A stretch of 64,000 nt of DNA from Blepharisma japonicum. Its lineage: Eukaryota; Ciliophora; Heterotrichea; Heterotrichida; Blepharismidae. Position numbers and translations under genes: made by a program. Under the pieces are notes generated by a model. That model ran no database searches, was not told where the DNA came from, and saw only the letters and a program-made list of their open reading frames with translations. This document shows positions 1 through 64,000 of the stretch, in pieces (within the stretch, counting starts at the first letter, position 1; every line of letters starts with the position of its first letter). The stretch lies in the NCBI GenBank assembly GCA_949751835.1, contig CATKHK010000097.1, forward strand, positions 62,001 through 126,000, written 5' to 3'.

Positions 1-256
1 ACATACGATATTCAGTGTATACCTCAGTCGAAATGTTTTTTTGTTTGCGTACTCCAATGTTTAAGTTGTTGAGATCATTAACATATTCTTCTCGAGTATA
101 GCTACTGAGGCAAGGAAAGCGTTCTTGAAGATTGCGGGCTACTAATTGGTCATATACGTACCCATAATATACTTTGCAACGCTCAAAAAGCATTTCTTTG
201 TCCAGTTGATTAGATAAAGTCTGCCCGACATCAAAAACCACGCCTTTAATGACCAT
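1..256 (-). CDS. HAD-like hydrolase, 5' part only
   Basis: The minus strand reads from an ATG at 256 to the window edge without a stop, so only the first ~85 residues are present. The protein opens with MVIKGVVFDVGQTL, which matches motif I of haloacid dehalogenase-type phosphatases (hydrophobic strand, then FDxGxTL), where the first Asp is the nucleophile. The following helical stretch would be the start of the cap. No substrate can be inferred. Its start lies 51 bp from the 3' end of the ARPC4 gene on the same strand. A HAD-like fold is supported only by motif I, so this is a family-level guess. Confidence 0.5.
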   Translation of the reverse strand, partial: MVIKGVVFDVGQTLSNQLDKEMLFERCKVYYGYVYDQLVARNLQERFPCLSSYTREEYVNDLNNLNIGVRKQKNISTEVYTEYRM

Positions 257-306
257 ATATTATTATTTACATCGACTATATTAAACTAGTAAAGTTAATT
301 ATAAGC

Positions 307-819
307 CTATCTCACGATATTCGCTACGAACTGCGTTGCTGCCATTCTCAGCCTTGAGTTCACTGACAATTTCATTTCATTGATTTCTTTTTCGATTTCT
401 TTCAAAAAAGTGACTATAAATTCAATAAGCTTTTCTCTATAAAGTTGTTCCATGTGGGTATGGATTATTAAGAAACTGATATCATACCCTTCGATAGGGA
501 CTCTTCTCATAATTAAAAATTGTTCAGCCCTCAGTGCCAAAAACTTCATAAACATTGAAGAAAGAAGTCTATCAAGGTCATCCACTTTTTTAAATCTCAG
601 AGAGATTCTTGTTGAGTTAATTGAAGGCTCAATTAGAGTTTCTTCGTATTTAGATCTGGTAAGGACGATCGGGGGTAATAAAAGTTCTTTAGATTTTCGT
701 GTCTCGACTTCTGGCTTGTTGTGTCTTTCTTCATGCTGTGATGGGAAGTTTCTGATGTTTAAAGCAGAGTCCAAGGCTGTGCTGATTTCGACCAAATAAT
801 CCTCGAGAGATCTTAACAT
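307..819 (-). CDS. ARPC4: Actin-related protein 2/3 complex subunit 4
   Basis: A 170-residue protein, the usual size of ARPC4 (168 aa in human), with recognisable identity along its whole length. Landmarks are QHEERHNKPEVETR near residue 29, KSKELLLPPI, EGYDISFLI near 111, and IEKEINEMKLSVNSR near 141. ARPC4 forms the structural core of the Arp2/3 complex with ARPC2 and holds Arp2 and Arp3 during nucleation of branched actin filaments in the cytoplasm. No TGA codon or intron interrupts it, and it ends at TAG. The ATG at 819 gives the family N-terminus. Cofilin genes, which act on the same filaments, lie a few kb away, but there is no sign of co-regulation. Confidence 0.95.
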   Translation of the reverse strand: MLRSLEDYLVEISTALDSALNIRNFPSQHEERHNKPEVETRKSKELLLPPIVLTRSKYEETLIEPSINSTRISLRFKKVDDLDRLLSSMFMKFLALRAEQFLIMRRVPIEGYDISFLIIHTHMEQLYREKLIEFIVTFLKEIEKEINEMKLSVNSRLRMAATQFVANIVR

Positions 820-2024
820 AATAAATGGAAATAATTCAACTATTCTTAAATAAAAGAGAATTATTATAATAGGAAATATAGATTGCGCTTAGCTAATATT
901 AAAAACTTTAGCAACTCACTAGATTTATCATTAAATAGGTAATAATAGCTCAAAGAATTAATATTTTTAATTCTAGCATATTATATAAATAGCAATTAGA
1001 GGCAATCATGGCCAATTTTTCCAAATTGATGCTGCGATTTAATCCTCTTGTTAAGAAGAGCGATTTTTAAAAATATTGGCTCTTTAGAGTGGGTCTAAGA
1101 AAAAGGATTGTTAACAGAATGGAGAGTTATGATGAATCAGAATTGTTCAACCAAAAACTGTTATTACAGAAATATTGTCAGGAAAATTAGCAAAATAAAC
1201 TCTTTTTCATATTTTCGGGCGAAATAGTTGGATAGGTTTTGGTGAAGGCTGAGAGATTTAAATGCTTCTTTTACTACAGGAGACTTAGCTATTGCCATAA
1301 GTTCAGACAATAGATATTTTGATACGCGCACTGGCTGAGCCATTTTCATTTTAATGGCTATTTGATTTGGCTCATTTACATAGTTTTTATTTGCTTTTCC
1401 ATCTAGACTGCAATCAAATAGACGCCTGAAATGCGACACCAGATAGTATAAAGTAAAAATTCTCCTTAGTGGCTATTAGGTAAATCGATATAAAAAATTA
1501 CTATTTTTAATCTCAGTATTGATGCTTAAAATCATTGTTTGGCATTTTAACTGGCATAATTTTCAAAAGGAATGTACTTCTATTGAAAAGATTAGCTCTT
1601 GACTAATTTTATAGACAGATTTAAATAAGAAAGCTAAACTTCTGAATTCTACCTTAAAATATAACATGATATAAGGAGAAAATCAATCCACATTGAATTG
1701 GGTAAAAAGTGATTATATAAAAAATGGTGAATTGATAGGGCCTTTCTATCCTAATTAAAGTTAAAGATTTTAAGAATGTTGAAATCTATATGATAGAATA
1801 TTAGTGTAAAGAGAATTTTATCTAATCTTAATTTGTGAGTATTTTTCTAATTAAATAGCAATGCTAATAATTAATTATTATTACTAACTTTTCTTTCAAA
1901 ACTTTAACTTATTTTAAATGTTTTTGCAAGGTAGGATTACTAAAAAATCTTCATATGTAGAAAAAACACTTAAGAGAAGTTACGAGAACTTTTATAAAGG
2001 AATTTATGTTAATTTTAAAAGATT
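820..2024. other. Intergenic region with weak small ORFs
   Basis: About 1.2 kb of AT-rich DNA. On the plus strand an ATG at 1009 opens a 20-codon frame (MANFSKLMLRFNPLVKKSDF) that ends at TAA. The same frame continues for ~39 sense codons to a TAG at about 1189, with basic, protein-like composition, so it could be a small gene broken by one stop. On the minus strand an overlapping frame at 1164-1439 has no ATG before residue 31. The two cannot both be real and I recognise neither. The rest (1440-2024) shows nothing beyond AT-rich runs. Confidence 0.3.
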
Positions 2025-3878
2025 TTAGAGTAAATCACCAAATGGGTCTCTCGAAGATTGAACTGGCCTCGTACCAAATGAAGCTGGCTTAGCTTGATTT
2101 GGTTCAAATGGATTAGAAGACTTAGCAGGAAATGTAGGATTGGTGGGAACTGAAGGATTATAAGAACTGGAAGGATTTTCAAAAGGATTTGCAGATCGAG
2201 GTGTTTGAGGCTGCTGAGGCTGTTGGAAAGTATTATTGTAAGGGAGATTGCTCATGTTTGGAAATTGCTGTGGACGGTTAAAGGGGTTATTTCTTGTCTC
2301 AGGAACAGAAGTAGGTTGGATTTGAGCAAAAGGATCAGAGGATTTCTGCGCGCCGGGGCTCATCATAGGGCTCATCATGGGGTTCATCATGGGGTTCATC
2401 ATGGGATTCATCATAGGATTCATCATAGGGTTCATCATGCCAGTAAACATCATTTGGTTCATCATGGGGTTCATCATGGGATTCATCATAGGGTTCATCA
2501 TGGGATTCATCATCTGGCTCATATCTTGCATTTGTCCTGGCATCTGTCCTGGCATTCCCTGCATCCCTGGCATTTGTCCTGGCATTTGTCCTGGTATTTG
2601 TCCTGGCATTTGTCCTGGCATTTGTCCTGGCATTTGTCCTGGCATTTGTCCTGGCATCTGTCCTGGCATTCCCTGCATCCCCGGCATCATTCCAGGCATA
2701 CCTTGCATACCTACTGATCCTTGCGGTTGTCCAAAGCTCGACATCACTAAATCAACCTTTGTCAATTCTGGATACATCCCTTGACTATTCTTCTTTTCTG
2801 GCGGTCTAAACCCATCCATAAACAAATCTTCCTCTATTCCTTTCCCGCTTTCCTGCTGCGCTGTCTTCTGTTGTTGTTCAATCCTATTTCTTTCCTCATT
2901 TCTTTTCTGGTTTAATCTTTCATACTCCTCTAACGCCCTTCTCTGTTCTTCCAGTTCTTTGGGCGAAATCGACAATTCTGTTGAAATTTCGCTAATTCCT
3001 TCACTTGTATTATCCACATCCCCATGATGCTCTTCTGCATGTCTTTTCATAGACTCGAAAATTTCTCTAGGCCTATTCACAAAAGCTGGACTTGTAAGCC
3101 CAGTAAACGGCAAGCTATGAGAAAGTTCATAAAACTGCCCCAGCATCCGTTGGCAGTTTTCGAACCTTTTATAGTGCTCTAAACCTGTAGCAGCTGATTT
3201 ACCGCCAAATGTGGAAAACTTCTCTATCATGCGGTCTGTTAAGATTAGTAAAGTCTTGTAGAGAGGGTTTGCGTCTTGGAGGACGAGGAATGCTGCATTT
3301 TGGGTGACTTTAAGGTGGTAATTTCTTATGGCCTGCTGAAAATTTGGCCCACATTTGACTAAACTTTGAAGCTCGTTAAGGAGGTATCCGATTTCTCTGA
3401 CTAATTCTGAGCTTTCAAGCCTATCTATTATTTTGGTACGATCAGTTGGGTGAGACATTAATATAGAGTCTTTACGAGAGTGGTTAATAGCTTTGGATCT
3501 TATGAATGCATAATAATCTTGAATTACTTGATTATGAGCACTCCCTCTTTCACTGGGATCATTAAAACTCTGCATCGGCATATTCAGCTCAGCTAGTTTT
3601 CCTGAATATCCAGGGCCAGCCTGATCTATTGCTCGGTGAAGGATAATAAGAGCTTTAAGCACTGCCGCCCATTTTTGGATCATTAAACGCTGGGATAGCA
3701 GCATAAAAGCAGTATCAGGAGGAGTCTGTGGGTTTTGCCCTTGCAGTGCTCATATTATAGTCTGGACGTGTTTTTCTTTTGGAGGGTCATAGTCTCCATC
3801 ATAAGTAGCCTTTAAAAGGGATTTTTCATATGGAGATTTGGCAGAAAGCGCATATATGGACCTTTTGAGGTTTGACAT
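2025..3878 (-). CDS. AP180/CALM-like clathrin adaptor (ANTH domain)
   Basis: A 617-residue protein. Residues 1-60 begin [20 protein letters not shown] and continue to [14 protein letters not shown], where the Trp is a TGA codon. This is the ANTH pattern (adaptor helix, Lys cluster, KPKExHV-type motif) that binds PtdIns(4,5)P2 in AP180/CALM. Helical ANTH sequence runs to about residue 275, then a Glu/Gln-rich coiled segment. The tail has Met-Pro-Gly-Gln and Met-Met-Asn-Pro repeats, then three NPF motifs (EH-domain ligands) and a C-terminal DPFGDLL that resembles AP2- and clathrin-binding signals. This is the architecture of endocytic adaptors linking membrane, cargo and clathrin. The ATG at 3878 is chosen because a shorter frame starting at 3704 would lose the lipid-binding N-terminus. 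Confidence 0.88.
2363..2710. repeat. Two 12-bp coding minisatellites in the adaptor tail
   Basis: Positions ~2363-2520 hold about a dozen copies of a 12-bp unit (plus strand GGGTTCATCATG, encoding Met-Met-Asn-Pro on the minus strand), interrupted once near 2437-2460. Positions ~2533-2710 hold copies of another 12-bp unit (plus strand GGCATTTGTCCT, encoding Met-Pro-Gly-Gln) with Met-Gln-Gly-Met variants. Both stay in frame in the disordered tail of the AP180-like protein. Long open frames on the other strand here are by-products of the repeat. Confidence 0.9.
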
Positions 3879-4141
3879 TATTATGGAGTTATGAAATTAG
3901 AAAAATCGTAGAACAATTAGTAATCAGTATTAATAAAATTATAATAGACTTTATAAATAGACTTATAATAATAGGCTTATAATGTAAAAGTATTTTAAAG
4001 GGAAACCTTATAAGATAAGATTATTTATTATTATTATTATTATTAAGAAAAGTGTAATAAAATTCGTCTTGCAAAGTATTTAAATTTTTATCAGTCTGTC
4101 GATTGACTTCATAATTTTCCCACAAGTTAACATATCTTATT

Positions 4142-5005
4142 ATGAAAATGTCACCTAGTAAGCGAAGAGCATGGACACAAGATGTAACCACTATTTAGGA
4201 AGATGACATAATCCGAGAGTTGGTATCCGAATTCGGAACAAAACGATGGTCGCTCATAGCCCAGCTGCTAACTGAAAGAGCTTCTACAAAAGACAAGCAC
4301 ACTAAATCCAGAACGGGTAAACAATGCAGAGAAAGATGGCATAACCACCTCGACCCAGGGATCAAAAAGAACACGTGGACCAAAGACGAAGAAAATACCA
4401 TTTTCAAGTACCAGAGGATCCTCGGGAACAAGTGGTCGGAAATCGCTTCTCACTTGCCAGGAAGATCTGATAACTCCATCAAGAACCACTTTTACAGCAC
4501 ACTCAGGAAAAAGCTGAGGAATTACAACAGATTTAGCATGGGAGATGAAAGGTTCAATGGATCCATCAAGGAGGTACTGCAAAACCATGAACTTATGGGT
4601 GAGTTACTAAATTATCCAAGCTCTGAATATGAGATCGGAAAATGGGAAACTCCAAGGTGAAGCACCGAGGAAAGTTCGGAGGACACCGAAGAGCAGCTGG
4701 AAGCTAGCTCTAAACCTAAAACAGAAGCAGAAATTGACGACGCATCCACCATCCTCTGCTCCCTTTATGACGCCAGAGAAGATTCTTTAACTTCATGCCC
4801 ATCCTCTCCAAGGTTAAGTGAAGCTGATTTTGGAAGCTTTGAAAGCATAGTGACTCCAACTATGATTATCAGAGCTGCAGCTTTGGATATCAAGCACTTT
4901 GATTTTTCTGAGTCAAGCCAAAATCAATTTTCCTTTGACCATCGGTGTGGAGGAAGCCCTAAAGGATTTCAGCTTACCAATTCATTACACATCATAGAAG
5001 CTTAA
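4142..5005 (+). CDS. Two-repeat Myb DNA-binding protein
   Basis: Exon 1 is 4142-4183. A 15-nt intron (4184-4198) carries an in-frame TAG and is removed, and exon 2 runs to TAA at 5005, giving 282 residues. Two Myb repeats follow each other: the first from RRAWTQDEDD (residue 8) to TGKQCRERWHNHLDP, the second from KKNTWTKDEENTIF to GRSDNSIKNHFYSTLRKK. These match the c-Myb R2-R3 recognition helices, so sequence-specific DNA binding in the nucleus is expected. The first repeat has about 12 extra residues (TERASTKDKHTK) before helix 3. The C-terminal half is acidic and Ser-rich, and one TGA (Trp) lies at 4658-4660. The 3' three quarters are duplicated at 6766-7423. Confidence 0.9.
4184..4198 (+). 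other. 15-nt spliceosomal intron in the Myb gene
   Basis: The sequence GTAACCACTATTTAG sits between codons for WTQD and EDDI of the first Myb repeat. Reading through it would give a TAG stop; removing it restores the canonical W-x(2)-[DE]-E-D-x-x-[IL] start of a Myb repeat. Its length and GTA...TAG ends match the heterotrich mini-intron class. Confidence 0.9.
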
Positions 5006-5683
5006 ATCTTTACCACATTAATGTCTAAATGCAGAACTATCCTAATTAAGTTTTCTATATAAAAATAGCTTAAATACAAGAACCAGCAGAGCTGCGATGA
5101 TCTGTAGAGGTCCTGCAGGTGGGACAAGAGTTACGGATTTGCAACCATCTCACCAGGCAGCCATTGTAGAAATTATGCCCACAAGGCATTTTTCTTACTT
5201 GTTCGTTAGGCTTAAATGATTCTTGACAAATAGTGCATTCTCCTGAAACCTCCGAGCCTCGGAGAACAGGTAATGAATTTATGGCAGCTTCATTGGCAGG
5301 AACCACCCCTTGCCTTTCCTAGCTTAGTCTTGTGATTAAATTAATAAGGTCGTTAAACCCTTGGTCTTGATCTACAAAGGCCGCATAAAAAATCACTTCA
5401 GGCTGCGGCGAAATTCTATTATTAATAGGAATATTCCTATTTTCTATACTTCTCTCGCTTCTACCTATATTTTCACTTTGAGATCTTAAATTTTGTGCAT
5501 CCAAGTCGGCACAAAGCTACTTGGATGAGCCTCATTTTGAGGAATTTCTTCAACGAGCTCTGAATGGCATCTTGCACATTGAAAACTCGAGCAATCTGAG
5601 TCTTGTAAATATGTACAGCGACAAGAATGGCACCAGTAATGGACCATGTGATATTCTGAAATCATTTTTTTATTATATCAGTA
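4347..5683. repeat. Segmental duplication, recent block, copy 1
   Basis: This block (Myb 3' part plus RING gene) is repeated at 6765-8102 with an offset of 2418-2419 bp and only about 1-2% mismatches by eye. In copy 1 the Myb is intact and the RING gene is broken; in copy 2 the reverse holds. Homology stops after a shared TATTATATCAGTA at 5683/8102. Beyond that copy 2 continues into the USP gene, whereas copy 1 goes on to a cofilin gene. Confidence 0.9.
5070..5665 (-). pseudogene. RING-H2 E3 ligase, decayed duplicate
   Basis: A near-identical duplicate of the intact RING gene at 7488-8084. Compared with it, a CGA Arg codon has become TAG near 5318-5320, in the middle of the protein, and one base is missing near 5507, which shifts the frame of the N-terminal zinc ribbon. 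The RING itself (CTICQESF...CGHNFYNGCLVRW...CPTC) is still readable at 5070-5306, but a His of the C3H2C3 set is now Tyr (HNFHNG became HNFYNG). The stop, the frameshift and the altered ligand together make a pseudogene the best reading. Confidence 0.85.
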
Positions 5684-5859
5684 TAGCCTATGATAGCTTT
5701 TATGATATGAGATGCACACACCACCAATAAATGGCTGATATATATATGATAACTGCTATTTCTAATTATAATGTTACTTTATTGCCATTAACGATTATTT
5801 CATTTTTTTATATTGTGAATTAAATAAATAAAAATTAGGTATAATAATCTGGTGAATAA

Positions 5860-6267
5860 ATGGTGGACACTAATTTACGCGTTGATGAGGCTTGTGACGT
5901 TGCTTTCGAACGCTTGAAGTCGTTCAAGGATATCAAATTTGTAACCTATAAGATCGAAGGTTCCAACATCATTGTTGAGAGGATTGGGGATTTGGCATCA
6001 ACTTATCAAGACTTTGTTCACAGCCTCCCACAAAATGAGCCTCGCTTTGCCGTCTATGAATTTGATCATACTGCAGATGATGGATTTACATCAAAGAAAA
6101 TTGTTTTTATTCATTGGTCACCTGATAGTTCTTCCGTCAAAAATAAGATGATTTACTCTTCATCAGAAGAAAACTTGAGAAGAAGATTTGCAGGAATTCA
6201 TAGAGATGTACATGCTTGCTCATTAGCTGAAGTGGAGGAAAGAGAAATCGCCCAAGCACTTAGATAA
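5860..6267 (+). CDS. ADF/cofilin, copy 1
   Basis: A 135-residue single-domain ADF/cofilin, the normal family length. It has the N-terminal start of helix 1 (VDEACDVAFERLK), the central strand region PRFAVYEFDHTADDG, the strand FIHWSPDSSSVKNKMIYSSS, which is the classic W-[SA]-P-x(4)-[VK]-x(2)-K-M-[LIV]-Y-[AS]-[ST]-[ST] signature leading into the actin-binding long helix, and a C-terminal amphipathic segment. Such proteins sever and depolymerise actin filaments. It is about 80-85% identical to copy 2 at 9901-10311 and one residue shorter (a Gln missing in the loop near residue 46). Both copies look functional, so they may have diverged in use. Confidence 0.93.
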   Translation: MVDTNLRVDEACDVAFERLKSFKDIKFVTYKIEGSNIIVERIGDLASTYQDFVHSLPQNEPRFAVYEFDHTADDGFTSKKIVFIHWSPDSSSVKNKMIYSSSEENLRRRFAGIHRDVHACSLAEVEEREIAQALR

Positions 6268-6626
6268 GTAACTTAGTTAAAACGAAACTTAAATGATGTA
6301 GTCTTTAATAAAAAAGAAGTTTCTGTTAGCTCAGAACGATGACCCAAAAAAAATACATCTAAAAGATCTCATTTTATGCAAAATAAATGCATAATTTAGA
6401 GTTAATTGCTGATTGTACAAAAATTTTGATTGTAATAAGCATAACTTTATTTCATAGGTATATTTAACAGAGGAATAGCAAAAAAGAATAATTTAAAAAA
6501 AAAATAGGGAAGAAGAATTCAATATTCCCCGAGCTTGATAAAATATTTTTAGAGCAGATCCAAATGATATCTTAGAAAACGGAATAAATAAAAATTTCAG
6601 GAGAAGTACTACAAAACTATAACCGT
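6268..6626. other. Intergenic spacer between cofilin and Rab relic
   Basis: AT-rich spacer with no gene signal. It aligns with 10312-10674 downstream of cofilin copy 2, including an AGGAGAAGT...ACAAAACTATAACCG stretch just before the Rab ATG, which marks it as part of the older duplication. Confidence 0.7.
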
Positions 6627-6766
6627 ATGGACAAATCAAAATCAGGGTTTTTTATAGCTGTGATAGGCTGCTCACAAGTTGGAAAAACAGCTCTTTTTGA
6701 AAGGCTTGTAAAAGACATGTTCATAGAAGAACATCAGCCAACAATGACAGAAGAGATTCAAACTAC
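6627..6766 (+). pseudogene. Rab-like GTPase, 5' fragment
   Basis: The first 46 or so codons of a Rab-like gene (MDKSKSGFFIAVIGCSQVGK onward), with the P-loop GCSQVGKT, match the intact gene at 10675-11184. At ~6763-6766 the sequence switches to the inside of the Myb gene (AAACTACCTCGACC), with only a few bases shared at the join. The open frame continues out of register into Myb DNA and gives a 99-residue product with no known fold after residue 47. All of the switch II and base-specificity region is missing, so this cannot be a working GTPase. Confidence 0.88.
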
Positions 6767-7423
6767 CTCGACCCAGGGATCAAAAAGAACACGTGGACCA
6801 AAGACGAAGAAAATACCATTTTCAATTACCAGAGGATCCTCGGGAACAAGTGGTCGGAAATCGCTTCTCACTTGCCTGGAAGGTCTGATAACTCCATCAA
6901 GAACCACTTTTACAGCACACTCATGAAAAAGCTGAGGAATTACAACAGATTTAGCATGGGAGGCGAAAAGTTCAACGGATCCATCAAGGAGGTACTGCAA
7001 AACCATGAACTTATGGGTGAGTTACTAAATTATCCAAGCTCTGAATATGAGATCGGAAAATGGGAAACTCCAAGGTGAAGCACCGAGGAAAGTTCGGAGG
7101 ACACCGAAGAGCAGCTGGAAGCTAGCTCTAAACCTAAAACAGAAGCAGAAATTGACGACGCATCCACCATCCTCTGCTCCCTTTATGACGCCAGAGAAGA
7201 TTCTTTAACTTCATGCCCATCCTCTCCAAGGTTAAGTGAAGCTGATTTTGGAAGCTTTGAAAGCATAGTGACTCCAACTATGATTATCAGAGCTGCAGCT
7301 TTGGATATCAAGCACTTTGATTTTTCTGAGTCAAGCCAAAATCAATTTTCCTTTGACCATCGGTGTGGAGGAAGCCCTAAAGGATTTCAGCTTACCAATT
7401 CATTACACATCATAGAAGCTTAA
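6766..7423 (+). pseudogene. Myb gene, 3' fragment
   Basis: A copy of Myb positions 4348-5005, starting inside the second half of the first repeat and ending at the same TAA. It lacks exon 1, the mini-intron and most of repeat one. The frame of the Rab fragment before it does not match the Myb frame, so no sensible fusion is made. An internal ATG at 6872 could at most yield the last Myb helix plus the acidic tail. Differences from copy 1 cluster in the first 220 bp; the remaining ~440 bp look identical. Confidence 0.88.
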
Positions 7424-7487
7424 ATCTTTACCACATTAATGTCTAAATGCAGAACTATCCTAAGTAAGTTTTCTATATAAAAATAGC

Positions 7488-8084
7488 TTAAATACAAGAA
7501 CCAACAGAGCTGCGATGATCTGTAGAGGTCCTGCAGGTGGGACAAGAGTTACGGATTTGCAACCATCTCACCAGGCAGCCATTGTGGAAATTATGCCCAC
7601 AAGGCATTTTTCTTACTTGTTCGTTAGGCCTAAATGATTCTTGACAAATAGTGCATTCTCCTGAAACCTCCGAGCCTCGGAGAACAGGTAATGAATTTAT
7701 GGCAGCTTCATTGGCAGGAACCACCCCTTGCCTTTCTCGGCTTAGTCTTGTGATTAAATTAATAAGGTCGTTAAACCCTTGGTCTTGATCTAAAAAGGCC
7801 GCATAAAAAATCACTTCAGGCTGCGGCGAAATTCTATTATTAATAGGAATATTCCTATTTTCTATACTTCTCTCGCTTCTCCCTAAATTTTCACTTTGAG
7901 ATCTTAAATTTTGTGCATCCAAGTCAGGCACAAAGTTACCTGGATGAGCCTCATTTTGAGGAATTTCTTCAACGAGCTCTGAATGGCATCTTGCACATTG
8001 AAAACTCGAGCAATCTGAGTCTTGCAAATATGTACAGCGACAAGAATGGCACCAGTAATGGACCATGTGATATTCTGAAATCAT
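7488..8084 (-). CDS. RING-H2 E3 ubiquitin ligase (RNF115/126 type)
   Basis: A 198-residue protein with two zinc modules. The N-terminal zinc ribbon HYWCHSCRC...CARCHSELVEEI (residues ~9-44) is the BCA2-type finger of RNF115/RNF126, which binds ubiquitin or clients. The C-terminal RING-H2 CTICQESF...CGHNFHNGCLVRW...CPTC (~143-186) recruits E2 enzymes. Between them, FYAAFLDQDQGFNDLINLITRL resembles the hydrophobic linker of that family. It should act as a cytosolic E3. It lies 59 bp from the USP deubiquitinase on the same strand, so ubiquitin addition and removal genes sit side by side. This is the only intact copy; the sister at 5070-5665 is broken. Confidence 0.9.
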   Translation of the reverse strand: MISEYHMVHYWCHSCRCTYLQDSDCSSFQCARCHSELVEEIPQNEAHPGNFVPDLDAQNLRSQSENLGRSERSIENRNIPINNRISPQPEVIFYAAFLDQDQGFNDLINLITRLSRERQGVVPANEAAINSLPVLRGSEVSGECTICQESFRPNEQVRKMPCGHNFHNGCLVRWLQIRNSCPTCRTSTDHRSSVGSCI

Positions 8085-8143
8085 TTTTTTATTATATCAG
8101 TACCATATTTTAAAAAGGAACCATAAGAATTTTACTTTACAAA

Positions 8144-9682
8144 TTATTCAGAGTTTTGCTTGTAAAATAAAATATAAGCTTCAGCTCTTAAAATTTGTGT
8201 CTCTGAAACTTGGGAAACGTGGGTATCTGAACAATGGTACCAGGTATTGTTATGCTTTACAAAAGCTATATAATGGCCGCCAAGCATACTTCCTGAATGT
8301 ACAACGATCCCAAAAAGGCTGTAACGGGTGTTTTCTCCAGGTTTAATCACAAATTTTTGTATGTCCAGGTCAAAGCCAAATCGTATGTGAGTCCCTATTT
8401 TTTGAAATCCTCGGCCTTTTTGGGAAAATCGCTTTAGGTGTAAAACTAGGACTTTTGGAGCGCCGTATAGTAAAAATGTACGTGTAGCTTGGGTTTCCCT
8501 TTTGCATTCGTCACATTTGTAGAGATTTTTGTTGTCTTTGAGGTCTTCACGACACATGAAATCTTCTAGACAGCCTAAAAGAGTATCTGGGTCATGATAA
8601 TGCCCAACTACAGGCTCAAATAGCTGCTGATCTCTAAATATTTCGGGCAGCTGCTCTGGAGGGATTAAAGTAAATTCATTATTAGCTTCGTCTGATATAG
8701 GGAATTTTTTTAATGGGATTTCTAATGAGAGATCTAAAATTGGGTCAAAAGTTCTGGATACAGTTTGACAGTTTAGGCACCTTACAGTACTCATAAGTTT
8801 ATTTCCAAAAGTTTGTTCAACTATATTATTAGGATCATGATGAAATTTTGTGAACTCAGTCGACAAAGCATCAAGCAGAGATCTGAGGAGCTCATGGGAA
8901 TCTTGTTGGCCATATCCTCGGAATTGAGCAAAACGCTTTGTTATTGACGAATGCAAAAGCCTTGGATTATATGACCCACGACCAAATCGCATTTCATTCA
9001 AAGTCTGAGCAAAAGTCATGTTGATCCCTCCTAATTCTTTTTCTTCTATTGAATTAAGATAATACTCTGCAAGAGGAACTGTCGCGTTTAAACATTGCAA
9101 GGCTGAGTTGAAAAAACAAGTATTGCCTAAATTATTAAGCCCTCTTACCATAATTCTAGGTTTTTCGACAATTTGGGGAGGCTCCTTAGTTTCTTCTTCT
9201 TTTTGGTTGATTTCTTCTTCATCATTATCCACTTTTCTAGCTTCCTGCTTTGGTTTTGTCTTTTCTTGTGTGATTTTTTTAATTTCTTCTGGTGGCTTAT
9301 TCGTTATTTTCTCATCTCTCCCTTTCTTTTTGTTATTTTTCGCTTTAAAATTCATTATCACAGTTTTTATATCATCTATCATTTCTAAAGCTCTCTCCTT
9401 TTTGCTTTCACTTTCAAAGGTTTCTGCTAAATTTGACAGAGATTCATCACACAAGTAGCATCACACATCATAAGAGTCAGTAGAAACTGCAATTGCATGC
9501 TTTTTAGTAATAGAGTGCTTTTCAGCATGTCCTAATTGGTAGCGGCCACAGCCTTGGGAATAACAACTTAAGCAAAGCCAAGAATTTTTCTCTTGGCAGC
9601 TTTCACATTGGCCTATATTTAAATTAGGTAAAACCTTTCTAAGCTGTTGTGGTTTTATATTTGCGAAATGGTTGCAAGCCAT
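8144..9682 (-). CDS. Ubiquitin-specific protease with ZnF-UBP domain
   Basis: 512 residues. The N-terminus MACNHFANIKPQQLRKVLPN, followed by CESCQEK..WLCLSCYSQGCGRYQLGHAEKH, is a ZnF-UBP finger that binds the free C-terminus of ubiquitin (USP3/16/22/45 group). It is completed by WCYLC, where the Trp is a TGA at 9458-9460. A charged linker leads to the C19 catalytic domain: Cys box GLNNLGNTCFFNSALQCL (catalytic Cys189), zinc-binding CLNC and CDEC pairs in the fingers, and His box GGHYIAFV (His470) with Asp in HCSDTHV (about 486). It removes ubiquitin from proteins, and histone H2A or H2B is the usual target of this subgroup. The gene is missing from duplication copy 1. Confidence 0.93.
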
Positions 9683-9900
9683 TGATAATTTGTCTAATAG
9701 ATAATCAATAATAAGTTTTTAATTATAATGCTTCTTTATTACCATTAACGATTTATTCACTTTTTATATTGGCATTAATTTAATAAATTAAAATTAGAAA
9801 AGCAAAATAAATTATAGTGCAGTGGTAATCTGCATTTATGATAAAGTAATGATTTATCTTCTTATAATGATATATCTCTGTATAATAATCTGGCGATAAA

Positions 9901-10311
9901 ATGGTGGACGCTAATCTAAACGTTGATGAGGCTTGTGTCGTTGCTTACAACCGCTTGAAGTTGACCAAAGATATCAAATTTGTCACCTACAAGGTCGAAG
10001 GTCAATCCAACGTCATTGTTGAGAGGGTTGGGGATTTGACATCAACTTTTCAAGACTTTGTTCACAGCCTCCCACAAAATGAGCCTCGCTTTGTCGTCTA
10101 TGACTTTGATCATACTGCAGATGATGGAATTACATCAAAGAAAATTGTTTTTATTCATTGGTCACCTGATAATTCTTCAGTCAAAAATAAGATGATTTAC
10201 GCTTCATCAAAAGAAAACTTGAAAAGAAGATTTGCAGGAATTCATAGAGAAGTACAAGCTTGTTCATTAGCTGAAGTGGAGGAAAGAGAAATCGCCCAAG
10301 CACTTAGATAA
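9901..10311 (+). CDS. ADF/cofilin, copy 2
   Basis: A 136-residue cofilin with the same layout as copy 1: N-terminal helix VDEACVVAYNRLK, FVVYDFDHTADDG, the actin-binding helix signature FIHWSPDNSSVKNKMIYASS, and an identical last ~15 residues (CSLAEVEEREIAQALR). Differences concentrate in the first 45 residues, where surface charges vary, while the actin-binding half is conserved; this pattern suggests purifying selection on both copies. It is expected to bind G- and F-actin. It lies divergently from the USP gene and upstream of the intact Rab-like gene. Confidence 0.93.
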   Translation: MVDANLNVDEACVVAYNRLKLTKDIKFVTYKVEGQSNVIVERVGDLTSTFQDFVHSLPQNEPRFVVYDFDHTADDGITSKKIVFIHWSPDNSSVKNKMIYASSKENLKRRFAGIHREVQACSLAEVEEREIAQALR

Positions 10312-10674
10312 GTAACTTAGTTAAAAAGAAACTTAAATGATGTAGTCTTTAATGGAAAAGAAGCTTCTGTTAGCTCAGAACGATAAACAAAAAGGAAATA
10401 AATCTAAAGGATCTCATTTTATGCAAAATAAATGCATAATTTAGAGTTAATTGCTGATTTTACAAAAATATTGATTGCAATAGGTATAAATTTATTTTAA
10501 AGGTATAGTTAAGCAGAGGAAGAGCAAAAAAGAATAATTTTTAATAAGAAAAATAGAGAAGAAGAATTCAATAGTTCCCTAGCTTACCAAAGTATTTTTA
10601 AAGCAGATCCAATGACATCTTAGAAAATGGAATAAATAAAAATTTCAGGAGAAGTGCCACAAAACTATAACCGA
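10312..10674. other. Intergenic spacer, cofilin copy 2 to Rab-like
   Basis: AT-rich DNA matching 6268-6626. It holds a GTG-led in-frame extension before the Rab ATG, which I do not use as a start because the paralogous copy has a different codon there. No RNA gene or motif is seen. Confidence 0.7.
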
Positions 10675-11184
10675 ATGGATAAATCAAAATCAGGGTTTTT
10701 TATAGCTGTGATAGGCTGCTCACAAGTTGGGAAAACAGCTCTTGTTGCAAGGCTTGTAAAAGACATGTTCATAGAAGAACATCAGCCAACAATGACACAA
10801 GAGATTCAAACCACGCTGTGCGCTGCAACTAAGCGACGACTGATAAGGCTCTTTTTTTTAGATCTCATTGGAAATAATTATTTCCAGTCCTTTGCGACTC
10901 CATGGATTGGGGTGTCTCAAGCTGTTTTGATGCTTTTTGATACAAATTCAATGAGCTCATTTAATCAAATTCAAGGATCCACCACGTTGCGCTCGCTGGA
11001 AAATATCATGATTTTTCTGGTTGGAACTAAAACTGATGCTGTGTATCAGCGAGAAGTTTCATATGAGCAAGCTGCTAATAAAGCGAAAGAGCTTAATGCG
11101 ATTTATATAGAAATAAGTACGAAATCTAAGAAGAACTTAGAACAAATGTTAAAGATTGTGAGTCAATCTTTACTGAGAAAGTAA
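10675..11184 (+). CDS. Divergent Rab-like small GTPase
   Basis: 169 residues. It starts FFIAVIGCSQVGKTALVARL, with a good P-loop (GxxxxGKT), and a switch I Thr may lie in EEHQPTMTQE. The switch II motif, usually DTAGQE, reads DLIGNNYF, so the catalytic Gln is absent. The NKxD guanine motif is replaced by GTKTD and the SAK motif by ISTKS. No C-terminal prenylation cysteines are present (it ends SLLRK). It therefore looks like a Rab/Ras-fold protein with weak or no GTP hydrolysis and no lipid anchor. It could be a regulatory pseudoGTPase or a decaying duplicate. The full frame and balanced substitutions relative to the relic at 6627 argue it is still expressed. Confidence 0.8.
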   Translation: MDKSKSGFFIAVIGCSQVGKTALVARLVKDMFIEEHQPTMTQEIQTTLCAATKRRLIRLFFLDLIGNNYFQSFATPWIGVSQAVLMLFDTNSMSSFNQIQGSTTLRSLENIMIFLVGTKTDAVYQREVSYEQAANKAKELNAIYIEISTKSKKNLEQMLKIVSQSLLRK

Positions 11185-11952
11185 TAAATAACGACGATAA
11201 GAGAAAAATGTGATTTAATAATAATTATTAATTTTAAGCCTTATAAATAAGAAAAAACTTTATCTTTGAAAATTTCTTAAATAAACGCGTTTATCATATA
11301 AGGTAATTATAATTAACAAAACTATATTTAGTGTAAAATTCAAAAATATAATTTTTTTTCTTAAATGATTATGTCTATGCCTGCTATTGTTATTTAAGAG
11401 ATTTAAATAGCTTCTCTCTTGTTCTAAGAATTTATTTTTTAAGCGAATATAATAGCTCTTAATGAGATTAAAAGCAATTTTGCTTAGGAAATATTTTCGA
11501 AGTAATATTTTAACATAACACATTTTTTATGTAGATAAAAAGTTTAATTTTATATAATACTTATCAATGAGATAATAAATGGTAAAATCCAACTTAATTA
11601 AATATAGAGCACATCCAAATAATTATTGTTGAATTTAGTTTTTACTATAAAAAATTATTAGCGTAATGCTATCTTTCCTTTAGGTGTAATTGAATTTATA
11701 TTTCAGAATTATTTAATGCAGTAATTAAATATCTTTCTTCTTTATATTCTATTAAAATTTGGATATTATCAAGAATGTATATTTTTCTTCACCACTAGAT
11801 ATATAAACAGTTATAATTCCCTTTAATCTGTCATTTTTCTAAACTGCAAAGCTTATCTCCTCAGAATTATCACTATAGTTAATTTTTTCTTGGAAATCTC
11901 CTACCCTAAATCAAAATCAATTTTATATGGATGAAATAAAAATAACTACTTT
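11185..11952. other. Intergenic region with one doubtful small ORF
   Basis: AT-rich. On the minus strand 11260-11523 encodes an 87-residue basic, Leu/Ile-rich frame (starts MCYVKILLRKYF) with one possible membrane helix (FTLNIVLLIIITLY). I do not recognise it, and its composition is what AT-rich non-coding DNA gives by chance. Between 11650 and 11900 the minus strand shows a short protein-like stretch (around DRLKGIITVYISSGEEKYTF) bounded by stops, possibly a gene relic. Confidence 0.25.
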
Positions 11953-14900
11953 ATGGTTTATATCCTGATTTTATTCCAAAACTTCCTCCTCCTCGGGCTT
12001 TCTCTACAAATTTCTCTACTACCTTCTACAGGTGTTCCTCCGCCCAGCCGAAAGCTCGGAAATATGATTTATGACACCACAAAAAATCAGCTTGTTAATT
12101 TTGGAGGCCAATCTACAGACGGGTCCTATTCTAACGACCTCGCTTCATTTTCTTTATCAAATATGAGATGAAGCTTAATTTTGCCTTATTTATCTACAGT
12201 CCCAGACGAAAGAGCTGCATCTGCAATGTTTTATGATGATATTAATCAGCAAATACTTCTATATGGAGGGAGGACACGTGCAGGCCCAGCTGGGGATTTT
12301 TGAAGCTATAGCTTAATAGAAAACAGCTGGCAACAATTATCAAGAAATGCGGATGATCCAGGCCCAAGAGCATATGTAGCACATGTGGAATATTCAAGAG
12401 GAGGAAAGAACTATTATGCCATTTTCGGAGGTCTTACTCCTACAACAATTGATAACAATTTATACATGTAAAAATTATATAGTCTTGATGGAAGTGATTT
12501 TACATGAGCCAAAAAGCCTAAAACAGGAACCCCACCACAGCCAACAGAAAGTGCTGGGATCGGGTATTATAAAGATAAGTTATATGTTTGAGGAGGATTA
12601 AGCAGATTCTCGGCTGAGCTGCAGGATACAAAATTGTATGCTTTTGACTTGAATTCTTTGACTTGGACACAGATTACTGTTCCAGGGCAAACTCCGCATG
12701 GGAGATTTCAGCATTTCTTGTGTGTAATAGGTGACTATTTGTATATAAATAATGGGGAGGATTTTACTACTGGAAATTCTATTTTTGATATTTGAAAAAT
12801 TAATTTAGCAACTCTTAGCTCATGAGAAAAAGTAAATTTTGAAGACCCAGACGATATCGCCACTGACAGTGGCTCCGTTACAACTGCTGGCTCTATAATC
12901 TATTCCTTTGGCGGTACCTCAGCATCCGGAATAAACAACTCTTTAACCTCAATTAATCTTTCCGCTTCATCCATCACCTATACATTAGTTTCCGCTGAGC
13001 TTCATGGCCCAGAAGCAAGAATGATGCATTCAATGCACACAATTCACACATCTTTATGGATTTTTGGAGGAATAAACAGTGACAAAAAATAGTAATTTTT
13101 ATATAGCTTAAATGATATGTGAAAATTTGAATTAGAAACAAATACATGGACTAAGCTTTCTACCACTGGTGACAAGCCACCTGCAAGAGCAAGGCATGGC
13201 AGTTGCTCATCTGCAGACACTTATGTCATCTTTGGAGGGCAAAATGATGATGGTTATTTAAATGATATGTATGAATATACAGTTTTAGCAAATACATGGA
13301 GAGAAGTGACTACTTCTTCTAGTAAATACCCAACAGAGAGGCATGGAGTATGTATGGCACAAGCTGATTCTTTTATATATATTTTTGGAGGCCATACCAT
13401 GTCAGGATATTCTAATGAGCTGTGGAGGTTTGATACAATTGATAACTCGTATCTGCTTTTAGATGATGGATTGTCAGAACAAGTCCCGAAGTTAGCTTAT
13501 ACGAAATGTTTTATTAGGAATATAAACACAGTTTATTATTTTTATATAGCGACTGGAGAAGGAGAAGATGGAGTTCCAAAATCAATTATAAGTAGATATG
13601 ATTTAAAAAATGAAGAATGGCAGCTTGTTATGGATACAGGATATGGGTCATTTGCTGTATCTGGAGCTGGAGGAGTAAATATTGATAACTACTTAATCAT
13701 CCTAGGCGGAGAACAGTGGAATTTTGAAGCTTTTGATAATATTTTTATGATAGATCTTGACAATAATCCAGAACCGATTAAAATTGGCAAAGTCGAAGAG
13801 CCTACCTATGCAACGGAAATGACTTATTTTGGACAGTCTCTCTATCTTTTTGGAGGTGGGGACACTATTTCAAGCTTGGTCCAAAATTATATACCAAAAC
13901 AATTTTTATTTGAAATTAGCCAAAGCTCTGAAGATGATTTTACATGGCCTTGCAGCAATGGAACATATGGAGAAAAATGCAAGCCATGCCCAGAAGGACA
14001 CTACGCAGACGGCTTTGGGACAACAGAGTGCAAAAAATGCCCAAAAGGGACTTACAATACTTTTAAAGGAGCTAGAACTCTAGATGAGTGTTATCCTTGC
14101 CCTTATGGGTCTTACGCATCTAGTGAAGGCTCAAAATACTGCGATAACTGCCCAGCAAGCATGTACTGCCCAGCAGGCACTTCCTCTCCTCTTCATATAG
14201 AAGACCGAATCGATTTTGTTAGCATCCAGCCTCTTTTATTCAGCGAAAGTTCCAGTACAAGTGACCAAGTTTTCAGCTATACTTTGTATTTCATTATTTT
14301 CGTCTCTACTATAATGACACTTCTTTTAATATTTCATAAGCCTATACGAAACTCTATGCCACGTCTTGATTCCTATTCAAGAAACCACGAAACCAAAGAT
14401 AACCATCCAATAATTAAGCGCCGTACCTCACTAGGTGGCCTTTTCAGCATCATTTTTCTTCTTTTAGCATTTTTATTTGTATTACAAGGAGCCACAATTT
14501 ATATCACAAATAATATAATTGAAGAAAAAATGCTAGAACCTTTGGTCTCGTTAGAAAATGATTATTCAGCCTTTCCTGGGGATATTTATGTGAATATCAC
14601 TTTTTATTACTATGGGGGAAACTGTATAAGCAATAACTCTTGTGTAGCAGATTTATTATACAGTTATGCAGATATTGAAGGAAAACTGATAGGGCCTGAC
14701 TGCTCATTTATAGGGAGAGACTGTCATGTTACTTTTGTGTGCCATGGGTGTGATCTAGGGGTTGGGGCTGCTATTAATTTATCTATGCTAGAGCCAAGAA
14801 GTTATGCAAGCTTTATTTCAGTCAATATTTCTTCAACGTCTTCAATACCAGATGAGCTGAGTTCTATTAAAATTGATATTGCGCCTACTAGTAATTCTTT

Positions 14901-15420
14901 AGTGTTCAGAGGCCAAAATGCTTCAAAATTCACATTTTCGATGACACCGTCTGTTTTTCTTTCTGAAGTCTCTAGGTGGGATCATAACCAAACTGGGTAT
15001 CACGTGTCGCTGCCACATTCACCTACTGCAGGATCTGCGCTACCTACAGATGAGTAAGAGATATTTAGGATAAATTTTGAAGATTCTGTAAGGGTTTCTA
15101 TTAGTCTTGATATAGGAGATGTAGTCTTGGTCACCAAAAGGATGTACTCAGAGACACTATTTTTATTACTTGGGTCTTTACTTGGGTCTGTATTTGGGAT
15201 CATACAAATCGGAGGGACACTTATGGGGAAAACTGAGGAAATTCAGAATTTCGCAATAAAGAAATGGAAACATTATAATCGCTTTTATAGGATTATTGAT
15301 AATATTGAGAAGCTTAGAAACGCTGTTGAACCGAGGGAGATTGAGGATAATACTCCGTCAGATCAGGTCACTGAAGCTTATACATTTGATGAATCAGAAT
15401 TAAGAAAAAGAATAAAATAA
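11953..15420 (+). CDS. Kelch-repeat surface protein with Cys-rich domain
   Basis: Four exons split by 15-nt introns at 12468-12482, 13092-13106 and 15054-15068, all phase 2, giving 1140 residues. The start MVYILILFQNFLLLGLSLQI is a signal peptide. Kelch-type repeats (FGG/YGG strands followed by NDLWxY/W patterns, for example IFGGHTMSGYSNELWRFD) fill residues ~25-650 and should form one or two beta-propellers. Residues ~656-733 are a cysteine-rich GCC2/GCC3 ephrin-receptor-like module (CKPCPEGHYADG, CKKCPKGTYN). Hydrophobic helices follow near 766-790, 820-847 and in the last exon (LFLLLGSLLGSVFGII), with a short acidic cytoplasmic tail. Several TGA codons fall on conserved kelch Trp positions. 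A plasma-membrane adhesion or receptor role is likely; the ligand is unknown. Confidence 0.88.
12468..12482 (+). other. 15-nt intron 1 of the kelch gene
   Basis: GTAAAAATTATATAG splits an Ile codon (AT|T) in the kelch strand NNLYILDGSD. Unspliced it would add a TAA stop and break the repeat. Confidence 0.88.
13092..13106 (+). other. 15-nt intron 2 of the kelch gene
   Basis: GTAATTTTTATATAG splits a Tyr codon (TA|C). Splicing joins GGINSDKKY to LNDMWKFELET, restoring a standard kelch N-D-x-W-x-[FY] motif. Confidence 0.9.
15054..15068 (+). other. 15-nt intron 3 of the kelch gene
   Basis: GTAAGAGATATTTAG splits a Glu codon (GA|G) and removes a TAA stop. Splicing joins the long ectodomain exon to the last exon with the final membrane helix and tail in frame. 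Confidence 0.9.
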
Positions 15421-15494
15421 TAGATTAGTATTATTTTATTTAATTTGGTTTTGAATTTTAAAATCTTAAATATTTTAATACGGAAAATAAAATT

Positions 15495-17654
15495 TTATTT
15501 ATAAAGATATTTTAGAATTGTTTGAGTGAGAAGCTCAGGAGAGCATGGCTTAGTCAGTACTTCTTGCATCCCTGATTCCAAGCATAGGCTAATGTCACTA
15601 TCAGAACTAAATGCAGTATACCCAATCATCACAGGCAAAGTTTTAATTTCTCCATTAAAGTATAACTCTATTATTTTTCGAGTAGCTTCCCAGCCATTTA
15701 GCTCAGGCATGCTTCCATCAACAACTATAACCTTATAAGCTCTACCTACAGAATCAGATTCTTGTACCTTCTTAATAAGTTCCCCTCCTGTGCATGCTTC
15801 ATGATAATTAACATTTTTGTGTTTAAGAAGCGTCCCCACAATCATCCTATTAAAATCATTATCATCCGCAATCAGAACTTGAGCGTTTTTATTTTCTGCT
15901 ATAGCTGAATCAAAATCAGCAATTGATACAGTTAAGCATTCATCAAGCAATACTTGAGAGTCTGAAAAATAATCATCAGACAGTAATTGAAGATTAGGAG
16001 GAGTTTCAAAGATATCTATTGATAAAATGAACGATGAGCCTTTATCTATCTGTGAAGTAACTTTAATTGGTTCTCCTCCAAGTTCCTGAGCTATTTTATT
16101 TGCAATTACAAGCCCAAGGCCGCAGCCTTCTGGATTTATATTTAAACTTATATCTGAGTTGAATTCTTTGAAAATCCACTGCTTCCGTGACTCACTGATT
16201 CCAATCCCTGTGTCGTTTACCATTATTTTGAGTTTTGAGTTTGTGTCTAATAAACACACAAGCTCAACTCTTCCTTTAATTGTAAATTTTAATGCATTAC
16301 TTAAGAGATTTAGCAATATCTGGCTTAATCTCAAAGCATCAGTATAAACATATTCAGGCAGTTTTGGATCGATTCTTACAAGCACTTGAATTCCTTTTTT
16401 CTCTGCTTGGATTTTGATAAGCTGCAAGCAATTATTTATTATATCATAAAGCTTGAATTTACTCTTTTGGATTGCAAATACCCCTGCAATCATTTTAGAG
16501 TAGTCCAATAAATCGTTTATAAGAGACATTAAAAGTTTGGCTGAGACTGAAACAATTTTCAGTTTTTCAAGGTTTTCTGGTGTTTCAGAGACTTTGTGAT
16601 CGCTCATTATTTCTTCAGCTATAAATGAGATTGCATTGACAGGAGTTCTCAGTTCATGAGTTACAGATCTTAATAAAATATTCTTAAGCATATTTTCTGA
16701 GCGAGCCTTTTCATATTGAATTAGATTACTTGCATCTCTAATAGTGATTAAAATGCTCTGTTGCTTTTCTCATATAACTTTTTTCCCTCTTCATATAAGA
16801 TTTAAATGCTCTGTACTCAGTCCAATCAAAACTTCACTATTGAGAGATAAATTTCTGATTAAATTTATATGATCTATAAGCTTATTTGATTCTGATAGCT
16901 CAGAATATTTTTTCCCTTCTGAAAATTCAATTTTCGATATTAATTCAACCACTTCATCACTTTTACAGCAAAGATATTTCTGCATGTTGTGGTTTGAAAA
17001 TAATACTTCTTTATTTTCAGAAAGTACCAAAATCCCATCAGAAATCAAATTAAAAAGAACGCTCAATCGACTTTCCGCATTCTCAAGGTTTTTTCTTGAA
17101 ATAAACCTCTCATATGACTTTGTTTTCAAGAAATAAGAGTTTAGATTATATAAAAAAATAATAAGGAATGATACCATGTGTGGTGTGTATTTTGCATCTA
17201 AAAAGAGCTCATTTGTTAAGTATTTTCTATAATGCCATAAATATAAATGTTTTGACATAATAAAACATTTCATCAGCCGAGTCTGGACAAAAGGGAGCTC
17301 AAAGCTGTTAATGAATATAAGTGATAGCATTTCAAATAAAAGCTGTTCTGACTTATATTCATTTTGGCCCTGCTTTCATAGCACAAAGCAGTTGAATTCT
17401 GAAAAACTTATTGAAAATAAGGACTTAGCAACATAGCCTTTTCTGTCAAAATACCAAACTAGGCAGCAGCTGATTAAATGGATAAGCAGATAAGGGATGT
17501 GCAGAATAACAATTTCCGTCCTGTTTGAATTAAAAGTAAGGAATACGAAAAGCAAAACCACTGCCAAGCCAAGTAAAGAATAGGAATAGCGCTTTAGAAC
17601 TTGGTATTTTTCGTTTACTTCTTCTTCTCACCATTGATGATAAATAACCTCCAT
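15495..17654 (-). CDS. Membrane hybrid histidine kinase 1
   Basis: 719 residues from the ATG at 17654, crossing several TGA Trp codons. The N-terminus carries the family tag HQWWEEEVNEKYQVLKRY. About five or six membrane helices fill residues ~24-190, then a PAS-like segment (SVLFNLISDGILVLSENKEV...FSNHN) precedes the kinase. The H-box RSVTHELRTPVN has phospho-acceptor His333. Also visible are the N-box QILLNLLSNALKFT, G1 VNDTGIGIS and G2 GCGLGLVIANKI for ATP binding, and a C-terminal receiver with acidic pair LIADDNDFN, phospho-acceptor Asp646 (VVDGSMPELNG) and Lys in LTKPCSP. It should autophosphorylate on His and pass phosphate to its own receiver. The signal sensed is unknown. It is the closest paralogue of kinase 2. 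Confidence 0.93.
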
Positions 17655-19748
17655 ACAAATACTTTTATATTTATTAAATATGTACGTAATTGAAAGAAAT
17701 CAATTTTATGCTTAAATTTAAGGATGTTCTAATAATAAGAATCAGTTACAATTCCATTAAATTTTATAGCTTTTCTGGAATAAAATTTTGAATAAGGTAA
17801 AAAATAAAAAATAATTTTGTCAAAATTTCATTTAGTAAACAGCCAGGCTTTTGAAATAAACTGGAAATTTGAGTCATAAAGACTTTTATTAGTGCATCAA
17901 AATATTAATCGGCTGTAAAAGAAGTAAACTGATTGAGAGCAGAGGCATCTACTAAAACAAAATCTGGTAGCTTGATAGAAAATGCCAAAAAAATTGGAAT
18001 TGAATTAGAAACAGTAAGAGGTCAGGCTTTAAAAATTAATAAATGGAAATTAATAAGGAAAACCAGAAAAGAATTGTGATTGATTAAGGAAAATCTATAA
18101 GATAAGTAAATAAATAAATATCATGCAGGCAAGTAGGCAGGCAGAATTTAAGATATTTAATAAAATTGAAAAGTTGTTAAAGAGATTATTTATGTCCTAT
18201 CAGATAGAAACCGCTTTTAAAATAGCTAAAATTTGTAACAGCTGCCAAAATGGACGCAGACCAAAGTATATACACAGTGAACTCCAAGAATCATTGGCAT
18301 TTAAAGAGAACAGAAATAAAAATATTTTGCAAATAAAAGCTTAGGAAGCATGAATGATGCTTGCTTAAGCAATTATTTTAAAGCAAAAAATTATCAAAAC
18401 CTCAATATAAATTATGAGATTAGTGATTTCTAATCATACAAATAAATTCAGACAGTTAGAATTTGTTTAAAAATCAATGTTTATGTGTATAAAAAAAAGG
18501 TAGTTTTTGGAATTACAAATTGAATATAATAAAAAAAAGCAATATGCTTAATCTTAATTGCCACAACGATAAGATAATACTTGCCTATTGTTTTTAAAGA
18601 AAGATTCTTAGTTATAACAGAATGATGATTTCTCCATTTATTTCACTGATGTTTATACTGACTTTTATTCAATAATTAAAATATATATATAAAACTTGTA
18701 GCTGATGTTTGACATTTTACTTATATTAGAAATAAAGCTTATTTGATACTGAGCGAGGAATAACGTATGAAAGTGAAATTATAAATGAAAATTCTTGTCA
18801 AAATAATAAGGTATTGAGATTTTATAAGTTATGAAGTGTTTATTGTATTTGAATTATAAATAAATTGTCGTTTATATTGGAGCAAATTAAATATTTTGTA
18901 GTAACTATTTTCAATTAACAAAAGCCTGAATAAAAATCTTCATAAACTTGTAAAAATTTCCAAAAAATGTAAAAGTAAAGGTAAAAAAGTAAAAAGTGAA
19001 AACATCTTCACACCAAAACTTAAACGCATCAACTACTTGAGCCTCCAATATATACCCTTCGAATTTTGCATGTGTACTGACTAATGCTCTGATCTCTCAA
19101 ATGCTTCCATGACTATCTCCACCTAACCTCCTTCTGCCCCAATTCAGCGCTGCGAAGAACTGTGCTGACCCAATTTCTCGCTCATACTTTTTTTCAAAAG
19201 CAGCTCAGGAAAACAAATTCCTCTTTAACCATGTGCTATTTTTGTGCATGAATTTATTTAAAATAGTTAAAAAAGATTAATCTTTTAATTATTTTGAATT
19301 AAAATCTATAAGAGTCATTTCAAGAAATTAGCTATAAACATTTTTATCATAAATTTCTGGCATATATAATAATCGAGCTATAAGCTAATCTTTAAATTTT
19401 TTTATACAGAATTTGTTCGCAATAAATAAATGGATTGAATTTTATAAAAAAAATGATTGTAAGGAGTGATAAGAATTAATAATAAAATATTTATTAAATA
19501 GCTTATCGATCTTCTATGTGAGCTAAAATATGCTAATTTATGAAAAGGAAGTAACTATAACTGTCTTTAACTGAGTTTTCTGTTTCAAAGCTGTAAGACT
19601 TCATTTAATAAATTTAAAGATTCTGTGCTGAATCATAAAAACAAAAATAATGAACTTATTGAAAATTAGAGATAATCTTAATTAATTTTTGATAATTTCT
19701 CTTTTATATTTATTAAAAATAAGTTTAGGTCAATTTCTTAGAAAATTA
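17655..19748. other. Long AT-rich spacer between kinases 1 and 2
   Basis: 2.1 kb, mostly below typical coding GC. It contains one possible minus-strand gene (18905-19249, listed separately) and weak plus-strand protein-like frames at ~17940-18100 and 18123-18344 (Lys-rich, unrecognised, no Kozak-like or paralogue support). No RNA gene, terminal repeat or mobile element could be recognised. The spacer is far longer than others in the cluster, so it may hold remnants of a lost gene. Confidence 0.5.
18905..19249 (-). CDS. Hypothetical 114-aa protein, visible only with UGA=Trp
   Basis: From ATG at 19249 to TAG at 18907 the minus strand is open when TGA is read as Trp (three TGA codons, for example in LFSWAAFEKKYE). 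The 5' two thirds are markedly richer in G+C than the surroundings and read like protein (EREIGSAQFFAALNWGRRRL, then AKFEGYILEAQVVDAFKFW). The end becomes Phe/Thr-rich low complexity, which weakens the call. I recognise no domain. It could be a small gene, a fragment of a larger decayed one, or chance. Confidence 0.35.
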
Positions 19749-21914
19749 CTATTTATATAGGTATTTTAGAATTGTTTGAGTGAGGAGTTCAGGAGAGCAT
19801 GGCTTAGTCAGTACTTCTTGCATCCCTGATTCCAAGCATAGAGTAATGTCGCTATCCGAACTAAATGCAGTATACCCAATCATCACAGGCAAAATTTTAA
19901 TTTCTCCATTAAAGTACAGCTCTATTATTTTTCGAGTAGCTTCCCAGCCATTTAGCTCAGGCATGCTTCCATCAACAACTATAACCTTATAAGTTCTACC
20001 TATAGAATCAGATTCTTGCACCTTCTTGATAAGTTCTCCTCCTGTGCACGCTTCATGATAATTTATATTTTTGCGTTTTAAAAGAGTCCCTAAAATCATC
20101 CTATTAAAATCATTATCGTCTGCAATCAGAACTTGAGCATTTTTATTTTCTGCTATAGCTGAATCAAAATCAGTGATTGAAACAGTTAAGCATTCATCAA
20201 GCCAAAATTGAGATTGAGATGGATAATCCTCAGCAATAATTCGAAGACTTGGCATAATTTCAAAAATATCTATTGAGAACATGAAAGATGATCCTTTTCC
20301 AGTTTTTGAGGTAACTTCAATAGGATTTCCTCCAAGTTCTTGGACAATTTTATTTGCAATTACAAGACCAAGGCCACAACCTTGTGGGTTTATATTTAAA
20401 CTTATATCTGAGTTGAATTCTTCAAAAATCCATTGTTTTCGTGATTCAGAAATTCCAACTCCTGTGTCGTTTACCATTACTTTGAGCTTTGAGTTTGCAT
20501 CAAATAAGCACACAAGCTCAATTCTGCCTTTAATTGTAAATTTCAAGGCATTGCTTAAGAGATTTAGCAGTATTTGGCTTAGCCTTAAGGCGTCAGTATA
20601 TACATATTCAGGAAGCCTTGGATCAATTCTTACAAGAACTTGAATTCCTTTTTTCTCTGCTTGGATTTTAACAAGCTGCAAGCAGCTATTTATTATGTCA
20701 TAAAGCTTAGATTTAGACTTCTGGATAGCAAAAACTCCTGCTATCATTTTGGAGTAGTCCAATAAATCGTTCACGAGAGATATCAAAAGTTTGGCTGAGA
20801 CTGAAACTATTTTCAGTTTTTCTAGGTTTTCTAGCTTTTTAGAAATTTCATGATCACTCATCAGCTCTTCTATAATAAAAGATATTGAGTTTATAGGTGT
20901 TCTCAGTTCATGAGATACTGATCTTAATAAAATATTTTTAAGCATATTGTCTGAGCTGGCCTTTTCAAATTGAATAATTGTGTTCGCATTTTTTACTGTT
21001 ATCAAAATGCTTTGATGTGTTTCCCAGACAACTTTTTGTCCCCTTCATTCTAGATTGAAATGCTCTGACTTACTTAGTCCAAGCATAACCTCAGTATTGA
21101 GCACTAAATTTGGAATCAAATCGATGTGATCTATAAGTCTATTTGACTCTGACAGCTGCGAATATTTTTTTCCTTCTGAAAATTCAATTTTCGATATTAA
21201 TTCAACAACCTCATAAATCTCACAATCTAGCAGCTTTTTTAAGTTATGATTTGAAAATAATATTTCCTTATTTTCAGAAAGTACCAAAATCCCATCAGTA
21301 ATCAAATTAAAAATAACACTCAGCCTACTCTCAGCGTTTTCAAGATTTTTTCTTGAAATAAACCTCTCATATGATTTAGTTTTCAAAAAATAAGAATTTG
21401 TATTATATAGGAAAATAATGAGAAATGATACCATATGAGGCATGTGGTCTCTTTCAAAAAAAAGAATCTCATTGGCTAAATATTTTCTATAATGCCATAA
21501 GTATAAATGTTTTGATATAATAACTCCTTTCATCAAACGAGTTTGGACAAAAGGGAGTTCAAAACTGATAATAAATATCAGTGAAAGCATCTCAAATAAT
21601 ATTTGCTCTGGCTTTCATTCATTTTGGCCTTGGCTTCATAATATCAGGCAATTTATTTCAGAAAAAGTGATTGAAAATATTGATTTTGCTAAATAACCCC
21701 TTTTACCAAAAAACCATACAAGGCTGCAGCTGATGGAATGAATCAGTAAATACGGTATGTGTAATATGACCATGCCAATGCCGCCTTGAATAAAAACCAT
21801 GATACATAAAAGTAAAAACGCAGAGAAGTATAGTAAAGAGTAAGAGTATCGCTTTAAAACTTGATATTTCTCGTTTATTTCTTCTTCCCATCATTGATGA
21901 TAAATTACCTCCAT
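19749..21914 (-). CDS. Membrane hybrid histidine kinase 2
   Basis: 721 residues with the same architecture as kinase 1: Trp-Trp N-terminal tag (HQWWEEEINEKYQVLKRY), multiple membrane helices, PAS-like segment, H-box RSVSHELRTPIN with His335, N-box QILLNLLSNALKFT, G1 VNDTGVGIS, G2 GCGLGLVIANKI, and receiver with LIADDNDFN, Asp648 in VVDGSMPELNG and LTKPCSP. The receiver DNA is almost identical to that of kinase 1, while the membrane half and the linker between kinase and receiver differ more. This suggests either strong constraint on the output domain or recent gene conversion. It is a tandem duplicate of kinase 1 with the same orientation. Confidence 0.93.
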
Positions 21915-22506
21915 TATTTTTATTATTACTGCTTAATTAACTGAAAAGAGAACGATTTTAATTTAAAAACCATAAGTTTTTTTGAACTCAGTATCAAAAT
22001 GGAAATTTTATAATATTTATGGAATTGACATTTTATATTTATCAGTGCGTAAGAAAAAAAGTTTCTATTTTAATATTGGCCAGAATAGCACAGAATCTTT
22101 GAAGACAAACTGCGGCTTAGAATATAATTAAAGGGTTTTTAGTTTTATTGTGGGAATAATGACGAATAATTACTAAAAAATTCACTTAATAGCAATTAGC
22201 TTTGTAAATATATTGTTAGATAGCATCCCCAATTCACTATTAAAATACGTAAAAAAAAACTCTTACTAATTTTAAATTTATGAAAAGAAAGCAATTACTG
22301 ATGAGCAGTGTTTAATAATGGAAAATGTTTCATATTAGAAAAGAAGATATTTTTTATAAGTAACATCTATTAATTTTAAGATTCTATTAGAAGATAAAGT
22401 CTACAAAGCCAACACAAAGTATCAGTTCATGGTGATTGATGCCTTGCTATTTTCTCTTTTTAAAATATTAATTTAAAAGAAAGTATAAAAATAACTTAAC
22501 TTATTT
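21915..22506. other. Spacer between kinases 2 and 3
   Basis: About 590 bp of AT-rich DNA. I see no gene, repeat or structured RNA in it. Confidence 0.6.
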
Positions 22507-24734
22507 TTATTGTGAATTCAAATATTTTAAAATGGTTTTGACCAATGTCTCCGGATTACAAGGTTTTACTAAGCATTCTTGCATTCCAGACTCCAAGCAC
22601 ATCTTAACATCAGCCTCAGAGCTAAGCGCGGTATATCCAATCATAACAGGCAAAACATTAATTTCCCCATCAAAATACATCTTAATTATTGCTCTACTTG
22701 CATCTCACCCATTAAGCTCAGGCATTCGTCCATCTATAACAATGACCTTAAAAGGTCTATTCATATCATTATTTTTCTTAACTTTTTTAATGGCCCCAAT
22801 TCCAGTGCACGCTTCTTCATAATAAATATTATTTTGTTTCAACAAATTTCCAAGAAGAATTCTGCTTATGTCGCTATCATCCACTATAAGTACACGAGGA
22901 TTTATTTTGGTATGCATAATTGAATCAAAATCATTTAAATAATTTACTCAATCCTCACAAATAGGAACTCCTTCTATATCTTCTTCATAAATTGGCACTT
23001 CTTGGACATAATGATCTAAAATATTTACAGAAAAACTGAAAATAGAGCCTTTTCCCACAACTGATTGAACCTCAATGCTGTTTTCTCCAAGTTCTTTGGC
23101 TATTCTATTTGAAATAAATAATCCAAGTCCACAGCCTTGTGGATTTATAACAGGTATATATCCGCTTTCAAACTCTTGGAAAAGGGTATTGATTTTGTGG
23201 CTGGGAATACCAATTCCTGTATCTTTAACAATAATTTTTAGCCGGGATTCATTTTGTCTGATACATATAACCTCAATTTTCCCTTTAAGTGTAAACTTCA
23301 GTGAATTGCTTAACAAATTCAGTAGAACTTGGCTTAGTCTTAAAGAATCAGTAAAAATATATTCAGGTAAATTTGGGTCTATTCTAGTTATAACCTGTAT
23401 ATATTTCGTTTCTGCTTGGATTTTGATAAGCTGTGTCACATTATTTACAATGTTTCCCAGCAAGCATATACCTTTTTGTATAGTAAAAACCCCTGCAAGC
23501 ATTCTTGAGTAATCCATCAAGTCATTTACAAGGGAAACTAAAAGTTGTGATGACACAGAAATCATACGCAATTTTTCCAAATTTGATTCTTTTTGCATAA
23601 TAGTTGGCTCATTTATAAGGTCATCTGTTATAAATGCGATTGCGTTTATAGGGGTCCTAAGCTCATGAGAAACTGACCGTAATAGAATATTCCTAAGCTT
23701 TACTTCTGAACTTGCTTTTTCAAACTGAATAATCACATTTGCATCTCTAACTGTAATTAATACGCAGTTTTGGCCTTCTCATATAACTTTATATCCTTTT
23801 CATTCTAAATTTAAGTCTCGTAATTGGCTAAGACCAAGTGCTATGTGCTCATTTAATCCTAAAGTATGAATCAAATTTATTTCGTCAATTAACCGATTTG
23901 ACTGTGATAATTGAGAATATTTTTTCCCTTCACAATATTCAATTTCTGATATATTATTTTTCCTTATATTGCCAAGTTTTATTTCAAGCAGCTTTCTACT
24001 ATAGACCTAATAAAAAAGAATAGCAATGAAACTACACTGTTTAATTCGCATCCAAGAAGTCTTGTAAGATTATGATTTGAAAATAGAATTTCATTGTTTT
24101 CTGACAGAACCAATATCCCATCAGAAATCAAATTAAATATGATGCTGAGTCTATTTTCTGCATTTTCAAGGTTTTTTCTTGATATAAACAGCTCGTATGA
24201 TTTTGATTTAAAGAAGAAAGAGTTGATGTTATATAAAAATATAATCAAAAAGGACGTCAGATGGGGTAGCCAATCATCACGATTGAATAATAATTCTCCG
24301 GAAATGTATTTGTGATAATTTCATAAAAATAAATGCTTAGAAATAATCAGGCTTTTCACAAAGCTTGTTTGTATAAACGGTAGTTCAAAACTATGTATAA
24401 ACACAAATGATAAGATCTCAAATACTATCCCTTGGGATTTTCATAAAGTATTCCCTTGGGTTCACAAAATGTAGCAGTTTATTTCAGAAAATAAAATAGA
24501 AAACCATGATTTGGCTATATAGCCTTTTCTGCCGAAATATCAGACGAATAAACAATTGGCAGAATGAACGAAAAAATAGGGTGAGCTTTTGCTAAATATC
24601 TCATGAGGATAAAGAATTATAAATATTATCCATATGGCAAGTCCGGTAAACCATAGGTAATATGCATATCTTTTCAAAACTTGGTATTTTTCGTTTACTT
24701 CTTCATTTCACCATTGAGAATAGAGCTTTTCCAT
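22507..24734 (-). CDS. Membrane hybrid histidine kinase 3, with frame problem
   Basis: Starts MEKLYSQWWNEEVNEKYQVL at 24734 and ends TAA at 22507. The membrane part, H-box RSVSHELRTPIN, N-box QVLLNLLSNSLKFT, G1 VKDTGIGIP, G2 GCGLGLFISNRI and receiver (LIVDDSDIS, VIDGRMPELNG, LVKPCNPE) are all intact and carry TGA Trp codons. The span is 2228 nt, which is not a multiple of three. The shift lies in the PAS-like region near 24007-24035, where extra residues also occur relative to kinases 1 and 2. Removing GTAG...TTAG at 24007-24035 (29 nt), or its 26-nt inner form, restores one frame of 732 or 733 residues. It is therefore either an unusually long intron for this genome or a disabling frameshift. 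Confidence 0.82.
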
Positions 24735-25305
24735 ATTTCAAGTATATTTATTACTTGTAATTATAAGACTTAGATTTATTTTTAATCATCAAATAAATGG
24801 GTTACTTTTTTACTTTAAATTGAAATTATTACATTGTATAATAGCAGATAATTCAAAAACATTTAGATCAGTTTTATAATATTTAAAGCTTAATAGTAAA
24901 CTAAGTAGACTTATTAGATTATAAGAATTATCATCAAGGAATATATTTTATAAATCTAGCATGTCAGAATTCTCAATAAAGAAAAGTTTTATTTAATTTT
25001 TAGAACAAAAATTCATAATTAATTTTATTGGTGATTCCATAATAAATTTTTATCAATAAACCCTGGATTATTAAAACTCTAAATATTTTGTAAAACCAAA
25101 TAATTTTATATTTTTATTATGAAATCACTTTAATAAAAAACTTTTGAATTTTAAAAGTAATGCTAGCTCTTCATACTTATATTTTGCAAGCATTAAAAGC
25201 AAGTTTTAATTTTATATTGATAATTTTTAAGCTCTCCTTTTAAAATAAATTAATTTCATCTGATAATACAAACCAAAATACTGACTGTAAAAATTGAGAA
25301 CAAAA
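24735..25305. other. Divergent intergenic region, kinases 3 and 4
   Basis: 570 bp between the head-to-head starts of kinase 3 (minus) and kinase 4 (plus). It must hold both promoters, but no motif stands out from the AT-rich background. Confidence 0.5.
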
Positions 25306-27438
25306 ATGACTAAAATAGAAGAATTATGATGGGAGCAAGAGGTTGAAAATTATTACAAACTTCTAGAGAGATTTACCTTACTTTCAACACTTATAAGTGT
25401 GCTGTTTTGGGCTCTCTGCTTAATTTATAACTTTGAATACTATTCTTTTCCTGGCTGAATCTGCGTTCTTGTGACAGGCATCTTTTCATCTACTATAGTG
25501 AGATTTTTTTCAACCAAACCAACCAAATGCAAGGCATTGATTTTGCTATCATATTCGGAGATCTTGAACTTCCTTTTCAGTTATATTGCGAGCTTTATGA
25601 ATGATGACCAAAGTCAACATATTGAAACTATTGCTTTCCTTGTGGTTTTTTTGTTTCAGCTGACAATCACCCAAAGTAAGCTTTTATTCAATATTTTGCT
25701 TTTAAAGTTTATGTATGTGTGGTATATTAATGATATTTTCTTTAAGGATGAACAAGATAGAATATTCTATTGCTGCCACATGATATTCGTGATTATTTGC
25801 TTTTTGAATATTATCCACTCACACGCTAAAGATATCGCTTGTGAAAGGTTTATATACCGAAATGAATTGGAAACTTCCAAAAACCGTTTAAACACAATTA
25901 AAGAGTCTTTTTCTGACGGAATCATAATAATTTCACAAGATATCACAATTGAGTTCTTCAACCCCAGAGTCCTTCAATTACTAAGCATATCCTCAGAAAA
26001 CCTTATCGAAACTCTAAAATCAGCTCATTATGTAGAAAATAGAAAAGCTTCCAATTTTATCCCAACAAATAATTTAATTGATGATATTTCCTACCTATTG
26101 AGCAACATAGAGCAGTCTGAAATAATCCTCGGAGTCACTTTAATTGGCTCATCAAATTTAGAATGAAGATCTATACAAATTGAGTGGGAAAATCGTAAAG
26201 CAGTATTTCTTACAGTTAGAGATGTAAATCATTGAATAGAGCTTGAGAAGAAGGTCGCTTGTGACCAAATGAAAACTTTGCTTTTGCGCTCAGTTTCACA
26301 TGAGCTAAGAACTCCGCTGAACTCGATCCTTCATTTTACAGGAGAATTAATTAGCAACTCACAGAGGTGAAGTGAACAGGAGGTAAAAAAATTGATGATG
26401 ATTTCGATTTCAGGCCAGCAAATGCTGTCTCTTATAAGTGATTTATTAGATTACTCACAAATTTTGATTGGAGTATTTTCAATTCATAAAAATTATTGCA
26501 ATTTGAGGGAAATTGTGCAGAATGTATGCGATTTATTTAAATTTCAAGCTGAAAAGAAAAATTTGTATATTTGCTATAGAATTGATCCAAGTCTTCCAGA
26601 GATGATTTATACAGACCATATGAGGCTGAGCCAAGTTCTCTTGAATTTGGTAAGCAATGCTATAAAATATACTTTAGAAGGCAAAATTGAAATAACCTGC
26701 ACCCTTACAACAAAAAACTTAATGAAATGTTGTGTTGAGGACACAGGAATTGGGATCGAAGAAACAGCAATGAAAAACACATTTAGGTTTATGAAAACTT
26801 CAAACGTCCCCAATCTCGGCCCAAAAGGAAACGGAATTGGCCTTTATATATCAAACCTTTTAAGCAGACAACTTGGAAACAAGTCTATTAAAGTCGAGTC
26901 AAATATCGGAAAAGGGTCAACTTTTTATTTTAAGGTCGACATTTTTGAAGAAAGCTTACCAAGTGAAATTCTTTATAGGATTGAGTCAAATGACAGCGAA
27001 AATGTTTTACCTTTCACAATAGGATCTTTTTGTTCCAAAAAAGAAGAAAGTAAGGACATCCTGATTGTTGACGATATGGAATTCAATTTGGAGGTTTTGG
27101 GGTCAATATTGAAAAGTCGGGACATTAATTATGATGAAGCATCTAATGGAAAAGAAGCAGTTGAGAAGGTAATAGAAAAGGATTGTGCGGATAAGCCATA
27201 TAAATTGATTGTCATGGACTGCGAAATGCCTGAAATGAACGGCTGGGAAGCTTCGAGGTATATTAATCAACTGTATAGGCAAGGCAAGATTAAGTATTTA
27301 CCACAGATAGTTGGGTATTCAGCTTACTGCTCTGATGAAGACATAAAACTGTGCTACCAAAGTGGCATGGTTGAGTTTTTACCAAAGCCTTGCTCTCCTG
27401 AGAAAATTCTAAGTACTCTTAAGAAATTTTATATGTAA
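25306..27438 (+). CDS. Membrane hybrid histidine kinase 4
   Basis: 710 residues, one open frame with TGA as Trp. The N-terminus MTKIEELWWEQEVENYYKLL keeps the Trp-Trp tag; several membrane helices follow (for example LISVLFWALCLIYNF). PAS-like segment NTIKESFSDGIIIISQD, H-box RSVSHELRTPLN with His332, N-box QVLLNLVSNAIKYT, G1 VEDTGIGIE and G2 GNGIGLYISNLL come next. The receiver has LIVDDMEFN, Asp638 in VMDCEMPEMNG and LPKPCSP. It is more distant from kinases 1-3 and closest to kinase 5. Orientation is reversed relative to kinases 1-3, so the cluster arose by at least one inversion or inverted duplication. Confidence 0.93.
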
Positions 27439-28040
27439 TATATGTAATATATGTAGTTTTTGTAAGATTTTGTATTTATTATATTTATATTTTTGATTTT
27501 TTATGATTTTCAGCTTAAGCTGCTTTGGTAGCAATTTCGATTAATCGAGTCTTATTATTTGCAATAGAGAAAAATATGATCTTTATTTTAAAAAATTGGT
27601 AAGAAAATTTAATTGTTTAAGGATCTTTTAAGCCTCAATTGAACTCTTTTATCCATAATTAGCTCGCGCATTTATGCTCATTTATGAAATTTCGAGTATC
27701 CACTAGCATTTAAAGATTTAAGCTTGCTTTATGAATTCCAAAAAAAATTTTTTTAGGTTAATTAATAACGATATAAAGCTAAAATTTCACTTTTGGCAAT
27801 GTAATCCGAATCACATATTTGTCCCCAGAAATTTTTAAAAGAAATTCAATTAAGTCATTAATCGAAGCTGAAATTAATCATTAGCTATGTCATCAAATTA
27901 AATAATTTATGATCATAATATTTCAACATATGAGATTAGGCTTAATTCTGAAGAGATTTCTTTGATCTATACCTCTTAGTCAATAAATTTAAAAATATCA
28001 ATAATATTTACTGACTTATTTATCAAAGGGACTGAATAAA
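27439..28040. other. Spacer between kinases 4 and 5
   Basis: 600 bp of AT-rich DNA that opens with short direct repeats of TATGTAATA right after the kinase 4 stop. Nothing else is recognisable. Confidence 0.5.
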
Positions 28041-30164
28041 ATGGAACAATCTCAAGTAACCTGGTGGGAAGAAGAGTGCGAAGCAATTTACAAACTACTG
28101 CAAAAGTTTAGTTTAGTCATGGCCTGTTTTGCTGCAATCGTATGACCTCTATTTATTTTTCTGGACGCTTCTGAATATTTTTGTGACACCCTAAAACTTG
28201 GCTCAATCATGAATATTATCTGAGCACCAATTATATGATTTTCATATAACCACAAGTCCAACTATAAAGCTGTACTATCAATTGTATATTCTGAATATCT
28301 TAATATCCTTTCCATCTCTTTGTCTCATAATGATTTAAAGGATGAAAAACTGATACTATTACTGTTGACGTTTTTGGTCTGCTTAACTTTTCAATTTTCA
28401 ATGATAAAACACATTGTTTGTTTCAATATTATGGTGGTAAAATACCTTTATATGTGGTATGTACATGAGCATTTATTTAAGAACTCAGGAGAGGTCTGAT
28501 ATAGGCATTCCTCGTATTTTATACCTATGGCCGTTATAATGTTGAACCTATTAACTTTACACGCAAGAAATATTTCTTTTGAAAGATTTTTGTATAGGAG
28601 TGAATTAGAGCACTCGAAGAATCGGCTAAATATTATTACAGAGTCTTTTTCTGATGGAATTTTGATCATTTCTCAGCGCATGAAAATAGAGTTTTATAAC
28701 CTTTGTGTTATCCAAAAATTGAGATCTGCGCCAGATAAGTTGTTAGCTATGATAAGCTCTATGGTATTCTGTGAAAAGAAAAAGGTCTCCAATTTTACTT
28801 CGTCAAATTTCTTAATAGATGAAATTTCTTATCTTTTTAATAGCACATATAATGAAGAAATAACACTGGGCTTGACTTCTGGAAATTTAGAATGAAAAGC
28901 TCTTCACATGATTTGGGAAAATAATCCAGCCCTATTCATAACAATAAGAGATGTGACCGATTCGGTAGAGCTTGAAAAAAAAGCTTCCTGTGACCAGATG
29001 AAAACTCTATTACTCCGTTCAGTTTCGCATGAACTTAGAACCCCTTTAAACTCAATTATACATTTTACCAATAAATTATTACAAAGCACCCATATTTGAG
29101 ATGCTGAAGACATAAAGAAGTTGAAGATTATTTCTATTTCAAGTACATTAATGCTTTCTTTAATAAACGACTTGCTTGATTATTCAAAGATCCTTACCGG
29201 CGTTTTTTCTATCCATAAAACACAATGTAATTTAAAAGACTTAATTAAAAGCTCTTGCAGTCTTTTTGAATACCAAGCGGCTAAAAAGAATTTGTACATT
29301 AACTTTAGAATTGATAAAGATTTACCTGATATCATCTTCACTGATTCTTTAAGAATTAGTCAAATTATTTTAAATTTATTAAGGAATGCCTTTAAGTTTA
29401 CCCAGGAAGGAAAAATTGAAGTCATTTGTCTCAAAACAGCAAAAAATACGATGAAGTGTTGTGTTGAGGATACAGGGTCTGGTGTTAGCATAGAAGAAAT
29501 AAGAAAAATGATAAAAGAAATTGACCCTTTAAATATTCCTAATCTCGGGCCAAGAGGGCATGGATTTGGCCTGTACATATCAAATCTATTGCTTAATCAA
29601 TTAGATGGAAACTCAATAAAAGTAGATTGCAATATTGGAAAGGGTTCAATTTTTTATTTCAGTATTAGCATTTATGAGGACAAACCTTTAAGCCTTTCCA
29701 TTGAAAATACCGAAACATGCACCAATGAGCGTATTTTACCTATAGCAATATCAAGTTATATTCATTCAAAAGGCTTTAAAAAAGACATTCTTATTGTGGA
29801 TGATTTAGAATTTAATTTAGACGTTTTAGGGTCAACATTAAAATCTTGTGATTTTGAGTATGATGAAGCAAATAATGGAAGAATGGCTGTGGAAAAAATA
29901 ATAAGAAAAGATGTTTCTGATTGGCCATATAAAGTGGTTGTCATGGATTGCGAAATGCCTGAAATGACTGGATGAGAAGCATCAGCTTATATTGATCAGC
30001 AGTATCGGCAAGGGAAAATTCAGCATCTTCCTTATATAATTGGGTACTCTGCATACTGTTCTGAAGAAGATATAAAACTGTGCTATCAGTGCGGAATGAT
30101 AGACTTTTTGCCAAAACCTTGCCCTCAAGAAAAAATAATCGAAACTATTAAAAAATTTATATAA
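28041..30164 (+). CDS. Membrane hybrid histidine kinase 5
   Basis: 707 residues with start MEQSQVTWWEEECEAIYKLL (Trp-Trp tag), membrane helices to about residue 180 and PAS-like segment NIITESFSDGILIISQR. The H-box is RSVSHELRTPLN with His330 and the N-box is QIILNLLRNAFKFT, where Arg replaces the usual Ser before Asn. G1 is VEDTGSGVS and G2 GHGFGLYISNLL. The receiver has LIVDDLEFN, Asp636 in VMDCEMPEMTG and LPKPCPQ. G1 has Ser in place of Ile, a milder change than loss of the Asp or Gly residues, so kinase activity is still plausible. Tandem paralogue of kinase 4. Confidence 0.92.
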
Positions 30165-30214
30165 TTAATTTATTACATATTTTATATTATTTAAATTTTT
30201 GACGATTTTACTAC

Positions 30215-33118
30215 CTATTTTTGTTGTGATGAGAAATCCAGCAACTTCCTATTTTTTTCACTAATAACAGTTCTAGATAATGATATATCATAAGCAACTA
30301 GTCCCCACTTCATTAATGATCACTCTAAGCAGTTCAAATTTTCTTCTTTTGAGTCATCATAAAGATGCCTTATATCCCAGCATTTTATTGTCATATCTTC
30401 GCTAGCAGATATAATTCTCTTACCACATAGAGAGAAATCAAATGAGTTGATCATTTTTAAATGCCCTTTCAAAGTATAAATCAGCATTCTTTTTTCGAAA
30501 TCCCATAAATCAATAGTTAAATTCAAATTTATTGCAGCTAATAAAGATCCACAAGGAGAAAATTTAACTTGTGAGTAGTTCAGAGTGCTTGAGCCGTAAA
30601 GACTAATTATTTCTTCTGGAGAATTTATATGGCAAATGCTAATTCAATTGCTTGGATTCATCGTAAAAGCAAGGTAATTTTGATAGGGAGCGAAATTAAT
30701 TGAGGTTAAACTGAAATCAGGAAAAGAGGTTAAACTGAAATCAGGAAAAGAGGTTTTTATTTCCAGCTCAGAGATAAAATATCCTGTTTTAACATTTCAA
30801 AACCTAATTATACCGCTGCTGGCAGATGCAAGTCTCATTGAATTGCAAGAAAATGAGAGAAATTGTATACCTTTGCAATGCGCGTATTTACTTGTGGAGG
30901 AATTTATTTTGCATATTAGCTTGTTTGAGTATAGCTCAGCAATTTCAATGGAGCCATCAGAGAAACCGAGGGCAATCAGACTTTCTCGAGAAATCGCAAA
31001 TGAAATGACTCTCAATGGAAAATCTCTCACAAATTCTACTGTTGATCTATATAAATGGAAGCCACAATAGCTGGAAATAACAAAATGGTTTCCACAAGGA
31101 GAAAAACCAAAATTAGGATTTACGTCAAATCCAAAATATCATTTAATTTCTCGCACCACTTTTTTTGTTTTATTGCTTCATATTTCAATTAGGCCGACAG
31201 CATTTTCTCTTGAAATTAATGCAAATTGATCTTCATTTGGAGTTCATAAGACCATAAAATTGTATTTTCTATTGGTTGGCTCTGGATTTTTGGATAATGG
31301 AATTTTGTATTTTCATAATCTAGCATAATTATTAATTTCAACAATTGCTAATTTATCGTCCTTAGGAGAAAAATCTAGCTTAGGAGCACTTGAAAGTTTC
31401 ATCAGAAACTGAAATGTAAAGGTCTGCTTCTCTATATCATAGATTTGTATGAGACCTTTTTTATTTGAAACAGCTAAGAATTTTGTGCATGAGGATAGAG
31501 CTCAATCACAAAATTCATTGCTTGAATCGTTATATAGTGTTTTTTCTTCTTTTTTTTCTAAATTTCATATAAAAATTTTTTGCTTGCTCGAAGCAAATAT
31601 ATATTTTTCATTTTTTGTTAATATGGCTCAAATGAGCTCATATCTTGATTTGAGCTTTCATACTAATTGCCTATTTTTGACAGTTCTAGGAACTCCTAAA
31701 ATATCTATAACTATTTTGGTTTTTGGAAGTTTAATATTTCATATCAAAATCAAGCCTCAATCACTTGTAGATATCAGGTAGTTCTGTGTAAATGCAAGAG
31801 AAATTACAGGTCGATCATGCCCACACAAGTATCTCACTTCCTTTTTTGTATTTGCATCTCAAATTTTGATATTATTATTGTAAAATCCTGCTGCAATCCA
31901 TGTACTGCACAATGAAAATGCCAAAGAACAAATAGATTCAGTGATGATGCCTATAGTATGGGCATCCAATTTAGAATTTTTTATGTTTAATAAAATTATT
32001 TGGTATTGATGAGCCACCGCCAAATAATTCCCACAAGGCGAAAATTGGCAATGGTAAATTTTTTGTTCAGTAGAATAGGTTCTCACTATTTCTTGGCTGT
32101 TGATGTCACATATGAGAATTTCGATTTGGTTTTCATTACAGAAAACTATGTATTTTCCACAAGGAGAAAATTTTACTATAGTGCCAGCAGTTCTAGTTGG
32201 GCTTAAGTAGCTTTCGCCAAACTCAGCTTCGGCCAAATTGCAGTCGTCAAAATTGACGGAATAAAGATTTGAATTGGTAAAGTTTACATTTGTGAGGTCG
32301 CTTCCTTCGAAATTTGTACCAATGATAAGGGAGCTTGATAAATCTGCTCCAGGGATTTTTATGTTTCTTAAGTCTTTGTGAGATAATGGATAGTTAAGGC
32401 GATTCAAGATTGTTATTGCGTTGCTTGATCCTTGAGATACTTCTGAAGATTCTTTGGAGAATAATACTAAATTAAATAGGCCTTCCTGCAGCTTTTTTGA
32501 TAGAATATTTTTTAAGATGCTACAAATTTCAGGGAATTTTTTTATGTCAAACTTATTGAAATAAGAATTTTTCAAAATTTCAATGCTTTCTCATTTCAAA
32601 ATATCTTGAGATATAAGATAAGCTAACTTCTCATTGAAATTATGTATAGTAAATTTGCATACTTTTTCTTGATTTTCAATAAAATGCATAAAATTACGCT
32701 TACATTCAGATTTGTTACCTTTTATGCAATGCTGGTTTTTTGATTTTAAGGAAATACTAAGTTCAATATTTTTAAAATTTCTTTTCTCGATAAGCCTTAA
32801 TGAGAAGCTGCTTTTTAGCTTTATAATGCAAGATTGTATTTCTTTATCAATTTTATTCAATTCAGAATTAAGCTCTGACAATTTTGACTCATTTAATAAG
32901 TTTTCGAGGCCTGCATTTATTAAGGATTTATCGTTTTTCTTTGATTTTTCTTTAGCTTCTAAATTTGATGAGTCAAGTATAGAGTTCGCGATGTGTGGAT
33001 ATTTATTGATCTCTGATAAATGAGATTCAAAGTGATTCTCACATATGAGGGTCCCTTTTATTGAACAGCTGCAGATTAAATGTGGGAAACTGCTACAATT
33101 TTCGATACAGCAGGCCAT
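30215..33118 (-). CDS. Zinc-finger/pentapeptide/WD40 protein W1
   Basis: 967 residues, one frame through many TGA codons that fall on the Trp ending WD repeats. Residues 3-33 form C-x4-C-x7-C-x-C-x7-C-x2-H-x3-H, a B-box-like zinc site shared with W6. A helical segment leads to SSNAITILNRLNYPL and KIPGADL, then pentapeptide repeats (ADLSS, TNFEG, SDLTN, VNFTN, SNLYS, VNFDD, CNLAE; residues ~249-302). From ~305 to the end come roughly a dozen WD40 repeats (FSPCGKYIVF, FSPCGNYLAVA). WD40 propellers are scaffolds; no enzymatic domain is present. It sits 22 bp from the end of W2 on the same strand. Confidence 0.88.
30702..30749. repeat. Exact 24-bp tandem duplication inside W1
   Basis: Two identical 24-bp units (30702-30725 and 30726-30749) encode a doubled FPDFSLTS in a WD40 loop. 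The in-frame duplication adds eight residues and looks recent because the units are identical. Confidence 0.9.
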
Positions 33119-33140
33119 TTTTTAATTATAAAATGACTAT

Positions 33141-35696
33141 TTAGTTATATTTTTGCCAATCCCAAAATTTAACTGTGCAATTATTGACACCTGCAGCGAT
33201 AATATTCTCGCTATAAGTAAACTCAAAGCAAGCAATTAAGCCCATATTTTCCTTTATGCTGGCTAATAGTTCCCCTCTTTCAACATGCCATATAAAGATT
33301 TCTGACTTTGGCTTAGCATCAATACCTTTTGAGCTCAAAGCTGCAATATAAATTCCGCTTGGAGAAAATCTCAATGATGAGTAAGGATTACTGGCATCGC
33401 TTATCAATGTTTTAAATTCTCCAAACGAAAGGTTAAATTCATAAATAAAAATTTTTAAAGTGCTTTCCATTGTGTAAGCTATATATTGATTTGAAGGACA
33501 AACCTGCAGGATAGTATTTATCTTGGATCTTTTTTTAATAATATTAATTATTATCCACTTTTGATTGCCTATTAGTTTTATCTTATTGTCGGACCTGAAA
33601 GCAACAAGCATTTCTTTATATTGAGTGAAGCCTAGATATCTGATGAAATTATTTTCGAAATTAAGAAATCGGGTCTTCACTATAGAGTTTATGAGATCTT
33701 TTACTTCTCAGAGTATTAGAATACTTATGCTTCCTGCTGCAATTATTTTTTCATTATGGGAAATGGCAATGCTTTTAATATTTTCAAAATTGACTAGCTC
33801 GTGAAGCATGTCTAAATGTGGAGAATATATACAGACTGAGCTATTCTTAGGGACTGCTATATAGCTGCCATAGGATGAATAGATAATAACTTTTGCTGCA
33901 TAATTAGGAGAACCGATATCAATATTTTTTATAGCTTTATGCTGAGCTAAATCTCATAACTCTATCTCTCCCTCTCCACAGTGTGTAACAAAATAGTTAC
34001 TACATGGAGAAAATGAAATAGAGTTGAAAATATGATTGCTTGCTTTTATTAATTTATTGTAATTTGGGTTTCAAATATTAAAAAATGAAATAACTCTTCC
34101 TTCACTAGCAGCAGCTATTGATTTTCCATCTTGCAAAAAGACAACTTTTTTTGATGTTTTGCATGGTTGGCAATAACTTTGATAAATAAAATCCTGAGTT
34201 TCTATATCAAAAGCTATGATTTTTCCGTCTTCTGCTCTAAATGCAAGTAAATTTATCTGATTGAAAGAAGCTGTTGAAATTATAAAAGTTGGGTCATATA
34301 AAAATATTTTTTCTCCTATATTAACGTTTCATATTGAAATTTTCAAAGCTAGGCAAACTATGAATTTCCCACATTTGCTGAGTATTAGCTTTGAGATTAG
34401 CCTATCTTCTTTAAAGCACTTAGCCAATTTTTGGGTGTATTTCCCTTTCTTTTTATAATATTTCAACGCTCTATGCTCATAATAAAATAGATCCCACATA
34501 AGAATAGACATGTCAGAGCCAGTAGAATACAGAAAATTGCTACATAAAGAAAAAGTTATATCAATTACCTTGGATTTATTGCAACATATTCAGGCAATAA
34601 GCTCTTTGCTATTTATATTCCAAACTCTAATGCTATTATCCAAACTCCCAGCTGCAATGCATGTTTCACATCAAGAAAACGCAACAGAATTAAACGATTT
34701 ATGAAATCGTCCAAATATAATTTCATTGCAATTATTTTGCAATTCATATAAAGCAACTTCTCATCCTCTAATTATTGAAATATATTTTCCATTTGGCGAA
34801 AAATTTAGCTGAGCTTTAGCTGAATTTATATCGAAATATCAGATTTCCTTAAGCAATTTATCAGATGCTATTTCTCATACTCGTATTTTACTGTCATTGC
34901 AAAGCTCAGATGCCGCTAAATACCTTCCACAGCTAGAAACATTGAAGTTTAACCCAATTTTCTTATCTCCTCGAATTGGCTGACTTCTGAAAAATTTAGC
35001 ATTTTCCATGTTGCAATTGCTAAAATTCACTTGATAAAGGTTTGATTGATTAAAATTAGCTGAATTAAGATTGCTGCCTTTAAAATTTGTGTTGATTAAA
35101 AGAGAGTAAGACAAATCTGCATATGGGATATTTACTAATTGAAGATCAGCATTATTAAAAGAGCAGCCAAGTTTGTTTAAAATGGAAATTGCATTACTTG
35201 CAGCTCTTGAAATTTCAGGAAACCCCCTGGAAAGAGTAATAATTTTAAATAGACTTTCTTGTAGATCTGTTGAGAATGATGATTTAATAAGCTCAAGACC
35301 TGCATAAAATGTTGAGAAGTCAATTAAATTGAAATAAGAATTCCTAAGACTTTCAGCCCGAGTCCATTTGGGGATGTCTTTAGTTACAGTGTTTCATACC
35401 CAAAAATGTATATCTCTTAGGCATTCTATCTTATTATTTTCTAGCTTATGGAGCTTAGAAGATATAAGTTCATTTGATTTATATCAAATACTTGATTTTC
35501 CTCTTTTCGTGATATGATTTTGTTCAATGATGCAATCAAATTTATTTAAATAGCTAAAAGATAGATGCCTTAGATTTGATTTATATAATAAAAGTATTGA
35601 TTGCTTTGCATTGCTTATATCATTCTTTTTCATAATATTTATAGCAAAATTCTCTGTGTCTTCATCTTCCATATATAATAATTTATGCAATCTCAT
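33141..35696 (-). CDS. Pentapeptide/WD40 protein W2
   Basis: 851 residues from the ATG at 35696, chosen because MRLHKLLYMEDEDTENF aligns with MNYKLLKYMENEITREDL of W3 and W5; an upstream in-frame ATG at 35747 would add 17 hydrophobic residues. The zinc finger of W1 and W6 is absent and replaced by a helical start (ILLLYKSNLRHLSFSYLNKF). Then follow ASNAISILNKLGCSFNNADL, IPYADL, pentapeptides (TNFKG, SNLNS, ANFNQ, SNLYQ, VNFSN, CNMEN) and WD40 repeats ending KFWDWQKYN. TGA encodes the propeller Trp at several places. Probable scaffold of unknown partner; closest to W3-W5. Confidence 0.87.
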
Positions 35697-36723
35697 AAAA
35701 ATAGAAAATAAAAAGATAATTTTTAGTCTAAAAAGCAAATAATACAATCCAATTAACCCAATTTCTAAAAAAAATTATAATTATTAAATATGTGTAATTA
35801 ATTATCAAAGAAATTGCTCTTTTTGATGTCCTTGATCTCAAGAATTATTAATGAAGAAATAGAATTTTTCTGAATAATTTAGCGATATTAAAATGCATTT
35901 AGCATATTAATATTTTGATGTCTAGAAAGAGAAAAAATAAAAATCTTCAGTCATAGAATTTTTAACTGAATAAATAAAAGCTAAATCTATGAAATAATTT
36001 AAATAAAATAAAAACATAATTAGTATTTAAGCAAAATTTAACTTCTATTATAAAGATATTTATTTATAAAAAAGCGTTTATAAACCTATTTATTAGGCAC
36101 ATAGAATGGCCGTTGATATGCGACTCATTCTTACAGTGCGCGCGATTTTACTTGATGCAAAAAATTGCCCAAAGATTGGTTAAGATCGAGGCGATAGATT
36201 TACCCTCTGATAGTGGTCTATATCAAGCAGCAGCATTTTGCATATTTTTGCGAGAAGCACCATAACAAATTTGGCTCCGAAAGATCGATCCGGGCAGAGC
36301 TACGGAGAAACTTAGGCAGGTAAGCCAATCTACTTTAGCCGCTGAGACTTTTTTGAGGATGATTCAGGGAAAGAGGGAAGGTTGACTTGATAAAGGCCAG
36401 TAAGACAGGGATAAAAAACTCTCCAGCTGAAAAGGGCTCCTTAATTTGGGTGATCTTAGGCTAAATTGGAGACATTAAAGCTTGGGTTAAAAATGAAGGT
36501 TCCCGCAATATTCTGTGTGATCGGAATCAGGAGAAAAATGCCTCACCTTAAAATGAGGGTTTTCGCCTGGAACACTAGCCTTGAGGGATCTCATCTCTCA
36601 TAGCAGACGCTATGAAAAACATGATATTTAGTAAGTGGAAATGTTATTTCAAGAACAAATCTAGTCTAATAATTTTATATAATATAAGAATATTAGATTT
36701 ATAGATGATAATACGTAATATAA
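35697..36723. other. Repeated spacer between W2 and W3
   Basis: Three blocks are repeated elsewhere in the cluster. About 35918-36085 matches 43922-44097. About 36086-36443 matches in part 44098-44290. About 36444-36700 matches 40819-41070 and 44296-44535. The last block is unusually G-rich for this DNA (TTGGGTTAAAAATGAAGGTT...GAGGGTTTTCGCC) and always lies immediately 3' of a WD40 gene (W3, W4, W5). No tRNA or known RNA fold is recognised. Confidence 0.75.
36105..36430 (+). mobile_element. Possible retroelement RNase H fossil
   Basis: A stretch of higher GC has a plus-strand reading that includes LRQVSQSTLAAETF, which resembles the STLAAE segment of Ty1/copia-type RNase H domains. No long terminal repeats, integrase or reverse transcriptase are visible. 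It is a short, broken, probably old fragment; a shorter and more diverged copy lies at about 44100-44285. Chance resemblance is quite possible. Confidence 0.2.
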
Positions 36724-39324
36724 TTATTTTTTTATTATATTTTGCCATTCCCAGAATTTAATTACGCAGTTTTTGATGCCTAAAGCAATTACTTTATCGC
36801 TAGCGGAAAATTCAAGGCAAGTAATTAAGTCCTCAGATTCCTTAAAACTGGCTAATAACTCTCTGCTCTCAACATCCCATACATAAATAATGTTTCTATG
36901 CTTTATCTCAGAGGTTACAATGCTCAAAGCTGCAATATATTTTCCACTCGGGGAGAGCTTGATAAGTTTATAAGGATCATTTGCCTTACTTTTAAATATG
37001 CTTTCTAATCACATATCAGAATTTAGATCATAAAGAAAAATTTGATTCAAAGCTTCAGAAGTATAAGCAAAAATTTGGCTGAAAGGAGAATTATGGAGTA
37101 TGATATTCTCTTTCAGATTTTTGATATATGACACGCATTTCATATCTCGGCAATTCCATATTTTGATTTTGTTATCTGCGGAGCAAGAGATTAGAGTTTC
37201 TTTATTTTGAGTGAATCCTAAGTACTTTGTGTGATTAAATCTCGCATAAAGTATACCAATTTGCATTATGAAGTCTTGGCTTTTTACCTCTAAAAGATTA
37301 ATTTGATCATACAGATCTCCAGTGGCAATTAATTTTTCATCATAAGAAATAGCTAGAGACCTGATATATTGGCCATTACCTGTAATTTCATGAAGTAAAT
37401 CTAAATTTGGAGAGTAGATAAAAATTAAGCTATTGCTGGGCACTGCTATATAGCTGCCAGATGGTGAATATATAATAACTTTTACAGCATGATTTGGAGA
37501 ACCTGTATCAATGTGTTTTATAACTTTATGCTGTACTAAATCTCATAATTCTATCTCTGACTCTCCACAATGTGTAACAAAATAGTTACCACATGGAGAA
37601 AATGAAATAGAGTTAATAGTATTATTGCTTTTTTTTATTGGTTTATTGATGTCTAAACCAGAAATATCAAAAAATGAAATGCCTTTTCTTTTGCTAGCAG
37701 CCGCGATTGATTTTCCATTAGGCAAGAAGGCAATTTGTGAGGATTCTTTAAATATTTCACAATAGTTTTGATAAATAAAATGCTGAGTTTCTATATCAAA
37801 AACCAGGATTGTTCCATCTCCTGCTCTAAACACAAGTAAATTTATCTGATTGAAAGAAACTGTGGAAAATAAAAAAGTTGGGAAATATAAAAACACTTTT
37901 TCTCCAATATTTATGTTTCATACTGAAATATTACTTGAAACACAAACTATGAATTTCCCATTACTACTAGGTGTTATTGATTTAATTCATTTTTCATCCT
38001 TAAAGCGCTTTAAAAGTTTTTTTCCTTTCTTTTTCTTATTACGAATAAAAGTTGTTCCTTTATAGCACGGCACTAGCTTACTCTTTGCTAAAAAGTCTCA
38101 TACTAGAATATAAGAATCGTAGCCAGCTGAATATAAGAACCTATTGCAAGGAGAAAATGACACATCTGAAACCTCTTCAGCGTGCCCATTCAGCATATGA
38201 ATAAGTGATTTGCTTTTTAAATACCAAACTTTAATGCTATTATCCATACTTCCAGCTGCAAAATATGTTTCACAAGAAGAAAATGCAAAGCAAAAGGCAT
38301 ATTTGCGAAACCCTTCAAATGTAGTTATTTTGCAATCATTTTTCAAATCATATAAATTCACTATTCCAGATTTTATCGTTGCAATATAACGAGAGCTTGG
38401 TGAAAATCGTAATAAAGATAGAAGTCTTAAATCTCCGCAATAAATTTCTTTCAATAATTTATCAGATGCTATTTCTCATACTCGTATTGTTGCTTCATTT
38501 TCGAATCCAAAAGCTGCTAAATACCTCCCACATCTGGAAAAATCAAATTTTGCTCCGATTTTCTTATAACTTATAACCGGGTGATTGCTGGAAAACTTCG
38601 CATTGTTTAAGCTGCAATTTTTAAAATTCACTTTGTAAAGTTTTGATTGAGAAAAATTAGCTGAATTGAGACTGCTGCATTTAAAATTGGTGTTGATGAA
38701 AAAAGAGCGCGATAAATCGGCATATGGGATATTTACTGATTGAAGATCAGCGTTATTAAATGAATAGCCAAGCTTGTTTAAGATAGAAATTGCGTTGCTT
38801 GCAGCTCTTGAGATCTCAGGAAGGCCTTTTGAGAGAGTTATGATTTTAAATAAGATTTCTTGGAGATTAGCTGAGAAATATTTTTTAAATAGCTCAAGAC
38901 TTGGATAAAATGATACAAGATCAACTGAATTGAAATAGGAATCTCTGAGAGTTTCAGCGTGGGTTCATTTAGGAATGTCTTTAATTATAGTGCTTCATAT
39001 GCAAAAATGGATGTCCTTTAAGCATCCTGTCTTATTAATAATCCGCTTATAAAGCCTGCAAGATATTAATTCTTTTGAGTTATACCTAAGGCTGTGTGCA
39101 TTTGCATTTCATTTTCCTCTTTTCTCAATGCTATTTTGTGTAATAATGCAATCAAGATCATTTAAATATTTTAGAGCCGAAGATTTTGAGTGAGATTTAT
39201 ATAGTAAAAGCATCGATAATTTCCTATTGTGTATATGATTCTCTTTTCTGCTATTAATAATAAAATTGTCTAAGTCTTCACGAGTTATTTCGTTCTCCAT
39301 ATATTTTAATAATTTATAATTCAA
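36724..39324 (-). CDS. Pentapeptide/WD40 protein W3
   Basis: 866 residues, no intron, TGA at WD Trp positions. Start MNYKLLKYMENEITREDLDN, helical N-terminus (SMLLLYKSHSKSSALKYLND), conserved link RAASNAISILNKLGYSF, IPYADL, pentapeptides (TNFKC, SSLNS, ANFSQ, SKLYK, VNFKN, CSLNN, AKFSS), then WD40 repeats such as FAFSSCETYFAAGSMDNSIK and FSPCGNYFVTHCGESEIELW, and a last repeat ending KFWEWQNIIKK. Nearly identical over long stretches to W4 and W5, so duplication is recent. It has its own 3' G-rich spacer block, which duplicated together with it. Function unknown beyond a probable scaffold role. Confidence 0.87.
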
Positions 39325-39468
39325 TGAAATAGGTCTGAAATATTACACTTACAAAATTTAAATTATAAACAACTCTTAAGTGGGTATTTCAAGCACAAAT
39401 CTAATCTAATAATAATCTTGTATAATAAATAAATATGGATATATAGATGATAATACGTAATATAAGTA

Positions 39469-39499
39469 TTATTTTATTATTTTTTGCCATTCTCAGAAT
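39469..39499 (-). pseudogene. Tip of a WD40 gene 3' end
   Basis: The last ~10 codons of a W-family gene (KFWEWQKIIK then TAA) abut the end of the SET relic. The same junction type appears, with longer WD40 pieces, at 43640-43850 and 47299-47482, so the tip is the remainder of a W copy replaced by SET sequence. Confidence 0.6.
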
Positions 39500-40818
39500 T
39501 TAATTAATTCTTGCTTCTCTTAGATCAGAGATCTCTTTGCTAAGGAGATTTTCTATTGAAATGTTTTTATCACCTTTGAAAATTGCCTTCAATCGACTTT
39601 TTATTGAAAAATCCTTGTTTCCTCATAAATAATCTAAAATTTCATCAGCTAAGATACAAATTGGACAGTGCAAATGATCATCTATATTTTGAATTATTTA
39701 TTTTATTTTGTTCATCGTTATCATTAACTCCTTTCTTAGCACACAATAAAATTTTTGTACTTCCTCGTAAATATCTGTTGAGCCCATCTCTTTAAGTTTT
39801 TCTTTTTTATAACCACATAGGGCTTCAATATTCTTTAGAGTGAAATAAACTTAGCATTTTAGCCATTCTGGGCAATTAAAAAGCAAAGATGTACTTAGAT
39901 TATACAGCCTTATGTAATCTTCCATAGATGATGAATACTCGGTCTGTCATAAAAGACATAGAATATAAAAACTCCCAGAAAAATGCACTTGGCCAGTTTC
40001 GGCATTATTTAAATAGAGGTAAAATCCATTGCAATTAGATTGTGAGCATAATCATATACTGTTTTTATGTTCTTCTTCAATTTCCGTATAAGATCCATAA
40101 TTTCAACAAAGTTCTTCTCTTGGATTTATATTATTTATTGCGTATAGAGCCATTTTATACTGTCCACATGAGATAATTGTTCTAAGCTCACAATTGGACT
40201 TACAAGAATGGTTTATTTTTGGTACCCAGTTTCCTTTGACGCTGCTATCTATTAAAAATATTTTATAGCCTTTCATATCATCAGCTTCCCTTTCAAGCTC
40301 AACGTTGTAAAAATTTTAAAAGGTTGAGTTTCTCCATATATACTTTTGACAATTTGCTTTATTATCATATCTTTCTCATAAAATTGAGTGGGGTTAAAAA
40401 TCTATCCAATGTATTCTGCTAAGAATGCATTCTTTGAAATACTTTCTGGGCCATTATTAAATATCCCGAATCCTTTTTGGGAAACTATGAATTCTTAAGT
40501 ATATTTTCTATTCCAAGAGAATAAAACACATTAAGCAAAGTTTTTGCAAAATTTTTCTCTTCGACATTGAAATCATTTACTTCAATAATTGTTGACAGAC
40601 AGTGAATAAGGTCTTTGCTATAGTTGAAGAAATCCAATTTATTTCATTAAGCAAACTTTTGATTATAAGCAGCTTTGCTTTTTTGGTATTTCCTAAAATA
40701 TAGCACAACATCATTACAGTTCGTTTGTCAAATCCAAAAGAGGGCCGTTCACTAAGATTTATTCCACATACATAATTCTCGTTTCTCTTTGAAACTTCTT
40801 GGTTGAAGCAATTTGTCT
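39500..40818 (-). pseudogene. Decayed SET-domain (histone methyltransferase-like) gene
   Basis: The minus strand retains clear SET motifs: VSQKGFGIFNNGPESI and FLAEYIG near 40400-40500, and WVPKINHSCKSNCELRTI followed by YKMALYAINNINPREELCWN near 40100-40250. These are the NHSC and ELxxxY signatures that bind AdoMet and form the catalytic pocket. Several in-frame TAA/TAG stops (including one inside EYIG*IF) and at least one frame change near 40310 interrupt it. The C-terminal part (LADEILDYLWGNKDFSIKSR) ends at TAA 39500-39502. An intact ancestor would have methylated lysines on histones or other proteins. Short introns could explain one break but not all. Confidence 0.8.
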
Positions 40819-41093
40819 GAGTGATCTTAGGTTAAGTTGGATATACTGAAGCTTGGGTTAAAAATGAAGGTTCCCGCAATATTCTCTGTGATCGGAATGA
40901 GGAGAAAAATGCTTCACCTAAAAATGAGGGTTTTCGCCTAGAACAATCAGCCTGAGGGATCTCATCTCCATAGCAAACGCTATGAAAAACATGATATTTA
41001 GTAAGTGGGAATGCTATTTCAAGAACAAATTTAATCTAATATTTTTGTATAATATAAAATTATTAGATATATAGATGACAATACGTAATATAA
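40819..41093. repeat. G-rich spacer block 3' of W4
   Basis: Matches 36444-36723 and 44296-44553. It starts GTGATCTTAGGTTAAG and runs through AAGGTTCCCGCAATATTCT to the W4 stop. Non-coding on both strands as far as I can see. Confidence 0.8.
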
Positions 41094-43517
41094 TTATTTT
41101 TTTATTATATTTTGCCATTCCCAGAATTTAATTACGCAGTTTTTGATGCCTAAAGCAATTACTTTCTCGCTAGTAGAAAATTCAAAGCAAGTAATTAAGT
41201 CTTCAGATTCTTTAAAACTGGCTAATAATTCTCTGCTCTCAACATCCCATACATAAATTATGTTTCTGTACTTTACCTCAGAGGTTACAATGCTCAAAGC
41301 TGCAATATATTTTCCACTCGGGGAGAGCCTGATAAGTTTATAAGGATCATTTGCCTTATTTTTAAATATGCTTTCTAATCATATATTAGAATTTAGATCA
41401 TAAAGAAAAATTTGATTCGAAGCTTCAGAAGTATGAGCAAAAATTTGGCTAAAAGGAGAATTATGGAGTATGATATTATCTTCCAGTTTTTTGGGGTATC
41501 GCATGCTTTTCATTTCTCGGCAATTCCATATTTTGATTTTGTTATCTGCGGAGCAAGAGATTAGAGTTTCTTTATTTTGAGTAAATCCTAAGTACTTTGT
41601 GTGATTAAATCTTGCATAAAGTAAACCAATTTGCATTATGAAGTCTTGGCTTTTTACCTCTAAAAGATTAATTTGATCATACAGATCTCCAGTGGCAATT
41701 AATTTTTCATCATAAGAAATAGCTAGAGACCTGATATCGTGGCCATTACCTCCAATTTCATGAAGTAAGTCTAAATTTGGAGAGTAGATAAAAATTAAGC
41801 TATTGCTGGGCACTGCTATATAACTTCCAGATGGTGAATATATAACAACTTTTACTGCATAATTTGGAGAACCTGTATCAATGTGTTTTATAACTTTATG
41901 CTGTACTAAATCTCATAATTTTACCTCTGACTCTCCACAATGTGTAACAAAATAGTTACCACATGGAGAGAATGAAATAGCGTTAACAATATAATTGCTT
42001 TTTTTTATTGATTTATTGATGTCTAAACCAGGAATATCAAAAAATGAAATACCTTTTCTTTTGCTAGCAGCCGCGATTGATTTTCCATTAGGCAAGAAGG
42101 CAATTTGTGAGGATTCTTTACCTATTTCGCAATAGTTTTGATAAATAAAAAGCTGAGTTTCTATATCAAAAGCCAGGATTGTTCCATCTCCTGCTCTATA
42201 TGCAAGTAAATTTATCTGATTGAAAGAAACTGTGGAAAGTAAAAAAGTTGGGGAATATAAAAACACTTTTTCTCCAATATTTATGTTTCATACTGAAATA
42301 TTACTTGAAACACAAACTATGAATTTCCCATTACTACTAGGTGTTATTGATTTAATTCCTTTTTCATCCTTAAAACGCTTTAAAAATTTTTTTCCTTTCT
42401 TTTTCTTATTACGAATAAAAGTTGTTCCTTTATAGTATGGCACTAACTTACTCTTTGCTACAAAGTCTCATACTAGAATATTAGAATCGTAGCCAGCTGA
42501 ATATAAGAACCTATTGCAAGGAGAAAATGACACATCTGAAACCTCTTCAGCGTGCCCATTCAACCTATGAATAAGTGATTTGCTTTTTAAATACCAAACT
42601 TTAATGCTATTATCCATACTTCCAGCTGCAAAATATGTTTCGCAAGAAGAAAATGCAAAGCAAATGACACATTTTCGAAACCCTTCAAATGTAGTTATTT
42701 TGTAATCATTTTGCAAATCATATAAATTCACTATTCCAAATTTTATCGTTGCAAGATAACGAGAGCTTGGTGAAAATCTTAATAAAGATAGAAAACTGAA
42801 ATCTCTTCAATTAATTTCTTTCAATAATTTATCAGATGCTATTTCTCATACTCGTATTGTTGCTTCATTTTCGAATCCAAAAGCTGCTAAATACCTCCCA
42901 CATCTGGAAAAATCAAAATTTGCCCCGATTTTCTTATAACTTATAATCGGGTGATTGCTGGAAAACTTCGCATTGTTTAAGCTGCAATTTTTAAAATTCA
43001 CTTGGTAAAGTTTTGATTGATAAAAATTAGCTGAATTGAGACTGCTGCCTTTAAAATTGGTGTTGATGAAAAGAGAGTGCGATAAATCGGCATATGGGAT
43101 ATTTACTGATTGAAGATCAGCGTTATTAAATGAATAGCCAAGTTTGTTTAAAATAGAAATTGCGTTGCTTGCAGCTCTTGAGATCTCAGGAAGGCCTTTT
43201 GAGAGAGTTATGATTTTAAATAAGATTTCTTGGAGATTAGCTGAGAAATGTATTTTAAATAGCTCTAGACTTGGATAAAATGATGCGAGATCAACTGAAT
43301 TGAAATAGGAATCTCTGAGAGTTTCAGCGTAGGTTCATTTAGGAATGTCTTTAATTATAGTGCTTCATACGCAAAAATGGATGTCCTTTAAGCATCTTAT
43401 CTTATTAATAATCTTCTTATAAAGCCTACAATATATTAATCCTTTTGAGTTATACCTAAGGCTGTGTGCATTTGCATTTCATTTTCCTCTTTTCTCACGA
43501 ATTATATCGTTCTCCAT
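41094..43517 (-). CDS. Pentapeptide/WD40 protein W4, N-terminal deletion
   Basis: 807 residues. It is colinear with W3 except that after MENDIIRE the sequence jumps directly to KRGKWNANAHSLRY: about 51 residues of the helical N-terminus found in W3 and W5 are gone, with the frame preserved. The missing DNA ended in a TCA shared by both edges, as expected for a microhomology deletion. The rest is intact: NAISILNKLGYSF, IPYADL, pentapeptides (TNFKG, SSLNS, ANFYQ, SKLYQ, VNFKN, CSLNN), WD40 repeats, and the C-terminal KFWEWQNIIKK. Whether it still functions is open, but the rest of the frame is clean. Confidence 0.82.
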
Positions 43518-43639
43518 ATATTTTTATAATTTATAATTTAATAAAATAGGTCTAAAATATTACGCTTACAAAATTTAAATTATAAACAACTCTTAAGTGG
43601 GCATTTCAAGCACAAATCTAATCTAATAATATATAGATG

Positions 43640-43850
43640 ATAATACATACTATAAGTATTATTTTATTATTTTTTGCATTTTCCCAGAATTTAATTTTGC
43701 AATTTTTGATTCCTATTGCAATTATTTTCTCACTAGCAGAAAATTCAAAGCAAGTAATTAAGTCCTCAAATTCCTTAAAACTTGCTAGTAGCTCTCTGCT
43801 CTCAACATGCCATATATAAATTATGTTTCTATATTTTATCTCACTCCCCT
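43640..43850 (-). pseudogene. Relic of a WD40 gene 3' end
   Basis: About 65 codons matching the final WD40 repeat of W3-W5 (EIKYRNIIYIWHVESREL then FEDLITCFEFSASEKIIAIG). The end is altered (FWENAKN instead of FWEWQN) and nothing matching the rest of the gene precedes it. A remnant of an additional copy deleted between W4 and W5. Confidence 0.85.
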
Positions 43851-44553
43851 CTTTAAACGATAAAATTTCAAATTTTGGGTAATAATTGCTTTAATGAAAA
43901 AATAGAATTTTTCGATATTCATATTAATATTTTGATGCCTAGAAAGAGAAAAAATAAAAATCTTCAGTCATAGATTTTTTAACTGAATAAATAAAAGCTG
44001 AATCTATGAAATAATTTAAATAAAATTAAAACAAAATTACTATATATAAGCAAAATTTAACTTCTATTATAAACATATTTACTTATAAAAAAGCGTCTAT
44101 AAAACTATTAGGCACATAAAACGGCCGTTGATATGCGACTAATTCTCACAGGATGTGCGAGTTTTCTTGATGCAAGAAGCTGCACAAAGATTGGGTTAAG
44201 ATCGAGCCGATTAGTTTAACTTCTGATAGTGGTCTATATCAAGTAATACATTATGCATAGTTTTGCAAGAAGTAATACCAAATTTGACCTTAATTTGGGT
44301 GATCTTAGGTTAAGTTAGGTATACTGAAGCTTGGGTTAAAAATGAAGGTTCCCGCAGTATTCTCTGTGATCGGAATTAGGAGAAAAATGCTTCACCTAAA
44401 AATGAGGGTTTTCGCCTAGAACAATCAGCCTGAGGGATCTCATCTCCATAGCAAACGATATGAAAAGCATGATATTTAGTAAGTGGGAATGCTATTTCAA
44501 GAACAAATCTAATATAAAAATATTAGATATATAGATGATAATACCTAATATAA
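43851..44553. other. Repeated spacer between W4 relic and W5
   Basis: Carries second copies of all three blocks seen at 35918-36723: about 43922-44097, a shortened 44098-44290, and the G-rich block 44296-44553. No gene is visible. Confidence 0.75.
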
Positions 44554-47157
44554 TTATTTTTTTATTATATTTTGCCATTCCCAGAATTTAACTACGCAGT
44601 TTTTGATGCCTAAAGCAATTACTTTCTCGCTAGTAGAAAATTCAAAGCAAGTAATTAAGTCTTCAGATTCTTTAAAACTGGCTAATAATTCTCTGCTCTC
44701 AGCATCCCATACATAAATTATGTTTCTGTACTTTATCTCAGAGGTTTCTATGCTCAAAGCTGCAATATATTTTCCACTCGGGGAGAACTTGATAAGTTTA
44801 TAAGGATCATTCTCCTTACTTTTAAACGTGCTTTCTAACCAGACATTAGAATTTAAAGCATAAAGAAAAATTTCTGTTGAAGCTCCAGAAGTATAAGCAA
44901 AAGTTGGGTGAGAAGGAGAAGCATGGATTATGGCATTCAATTCTTTCAGATGTTTGAAGGACCACTTGCATTCCATTTCTTGGCAACTCCATATTTTAAT
45001 TTCGTCATTGGCAGAGCAAGAGATCAGCATTTCTTTATTTTGAGTGAATCCTAAGTATTTGGTGCAAGTAAATTGCGAATTAAGTATAGAAAGTTGTTTT
45101 ATGGAGTCTTGGCTTATTACTTCTCAAAGAATAATTTCATCATCTATACTTCCAGCGGCCATTAATTTTCCATCAAAAGAAATAGCTAGAAACCTGATTA
45201 ATATGCCACTACCTGTAATTTCCTGAAGTAAGTCTAAATTTGGAGAGTATATAAAAATGAAACTACTATTGGACATTGCTATGTAGTTACCAGATGGTGA
45301 ATATATAATAACTTTTTCTGCATAATTACGAGAACCTGTATCAATGTGTTTTATAACTTCATGCTGTGCTAAATCTCATAATTCTATCTCTGACTCTCCA
45401 CAATGTGTAACAAAATAGTTACCACATGGAGAAAATGAAATAGAGTTAACAATATAATTGCTTTTTTTTATTGGTTTATTGATGTCTAAACCAGAAATAT
45501 CAAAAAATGAAATGCCTTTTCTTTTGCTAGCAGATGCGATTGATTTTCCATTAGGCAAGAAGGCAATTTGTAAGGATTCTTTACCTATTTCGCAATAGTT
45601 TTGATAAATAAGATGCTGAGTTTCTATATTAAAAACCATAATTGCTCCATCTTCTGCTCTGCACGCAAGTAAATTTATCTTATCAAAAGAAGCCATGGAA
45701 AGTAAAAAAGTTGGGGAATATAAAAACACTTTTTCTCCAGCATTTATGTTTCATACTGAAATATTTTTTGAAAGACAAACTATGAATTTCCCATTACTAT
45801 TAGGTGTTATTGATTTAATTCATTTTTCATCCTTAAAACGCTTTAAAAGTGTTTTTCCTTTCTTTTTCTTATTACGAATAAAAGTTGTTCCTTTATAGTA
45901 CGGTACTATTTTATCTTTTGCTGCAAAATCTCATACTAGAATATAAGAATCATAGCCAGCTGAATACAAGAACTTATTGCAAGGAGAAAATGACACATCT
46001 ATAACTTCATCTGTATGCCCATTAAGCGTATGAATAAGTGCTTTGCTTTTTAAATACCAAATCTTAATGCTATTATCCTTGCTTCCAGCTGCAAAATATG
46101 TTTCGCACGAAGAAAATGCAAAGCAAGAGATATTTCTTTGAAACCCTTCAAATGTAGTTATTTTGTAATCATTTTTCAAATCATATAAAGTAACTATTTT
46201 AGATTTTATAGTTGCAATATAGCTGGAGCTTGGTGAAAATCGTAATAAAGATAGAAATCTTAAATCTCCGCAATTAATTTCTTTCAATAATTTATCAGAT
46301 GCTATTTCTCATACTCGTATTATTGCTTCATTTTCGAATCCAAATGCAGCTAAATACCTCCCACATCTGGAAAAATCAAATTTTGCTCCGATTTTCTTAT
46401 AACTTATAATCGGATGATTGCTGAAAAACTTCGCATTGTTTAAGCTGCAATTTTTAAAATTCACTTGGTAAAGTTTTGATTGAGAAAATTTAGCTGAATT
46501 GAGACTGCTGCCTTTAAAATTAGTATTAATGAAAAGAGAGTGGGATAAATCGGCATATGGGATATTTACTGATTGAAGATCAGCGTTATTAAATGAATAG
46601 CCAAGCTTGTTTAAAATAGAAATTGCGTTGCTTGCAGCTCTTGAGATCTCAGGAAGTCCTTCTGAGAGAGTTATGATTTTAAATAAAATTTCTTGAAGAT
46701 TAGCTGAGAAATGTATTTTAAATAGCTCAAGACTTGGATAAAATGATACAAGATCAACTGAATTGAAATAGGAATCTCTGAGAGTTTCAATGTGGGTTCA
46801 TTTAGGAATGTCTTTAATTATAGTGCTTCATACACAAAAATGGATATCCTTTAAGCATCCTATCTTATTAATAATCTGCTTATAAAGCCTGCAAGATATT
46901 AATTCTTTTGAGTTATACCTAAGGCTGTGTACATTTGCACTTCATTTTCCTCTTTTCTCAATGCTATTTTGTGTAATAATGCAATCAAGATCATTTAAAT
47001 ATTTTAGAGCCAAAGACTTTGAGTGAGATTTATATAGTAAAAGCATTGATAATTTCCTATCGTGTATATGATTCTCTTGTCTGCTATTAATAATAAAATT
47101 GTCTATGTCTTCACGAGTTATTTCGTTCTCCATATATTTTAATAATTTATAATTCAA
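44554..47157 (-). CDS. Pentapeptide/WD40 protein W5
   Basis: 867 residues, with start MNYKLLKYMENEITREDIDN and the full helical N-terminus. Then RAASNAISILNKLGYSF, IPYADL, pentapeptides and WD40 repeats (FAFSSCETYFAAGSKDNSIK, ISFSPCGNYFVTHCGESEIE) to KFWEWQNIIKK. It resembles W3 closely in the N-terminal half, but the block coding for roughly the third-last to second-last WD repeats (near 44820-45250) differs far more from W3 and W4, which resemble each other there. This mosaic points to exchange between copies. Otherwise the same scaffold-type protein. Confidence 0.87.
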
Positions 47158-47298
47158 TGAAATAGGTCTGAAATATTACGCTTACAAAATTTAAATTATA
47201 AACAACTCTTAAGTGGGCATTTCAAGCACAAATCTAATCTAAATATAATTTATAATAGATAAATATAGATATATAGATGATAATACGTAATATAAGTA

Positions 47299-47482
47299 TT
47301 ATTTTATTATTTTTTGCCATTCCCAGAATTTAATTATGCAATTGATGATTCCTATTGCAATTATTTTCTCACTAGCAGAAAATTCAAAGCAAGTAATTAA
47401 GTTCTCAAATTCCTTAAAACTTGCTAGTAGCTCTCTGCTCTCTACATGCCATATATATATTATATTTCTATATTTTATCTCA
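47299..47482 (-). pseudogene. Relic of a WD40 gene 3' end, second
   Basis: About 61 codons of the terminal WD40 repeat (EIKYRNIIYIWHVESREL to IIKFWEWQKIIK and TAA). No upstream part exists; W6 ends only 93 bp further on. Same type as 43640-43850 and nearly identical to it. Confidence 0.85.
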
Positions 47483-47574
47483 GCAAAAGCTATTAAAATG
47501 AAATGCGACTAATCTAATTAAATTTAATTGAAAAGCTAATAAATCGTCATTCATTCTAATTTTAATTATATTTT

Positions 47575-50175
47575 CTAGATTCTGTATAGCTTGAATGTTC
47601 TATCAGCACTTACTGAAGCAAATTCAAGCTTTTTATTATCGACAAACTGAAGAGAATTGACTGCATTGGAATGATATTTTAGTTCTTTTATAAGAGTTCC
47701 GTCCCACGTATTCCATAATTTTACGCAGCCATTTAAGCTTCCAGTTATCAAACAACCTCCACATAAAGACACAGCCATGGAGGGTATCATCCGGTTATCA
47801 GCTTGAATTTCTAAAATTTTCCATTGTGCTTCAATATCCCAAAGTATTACTTGCCCACCTATATCTGCTGAAATCAGATAATTAGCAGATTGAACGAAGC
47901 TAACACATAATAAATTATGCACATGACCATCCAAAGTCAACGATTTTTTGCTATCAAGATCTCATAAAAGCAGCTTTGTATTATCACTTGCAGTAGCAAG
48001 ATATTTATCACATGGTGAAAACGCGATAGAGCTGAGCAATTCTGAGCTGCATTTTAAAAAAAAATAATTTGACGGTGTCGCTAGATCCCATACCTTAACT
48101 TCTCCATTGAATTGTCCAGCAGCTATAATTTTCCCATTATAGGATACATCAATTGTAGAAATTTGAATATAACCCATAATGAATTCCTTTAAAAGATACT
48201 GATTTGCTACGTCCCAAACAGTGATATAATTCCTCGAGCACAATGATATAAGGAAATACCCAAATTTTAGAAACTTAACGTTAATGGCTATCCCTTTGTC
48301 GATTTGAAGCTTAAATTCATTTTTCTTTGTCTCAGTATCTTTAATCATGATGAATTTTGATGTGTCTGCAACTGCAATATATTTTCCATCATAAGAAAAA
48401 GATATAGAAGTGATTTGATTGCAAAAAGCAGGATGCTCTTCTAAAGATTTGATAGCTCAAATTTCTATTGATTTTTCTGATTTATCTGATTTCTTTATTG
48501 CTATATATTTTCCATTAGGAGAATAAGAGACTGATAGCATACTGAAAAGTTGTTCATTGAATCATTTTACTTCTAAGTTGTTGTGTTTTGCTAAGAACTT
48601 AAGAAATGGTAATTGGTCTTCAGAATATAAGTGAGATCTCTTAGAATATCTTAATAAATGCAATGAATTATAATCATTTCTAATTTCTTTATCTAGACGT
48701 CCAGTCTCTAGATCTCAGGTTCTAATAACTAAATCATCACAGCTTGTTATTAAATATTTTGAGCATGGAGAAAATGAGACAGTCCTTACACAATCAGAGT
48801 GGCAAAATAGCCATTTATGGGAACTTATATCATCAACATAAGAAACTATTGCAGAACAGTAGTTAGTTCCAAAAGCAAAGTATTTCCCACAAGTAGAATA
48901 CGCAACTGAGTTTACAGTATCTTTATCATAGTTTATACAGGCAGCTAACATATATGTTTCAATATTTCATATTCTTATGTGCTCATCATAGCTTCCAGTC
49001 GCAACGAAATTTCTGTTAGGTGATATAGCTATTGAAGTAATAGAGTCTGTGTGGCCTGTTAACTTTATAAGTCGCTTTTCAAGCTTAATGTCTCATAAAT
49101 TCAGGATATAATTGCCATCAGCTACAGCAAGTAGAGTCCCATCTTTTGAAAAAGAAATGGCACTAATACTTGCATTGTGCTTGAATTCTTTGAATTTAAG
49201 ACCTTTTCTAATATCATGCATAATCACAGTATTGTAACAATCATAGGCTAAATAATTCCCACAGGATGAGAAAGCTACAGAATGGGCAGGGTATGTACTT
49301 ATAATTGGTGGAAGCTGCCCAAACCAAGCATCTGATAAATCACAGTTGCTGAAATTAGAATCATATATATTTGCATACGAAAAATCGACTCCTTTTAAGT
49401 TGCTTCCTTCAAAGTCTGTGTTTATTATTAGTGCTTCTGATAAGTCTGCACCTTTAATTTGAATTCCTCTAAAATCTTTATCAATAAAATTGTATTTGGA
49501 ATAATTTAAGATAGTTATAGCGTTGCTGGCTGCATATTTCAGATTTTTATTAATTTTTGAGTGTAAAATAATGCCTAAAAGCTTTTCTCTAAGTACATCA
49601 GTCATTATATCCTTGAAGCAGTTTAAAAAGTCTTTGTTGTTTCTGAAACTGATTTTATTGATATAGCTTTCATTGAGAGAGGAAGGACTGTTTATTTTGA
49701 GAATATGATCACTTAAGGATCTAGCAAGCTTATGATTGAGCTCATTACATGTATAGATAACAACTGATCGAGTAATATTTGGTAATAAGATCTCAGGCTT
49801 GATTGTGTCACAGGGATTTTGTGGATATCAGCTGTCTGAAATACTTACATGAGTCTTTCTTTTTGATCAATTGAGAGAAAGAATTATGAGCTCAGCATAC
49901 TGAATAATATATGCTAAAGTTTTACTAATATTGTCAGTAATTTTCTTATAGTATGAGTTCTGGCAGAAATTGCTTGCGAGTATATCCTCATAATCGCAAT
50001 TATTGTTTGGTCAATAATTTCTTGGAAGCATGCATATACTTCTATGTTGGATTTTGCTCGAATCTCTTAAGTGCTTCATAAAATGCTCTTTACAAAGTAA
50101 ATGCTCATTTGCTAAGCACACACAAACGAAAGCAGAAACATTTTTACACCACTTTATTTCACATTGCAAGGGCAT
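47575..50175 (-). CDS. Zinc-finger/pentapeptide/WD40 protein W6
   Basis: 866 residues from the ATG at 50175. The N-terminus MPLQCEIKWCKNVSAFVCVC, continued by LANEHLLCKEHFMKH, repeats the W1 pattern C-x4-C-x7-C-x-C-x7-C-x2-H-x3-H exactly. A Ser/Asn-rich helical part is followed by AASNAITILNYSKYNF, IQIKGADL, pentapeptides (TDFEG, SNLKG, VDFSY, ANIYD, SNFSN, CDLSD) at ~225-280 and WD40 repeats to the end (for example IAFSPCDKYLATASDNTKLL). It is more diverged from W2-W5 than these are from each other. It is head-to-head with the kinesin gene, 118 bp apart. Confidence 0.88.
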
Positions 50176-50293
50176 ATTTATTTTAGATCCAGAAAACTTA
50201 ATTGCTCTCACTTAAAGGAGAAATCTACTAAACAATTTTGGCGAAACATTTTATTTAATTAAAATAACTCAAAAACAATCGAAATTTATAATT
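50176..50293. promoter_or_regulatory. Short bidirectional promoter region, W6/kinesin
   Basis: Only 118 bp separate the divergent starts of W6 and the kinesin gene, so both promoters must lie here or overlap the genes. The AT content is high (TTTTATTTAATTAAAATAA). No specific element is assigned. Confidence 0.35.
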
Positions 50294-52531
50294 ATGGAAC
50301 AAAGTTACGATCCCTCTCAAGATAACACCCTCGTCCTTTGCCGTTTCAGGCCTCACAATGACTTCGAGCGAGAATTCTCTAGCAAAGAGATCGTGGAAAT
50401 TGCCCAAGACAATCAATCAGTAACTATCTTCCAAACCAAAGAAAAAGGAGAGCCACTTTCCTTTCCCTTTGACTACGTTTTTGATGAAAACGACACCCAG
50501 TCCACTGTATATGAAAAAGCTGCTCGGCCAATTGTAGACGGCGTCATGGAAGGTGTAAATGGGACAATTTTCGCATATGGGCAAACCTCTGGAGGAAAAA
50601 CCTATACAATGACAGGTCCAAATTTTGAAGACCCAGTTGACATGGGCTTAATTCCACGAATGATCACCAATGTCTTTTACCAAATCGAGAACTCCTTAGA
50701 ACATTTAGAATTCACAGTAAGAGTCTCTTATAGTGAAATTTACATGGAAAAAATTAGAGATCTCCTTGCACCTGAACATGATAATTTAAAGATAAGAGAA
50801 AATAAAATCATGGGCGTCTATGTGGAAGGGATAACAGAAAGTTACACGTCAACAGGAGATGAAGTTTTTGAATGAATGAAATACGGCACAAAAAACAGGA
50901 CAGTTGGGGCGAATAATATGAATATGAAGTCATCAAGGTCCCATGCAATTTTTTCTATGACGGTAAGCCAGACAAATAAACTGGATTATACTACAAGGGT
51001 GGCTAAACTTCATATGGTTGACTTGGCAGGGTCTGAAAAAGTATCAAAAACTGGAGCTGAAGGTCTCAGACTTGAAGAAGCGAAATTAATAAATAAATCG
51101 CTAACAACTCTGGGAATCGTAATTACTGCTCTTACAGAGTCAAAAAAAAGCCACGTTCCTTATAGATCTTCTAAGTTAACTCGGCTTCTCCAGCAGTCTC
51201 TTGGAGGGAATGGAAAAATGTCTCTAATTATCTGTTGTTCTCCATCACTTTATAATGAACAAGAAACAATCAGCTCGCTTAGATTTGGAGCTCGAGCTAA
51301 ACTAATTAAAAATACTCCAAAAGTAAATAGAGAATACACCCTTGCTGAGCTAAAGCTACTTTTAGCACAGGCAAGAGAAGAAATCAGGAGAAAAGACAAA
51401 AGAATTAAAGTCCTTGAAGACCTTCTAAGACAAGCTGGAATTGCAATCCCAGAAATGGTTGACCTTGACGAAAGCGACTTTGAAGATGAATACAGAGATG
51501 GAGCTTATGCAGACGTGATACAAGAGCTAGAAGACCTCAGGTCTAGGCTTTCAGAAGAAGTGGAAAATAGCTTAAAACTTAAAGAAGATGCAAAAGAAGC
51601 ACAGACAGAGTCTGAAGAGTATAAAAGTGTCTATAGTGTCATGGAACAACATATCAAATATATGGACTCCCAAATTAAAAATTTCGAAAATTCTCAAAAA
51701 GAAAAAGATGACCTCATTGAAAAATTGACAGTTGGCAAAGAGTCATATGAAGCTGAGCTATCTGCAATTACAACAAAAATGCTTGAACAAGAACAAAAAT
51801 TAAATGAAAGAGAAGTTGAAATAGAAATACTCAAAAATAAGTTGAAAAATATGAAAGGCGATGTGGTACAGCAACAAAGGACTGAAGAAGACCAAAGGAA
51901 TGAGGTGAAAAAAGAAATTTATAGAAAATATACAGTAAGCCATCAGCTTCCTCCTATAAAAGAGTCTACTATTGAGTCAGTCAGCGATGAAGTCTATGAT
52001 GAGCAGAAGTGGCGAGAAGAAAAAAGAAAAATGATAAGAGACTTGCAAAAACGAATAGCTCAAGTTGTAGATCTCGAACTCGCCCTTGAAGAAGCTCGTG
52101 AAAACTATGCCACTTTAGAACTTACTATGTCTGAAGGAGAAAGAGCTCTTAAAAAGAAAACTGATGTGCTTGAGCGAAATCTAGAACAGTTAACGTTAAT
52201 GTACCATCAGCTCGCAAGCCAAAAATCAGCATTATCAGTAGACAAACAAGTGGCTGAAAGAAAAAGCCAAAGACTTCAAGAAAAAATAAGGCTCCTTGAA
52301 GATCAGCTTAAAAAGACCAATGTAGAGCTTGATAAATGCCAGCGCGAAATTAAATATTTAACAGAAACTTTTGAAAAAACCTCAAAATTAAGCATGCTTG
52401 CGAACCCAGGCGGACTTGGTGCTATCGTCCCCAGTGGAAGAATTCGGAAATCAATCAAAGGTGGAGCTGGCTCTTTTAAGCCTCAAATCCCTGAAGTCAC
52501 AAGAAATTACTCAGTTTCAATCAATATGTAA
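50294..52531 (+). CDS. Kinesin-1-like heavy chain motor
   Basis: 745 residues. The motor domain is at the N-terminus (residues ~10-340): CRFRPHN, P-loop GQTSGGKT (96-103; Ser/Gly order swapped from GQTGSGKT), switch I NMNMKSSRSHAIF, switch II VDLAGSEKVSKTGAEG, and INKSLTTLGIVITAL and VPYRSSKLTRLLQQSLGGN in the microtubule-binding face. Residue 194 (VFEWMKYG) is Trp from a TGA, an inside-gene proof of the altered code. The best family match is kinesin-1 (KIF5). A neck and long coiled coil fill ~345-700. The tail is short and lacks the usual C-terminal light-chain and autoinhibition region of the ~960-residue animal proteins. Plus-end cargo transport along microtubules is expected. Confidence 0.93.
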
Positions 52532-52620
52532 AATTAGGCGGCTTCTTAAAGTAAATAAGTATGTGCTGAATCGCCTCTTGCTCTTCCTTGTGTGTGTTTA
52601 AATGGAATTCTAAGTAAAGC

Positions 52621-54211
52621 TTACACAACGCTGATATCAGCTCTTTTTTCAGTCTCTTTTGTAATGGTTGTTTCGGAAACATAACCTCTCATGATCACTA
52701 AAAGAGTGTCAAATCCTGCCAGAGAAACGCCATATCTTGTTATGTCTTTTATGATGCGGTTAAATGACCGTCGTTTTAGCTTCCCGCTCCTTGCTCTGAA
52801 TATTTTGTCTAGATCTAGGTTTGATAATGATTTTGTTATAAAACTGATTTTATAACAAAGAGATATAGATCTTGCATTTGAGTCCTGAATAAAAAATTAC
52901 GGTGACTGATAATGATAAATTTATAGCTCCAGGCTCACAGTGGTTTATTGCAAACTCTATGAGGCACCGGATAAGGAGAGAGTGTTTTTCAGAATCCCCA
53001 AGGATATAGGGAGGCAGGCTTGGGGATTTTGAGAGCTCGACAAATGAATTATGTTTGTCATTCCTTAAAGATAGCCCCTAAATCGCTATTACTTCAATAA
53101 TGTCTTTTACTTCTTTTTCTGGAGAAAAATTTTCGCTTGAAAATTCGAATTTCCCATAAAATTGAGACTGCAGCACAAAAACCGACTGAAATCGGTATAG
53201 AACGTCTTTAGAAAACGCCAAAAGTTCTTTACAAGGCGATTGAGATTGGTAGCAAAATTTTTTAAGCTCGAAATTTAGAACATCTAACTTCGATCCAAAA
53301 TCCTTATACAGCGAAGTTAAAAGTTTCCTTTGTTTGAAAAACTCTGAAATATCAGAAATACAAATAACAATGCATTCATCGTTATTTCACCTCAGCAATG
53401 AGGAAAATAATTGCAGTCCTTCTACATCATTTTCATTTATAATCGAAATTTCTTCAAGTGTCAAGTCTTTTTTGTAAGTTTTTTGCAGAAAAGATTTGAT
53501 TTTATACTGGTTGTCTTCGTCAAATAATTTCTCAAATGGCTTTCCCTTAAGATCATTACTTGACAAAATTACTGACGCTTGTTTATTGTGATCCAAAACT
53601 TTTCAATTTTTCCCTAGAAAAACGATCCCACAAGGGAAGTTTTCAAGGAGTGCTTTTAAATCTTCCTGAAATTTGTCATCGTCTGAAATCTTGTAATAAA
53701 ATCCTCTTAATGCATTTTCTATATGTAATGCAAAGAAAAAAAAAGTGACGCAAGCGATGACGATCCCTATAACGTCAAACTCAAAGCACAGTAATAATAT
53801 CAATAATTTCAAAAGAAAAGTGAGGATCCACTTATATGGTTCACGAGCTGATAAAAAAACTAAATTAAAATTACCAACAACTAAGCATGGGACGAAATAG
53901 AGACAGCTGCTTAATATATTTGGTTTGAATTGAAGCCAAAAGCTGGCAGTTAAATGGGGAACTTGAGTTAAAATTCATATCTTCGAAGAATAATTGCGTA
54001 GCAAATACACAAATATCGCGGAAGTTGTGTAATAAATTGCAGCTGATAAATCAATATCTTCTTTAAGAGCAAGTGCAAAGAAAATCGGAATATTAAGCAA
54101 AATAATTGTATAGGTTCATGGAATCAGTTGCTCATTCAATTTATTTTCGTAGTCTTTGAATTTTAGATTGTTTTGTAAGAACTGAAAAGAGATGTCTAGG
54201 AATTTATCCAT
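52621..54211 (-). CDS. Diverged histidine-kinase-like membrane protein
   Basis: 519 residues once a 15-nt intron (53078-53092) and a 16-nt intron (52885-52900) are removed; the spliced length is an exact multiple of three. N-terminal helices (IILLNIPIFFALAL, ILLLCFEFDVIGIVIACVTF) anchor it. A PAS-like segment (LLENFPCGIVFLGKNWKVLD) and the layout resemble the kinase family at 15-30 kb. Where the H-box should be there is RKLLTSLYKDFGSKLDVLNF, with no His-Glu. The N-box looks like SLLIRCLIEFAINHCEPGAI, and no clear G1 DxGxG is present. It may be a pseudokinase that kept a sensory or scaffolding role, or an unrelated sensor. It has no receiver domain. Confidence 0.7.
52885..52900 (-). other. 16-nt intron in the kinase-like gene
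   Basis: On the minus strand GTAATTTTTTATTCAG lies between SLSVT and DSNARSI. Left in, it leads within 20 codons to a TAA; removed, the frame stays open to the TAA at 52621. Confidence 0.85.
53078..53092 (-). other. 15-nt intron in the kinase-like gene
   Basis: On the minus strand GTAATAGCGATTTAG follows KDIIE and contains an in-frame TAG. Splicing joins it to GLSLRND in frame. Confidence 0.87.
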
Positions 54212-55272
54212 TTATTATTAGAAAACAATTAAATAAATGTCTGGCTCAGATTTTAATTTAATTATCTCGCAAAATATTGAAAAATGAAGAATAAGAGGCT
54301 AGGAAAGTTTTATTTAAAAATTTAAACATAGTGGTCTAAATTGTGATTAAATGAGATTAGAATGTCATTGAGTATTTACTGCCCTATTTTAATAGCCTCA
54401 TATGCAAATGATCAGTAAAAACTGACAGGAAGAGCACTCTTATGGTCTTGTGTAAAACAATCTAAATATTGAGGGGTAGGCTGCTATTGATTTTGGATTA
54501 CGAGAATCTGAAGAATTTTGTGTTTATTACTGAATTGGTTTTATTATGTATTTACATATTTTAGCATATTTATTTTTGAATATTATAACAGAATTATTTA
54601 TGAGAGCTGATATAATAGAGAAAGGAATGAATTAGGCATTATTAAGTGTATTTCATTTGTTATGCCATCCATTTTTTCAAATTAATTTTTGAACCCATTG
54701 AGAAGAAATTTAGGGTCTAAAACACAATCTTATTATTGTTTTTGAATTTTAAACCCATTTGAGTATTAACTTAAATTCATTCAATTTAATAATGCAGGAG
54801 CCAAATTCGTCTAATTTAAACAGAATTTTTTAAAAGAGAGTAAAATTTAGAAACTTTTACAATTTGAATCTAGTATGCTATGAAGATTGCAATTGAAATT
54901 AAAAATACTTTGATAACTAATATTCATTTTTTAATCTAATTAAGAAGTGTTTTTTACCTTCTCCAGCAATTATTTTAAGTTGCTCTAAGAAGAGATTTTT
55001 AGAATGATTGGATTGAATATCTATATTGAGTCCTAAGAGATATTTGTTAAAATAAATTACTACTTAAACTCGTTTTTGCATTAATAGTGCGATGCTACTT
55101 AGCAGGCTTTATAATTATTAACCTGTTTTCATTGAAAAATATAAAGATACCCCTAAAAAATCCTTTATTCGTCAATAATAAAACCAGCTATTGAATGATT
55201 CTAACTCACATGTGAGTTTTATATTTTTAAGGATATCCATAATATAAAATTAAGATTCAATTAAGTTAATTA
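54212..55272. other. AT-rich intergenic region
   Basis: About 1 kb with no gene, repeat or RNA that I can support, also when TGA is read as Trp. It separates two minus-strand genes, so it holds the promoter of the kinase-like gene and the 3' flank of the carbonic anhydrase. Confidence 0.6.
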
Positions 55273-56160
55273 TTATTCGAAATGAATAATTGACCTGTCA
55301 TTCAAAGGTTGGGCTTCTCTATAGTTTCCTTTTCCTCCAGCAAAGCTATGGTTTCCACTCCAATGCCGTGTGAAAAATTCCAGCTGTTCACTATTGATTG
55401 AGTTCAGATGAGGATTCAAAAACCAAAGTACAGGCTCAAACAAAGGAGGAGTAGTCAATGACCCTTCATAGAAATACAAGCATTTCATCTTCGGGATCAT
55501 CAAATTCATATCAATAGAAGTAGGTTCTGCTTCACTTCTTATCACATTTTCCAAAAATGGGTTCGCCCTGCCGTCATTTCTGAAGAAAAATCCAAATACA
55601 AGGAGATTTTAAGGGTTTGACCTTTCTTTATGCACAACGTGCATTTCTAGGTCATATCTCTGCCCATATAACAAGTGTTCGCTGCTTGCATGGAAGTGAA
55701 ACTGCGCAATGTCGAAAGTACGAGGGTTTTCTTCAAAGAGCGAATTCACTAGAAGGCTGCCAAAGTTGCCTCTTACAATAAAGGTTCTTGGGTTGAACTC
55801 TCCTTTGGCTGTATGTGGAGCATAATTGATGTTGAGAGGAAAATACCAACGGTTCTTTAAGATGTCGGAGGCGTTAATCACTGCATGTGGGTCAATATTA
55901 ATTGGAGATTGATGAGGACCGCAAGGCCATTCGTGTGCCCATTCAGCTTCTTTATGCTCGCCATATTCCCATTCATCCTCTTCGGGGAATTTCCCACTTT
56001 GAGTTTGGTGATGACCCAGTAACGTCAGAAGTCTTAAAACATTGTTGGCTTTGGATTCATTGGTAAGTTTTGCATGGTCCAATTTTTGCCTAAGGGCTTC
56101 ATTAATTTCTACGTGTGCTGCTTCACGTCCGTGGGCTGTATGATGGTGCTCGTGCTCCAT
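55273..56160 (-). pseudogene. Alpha-carbonic anhydrase interrupted by one stop
   Basis: Colinear with the intact gene at 56597-57487 over its whole length (295 codons plus stop). The alpha-CA core is present: HQSPINIDPHAV, AQFHFHASSEHLLYGQRYDL (two zinc His in HFH), EMHVVHKERSN (third zinc His), and YFYEGSLTTPPLFEPVLWFL. In between, codon 184 is TAA (55609-55611) where the paralogue has an Asn/Thr-rich loop. A single change from CAA would explain it. No GT-AG mini-intron removes it, and UAA is a true stop elsewhere in this window. It may be a fresh pseudogene, an assembly error, or a truncated product that would still hold all three zinc ligands but not the C-terminal sheet. Confidence 0.75.
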
Positions 56161-56596
56161 GATTGATTATAAACCAATCCTAATATGGCTGATTAAGTTC
56201 TCAGAAATAAAAGAAGCCTTTTAAGTTTGCGAAATAGCCTTGGAATTATGAGAACGTTTTGGAATAAAGGAGATAAAGTTTGAATAGCCAATAAAATAGC
56301 AAATAAACTATAAAATTGTGATAGGTTGAGGAGTAGAAGAAAATGTTTGGGAAATTATAAATTTCATTTGTGTAAAAAGAGTTTCCAAAATAGGTGTTTA
56401 TATATAAGTTTAACTGTAGTTATCTTCAATTGCTGCTAAATGCTATAATTTCAAGAGCATAATGCTTAGAGAGAAAAAGGAAATTTGTTGAAATATTAAA
56501 TTTGACTTAGTGATTTAATAACCGTTTTGAGTTCGAAAACCAAAATGCCAAATGATTTTAACAGTATAAGAGCAGCTAATGTCTCTCTTACTTAAT
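56161..56596. other. Spacer between the two carbonic anhydrases
   Basis: 436 bp, AT-rich, no gene or element seen. Confidence 0.6.
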
Positions 56597-57487
56597 TTAT
56601 TCAAAATAAATAACTGACCTCCCATTTGGTGGCTGGAGCTCCCTATAATTTCCTTTTCCTCCTGCAAAGCCAGGATTCATCCCCCACTGTCTTGCAAAAA
56701 ATTCCAACTGTTCTCTATTCACCGAAAGAACATGTCCTACAACAAACCAAAGTACAGTTTCAAACGCAGGTGGCGTTGTTAGTGATCCTTCATAATAAAA
56801 CACTCCTGACTTCTGTGGAATTAATAAATTCATATCAATATAAGTTGGTTCCAAAGAGCTTCTTATCACCTGATCAATAAACGGGTTTCTGACACCATCA
56901 TCTTTAAACACAAATCCAAGGACAGCGATATTATTAGTATTGCTCCTTTCTTTATGGACTACATGCATCTCTAAATCATATCTCCGACCGTTCAGTAAAT
57001 GTTCAGAAGGTGCATGAAAGTGAAACTGAGCCTCATCAAAAACTCTTGATTGGTCCTGATGGATAAAAGTGTTAACTGCTAAATTCCCTAAATTCCCTTG
57101 GACTATGAAAGTCTTAGAATTAAAGGTCCCTTTTAGAGAAGTTGGGTGATAGTGAAGTCTAATTGGGAAATAAGGTCGATGCAAAAACTCTGCACTTTTA
57201 AAGGTGATGTCAGGGTCAATGTTGATAGGAGATTGGAAGTAGCCGATTTGGCAGATCCGACACCATTCAGCTTCGTGGTAAGCTCCATACTCCCATTCAT
57301 CTTCTTCAGGCCAACGCCCAGTCTGAGTTTGGTGAAAATCCAGCGCTTTTAGAGGCTTTATTACTGCTTCAAGCTGATTTGGGTTCATAAAACTATTAGG
57401 TTTAATTTTTGCTTCAACTGCCAATCTATGCTGGTCAGTATCACTATAATTATAGCTTGGATATTGAATATATTGACCTTGATCCAT
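56597..57487 (-). CDS. Alpha-carbonic anhydrase
   Basis: 296 residues. It catalyses reversible hydration of CO2 to bicarbonate. The family signature is clear: FQSPINIDPD near residue 83, AQFHFHAPSEHLLNGRRYDL with zinc ligands in HFH, EMHVVHKER with the third zinc His, and FYYEGSLTTPPAFETVLW, which contains the substrate-pocket Thr (human Thr199). No obvious N-terminal signal peptide is present; the first 60 residues are polar (MDQGQYIQYPSYNYSDTDQH), so a cytosolic enzyme is likely, unlike many secreted alpha forms. It pairs with the interrupted duplicate 436 bp away on the same strand. No TGA or intron occurs in it. Confidence 0.94.
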   Translation of the reverse strand: MDQGQYIQYPSYNYSDTDQHRLAVEAKIKPNSFMNPNQLEAVIKPLKALDFHQTQTGRWPEEDEWEYGAYHEAEWCRICQIGYFQSPINIDPDITFKSAEFLHRPYFPIRLHYHPTSLKGTFNSKTFIVQGNLGNLAVNTFIHQDQSRVFDEAQFHFHAPSEHLLNGRRYDLEMHVVHKERSNTNNIAVLGFVFKDDGVRNPFIDQVIRSSLEPTYIDMNLLIPQKSGVFYYEGSLTTPPAFETVLWFVVGHVLSVNREQLEFFARQWGMNPGFAGGKGNYRELQPPNGRSVIYFE

Positions 57488-57601
57488 TTATAATTTTATC
57501 TTACCAAAATAAATTTCCATTTATTCGACAACCTAATTTCCTCTATTTCGTTATATTTTATGATAATTTCAGTGATTATTCTATTTAATTATTCTATCCA
57601 A

Positions 57602-58975
57602 TTAATTTATAAAACTTCCAACCCATTCTGAGCTTCGTGGTAGCTCCTCCCTTGTTATGATGTGAAACTCATCTGCAAAAGCTAAGGGATCTCTGGCTTC
57701 TAATTTGTTTATTAAGTCCATTCTTTCCATACATACAAAAATACTATTCAAAAAGTTGTACAAGTGTTCGGCATCTGGATTTAATGAAAGAGCGCAGAGA
57801 TAGTACCTTGCAGCGTTGCTGTAGTCTTTAGAATTTGCATAAGAAATACCTATGTTAGTTCATGTCCTCACATAGTCAGGCCTTATCTCTAGTGCTTTAT
57901 AATAGCATTGTAGAGCTTCTTCCCATTTTCCTTGCTTTGCTATTGAGGCTCCTAAGCGATTTCATAATGCAGCATCATCAGGCCTCAGCAGCAAAGCGTC
58001 ATGGAAAGAATGCTCTGCATCTACTAACTCACCATCTAAAAATCGAAGCACTCCTAAAGCTTGGAACAAATCTGGATCTGTTGGATTTTTACCAATTGCA
58101 TTTAAAAATGCAGCTTTAATCCCATCTTTTGTAGGCGAAAAAGGTAATTGAATGCTGCAGTAATCAGGGTGATTTTCAAGCCAAGCTTTCATATATCCTA
58201 AAGCTTCATCTTCCTCATACTCATTTGTGCAGCTTATGCCTAGACTCATAAGTAAATCTAAATTATAAGGGTCTATTGCGATGCCTCTTTTCATTGCTGC
58301 TATTGCACGAGCATCTTCATCATTTTGAGCATGCAGCTTCCCTAGCATAGCCCAGGCTTCAGAATTTTCAGGATTTCTATGAAGTTCTGCCTCTAACATT
58401 AAAATTGCTTCAGGGGTTTGCCCAGTTTTTATTTTTTCTAATGCAGATTCAAAAGGACTGTTCTCCTCTAAAAAGGGATTTTCTTCGTCAAATGCATAGT
58501 CCGATGACTTCTTTTCCCAAGCTTTTCCTCATCTTGCCAGCATTTCTTGATATTCTGGGTTTGCCATATCCCATAAAGTCTCGAATTTTTCTTCTTCTTC
58601 AGCTGTGAGTCCTTCTCATACTTTTTCTAGTTCTCCTTTTTCTTCTTCTTTTCCCATATTTCATACTTCTTCAAGACCTTCTTCAGCCTTATTTTCCCAT
58701 GCAGCTTGCATTTGTCCTTCTATTTCAGCTTGATAATTAGAAGCTTGCTGCATATGTCACTGTGCTTCTAACTCAGCTTGGTGAGGATCCATTATCTCTG
58801 CGCCTTCTCATACGTCTTCGAAGTGATCATGCAAATCGACATTGAATTGTGAATCTATTGTGTTCATTTGTCCAGCAATCATTAGGTTTTCCATTGCTTT
58901 CATTAGCGGATTTTGGATCATTTGGCCATCTGCTGAGCATGCTGCATTTCCGAATAAGTTGCTGGGTAAGTCCAT
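57602..58975 (-). CDS. PEX5: Peroxisomal targeting signal 1 receptor
   Basis: 457 residues in one frame that crosses TGA codons. The N-terminus MDLPSNLFGNAACSADGQMI followed by QNPLMKAM has the conserved Cys (residue 13), which in PEX5 is mono-ubiquitinated for recycling, and the adjacent NPLM motif. The middle is acidic with several W-x3-[FY]-like motifs (WHMQQASNY, LWDMANPEY) that contact PEX14/PEX13. The C-terminal half has TPR repeats (PENSEAWAMLGKLHAQNDED, AALWNRLGASIAKQGKWEEA, YVRTWTNIGISYANSKDYSN) that form the SKL-binding tunnel. It cycles between cytosol and peroxisome membrane to import matrix proteins. Animal PEX5 is longer (~600-640 aa); the shortening is in the disordered part. 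Confidence 0.9.
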
Positions 58976-59070
58976 TTATAAATTTGTAAAGAAATCAGGG
59001 TGGTTTTCTTTATAATAAAATGCGACTCTTAAATTTAATACAAAGGATAGACTTATTAATAAACATTTTA

Positions 59071-61419
59071 TTATTGCTTCAGTTTCATTAATTTTGCTGA
59101 AAGTTGAGATGCTAAATCGTCGGATTTACTTCTATCCTTTTTTACTATATATCGATGAGCGATATCTACACTGCTCAATAGTCGTGGAACAGAACAAGTC
59201 ATATCTGATCCTCTTGGAAACGATAAATCACTTCCAAAATCTCCAACAATGCCTTGTCCCCATCCATATGCTTTGCCACTTTTTGCTAGGCAAATCATGT
59301 GGCTCTCTCCACATTGAATGTCAATTATCATTTCATTTCCCAAGCCGCTAATTAAAGTCGGAAAAGAGGCTCCTTTTACATTGATCCCTAAGCCAAGCTG
59401 TCCTTGCTCTCCATTACCCCATACATAAATTTCTCCAGACTCTGTTAAACAAGCTGAAAAAATAGAGCCAGCGGAAACTTTAATTGGCTTTTTATTAGGA
59501 ATTTTCAGCTCTTTTATGGCTGTTGTCATAACTCCTTCCTTTAAGTCTGAGGCTGAAATTCCTAATTGTCCATCCTCAGCCCAGCCGAAGACATTTAGCT
59601 TCCCATTATTATCAAGCACCAACGTGTGAGCCTGACCACACGCAATCCCTTTGCACTTTTTTAACTCTCTGATTTTCATAGGAATAAGTGCGACATGCCC
59701 AATCTCATCTTTTGCCATCCGGGATAGGCTGATACCAAGCTGATGTACATCATTTCGGCCCCATACCCAAACTTGGCCATTTTCAGAAAGGGCGACATTG
59801 TGATAGCCTCCACACTCGAGATAAGAAATATTTTCTTGGAATAAAGTGTTTATTAATGTAGGAGTTGTGTATGAGTTTGTGTCTCCATGTCCTAAGCAGC
59901 CTGAAGAGCCATATCCCCATGTAAAAACTTTTCCATCTCTTGTGACTGCTGCACAGTGTTCAAAGCCACAAGAAATCCATTTAACAGGGTTATGGCCAAA
60001 TTCCCTCAGAATCTTTGCAGAAAATAAAGAATTTAGAAGTGAATTTTGGTCTTCTAGGTTGATTAAAACTCGACTTTTTCCTTCATAGTTAGAAAATTCC
60101 AATGTTGGGACTGTTGAAAACCCACAAGCAGCTACAGAGAATTGTATTGAGAGTACAGTGAGTTCTTTATTGTTTTTCCTAGTATCAGATCCAGGGTCTA
60201 CACTTTCTTCACAGATAACTAATTTTTGTAGGATTGGCGAATTCATGTCCTGATACTCAAAATCATTTCTTTTTTGCTGAAAAGTTGGCTCAGGATCCCA
60301 ATCTTCAGATATATCTTTAGTATTAGTTGTCAATTTCGCTTTACTTGCAGTTTGTCCATTTAAAAATAGTCTATTTGCAGCACTAACTCTTATAGATCCT
60401 TCATCGCCTGGCGGGGGACTCGCATCACTTTCAGCAATCGAAAATCTTTCAATTTTCGCTTTTCTCAAAGCTTCAATTGACCTAAACAAAAACTCGCTAT
60501 TTTCTCCATCTTCTTCAGGAAGCAATTCCGCGACACAGCTTGGTGTGGTTTCATAATCCTCGTCTAGACTTTCAAAACTTTCTTTTCCTTCTTGAATTGC
60601 TATTGGCTTAATATTCCCATCAAATAAAATCTCGCTTGGCTCAATGCTGTCTTGGTTAAATAGGCTTTCTTCGCCTTGCATGCTGGCTCTTGCATCAAAA
60701 ATTGGTCTACTGTCTCTAAAAGTTGTAGTATTTTCTTCGCTATCTTCATTGCTTCCTAATGAGCTTTCAGGAGTAATTGAATGCAAATGCATGTCGTTGT
60801 CTTGCTTACAAGCAAAGTTTCTTTGTAGCTGCATTATAATTGCTTTTGAGTTGACTGAAATTTCTTGCTTATCGATTTCACTTAGGATTGCTGAAGATTC
60901 CATTGAGTTTTCCATTGTAAAAGAATCCTTTGCCATCTCATCTACGAGGTTAAAAAGCTCGACTTCGCTCTGTAGAGAGGCCCGGGATAAGAGAGCCTGG
61001 GAATATGTACTGCCGTTGTTGATAGAATTTCTTGGGATTCCTATTGAGCTTTGGTCAGTTTCTAATGGATTTACAACATCTTGGGCGTTTCCGCGTCTAA
61101 AAGGACTTTTTTCATGAAGAAAGGTCAAGACTGATTTTAAGCTGAGTAGGTCTGCAGATATAAAATCCTGACGATCCAGAATGGCTGTAAGGCTTCTTTC
61201 TTTTGATGAAGAAATTATTGGGAATTTGTATAGTGGGTCTACTGGAAATGATTGGAATTTAGAAGGAAGATTTGGGGAAACTAATAACCCGTTATATGTA
61301 GGAGAAGATTGAAGTAGGAGAGAAGAGAGAGAAAGGCAGGCATGCCGAGTGTAGTCTTCGATATGAGTGGGTTGGACAGATGATTTTTGGTTACGGTGAG
61401 CTGAATGTGATGGCTCCAT
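59071..61419 (-). CDS. RCC1-repeat (beta-propeller) protein
   Basis: 782 residues. The first ~450 are Ser/Glu-rich and probably disordered, with no domain I recognise. From ~490 the chain has RCC1/ATS1 repeats: CGFEHCAAVTRDGKVFTWGY, CGGYHNVALSENGQVWVWGR, CGQAHTLVLDNNGKLNVFGW, SACLTESGEIYVWGNGEQG, CGESHMICLAKSGKAYGWGQ. Five to seven blades would make one propeller. RCC1 itself is the Ran GEF, but most RCC1-repeat proteins bind other partners, and the sequence does not show the Ran-specific wedge. The gene starts at ATG 61419, divergent from the Pro/Gln-rich gene at 61644. No TGA codon was needed for this frame. Confidence 0.88.
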   Translation of the reverse strand: MEPSHSAHRNQKSSVQPTHIEDYTRHACLSLSSLLLQSSPTYNGLLVSPNLPSKFQSFPVDPLYKFPIISSSKERSLTAILDRQDFISADLLSLKSVLTFLHEKSPFRRGNAQDVVNPLETDQSSIGIPRNSINNGSTYSQALLSRASLQSEVELFNLVDEMAKDSFTMENSMESSAILSEIDKQEISVNSKAIIMQLQRNFACKQDNDMHLHSITPESSLGSNEDSEENTTTFRDSRPIFDARASMQGEESLFNQDSIEPSEILFDGNIKPIAIQEGKESFESLDEDYETTPSCVAELLPEEDGENSEFLFRSIEALRKAKIERFSIAESDASPPPGDEGSIRVSAANRLFLNGQTASKAKLTTNTKDISEDWDPEPTFQQKRNDFEYQDMNSPILQKLVICEESVDPGSDTRKNNKELTVLSIQFSVAACGFSTVPTLEFSNYEGKSRVLINLEDQNSLLNSLFSAKILREFGHNPVKWISCGFEHCAAVTRDGKVFTWGYGSSGCLGHGDTNSYTTPTLINTLFQENISYLECGGYHNVALSENGQVWVWGRNDVHQLGISLSRMAKDEIGHVALIPMKIRELKKCKGIACGQAHTLVLDNNGKLNVFGWAEDGQLGISASDLKEGVMTTAIKELKIPNKKPIKVSAGSIFSACLTESGEIYVWGNGEQGQLGLGINVKGASFPTLISGLGNEMIIDIQCGESHMICLAKSGKAYGWGQGIVGDFGSDLSFPRGSDMTCSVPRLLSSVDIAHRYIVKKDRSKSDDLASQLSAKLMKLKQ

Positions 61420-61643
61420 TTAAAAAAGGTGATAATATAGAAAATCATTTGCAAGTTTAAAAATGTTTTGAGAGGCAAAAGATTAAAAAATAATATTTTG
61501 CTGTTAATTCAAGGGAAAATTTTATAATAGATTATAATAAAAATGATTTTCTGAGACATTGAAATCTAATATAATAAAAATTAGGAAGTATACTTTAAAA
61601 ATAAAAGAGTAAATCTTATAATTTTTATTAGGATAATTTGTAG

Positions 61644-64000
61644 ATGGAGAGCTCAAAAGATAGAAAAGATCAGGGAAATCTTCCACCTATGTCAGCATTT
61701 AAACTACCAAACAATCAAAATAGCCAAAATCCCCAACGAGCTCAAACTCGAACAGCCAATAATCAAGAAGACACAAAGCAAATTCCAACTAAAAATCAAA
61801 ATCCTCCCAGCCTTGCTGTAGTATCAAATATCCCAAAAAATCCAATGGCAGCTTACAAATCCCCACAATCGACTATCATAATTCCAAGCAGGCCAGAAAC
61901 TCAAAATTCCCGAATTCCAATTGAAGAAACCAAAGCACCCGCGCCAACAATAACCCAAAATGAGCGAACCCTTGAAGCAAAAGAAAAAAGTACTCCTTAT
62001 TCTTCCAGCAACCCCGCTACAAGAATAGAAGAAAATAAATCATTTTGGGACATTAAGCCAACTAATACGAATGATTTAATAAGACCTTTAATTACAAAAA
62101 ACGATGTTGAGCTAATTCAAAAAATTAGCCCTCCAGTCAAGAAGAGCACAAAACCCCCTGAAACAAATTCTTCTCAATATGTTCAAGTAAAACCTTCAAC
62201 TGAGCCAGAAGTGCTTCCTATAAAAAAAAGCCAGGGAGAAGGAAATTATCAGCAAATAGTGAACAACGAAGAAATGAATCGGATTTTTTCAAGCGAAAAC
62301 AAAATTTCTCAAGTTCGCAAACCACTTACTAAAGATGCAACAAAGGATATGCCGATAAGCTCTCAAACGAAAGCTGAATCTAAAACACAATCTGAAATTA
62401 CTCCAAATAGACTTTACTCAAGCGAGATTATACAATCTAAAAATAAAAATCAAGAAATTAAGCAAAACAATAGTTTTAAAGCTCCTTCACAAACTCAAGT
62501 TTCTGTAAATCAGAAACCAGTCCAAATTGTACCACCACCTCAGCTACTAGAACGTCCAATAGTTTCAAACCCACCGCCTCAGGCAGAAAGAATGCATTAT
62601 TTTGCAAAGCCTGATCAATTTTCTCCTAATCCTCAAAGTGATAGAAAGGTTGCTCAAAGCGGCAATATTCAGGCTCAGCCACTGTTGCCGAGTAGCCAAA
62701 ATTTGCAAGCTGGCCAATCAAAAGATAAAACCCCTTCTTTAAATGCAGTTTTGGAAAAATTGAAAAACCCTTCTCCAGTGATCAGCCAGCAGCCTACAAG
62801 CCAAACAAATACGCCTAATCCATATCCTGCCCCAACAGTCAAGCCACAATCAAATAATCAAACTAATATTTGGAGTCCATCCCCTTCCTCAGCACCCAAG
62901 CAGCCTAATCCGAGTCCATTCTCAGTGCCCTCTCAGCTATCTTTTAATCAAAGCAATTTGTCTTATGCATCCCCATATCCAGCACCCAAGCAGCAGTCAC
63001 CAAGCCAAAGCAATTTGGTGCCTAATTCACTTCCTTCGCAACCCAAGCCGCAGCCACTTCTTCAAAGCAACGTACCAAATGTATATTCTCCCTCAGTACC
63101 CAAACAGCAAGCAGCAAGTCAAAATGATGCTCCTTATTGATATTCTTCTCAAGCACCCAAGCAGCCAACACCCAATCAAAACAACATTCCCAATCAATAT
63201 GCTCCCCCAGCCCCCAAACAGATATCATCTATTCAAAGCAACGTTCGTAATTCTTCTCCAGCACCCAAACAGGCACCGCTTAGCCAAAGCAATATAAATG
63301 AAAAATCCTATAATGCAAATCCTTCTCCTGCACATATTCGGCCAATAAGCCAAAACAACTTTAAGAACGATATTGCTTCAGCTTCAAAGCCTCGCTCTGA
63401 AAGTTATAATAAACAAAATTTTTCATCAAATCCACGTGACATTAGTCCAATTGTCTACAATCGAGAGCCAAGCCCCTTTAATAGATACTCAGCTCCAGTC
63501 CAGGACAATATAAGGTCTCCTCCAATTGGAGCACAGCCTCCTTATCAACTTGCAAACAATTATAGCCAGCCAACTCAAATTAATAAGGCTGAAATACCAG
63601 ATTTATATAAGAGCTCAAATAATTTTGATAACCAACGTCTTAGAGACTTAAGGCCGCCAATCAATATTCCACCCCCACCTCCCTATTCTCAGAACACATA
63701 TCCCTATGACAGCCAAATGAGTCCTTATGAAGACCCCTGTTTTATTCAAAACCAAGCCATGCCTATTAATCCTCCCATAAAAAGAGCACTAAATTATGAG
63801 GAGCTCTTTAATTATGTGCTCGATTTTGAGTTCATCAAATTAGGGCTAGATGCTATGGACCCTGAAGAAATTCCAAGTATCTTCAATAGCCCATATGAGT
63901 ATGAGAAATGGTTTAAGCCTGCATTCTATGAAGAATTTAATGCATATCTGATGAGAGCCTATAATGAAATAAATAAAACAAAGTATATCAAATCAATGCT
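61644..64000 (+). CDS. Long Pro/Gln/Ser-rich protein, 5' part; possible SEN1-like helicase
   Basis: Open from ATG 61644 to the window end (785 codons), with one TGA (Trp) at 63138-63140. About 700 residues are disordered: Pro, Gln, Asn and Ser dominate, with a degenerate repeat of the type APKQ-xPSQSN-x-PYS between ~62870 and 63300. Near the end composition changes to ordered sequence: LNYEELFNYVLDFEFIKLGL, then SPYEYEKWFKPAFYEEFNAY. The last part recalls the segment of SEN1/senataxin-type SF1 helicases just before the helicase core, where a FxPLLxEE-like pattern occurs. Helicase motifs themselves would lie outside the window, so the assignment is tentative. Confidence 0.6.
62870..63300 (+). 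repeat. Degenerate ~55-60 bp coding repeats
   Basis: About six imperfect tandem units, each with a CCCAAGCAGC-like core (Ala-Pro-Lys-Gln) followed by AATCAAAGCAA-like (Asn/Ser-Gln-Ser-Asn). They sit in the disordered region of the protein starting at 61644 and remain in frame. Confidence 0.75.

Follow-up and report, generated by a model that had tools for sequence, protein, structure and literature searches.

Six tandem genes in the window, a 64,000-nucleotide stretch of a Blepharisma japonicum contig, belong to a large ciliate family that joins a helical link, a short pentapeptide beta-helix and WD40 propellers, and whose link is homologous to a segment of bacterial NACHT receptors. The family is read here, with about even confidence, as a NACHT-less offshoot of ARM/NACHT-pentapeptide-WD40 NLR (STAND) receptors that was expanded as a candidate recognition or adaptor family.

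The gene array in the window

All six genes of the initial annotation were recovered on the minus strand at the coordinates given below, with frames that are open over 807-967 codons only when TGA is read as Trp. Each frame holds 9-15 in-frame TGA codons, and TAA or TAG serves as the stop. The array comprises the following features:

30215-33118, minus strand: g1, 967 aa with TGA as Trp; B-box-like zinc finger (32996-33118), link and pentapeptide (32216-32581), WD40
33141-35696, minus strand: g2, 851 aa; short N-terminus, link and pentapeptide (34992-35357), WD40
35775-36723, no strand: spacer with 85-90% identical blocks shared with the spacers adjoining g4 and g5
36724-39300, minus strand: g3, 858 aa; short N-terminus, link and pentapeptide (38587-38961), WD40
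41094-43517, minus strand: g4, 807 aa; like g3 with the N-terminus shortened; link and pentapeptide (42957-43331)
43666-43971, minus strand: relic of a family gene's 3' end that covers the last part of WD40; 82-85% identity with g4/g5 across the best-matching 55-57 residues
44554-47133, minus strand: g5, 859 aa; like g3; link and pentapeptide (46423-46794), WD40 partly divergent
47302-47481, minus strand: relic of a family gene's 3' end, immediately downstream of g6
47575-50175, minus strand: g6, 866 aa; B-box-like zinc finger (50020-50169), link and pentapeptide (49315-49692), about two WD40 propellers

Besides the helical link, g1-g6 all have a short beta-helix of pentapeptide repeats, followed by about two WD40 propellers. 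The annotated link motif NAI[TS]ILN occurs in all six genes; the annotated IPGADL/IPYADL start holds for five, but g6 reads IKGADL. The zinc finger, which had been taken as a part of the family, is confined to g1 and g6 in the window, while g2-g5 begin with another short stretch. Pfam WD40 models matched 6/6 proteins. Among the Pfam matches listed (25 for each protein), pentapeptide rows appeared for g1, g2 and g4, and no NACHT was present for any of the six; pentapeptide repeats are visible in all six proteins by alignment. Structure models of g6 and of a bacterial segment have helices running into a beta-helix (pLDDT about 63-90), and the g6 model contains two stretches of propeller, in part modelled with low confidence. 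Foldseek matched this g6 model to Apaf-1, among other structures, through the WD40 part.

Amino acid identity was 82-90% among g3, g4 and g5 (90% for g4 and g3, 84% for g5 and g3), 54-56% between g2 and these three genes, and about 23-28% between g1 or g6 and the others. Tandem expansion with mosaicism and relics, as initially described, was borne out by the two 3' relics, the duplicated spacers and the site patterns of g3/g4/g5, which formed 122 runs, a count as low being reached in 0 of 20,000 shuffles; differences in rate between regions could contribute to this mosaic signal. The blocks of the 35775-36723 spacer are scars of segmental duplication.

The family across the genome and its NACHT relatives

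Homology of the link beyond the window cluster was found both in bacteria and across the ciliate genome, where 94 matches were detected, 88 of them at E<1e-10 and six in the window, many in same-strand arrays. Upstream sequence was read for 42 of the 94 link places, and no NACHT or other NTPase was present upstream of the link in any of these 42 loci, which agrees with the NTPase-free architecture first proposed; the other 52 places have no nearby NACHT match. The genome holds 12 NACHT matches, the nearest of which lies 92 kb from any link place. TIR proteins carrying the link had also been proposed as something to look for; the ciliate genome gave no TIR_2 match.

It is highly improbable that the genes are decaying or selfish and have no function. 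Such a reading would account for the two 3' relics in the window, for TAA or TAG inside some of the 94 link matches, and for 5 of the 42 frames read, which close before the locus end (three within 310 residues) and may contain introns. Against decay stand the 6/6 open frames in the window and an omega of 0.30 for link and pentapeptide in recent pairs.

The similar arrangement initially mentioned for fungal and protist STAND/NACHT proteins has a counterpart in symbiont-type bacteria, where the piece sits behind a NACHT-type NTPase. Four bacterial NACHT loci with the link were obtained by pattern scan, belonging to nine copies in two genomes, and a P-loop was read upstream in the same frame in 9/9 copies. 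Pfam NACHT matched both of the two copies that were scanned (L011 at 1.3e-7 and L009 at 0.0039), and L011 also carries ARM_5. With the pentapeptide left out, ciliate and bacterial helices up to NAITILN aligned in hhalign with a probability of 98.3 and an E of 1.2e-14, falling to 85 and 6e-6 when NAITILN was removed. The ciliate profile without NAITILN found L082, L077, L078 (the same gene as L009) and L076 at 1e-3 to 4e-3 and L011 at 0.029; L079, L080, L081, L083 and the NACHT-less frames of G150 fell short of E 1, and none of 546 reversed frames was found at E<=1. The description of the family as free scaffold halves of a STAND system stands in part. Bacterial NACHT proteins have the same tail and the NTPase is missing here; the bacterial matches become weak once NAITILN is removed.

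The same profile also found a NACHT protein in the ciliate's own genome, L008 on C7 (domain E 4.5e-10), whose alignment with L011 extends across 730 residues (E 1.4e-19). This NACHT-WD40 protein carries the link start but has neither NAITILN proper nor the pentapeptide. In the NACHT-less ciliate members, a helix is retained that matches the end of the L008 NACHT module (profile positions 14-65) and looks vestigial. Loss of NACHT rather than its gain is suggested. The reverse order, with link-pentapeptide-WD40 as the primary unit, NACHT joined later and the module possibly taken from protists by symbiont bacteria, appears rather unlikely. It is favored by a NACHT-less version in bacteria too, namely in G150 of the chlamydia phylum (seven matches, six on one contig; six loci read), and by the rarity of carriers, which amount to 2/232 genomes in the phylum of G001 and 2/10 genomes in the order of G002, G001 and G002 included. 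The vestigial-looking helix argues against it, as do the several diverged link copies held by both NACHT-bearing bacterial genomes.

N-terminal domains, constraint and a putative mechanism

Pfam assigned a U-box (2.7e-17) to one family member outside the window (L026, C52:102307), and none of the 50 U-box matches in the genome lies on the window's contig. The B-box-like finger was present in five link genes read, and two more have it, by position, upstream in frame; there are a further 45 matches elsewhere in the genome, many of them weak (E<=0.01). Eight Cys/His residues are invariant in five fingers. Pfam B-box gave no match for the four fingers scanned, and the comparison with solved structures yielded no relative (best E 0.38). 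By reading, 36 of 42 loci carry neither U-box nor finger.

In pooled close paralogs, N:S was 41:33 for link and pentapeptide (omega 0.30) compared to 480:163 for WD40 (omega 0.72), with a Fisher p of 8e-4. The L027/L034 pair is 92% identical in the core and 55% in WD40. For the link, omega was 1.26 in 2/9 pairs, with few changes. Replacements concentrate at WD40 repeat positions 17-21, where silent changes are elevated as well and the N:S ratio shows no increase (p=1). The WD40 repeats are not highly conserved internally, as 30000-50300 holds a single 24-base array of 2.2 copies. The pattern of a conserved core and faster-changing propellers would fit a recognition family, with immunity or allorecognition as putative roles, while relaxed constraint also accounts for the fast WD40 because the pooled WD40 omega is below 1.

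The latter belongs to a serious, though less than probable, alternative: common WD40 scaffolds, or substrate adaptors such as those of ubiquitin ligases, would have undergone a lineage-specific expansion for internal tasks of the cell. This family would share ancestry with NACHT receptors, recognise nothing foreign and owe its fast WD40 to relaxed constraint after duplication. The U-box member, the B-box-like fingers, the pooled omega below 1 and the lack of a loop excess once silent change is counted are consistent with such scaffolds. They would have to be reconciled with the 36 loci that carry neither domain, with the stronger constraint on the core than on WD40 in close pairs, and with tandem arrays of mosaics and relics, which are usual for recognition genes yet not specific to them.

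As a NACHT-less receptor offshoot, the family would keep what follows the NTPase, beginning with the helix that aligns with the last NACHT-module helix. The helical link ending in NAITILN would then cap the short pentapeptide beta-helix and be followed by the putative sensor of about two WD40 propellers. The engine would have been replaced by a short variable N-terminus, with a U-box in one member read, the B-box-like finger in five and nothing recognised in the rest. The link-pentapeptide core may serve as a constant element for docking or as a hinge, while varied partners could be bound by the propellers, which change faster. The output might pass via the adaptor at the N-terminus, by ubiquitin ligation where this is a U-box, or via a partner protein. 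An improbable extension is that one engine serves many sensors, with the single L008 and about ninety free tails presenting ligands to it via the shared link. If true, a single-celled eukaryote would build its receptor repertoire by duplicating sensors alone.

Comparison with known systems

Animals, plants, fungi and bacteria are known to have NLR-type receptors. Among the literature matches listed, largely from outside subscription journals, none described such a family in ciliates, and the words WD40, NACHT and pentapeptide are absent from the main texts of the two Blepharisma genome papers. Regarding STAND/NLR (NACHT class) features, the ciliate family has C-terminal superstructure-forming sensor repeats and lacks the NTPase among the Pfam matches listed for the window proteins and upstream in the 42 loci read. 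About ninety link loci, with their constrained core and faster-changing propellers, and one NACHT protein with part of the link would show a receptor repertoire growing without its ATPase. They would also allow a test of whether diversified intracellular receptors are maintained in single-celled eukaryotes.

The NACHT-PPR-WD40 receptors of Mortierellomycota may hold the link of the ciliate family. These 'NACHT-PPR-WD40' receptors are reported to be shared with the endosymbiont Mycoavidus, in a paper whose main text gives no expansion of PPR and does not contain the word 'pentapeptide' (PMC11291939). HNWD proteins (HET-D, HET-E and HET-R of Podospora anserina; PMC12222747) resemble the ciliate family in a two-WD40-propeller sensor, a gene family and recombination, whereas the ciliate family lacks HET/NACHT and high internal repeat conservation and has the link and pentapeptide. 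Apaf-1 (NB-ARC and two WD40 propellers) has a similar two-propeller tail, but the ciliate family is without CARD and NB-ARC. G150 (L084-L089) shares the short N-terminus, link, pentapeptide, WD40 and tandem array with no NACHT in the frames read; it differs in being bacterial, in its more regular WD40 and in its separate branch in the link tree. In the bacterial NACHT receptors (L009-L012, L075-L083), the order of link, pentapeptide and WD40 is that of the ciliate family, which in contrast has neither NACHT nor an ARM_5 N-terminus and is very large. That symbiont-type bacteria have this arrangement too is relevant to the exchange of genes between protists and their bacteria.

Composition and history of the window array

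The initial annotation described the six minus-strand genes g1-g6 (30215-50175) as a tandem family joining a zinc finger, a link, pentapeptide repeats and WD40 propellers. Pieces of the family were recovered in six minus-strand frames, and the NAI[TS]ILN motif ending the helical link occurred in all six. However, the zinc finger was confined to g1 and g6, and IP[GY]ADL occurred in five genes, with IKGADL replacing it in g6. g3, g4 and g5 share 82-90% mutual identity and are recent copies; g1, g2 and g6 are old. In the link tree, g6 grouped with genes on contigs C65 and C91, g2-g5 grouped with one gene on C27, and g1 stood apart; the array therefore mixes old subfamilies with a fresh triplication.

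This triplication is marked by relics and duplicated spacers, which bears out the expansion and relics of the earlier description. As to mosaicism, patterns at the 282 informative sites of g3, g4 and g5 were strongly clustered (122 runs; 0 of 20,000 shuffles as low), which would fit either mosaics or regional rate differences. Across a WD40 block of about 120 codons, g5 was only about 56-61% identical to g3 and g4.

The ciliate genome comprises 45.2 Mb on 224 contigs, the window lying on C97 (62001-126000). TGA serves as a Trp codon in the window: reading it this way opens long frames that contain TGA, including those of a kinesin and of a hybrid histidine kinase. In Blepharisma stoltei, UGA encodes Trp and the somatic genome measures 41 Mbp (PMC9942806). 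Its reported telomere unit, CCCTAACA (PMC9942806), begins one contig of the present genome. The genome is likely that of a Blepharisma-like ciliate.

Features within and beside the array
28005-30164, hybrid histidine kinase with receiver domain, adjoining the array (Pfam)
30702-30755, 24-base tandem repeat, 2.2 identical copies, within the g1 coding frame
39851-40315, SET-domain fragment between g3 and g4 (PF00856, 1.6e-12)

The SET fragment is perhaps a piece of an unrelated gene trapped in the duplications. A second histidine-kinase-like gene was read upstream of the kinase on the plus strand, the pair spanning 25471-30164 and adjoining the array.

Family size and N-termini in the ciliate genome

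The 125-residue link-pentapeptide segment of g3 matched the ciliate genome 94 times (88 at E<1e-10) and that of g6 93 times; the working set comprised 94 link places on 47 contigs. A neighbour within 8 kb was present for 52 places, and 34 of 36 adjacent pairs lay on the same strand. Upstream frames were read at 42 places, g1-g6 among them, over up to 1500 bases each (less at three contig starts). NACHT was read upstream of the link at none of these 42 loci, in agreement with the earlier observation that the window genes hold no NTPase.

N-termini ahead of the link ranged from 35 to 270 residues at the 42 loci. One started with a U-box (L026, E 2.7e-17) and five (g1, g6, L021, L047, L048) with a finger of eight invariant Cys/His. 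Two further candidates, judged by position, are C12:546240 and C40:8422, where a finger match lies upstream of the link in the same frame. The frame closed before the locus end at five of the 42 (L032, L035, L045, L047, L048), reflecting either breaks or introns. Of 50 U-box matches in the genome, that of L026 was the one directly upstream of a link; C78 and C165 held clusters of 8 and 5, respectively. At C36:13222-14099 (link at 13740), a link match contained internal TGA and TAA, and a split U-box match lay just downstream on the same strand.

The link in bacteria and in a ciliate NACHT protein

Scanning prokaryote species genomes with the NAITILN pattern (tblastn E<=1e-3) returned seven loci, and of the six that were read, four had the link. 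L011 lies in a MAG of the Chlamydiae, and L009, L010 and L012 share a single gammaproteobacterial MAG. L013 and L015 were rejected as link carriers, reading as pentapeptide proteins. A P-loop NTPase preceded the link in the same frame in all four link loci, which in substance upholds the tie drawn in the initial annotation between this arrangement and NACHT proteins. Pfam assigned NACHT to L011 at 1.3e-7 and weakly to L009 (0.0039; NPHP3_N 8.6e-6, marginally past cut-off). The two MAGs carried 4 and 5 link copies, and a P-loop was read ahead of every one. Only 2 of 232 genomes belonging to the same phylum as L011 had the link at E<=1e-10, and in the order of the second carrier genome, G002, 2 of 10 had it, the original carrier counted in both. 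The chlamydia-phylum genome G150 held NACHT-less link-pentapeptide-WD40 genes (L084-L089; contigs C21 and C18), and 6 of its 7 link matches formed a single tandem array that parallels the ciliate one; the NACHT-less state thus arises or survives outside the ciliate.

Because the bacterial loci were found through NAITILN, the helices were tested with this motif cut from both sides. Alignment of ciliate against bacterial helices (hhalign) gave a probability of 85 and E 6e-6 over 42 columns, versus 98.3 and 1.2e-14 with the motif kept. The motif-cut ciliate profile reached L008, the ciliate's own NACHT-WD40 protein, at 2.9e-10 (domain 4.5e-10). Among bacterial frames with NACHT, five scored between 1e-3 and 4e-3 (L082, L077, L078, L009, L076; L078 and L009 are one gene), and L011 scored only 0.029. 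L079, L080, L081, L083 and the G150 frames failed to reach E 1, as did all 546 reversed frames. This leaves a firm tie to L008, with the tie to the bacterial helices depending to a considerable degree on the NAITILN stretch and pentapeptide order.

The check suggested in the initial annotation, to look for ciliate NACHT proteins with the same segment, succeeded in part: L008 matched profile positions 14-65, including the helix ahead of the link, but lacks the pentapeptide and NAITILN proper. Judged from its alignment position, this helix closes the NACHT module of L008. L008 and L011 aligned over 730 residues from NACHT into WD40 (E 1.4e-19), and L008 was the sole good match of bacterial NACHT in the ciliate genome (3.2e-7; next 0.19). 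Two further ciliate NACHT matches, L001 (C15:475136) and L002 (C12:390578), are possibly additional STAND proteins; judged by eye, their frames appear to combine TPR-like repeats with a CHAT segment of caspase-like type (HISCHG...SACF).

Constraint and relation to NACHT receptors

Replacement/silent rate ratios (omega) were calculated for nine pairs of closely related genes among the 42 loci; outside the window, the WD40 part covered was the first ~490 residues. Omega was 0.61-1.14 in WD40 and 0.06-0.45 in the pentapeptide of computable pairs; in the link it was 0.19-0.36 in six pairs and 1.26 in two with few changes. Pooled over six pairs, link plus pentapeptide (41 replacement, 33 silent) gave 0.30, WD40 (480 and 163) 0.72 and the N-terminus 0.57. 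WD40 differed from link plus pentapeptide (Fisher p 8e-4, pairs partly non-independent), pointing to unequal constraint on core and WD40 and not to positive selection. A hot spot at one WD40 repeat loop was discounted, as silent changes were also higher there.

Homology and the order of parts identify the window genes as NACHT-less relatives of NACHT-pentapeptide-WD40 receptors. Loss of NACHT in the ciliate family is favoured, since the first helix looks vestige-like. Recognition would likely fall to variable propellers upon a constant core, and output would likely pass through N-terminal adaptors or a partner protein. The NACHT-PPR-WD40 receptors of Mortierellomycota may carry the same link sequence as the ciliate family. 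Such receptors are described in that group, with homologs in the endosymbiont Mycoavidus, in a study whose main text leaves "PPR" unexpanded (PMC11291939). Compared with NACHT-pentapeptide-WD40 receptors, the window genes are alike in the order of link, pentapeptide and WD40 but differ in being without NACHT.
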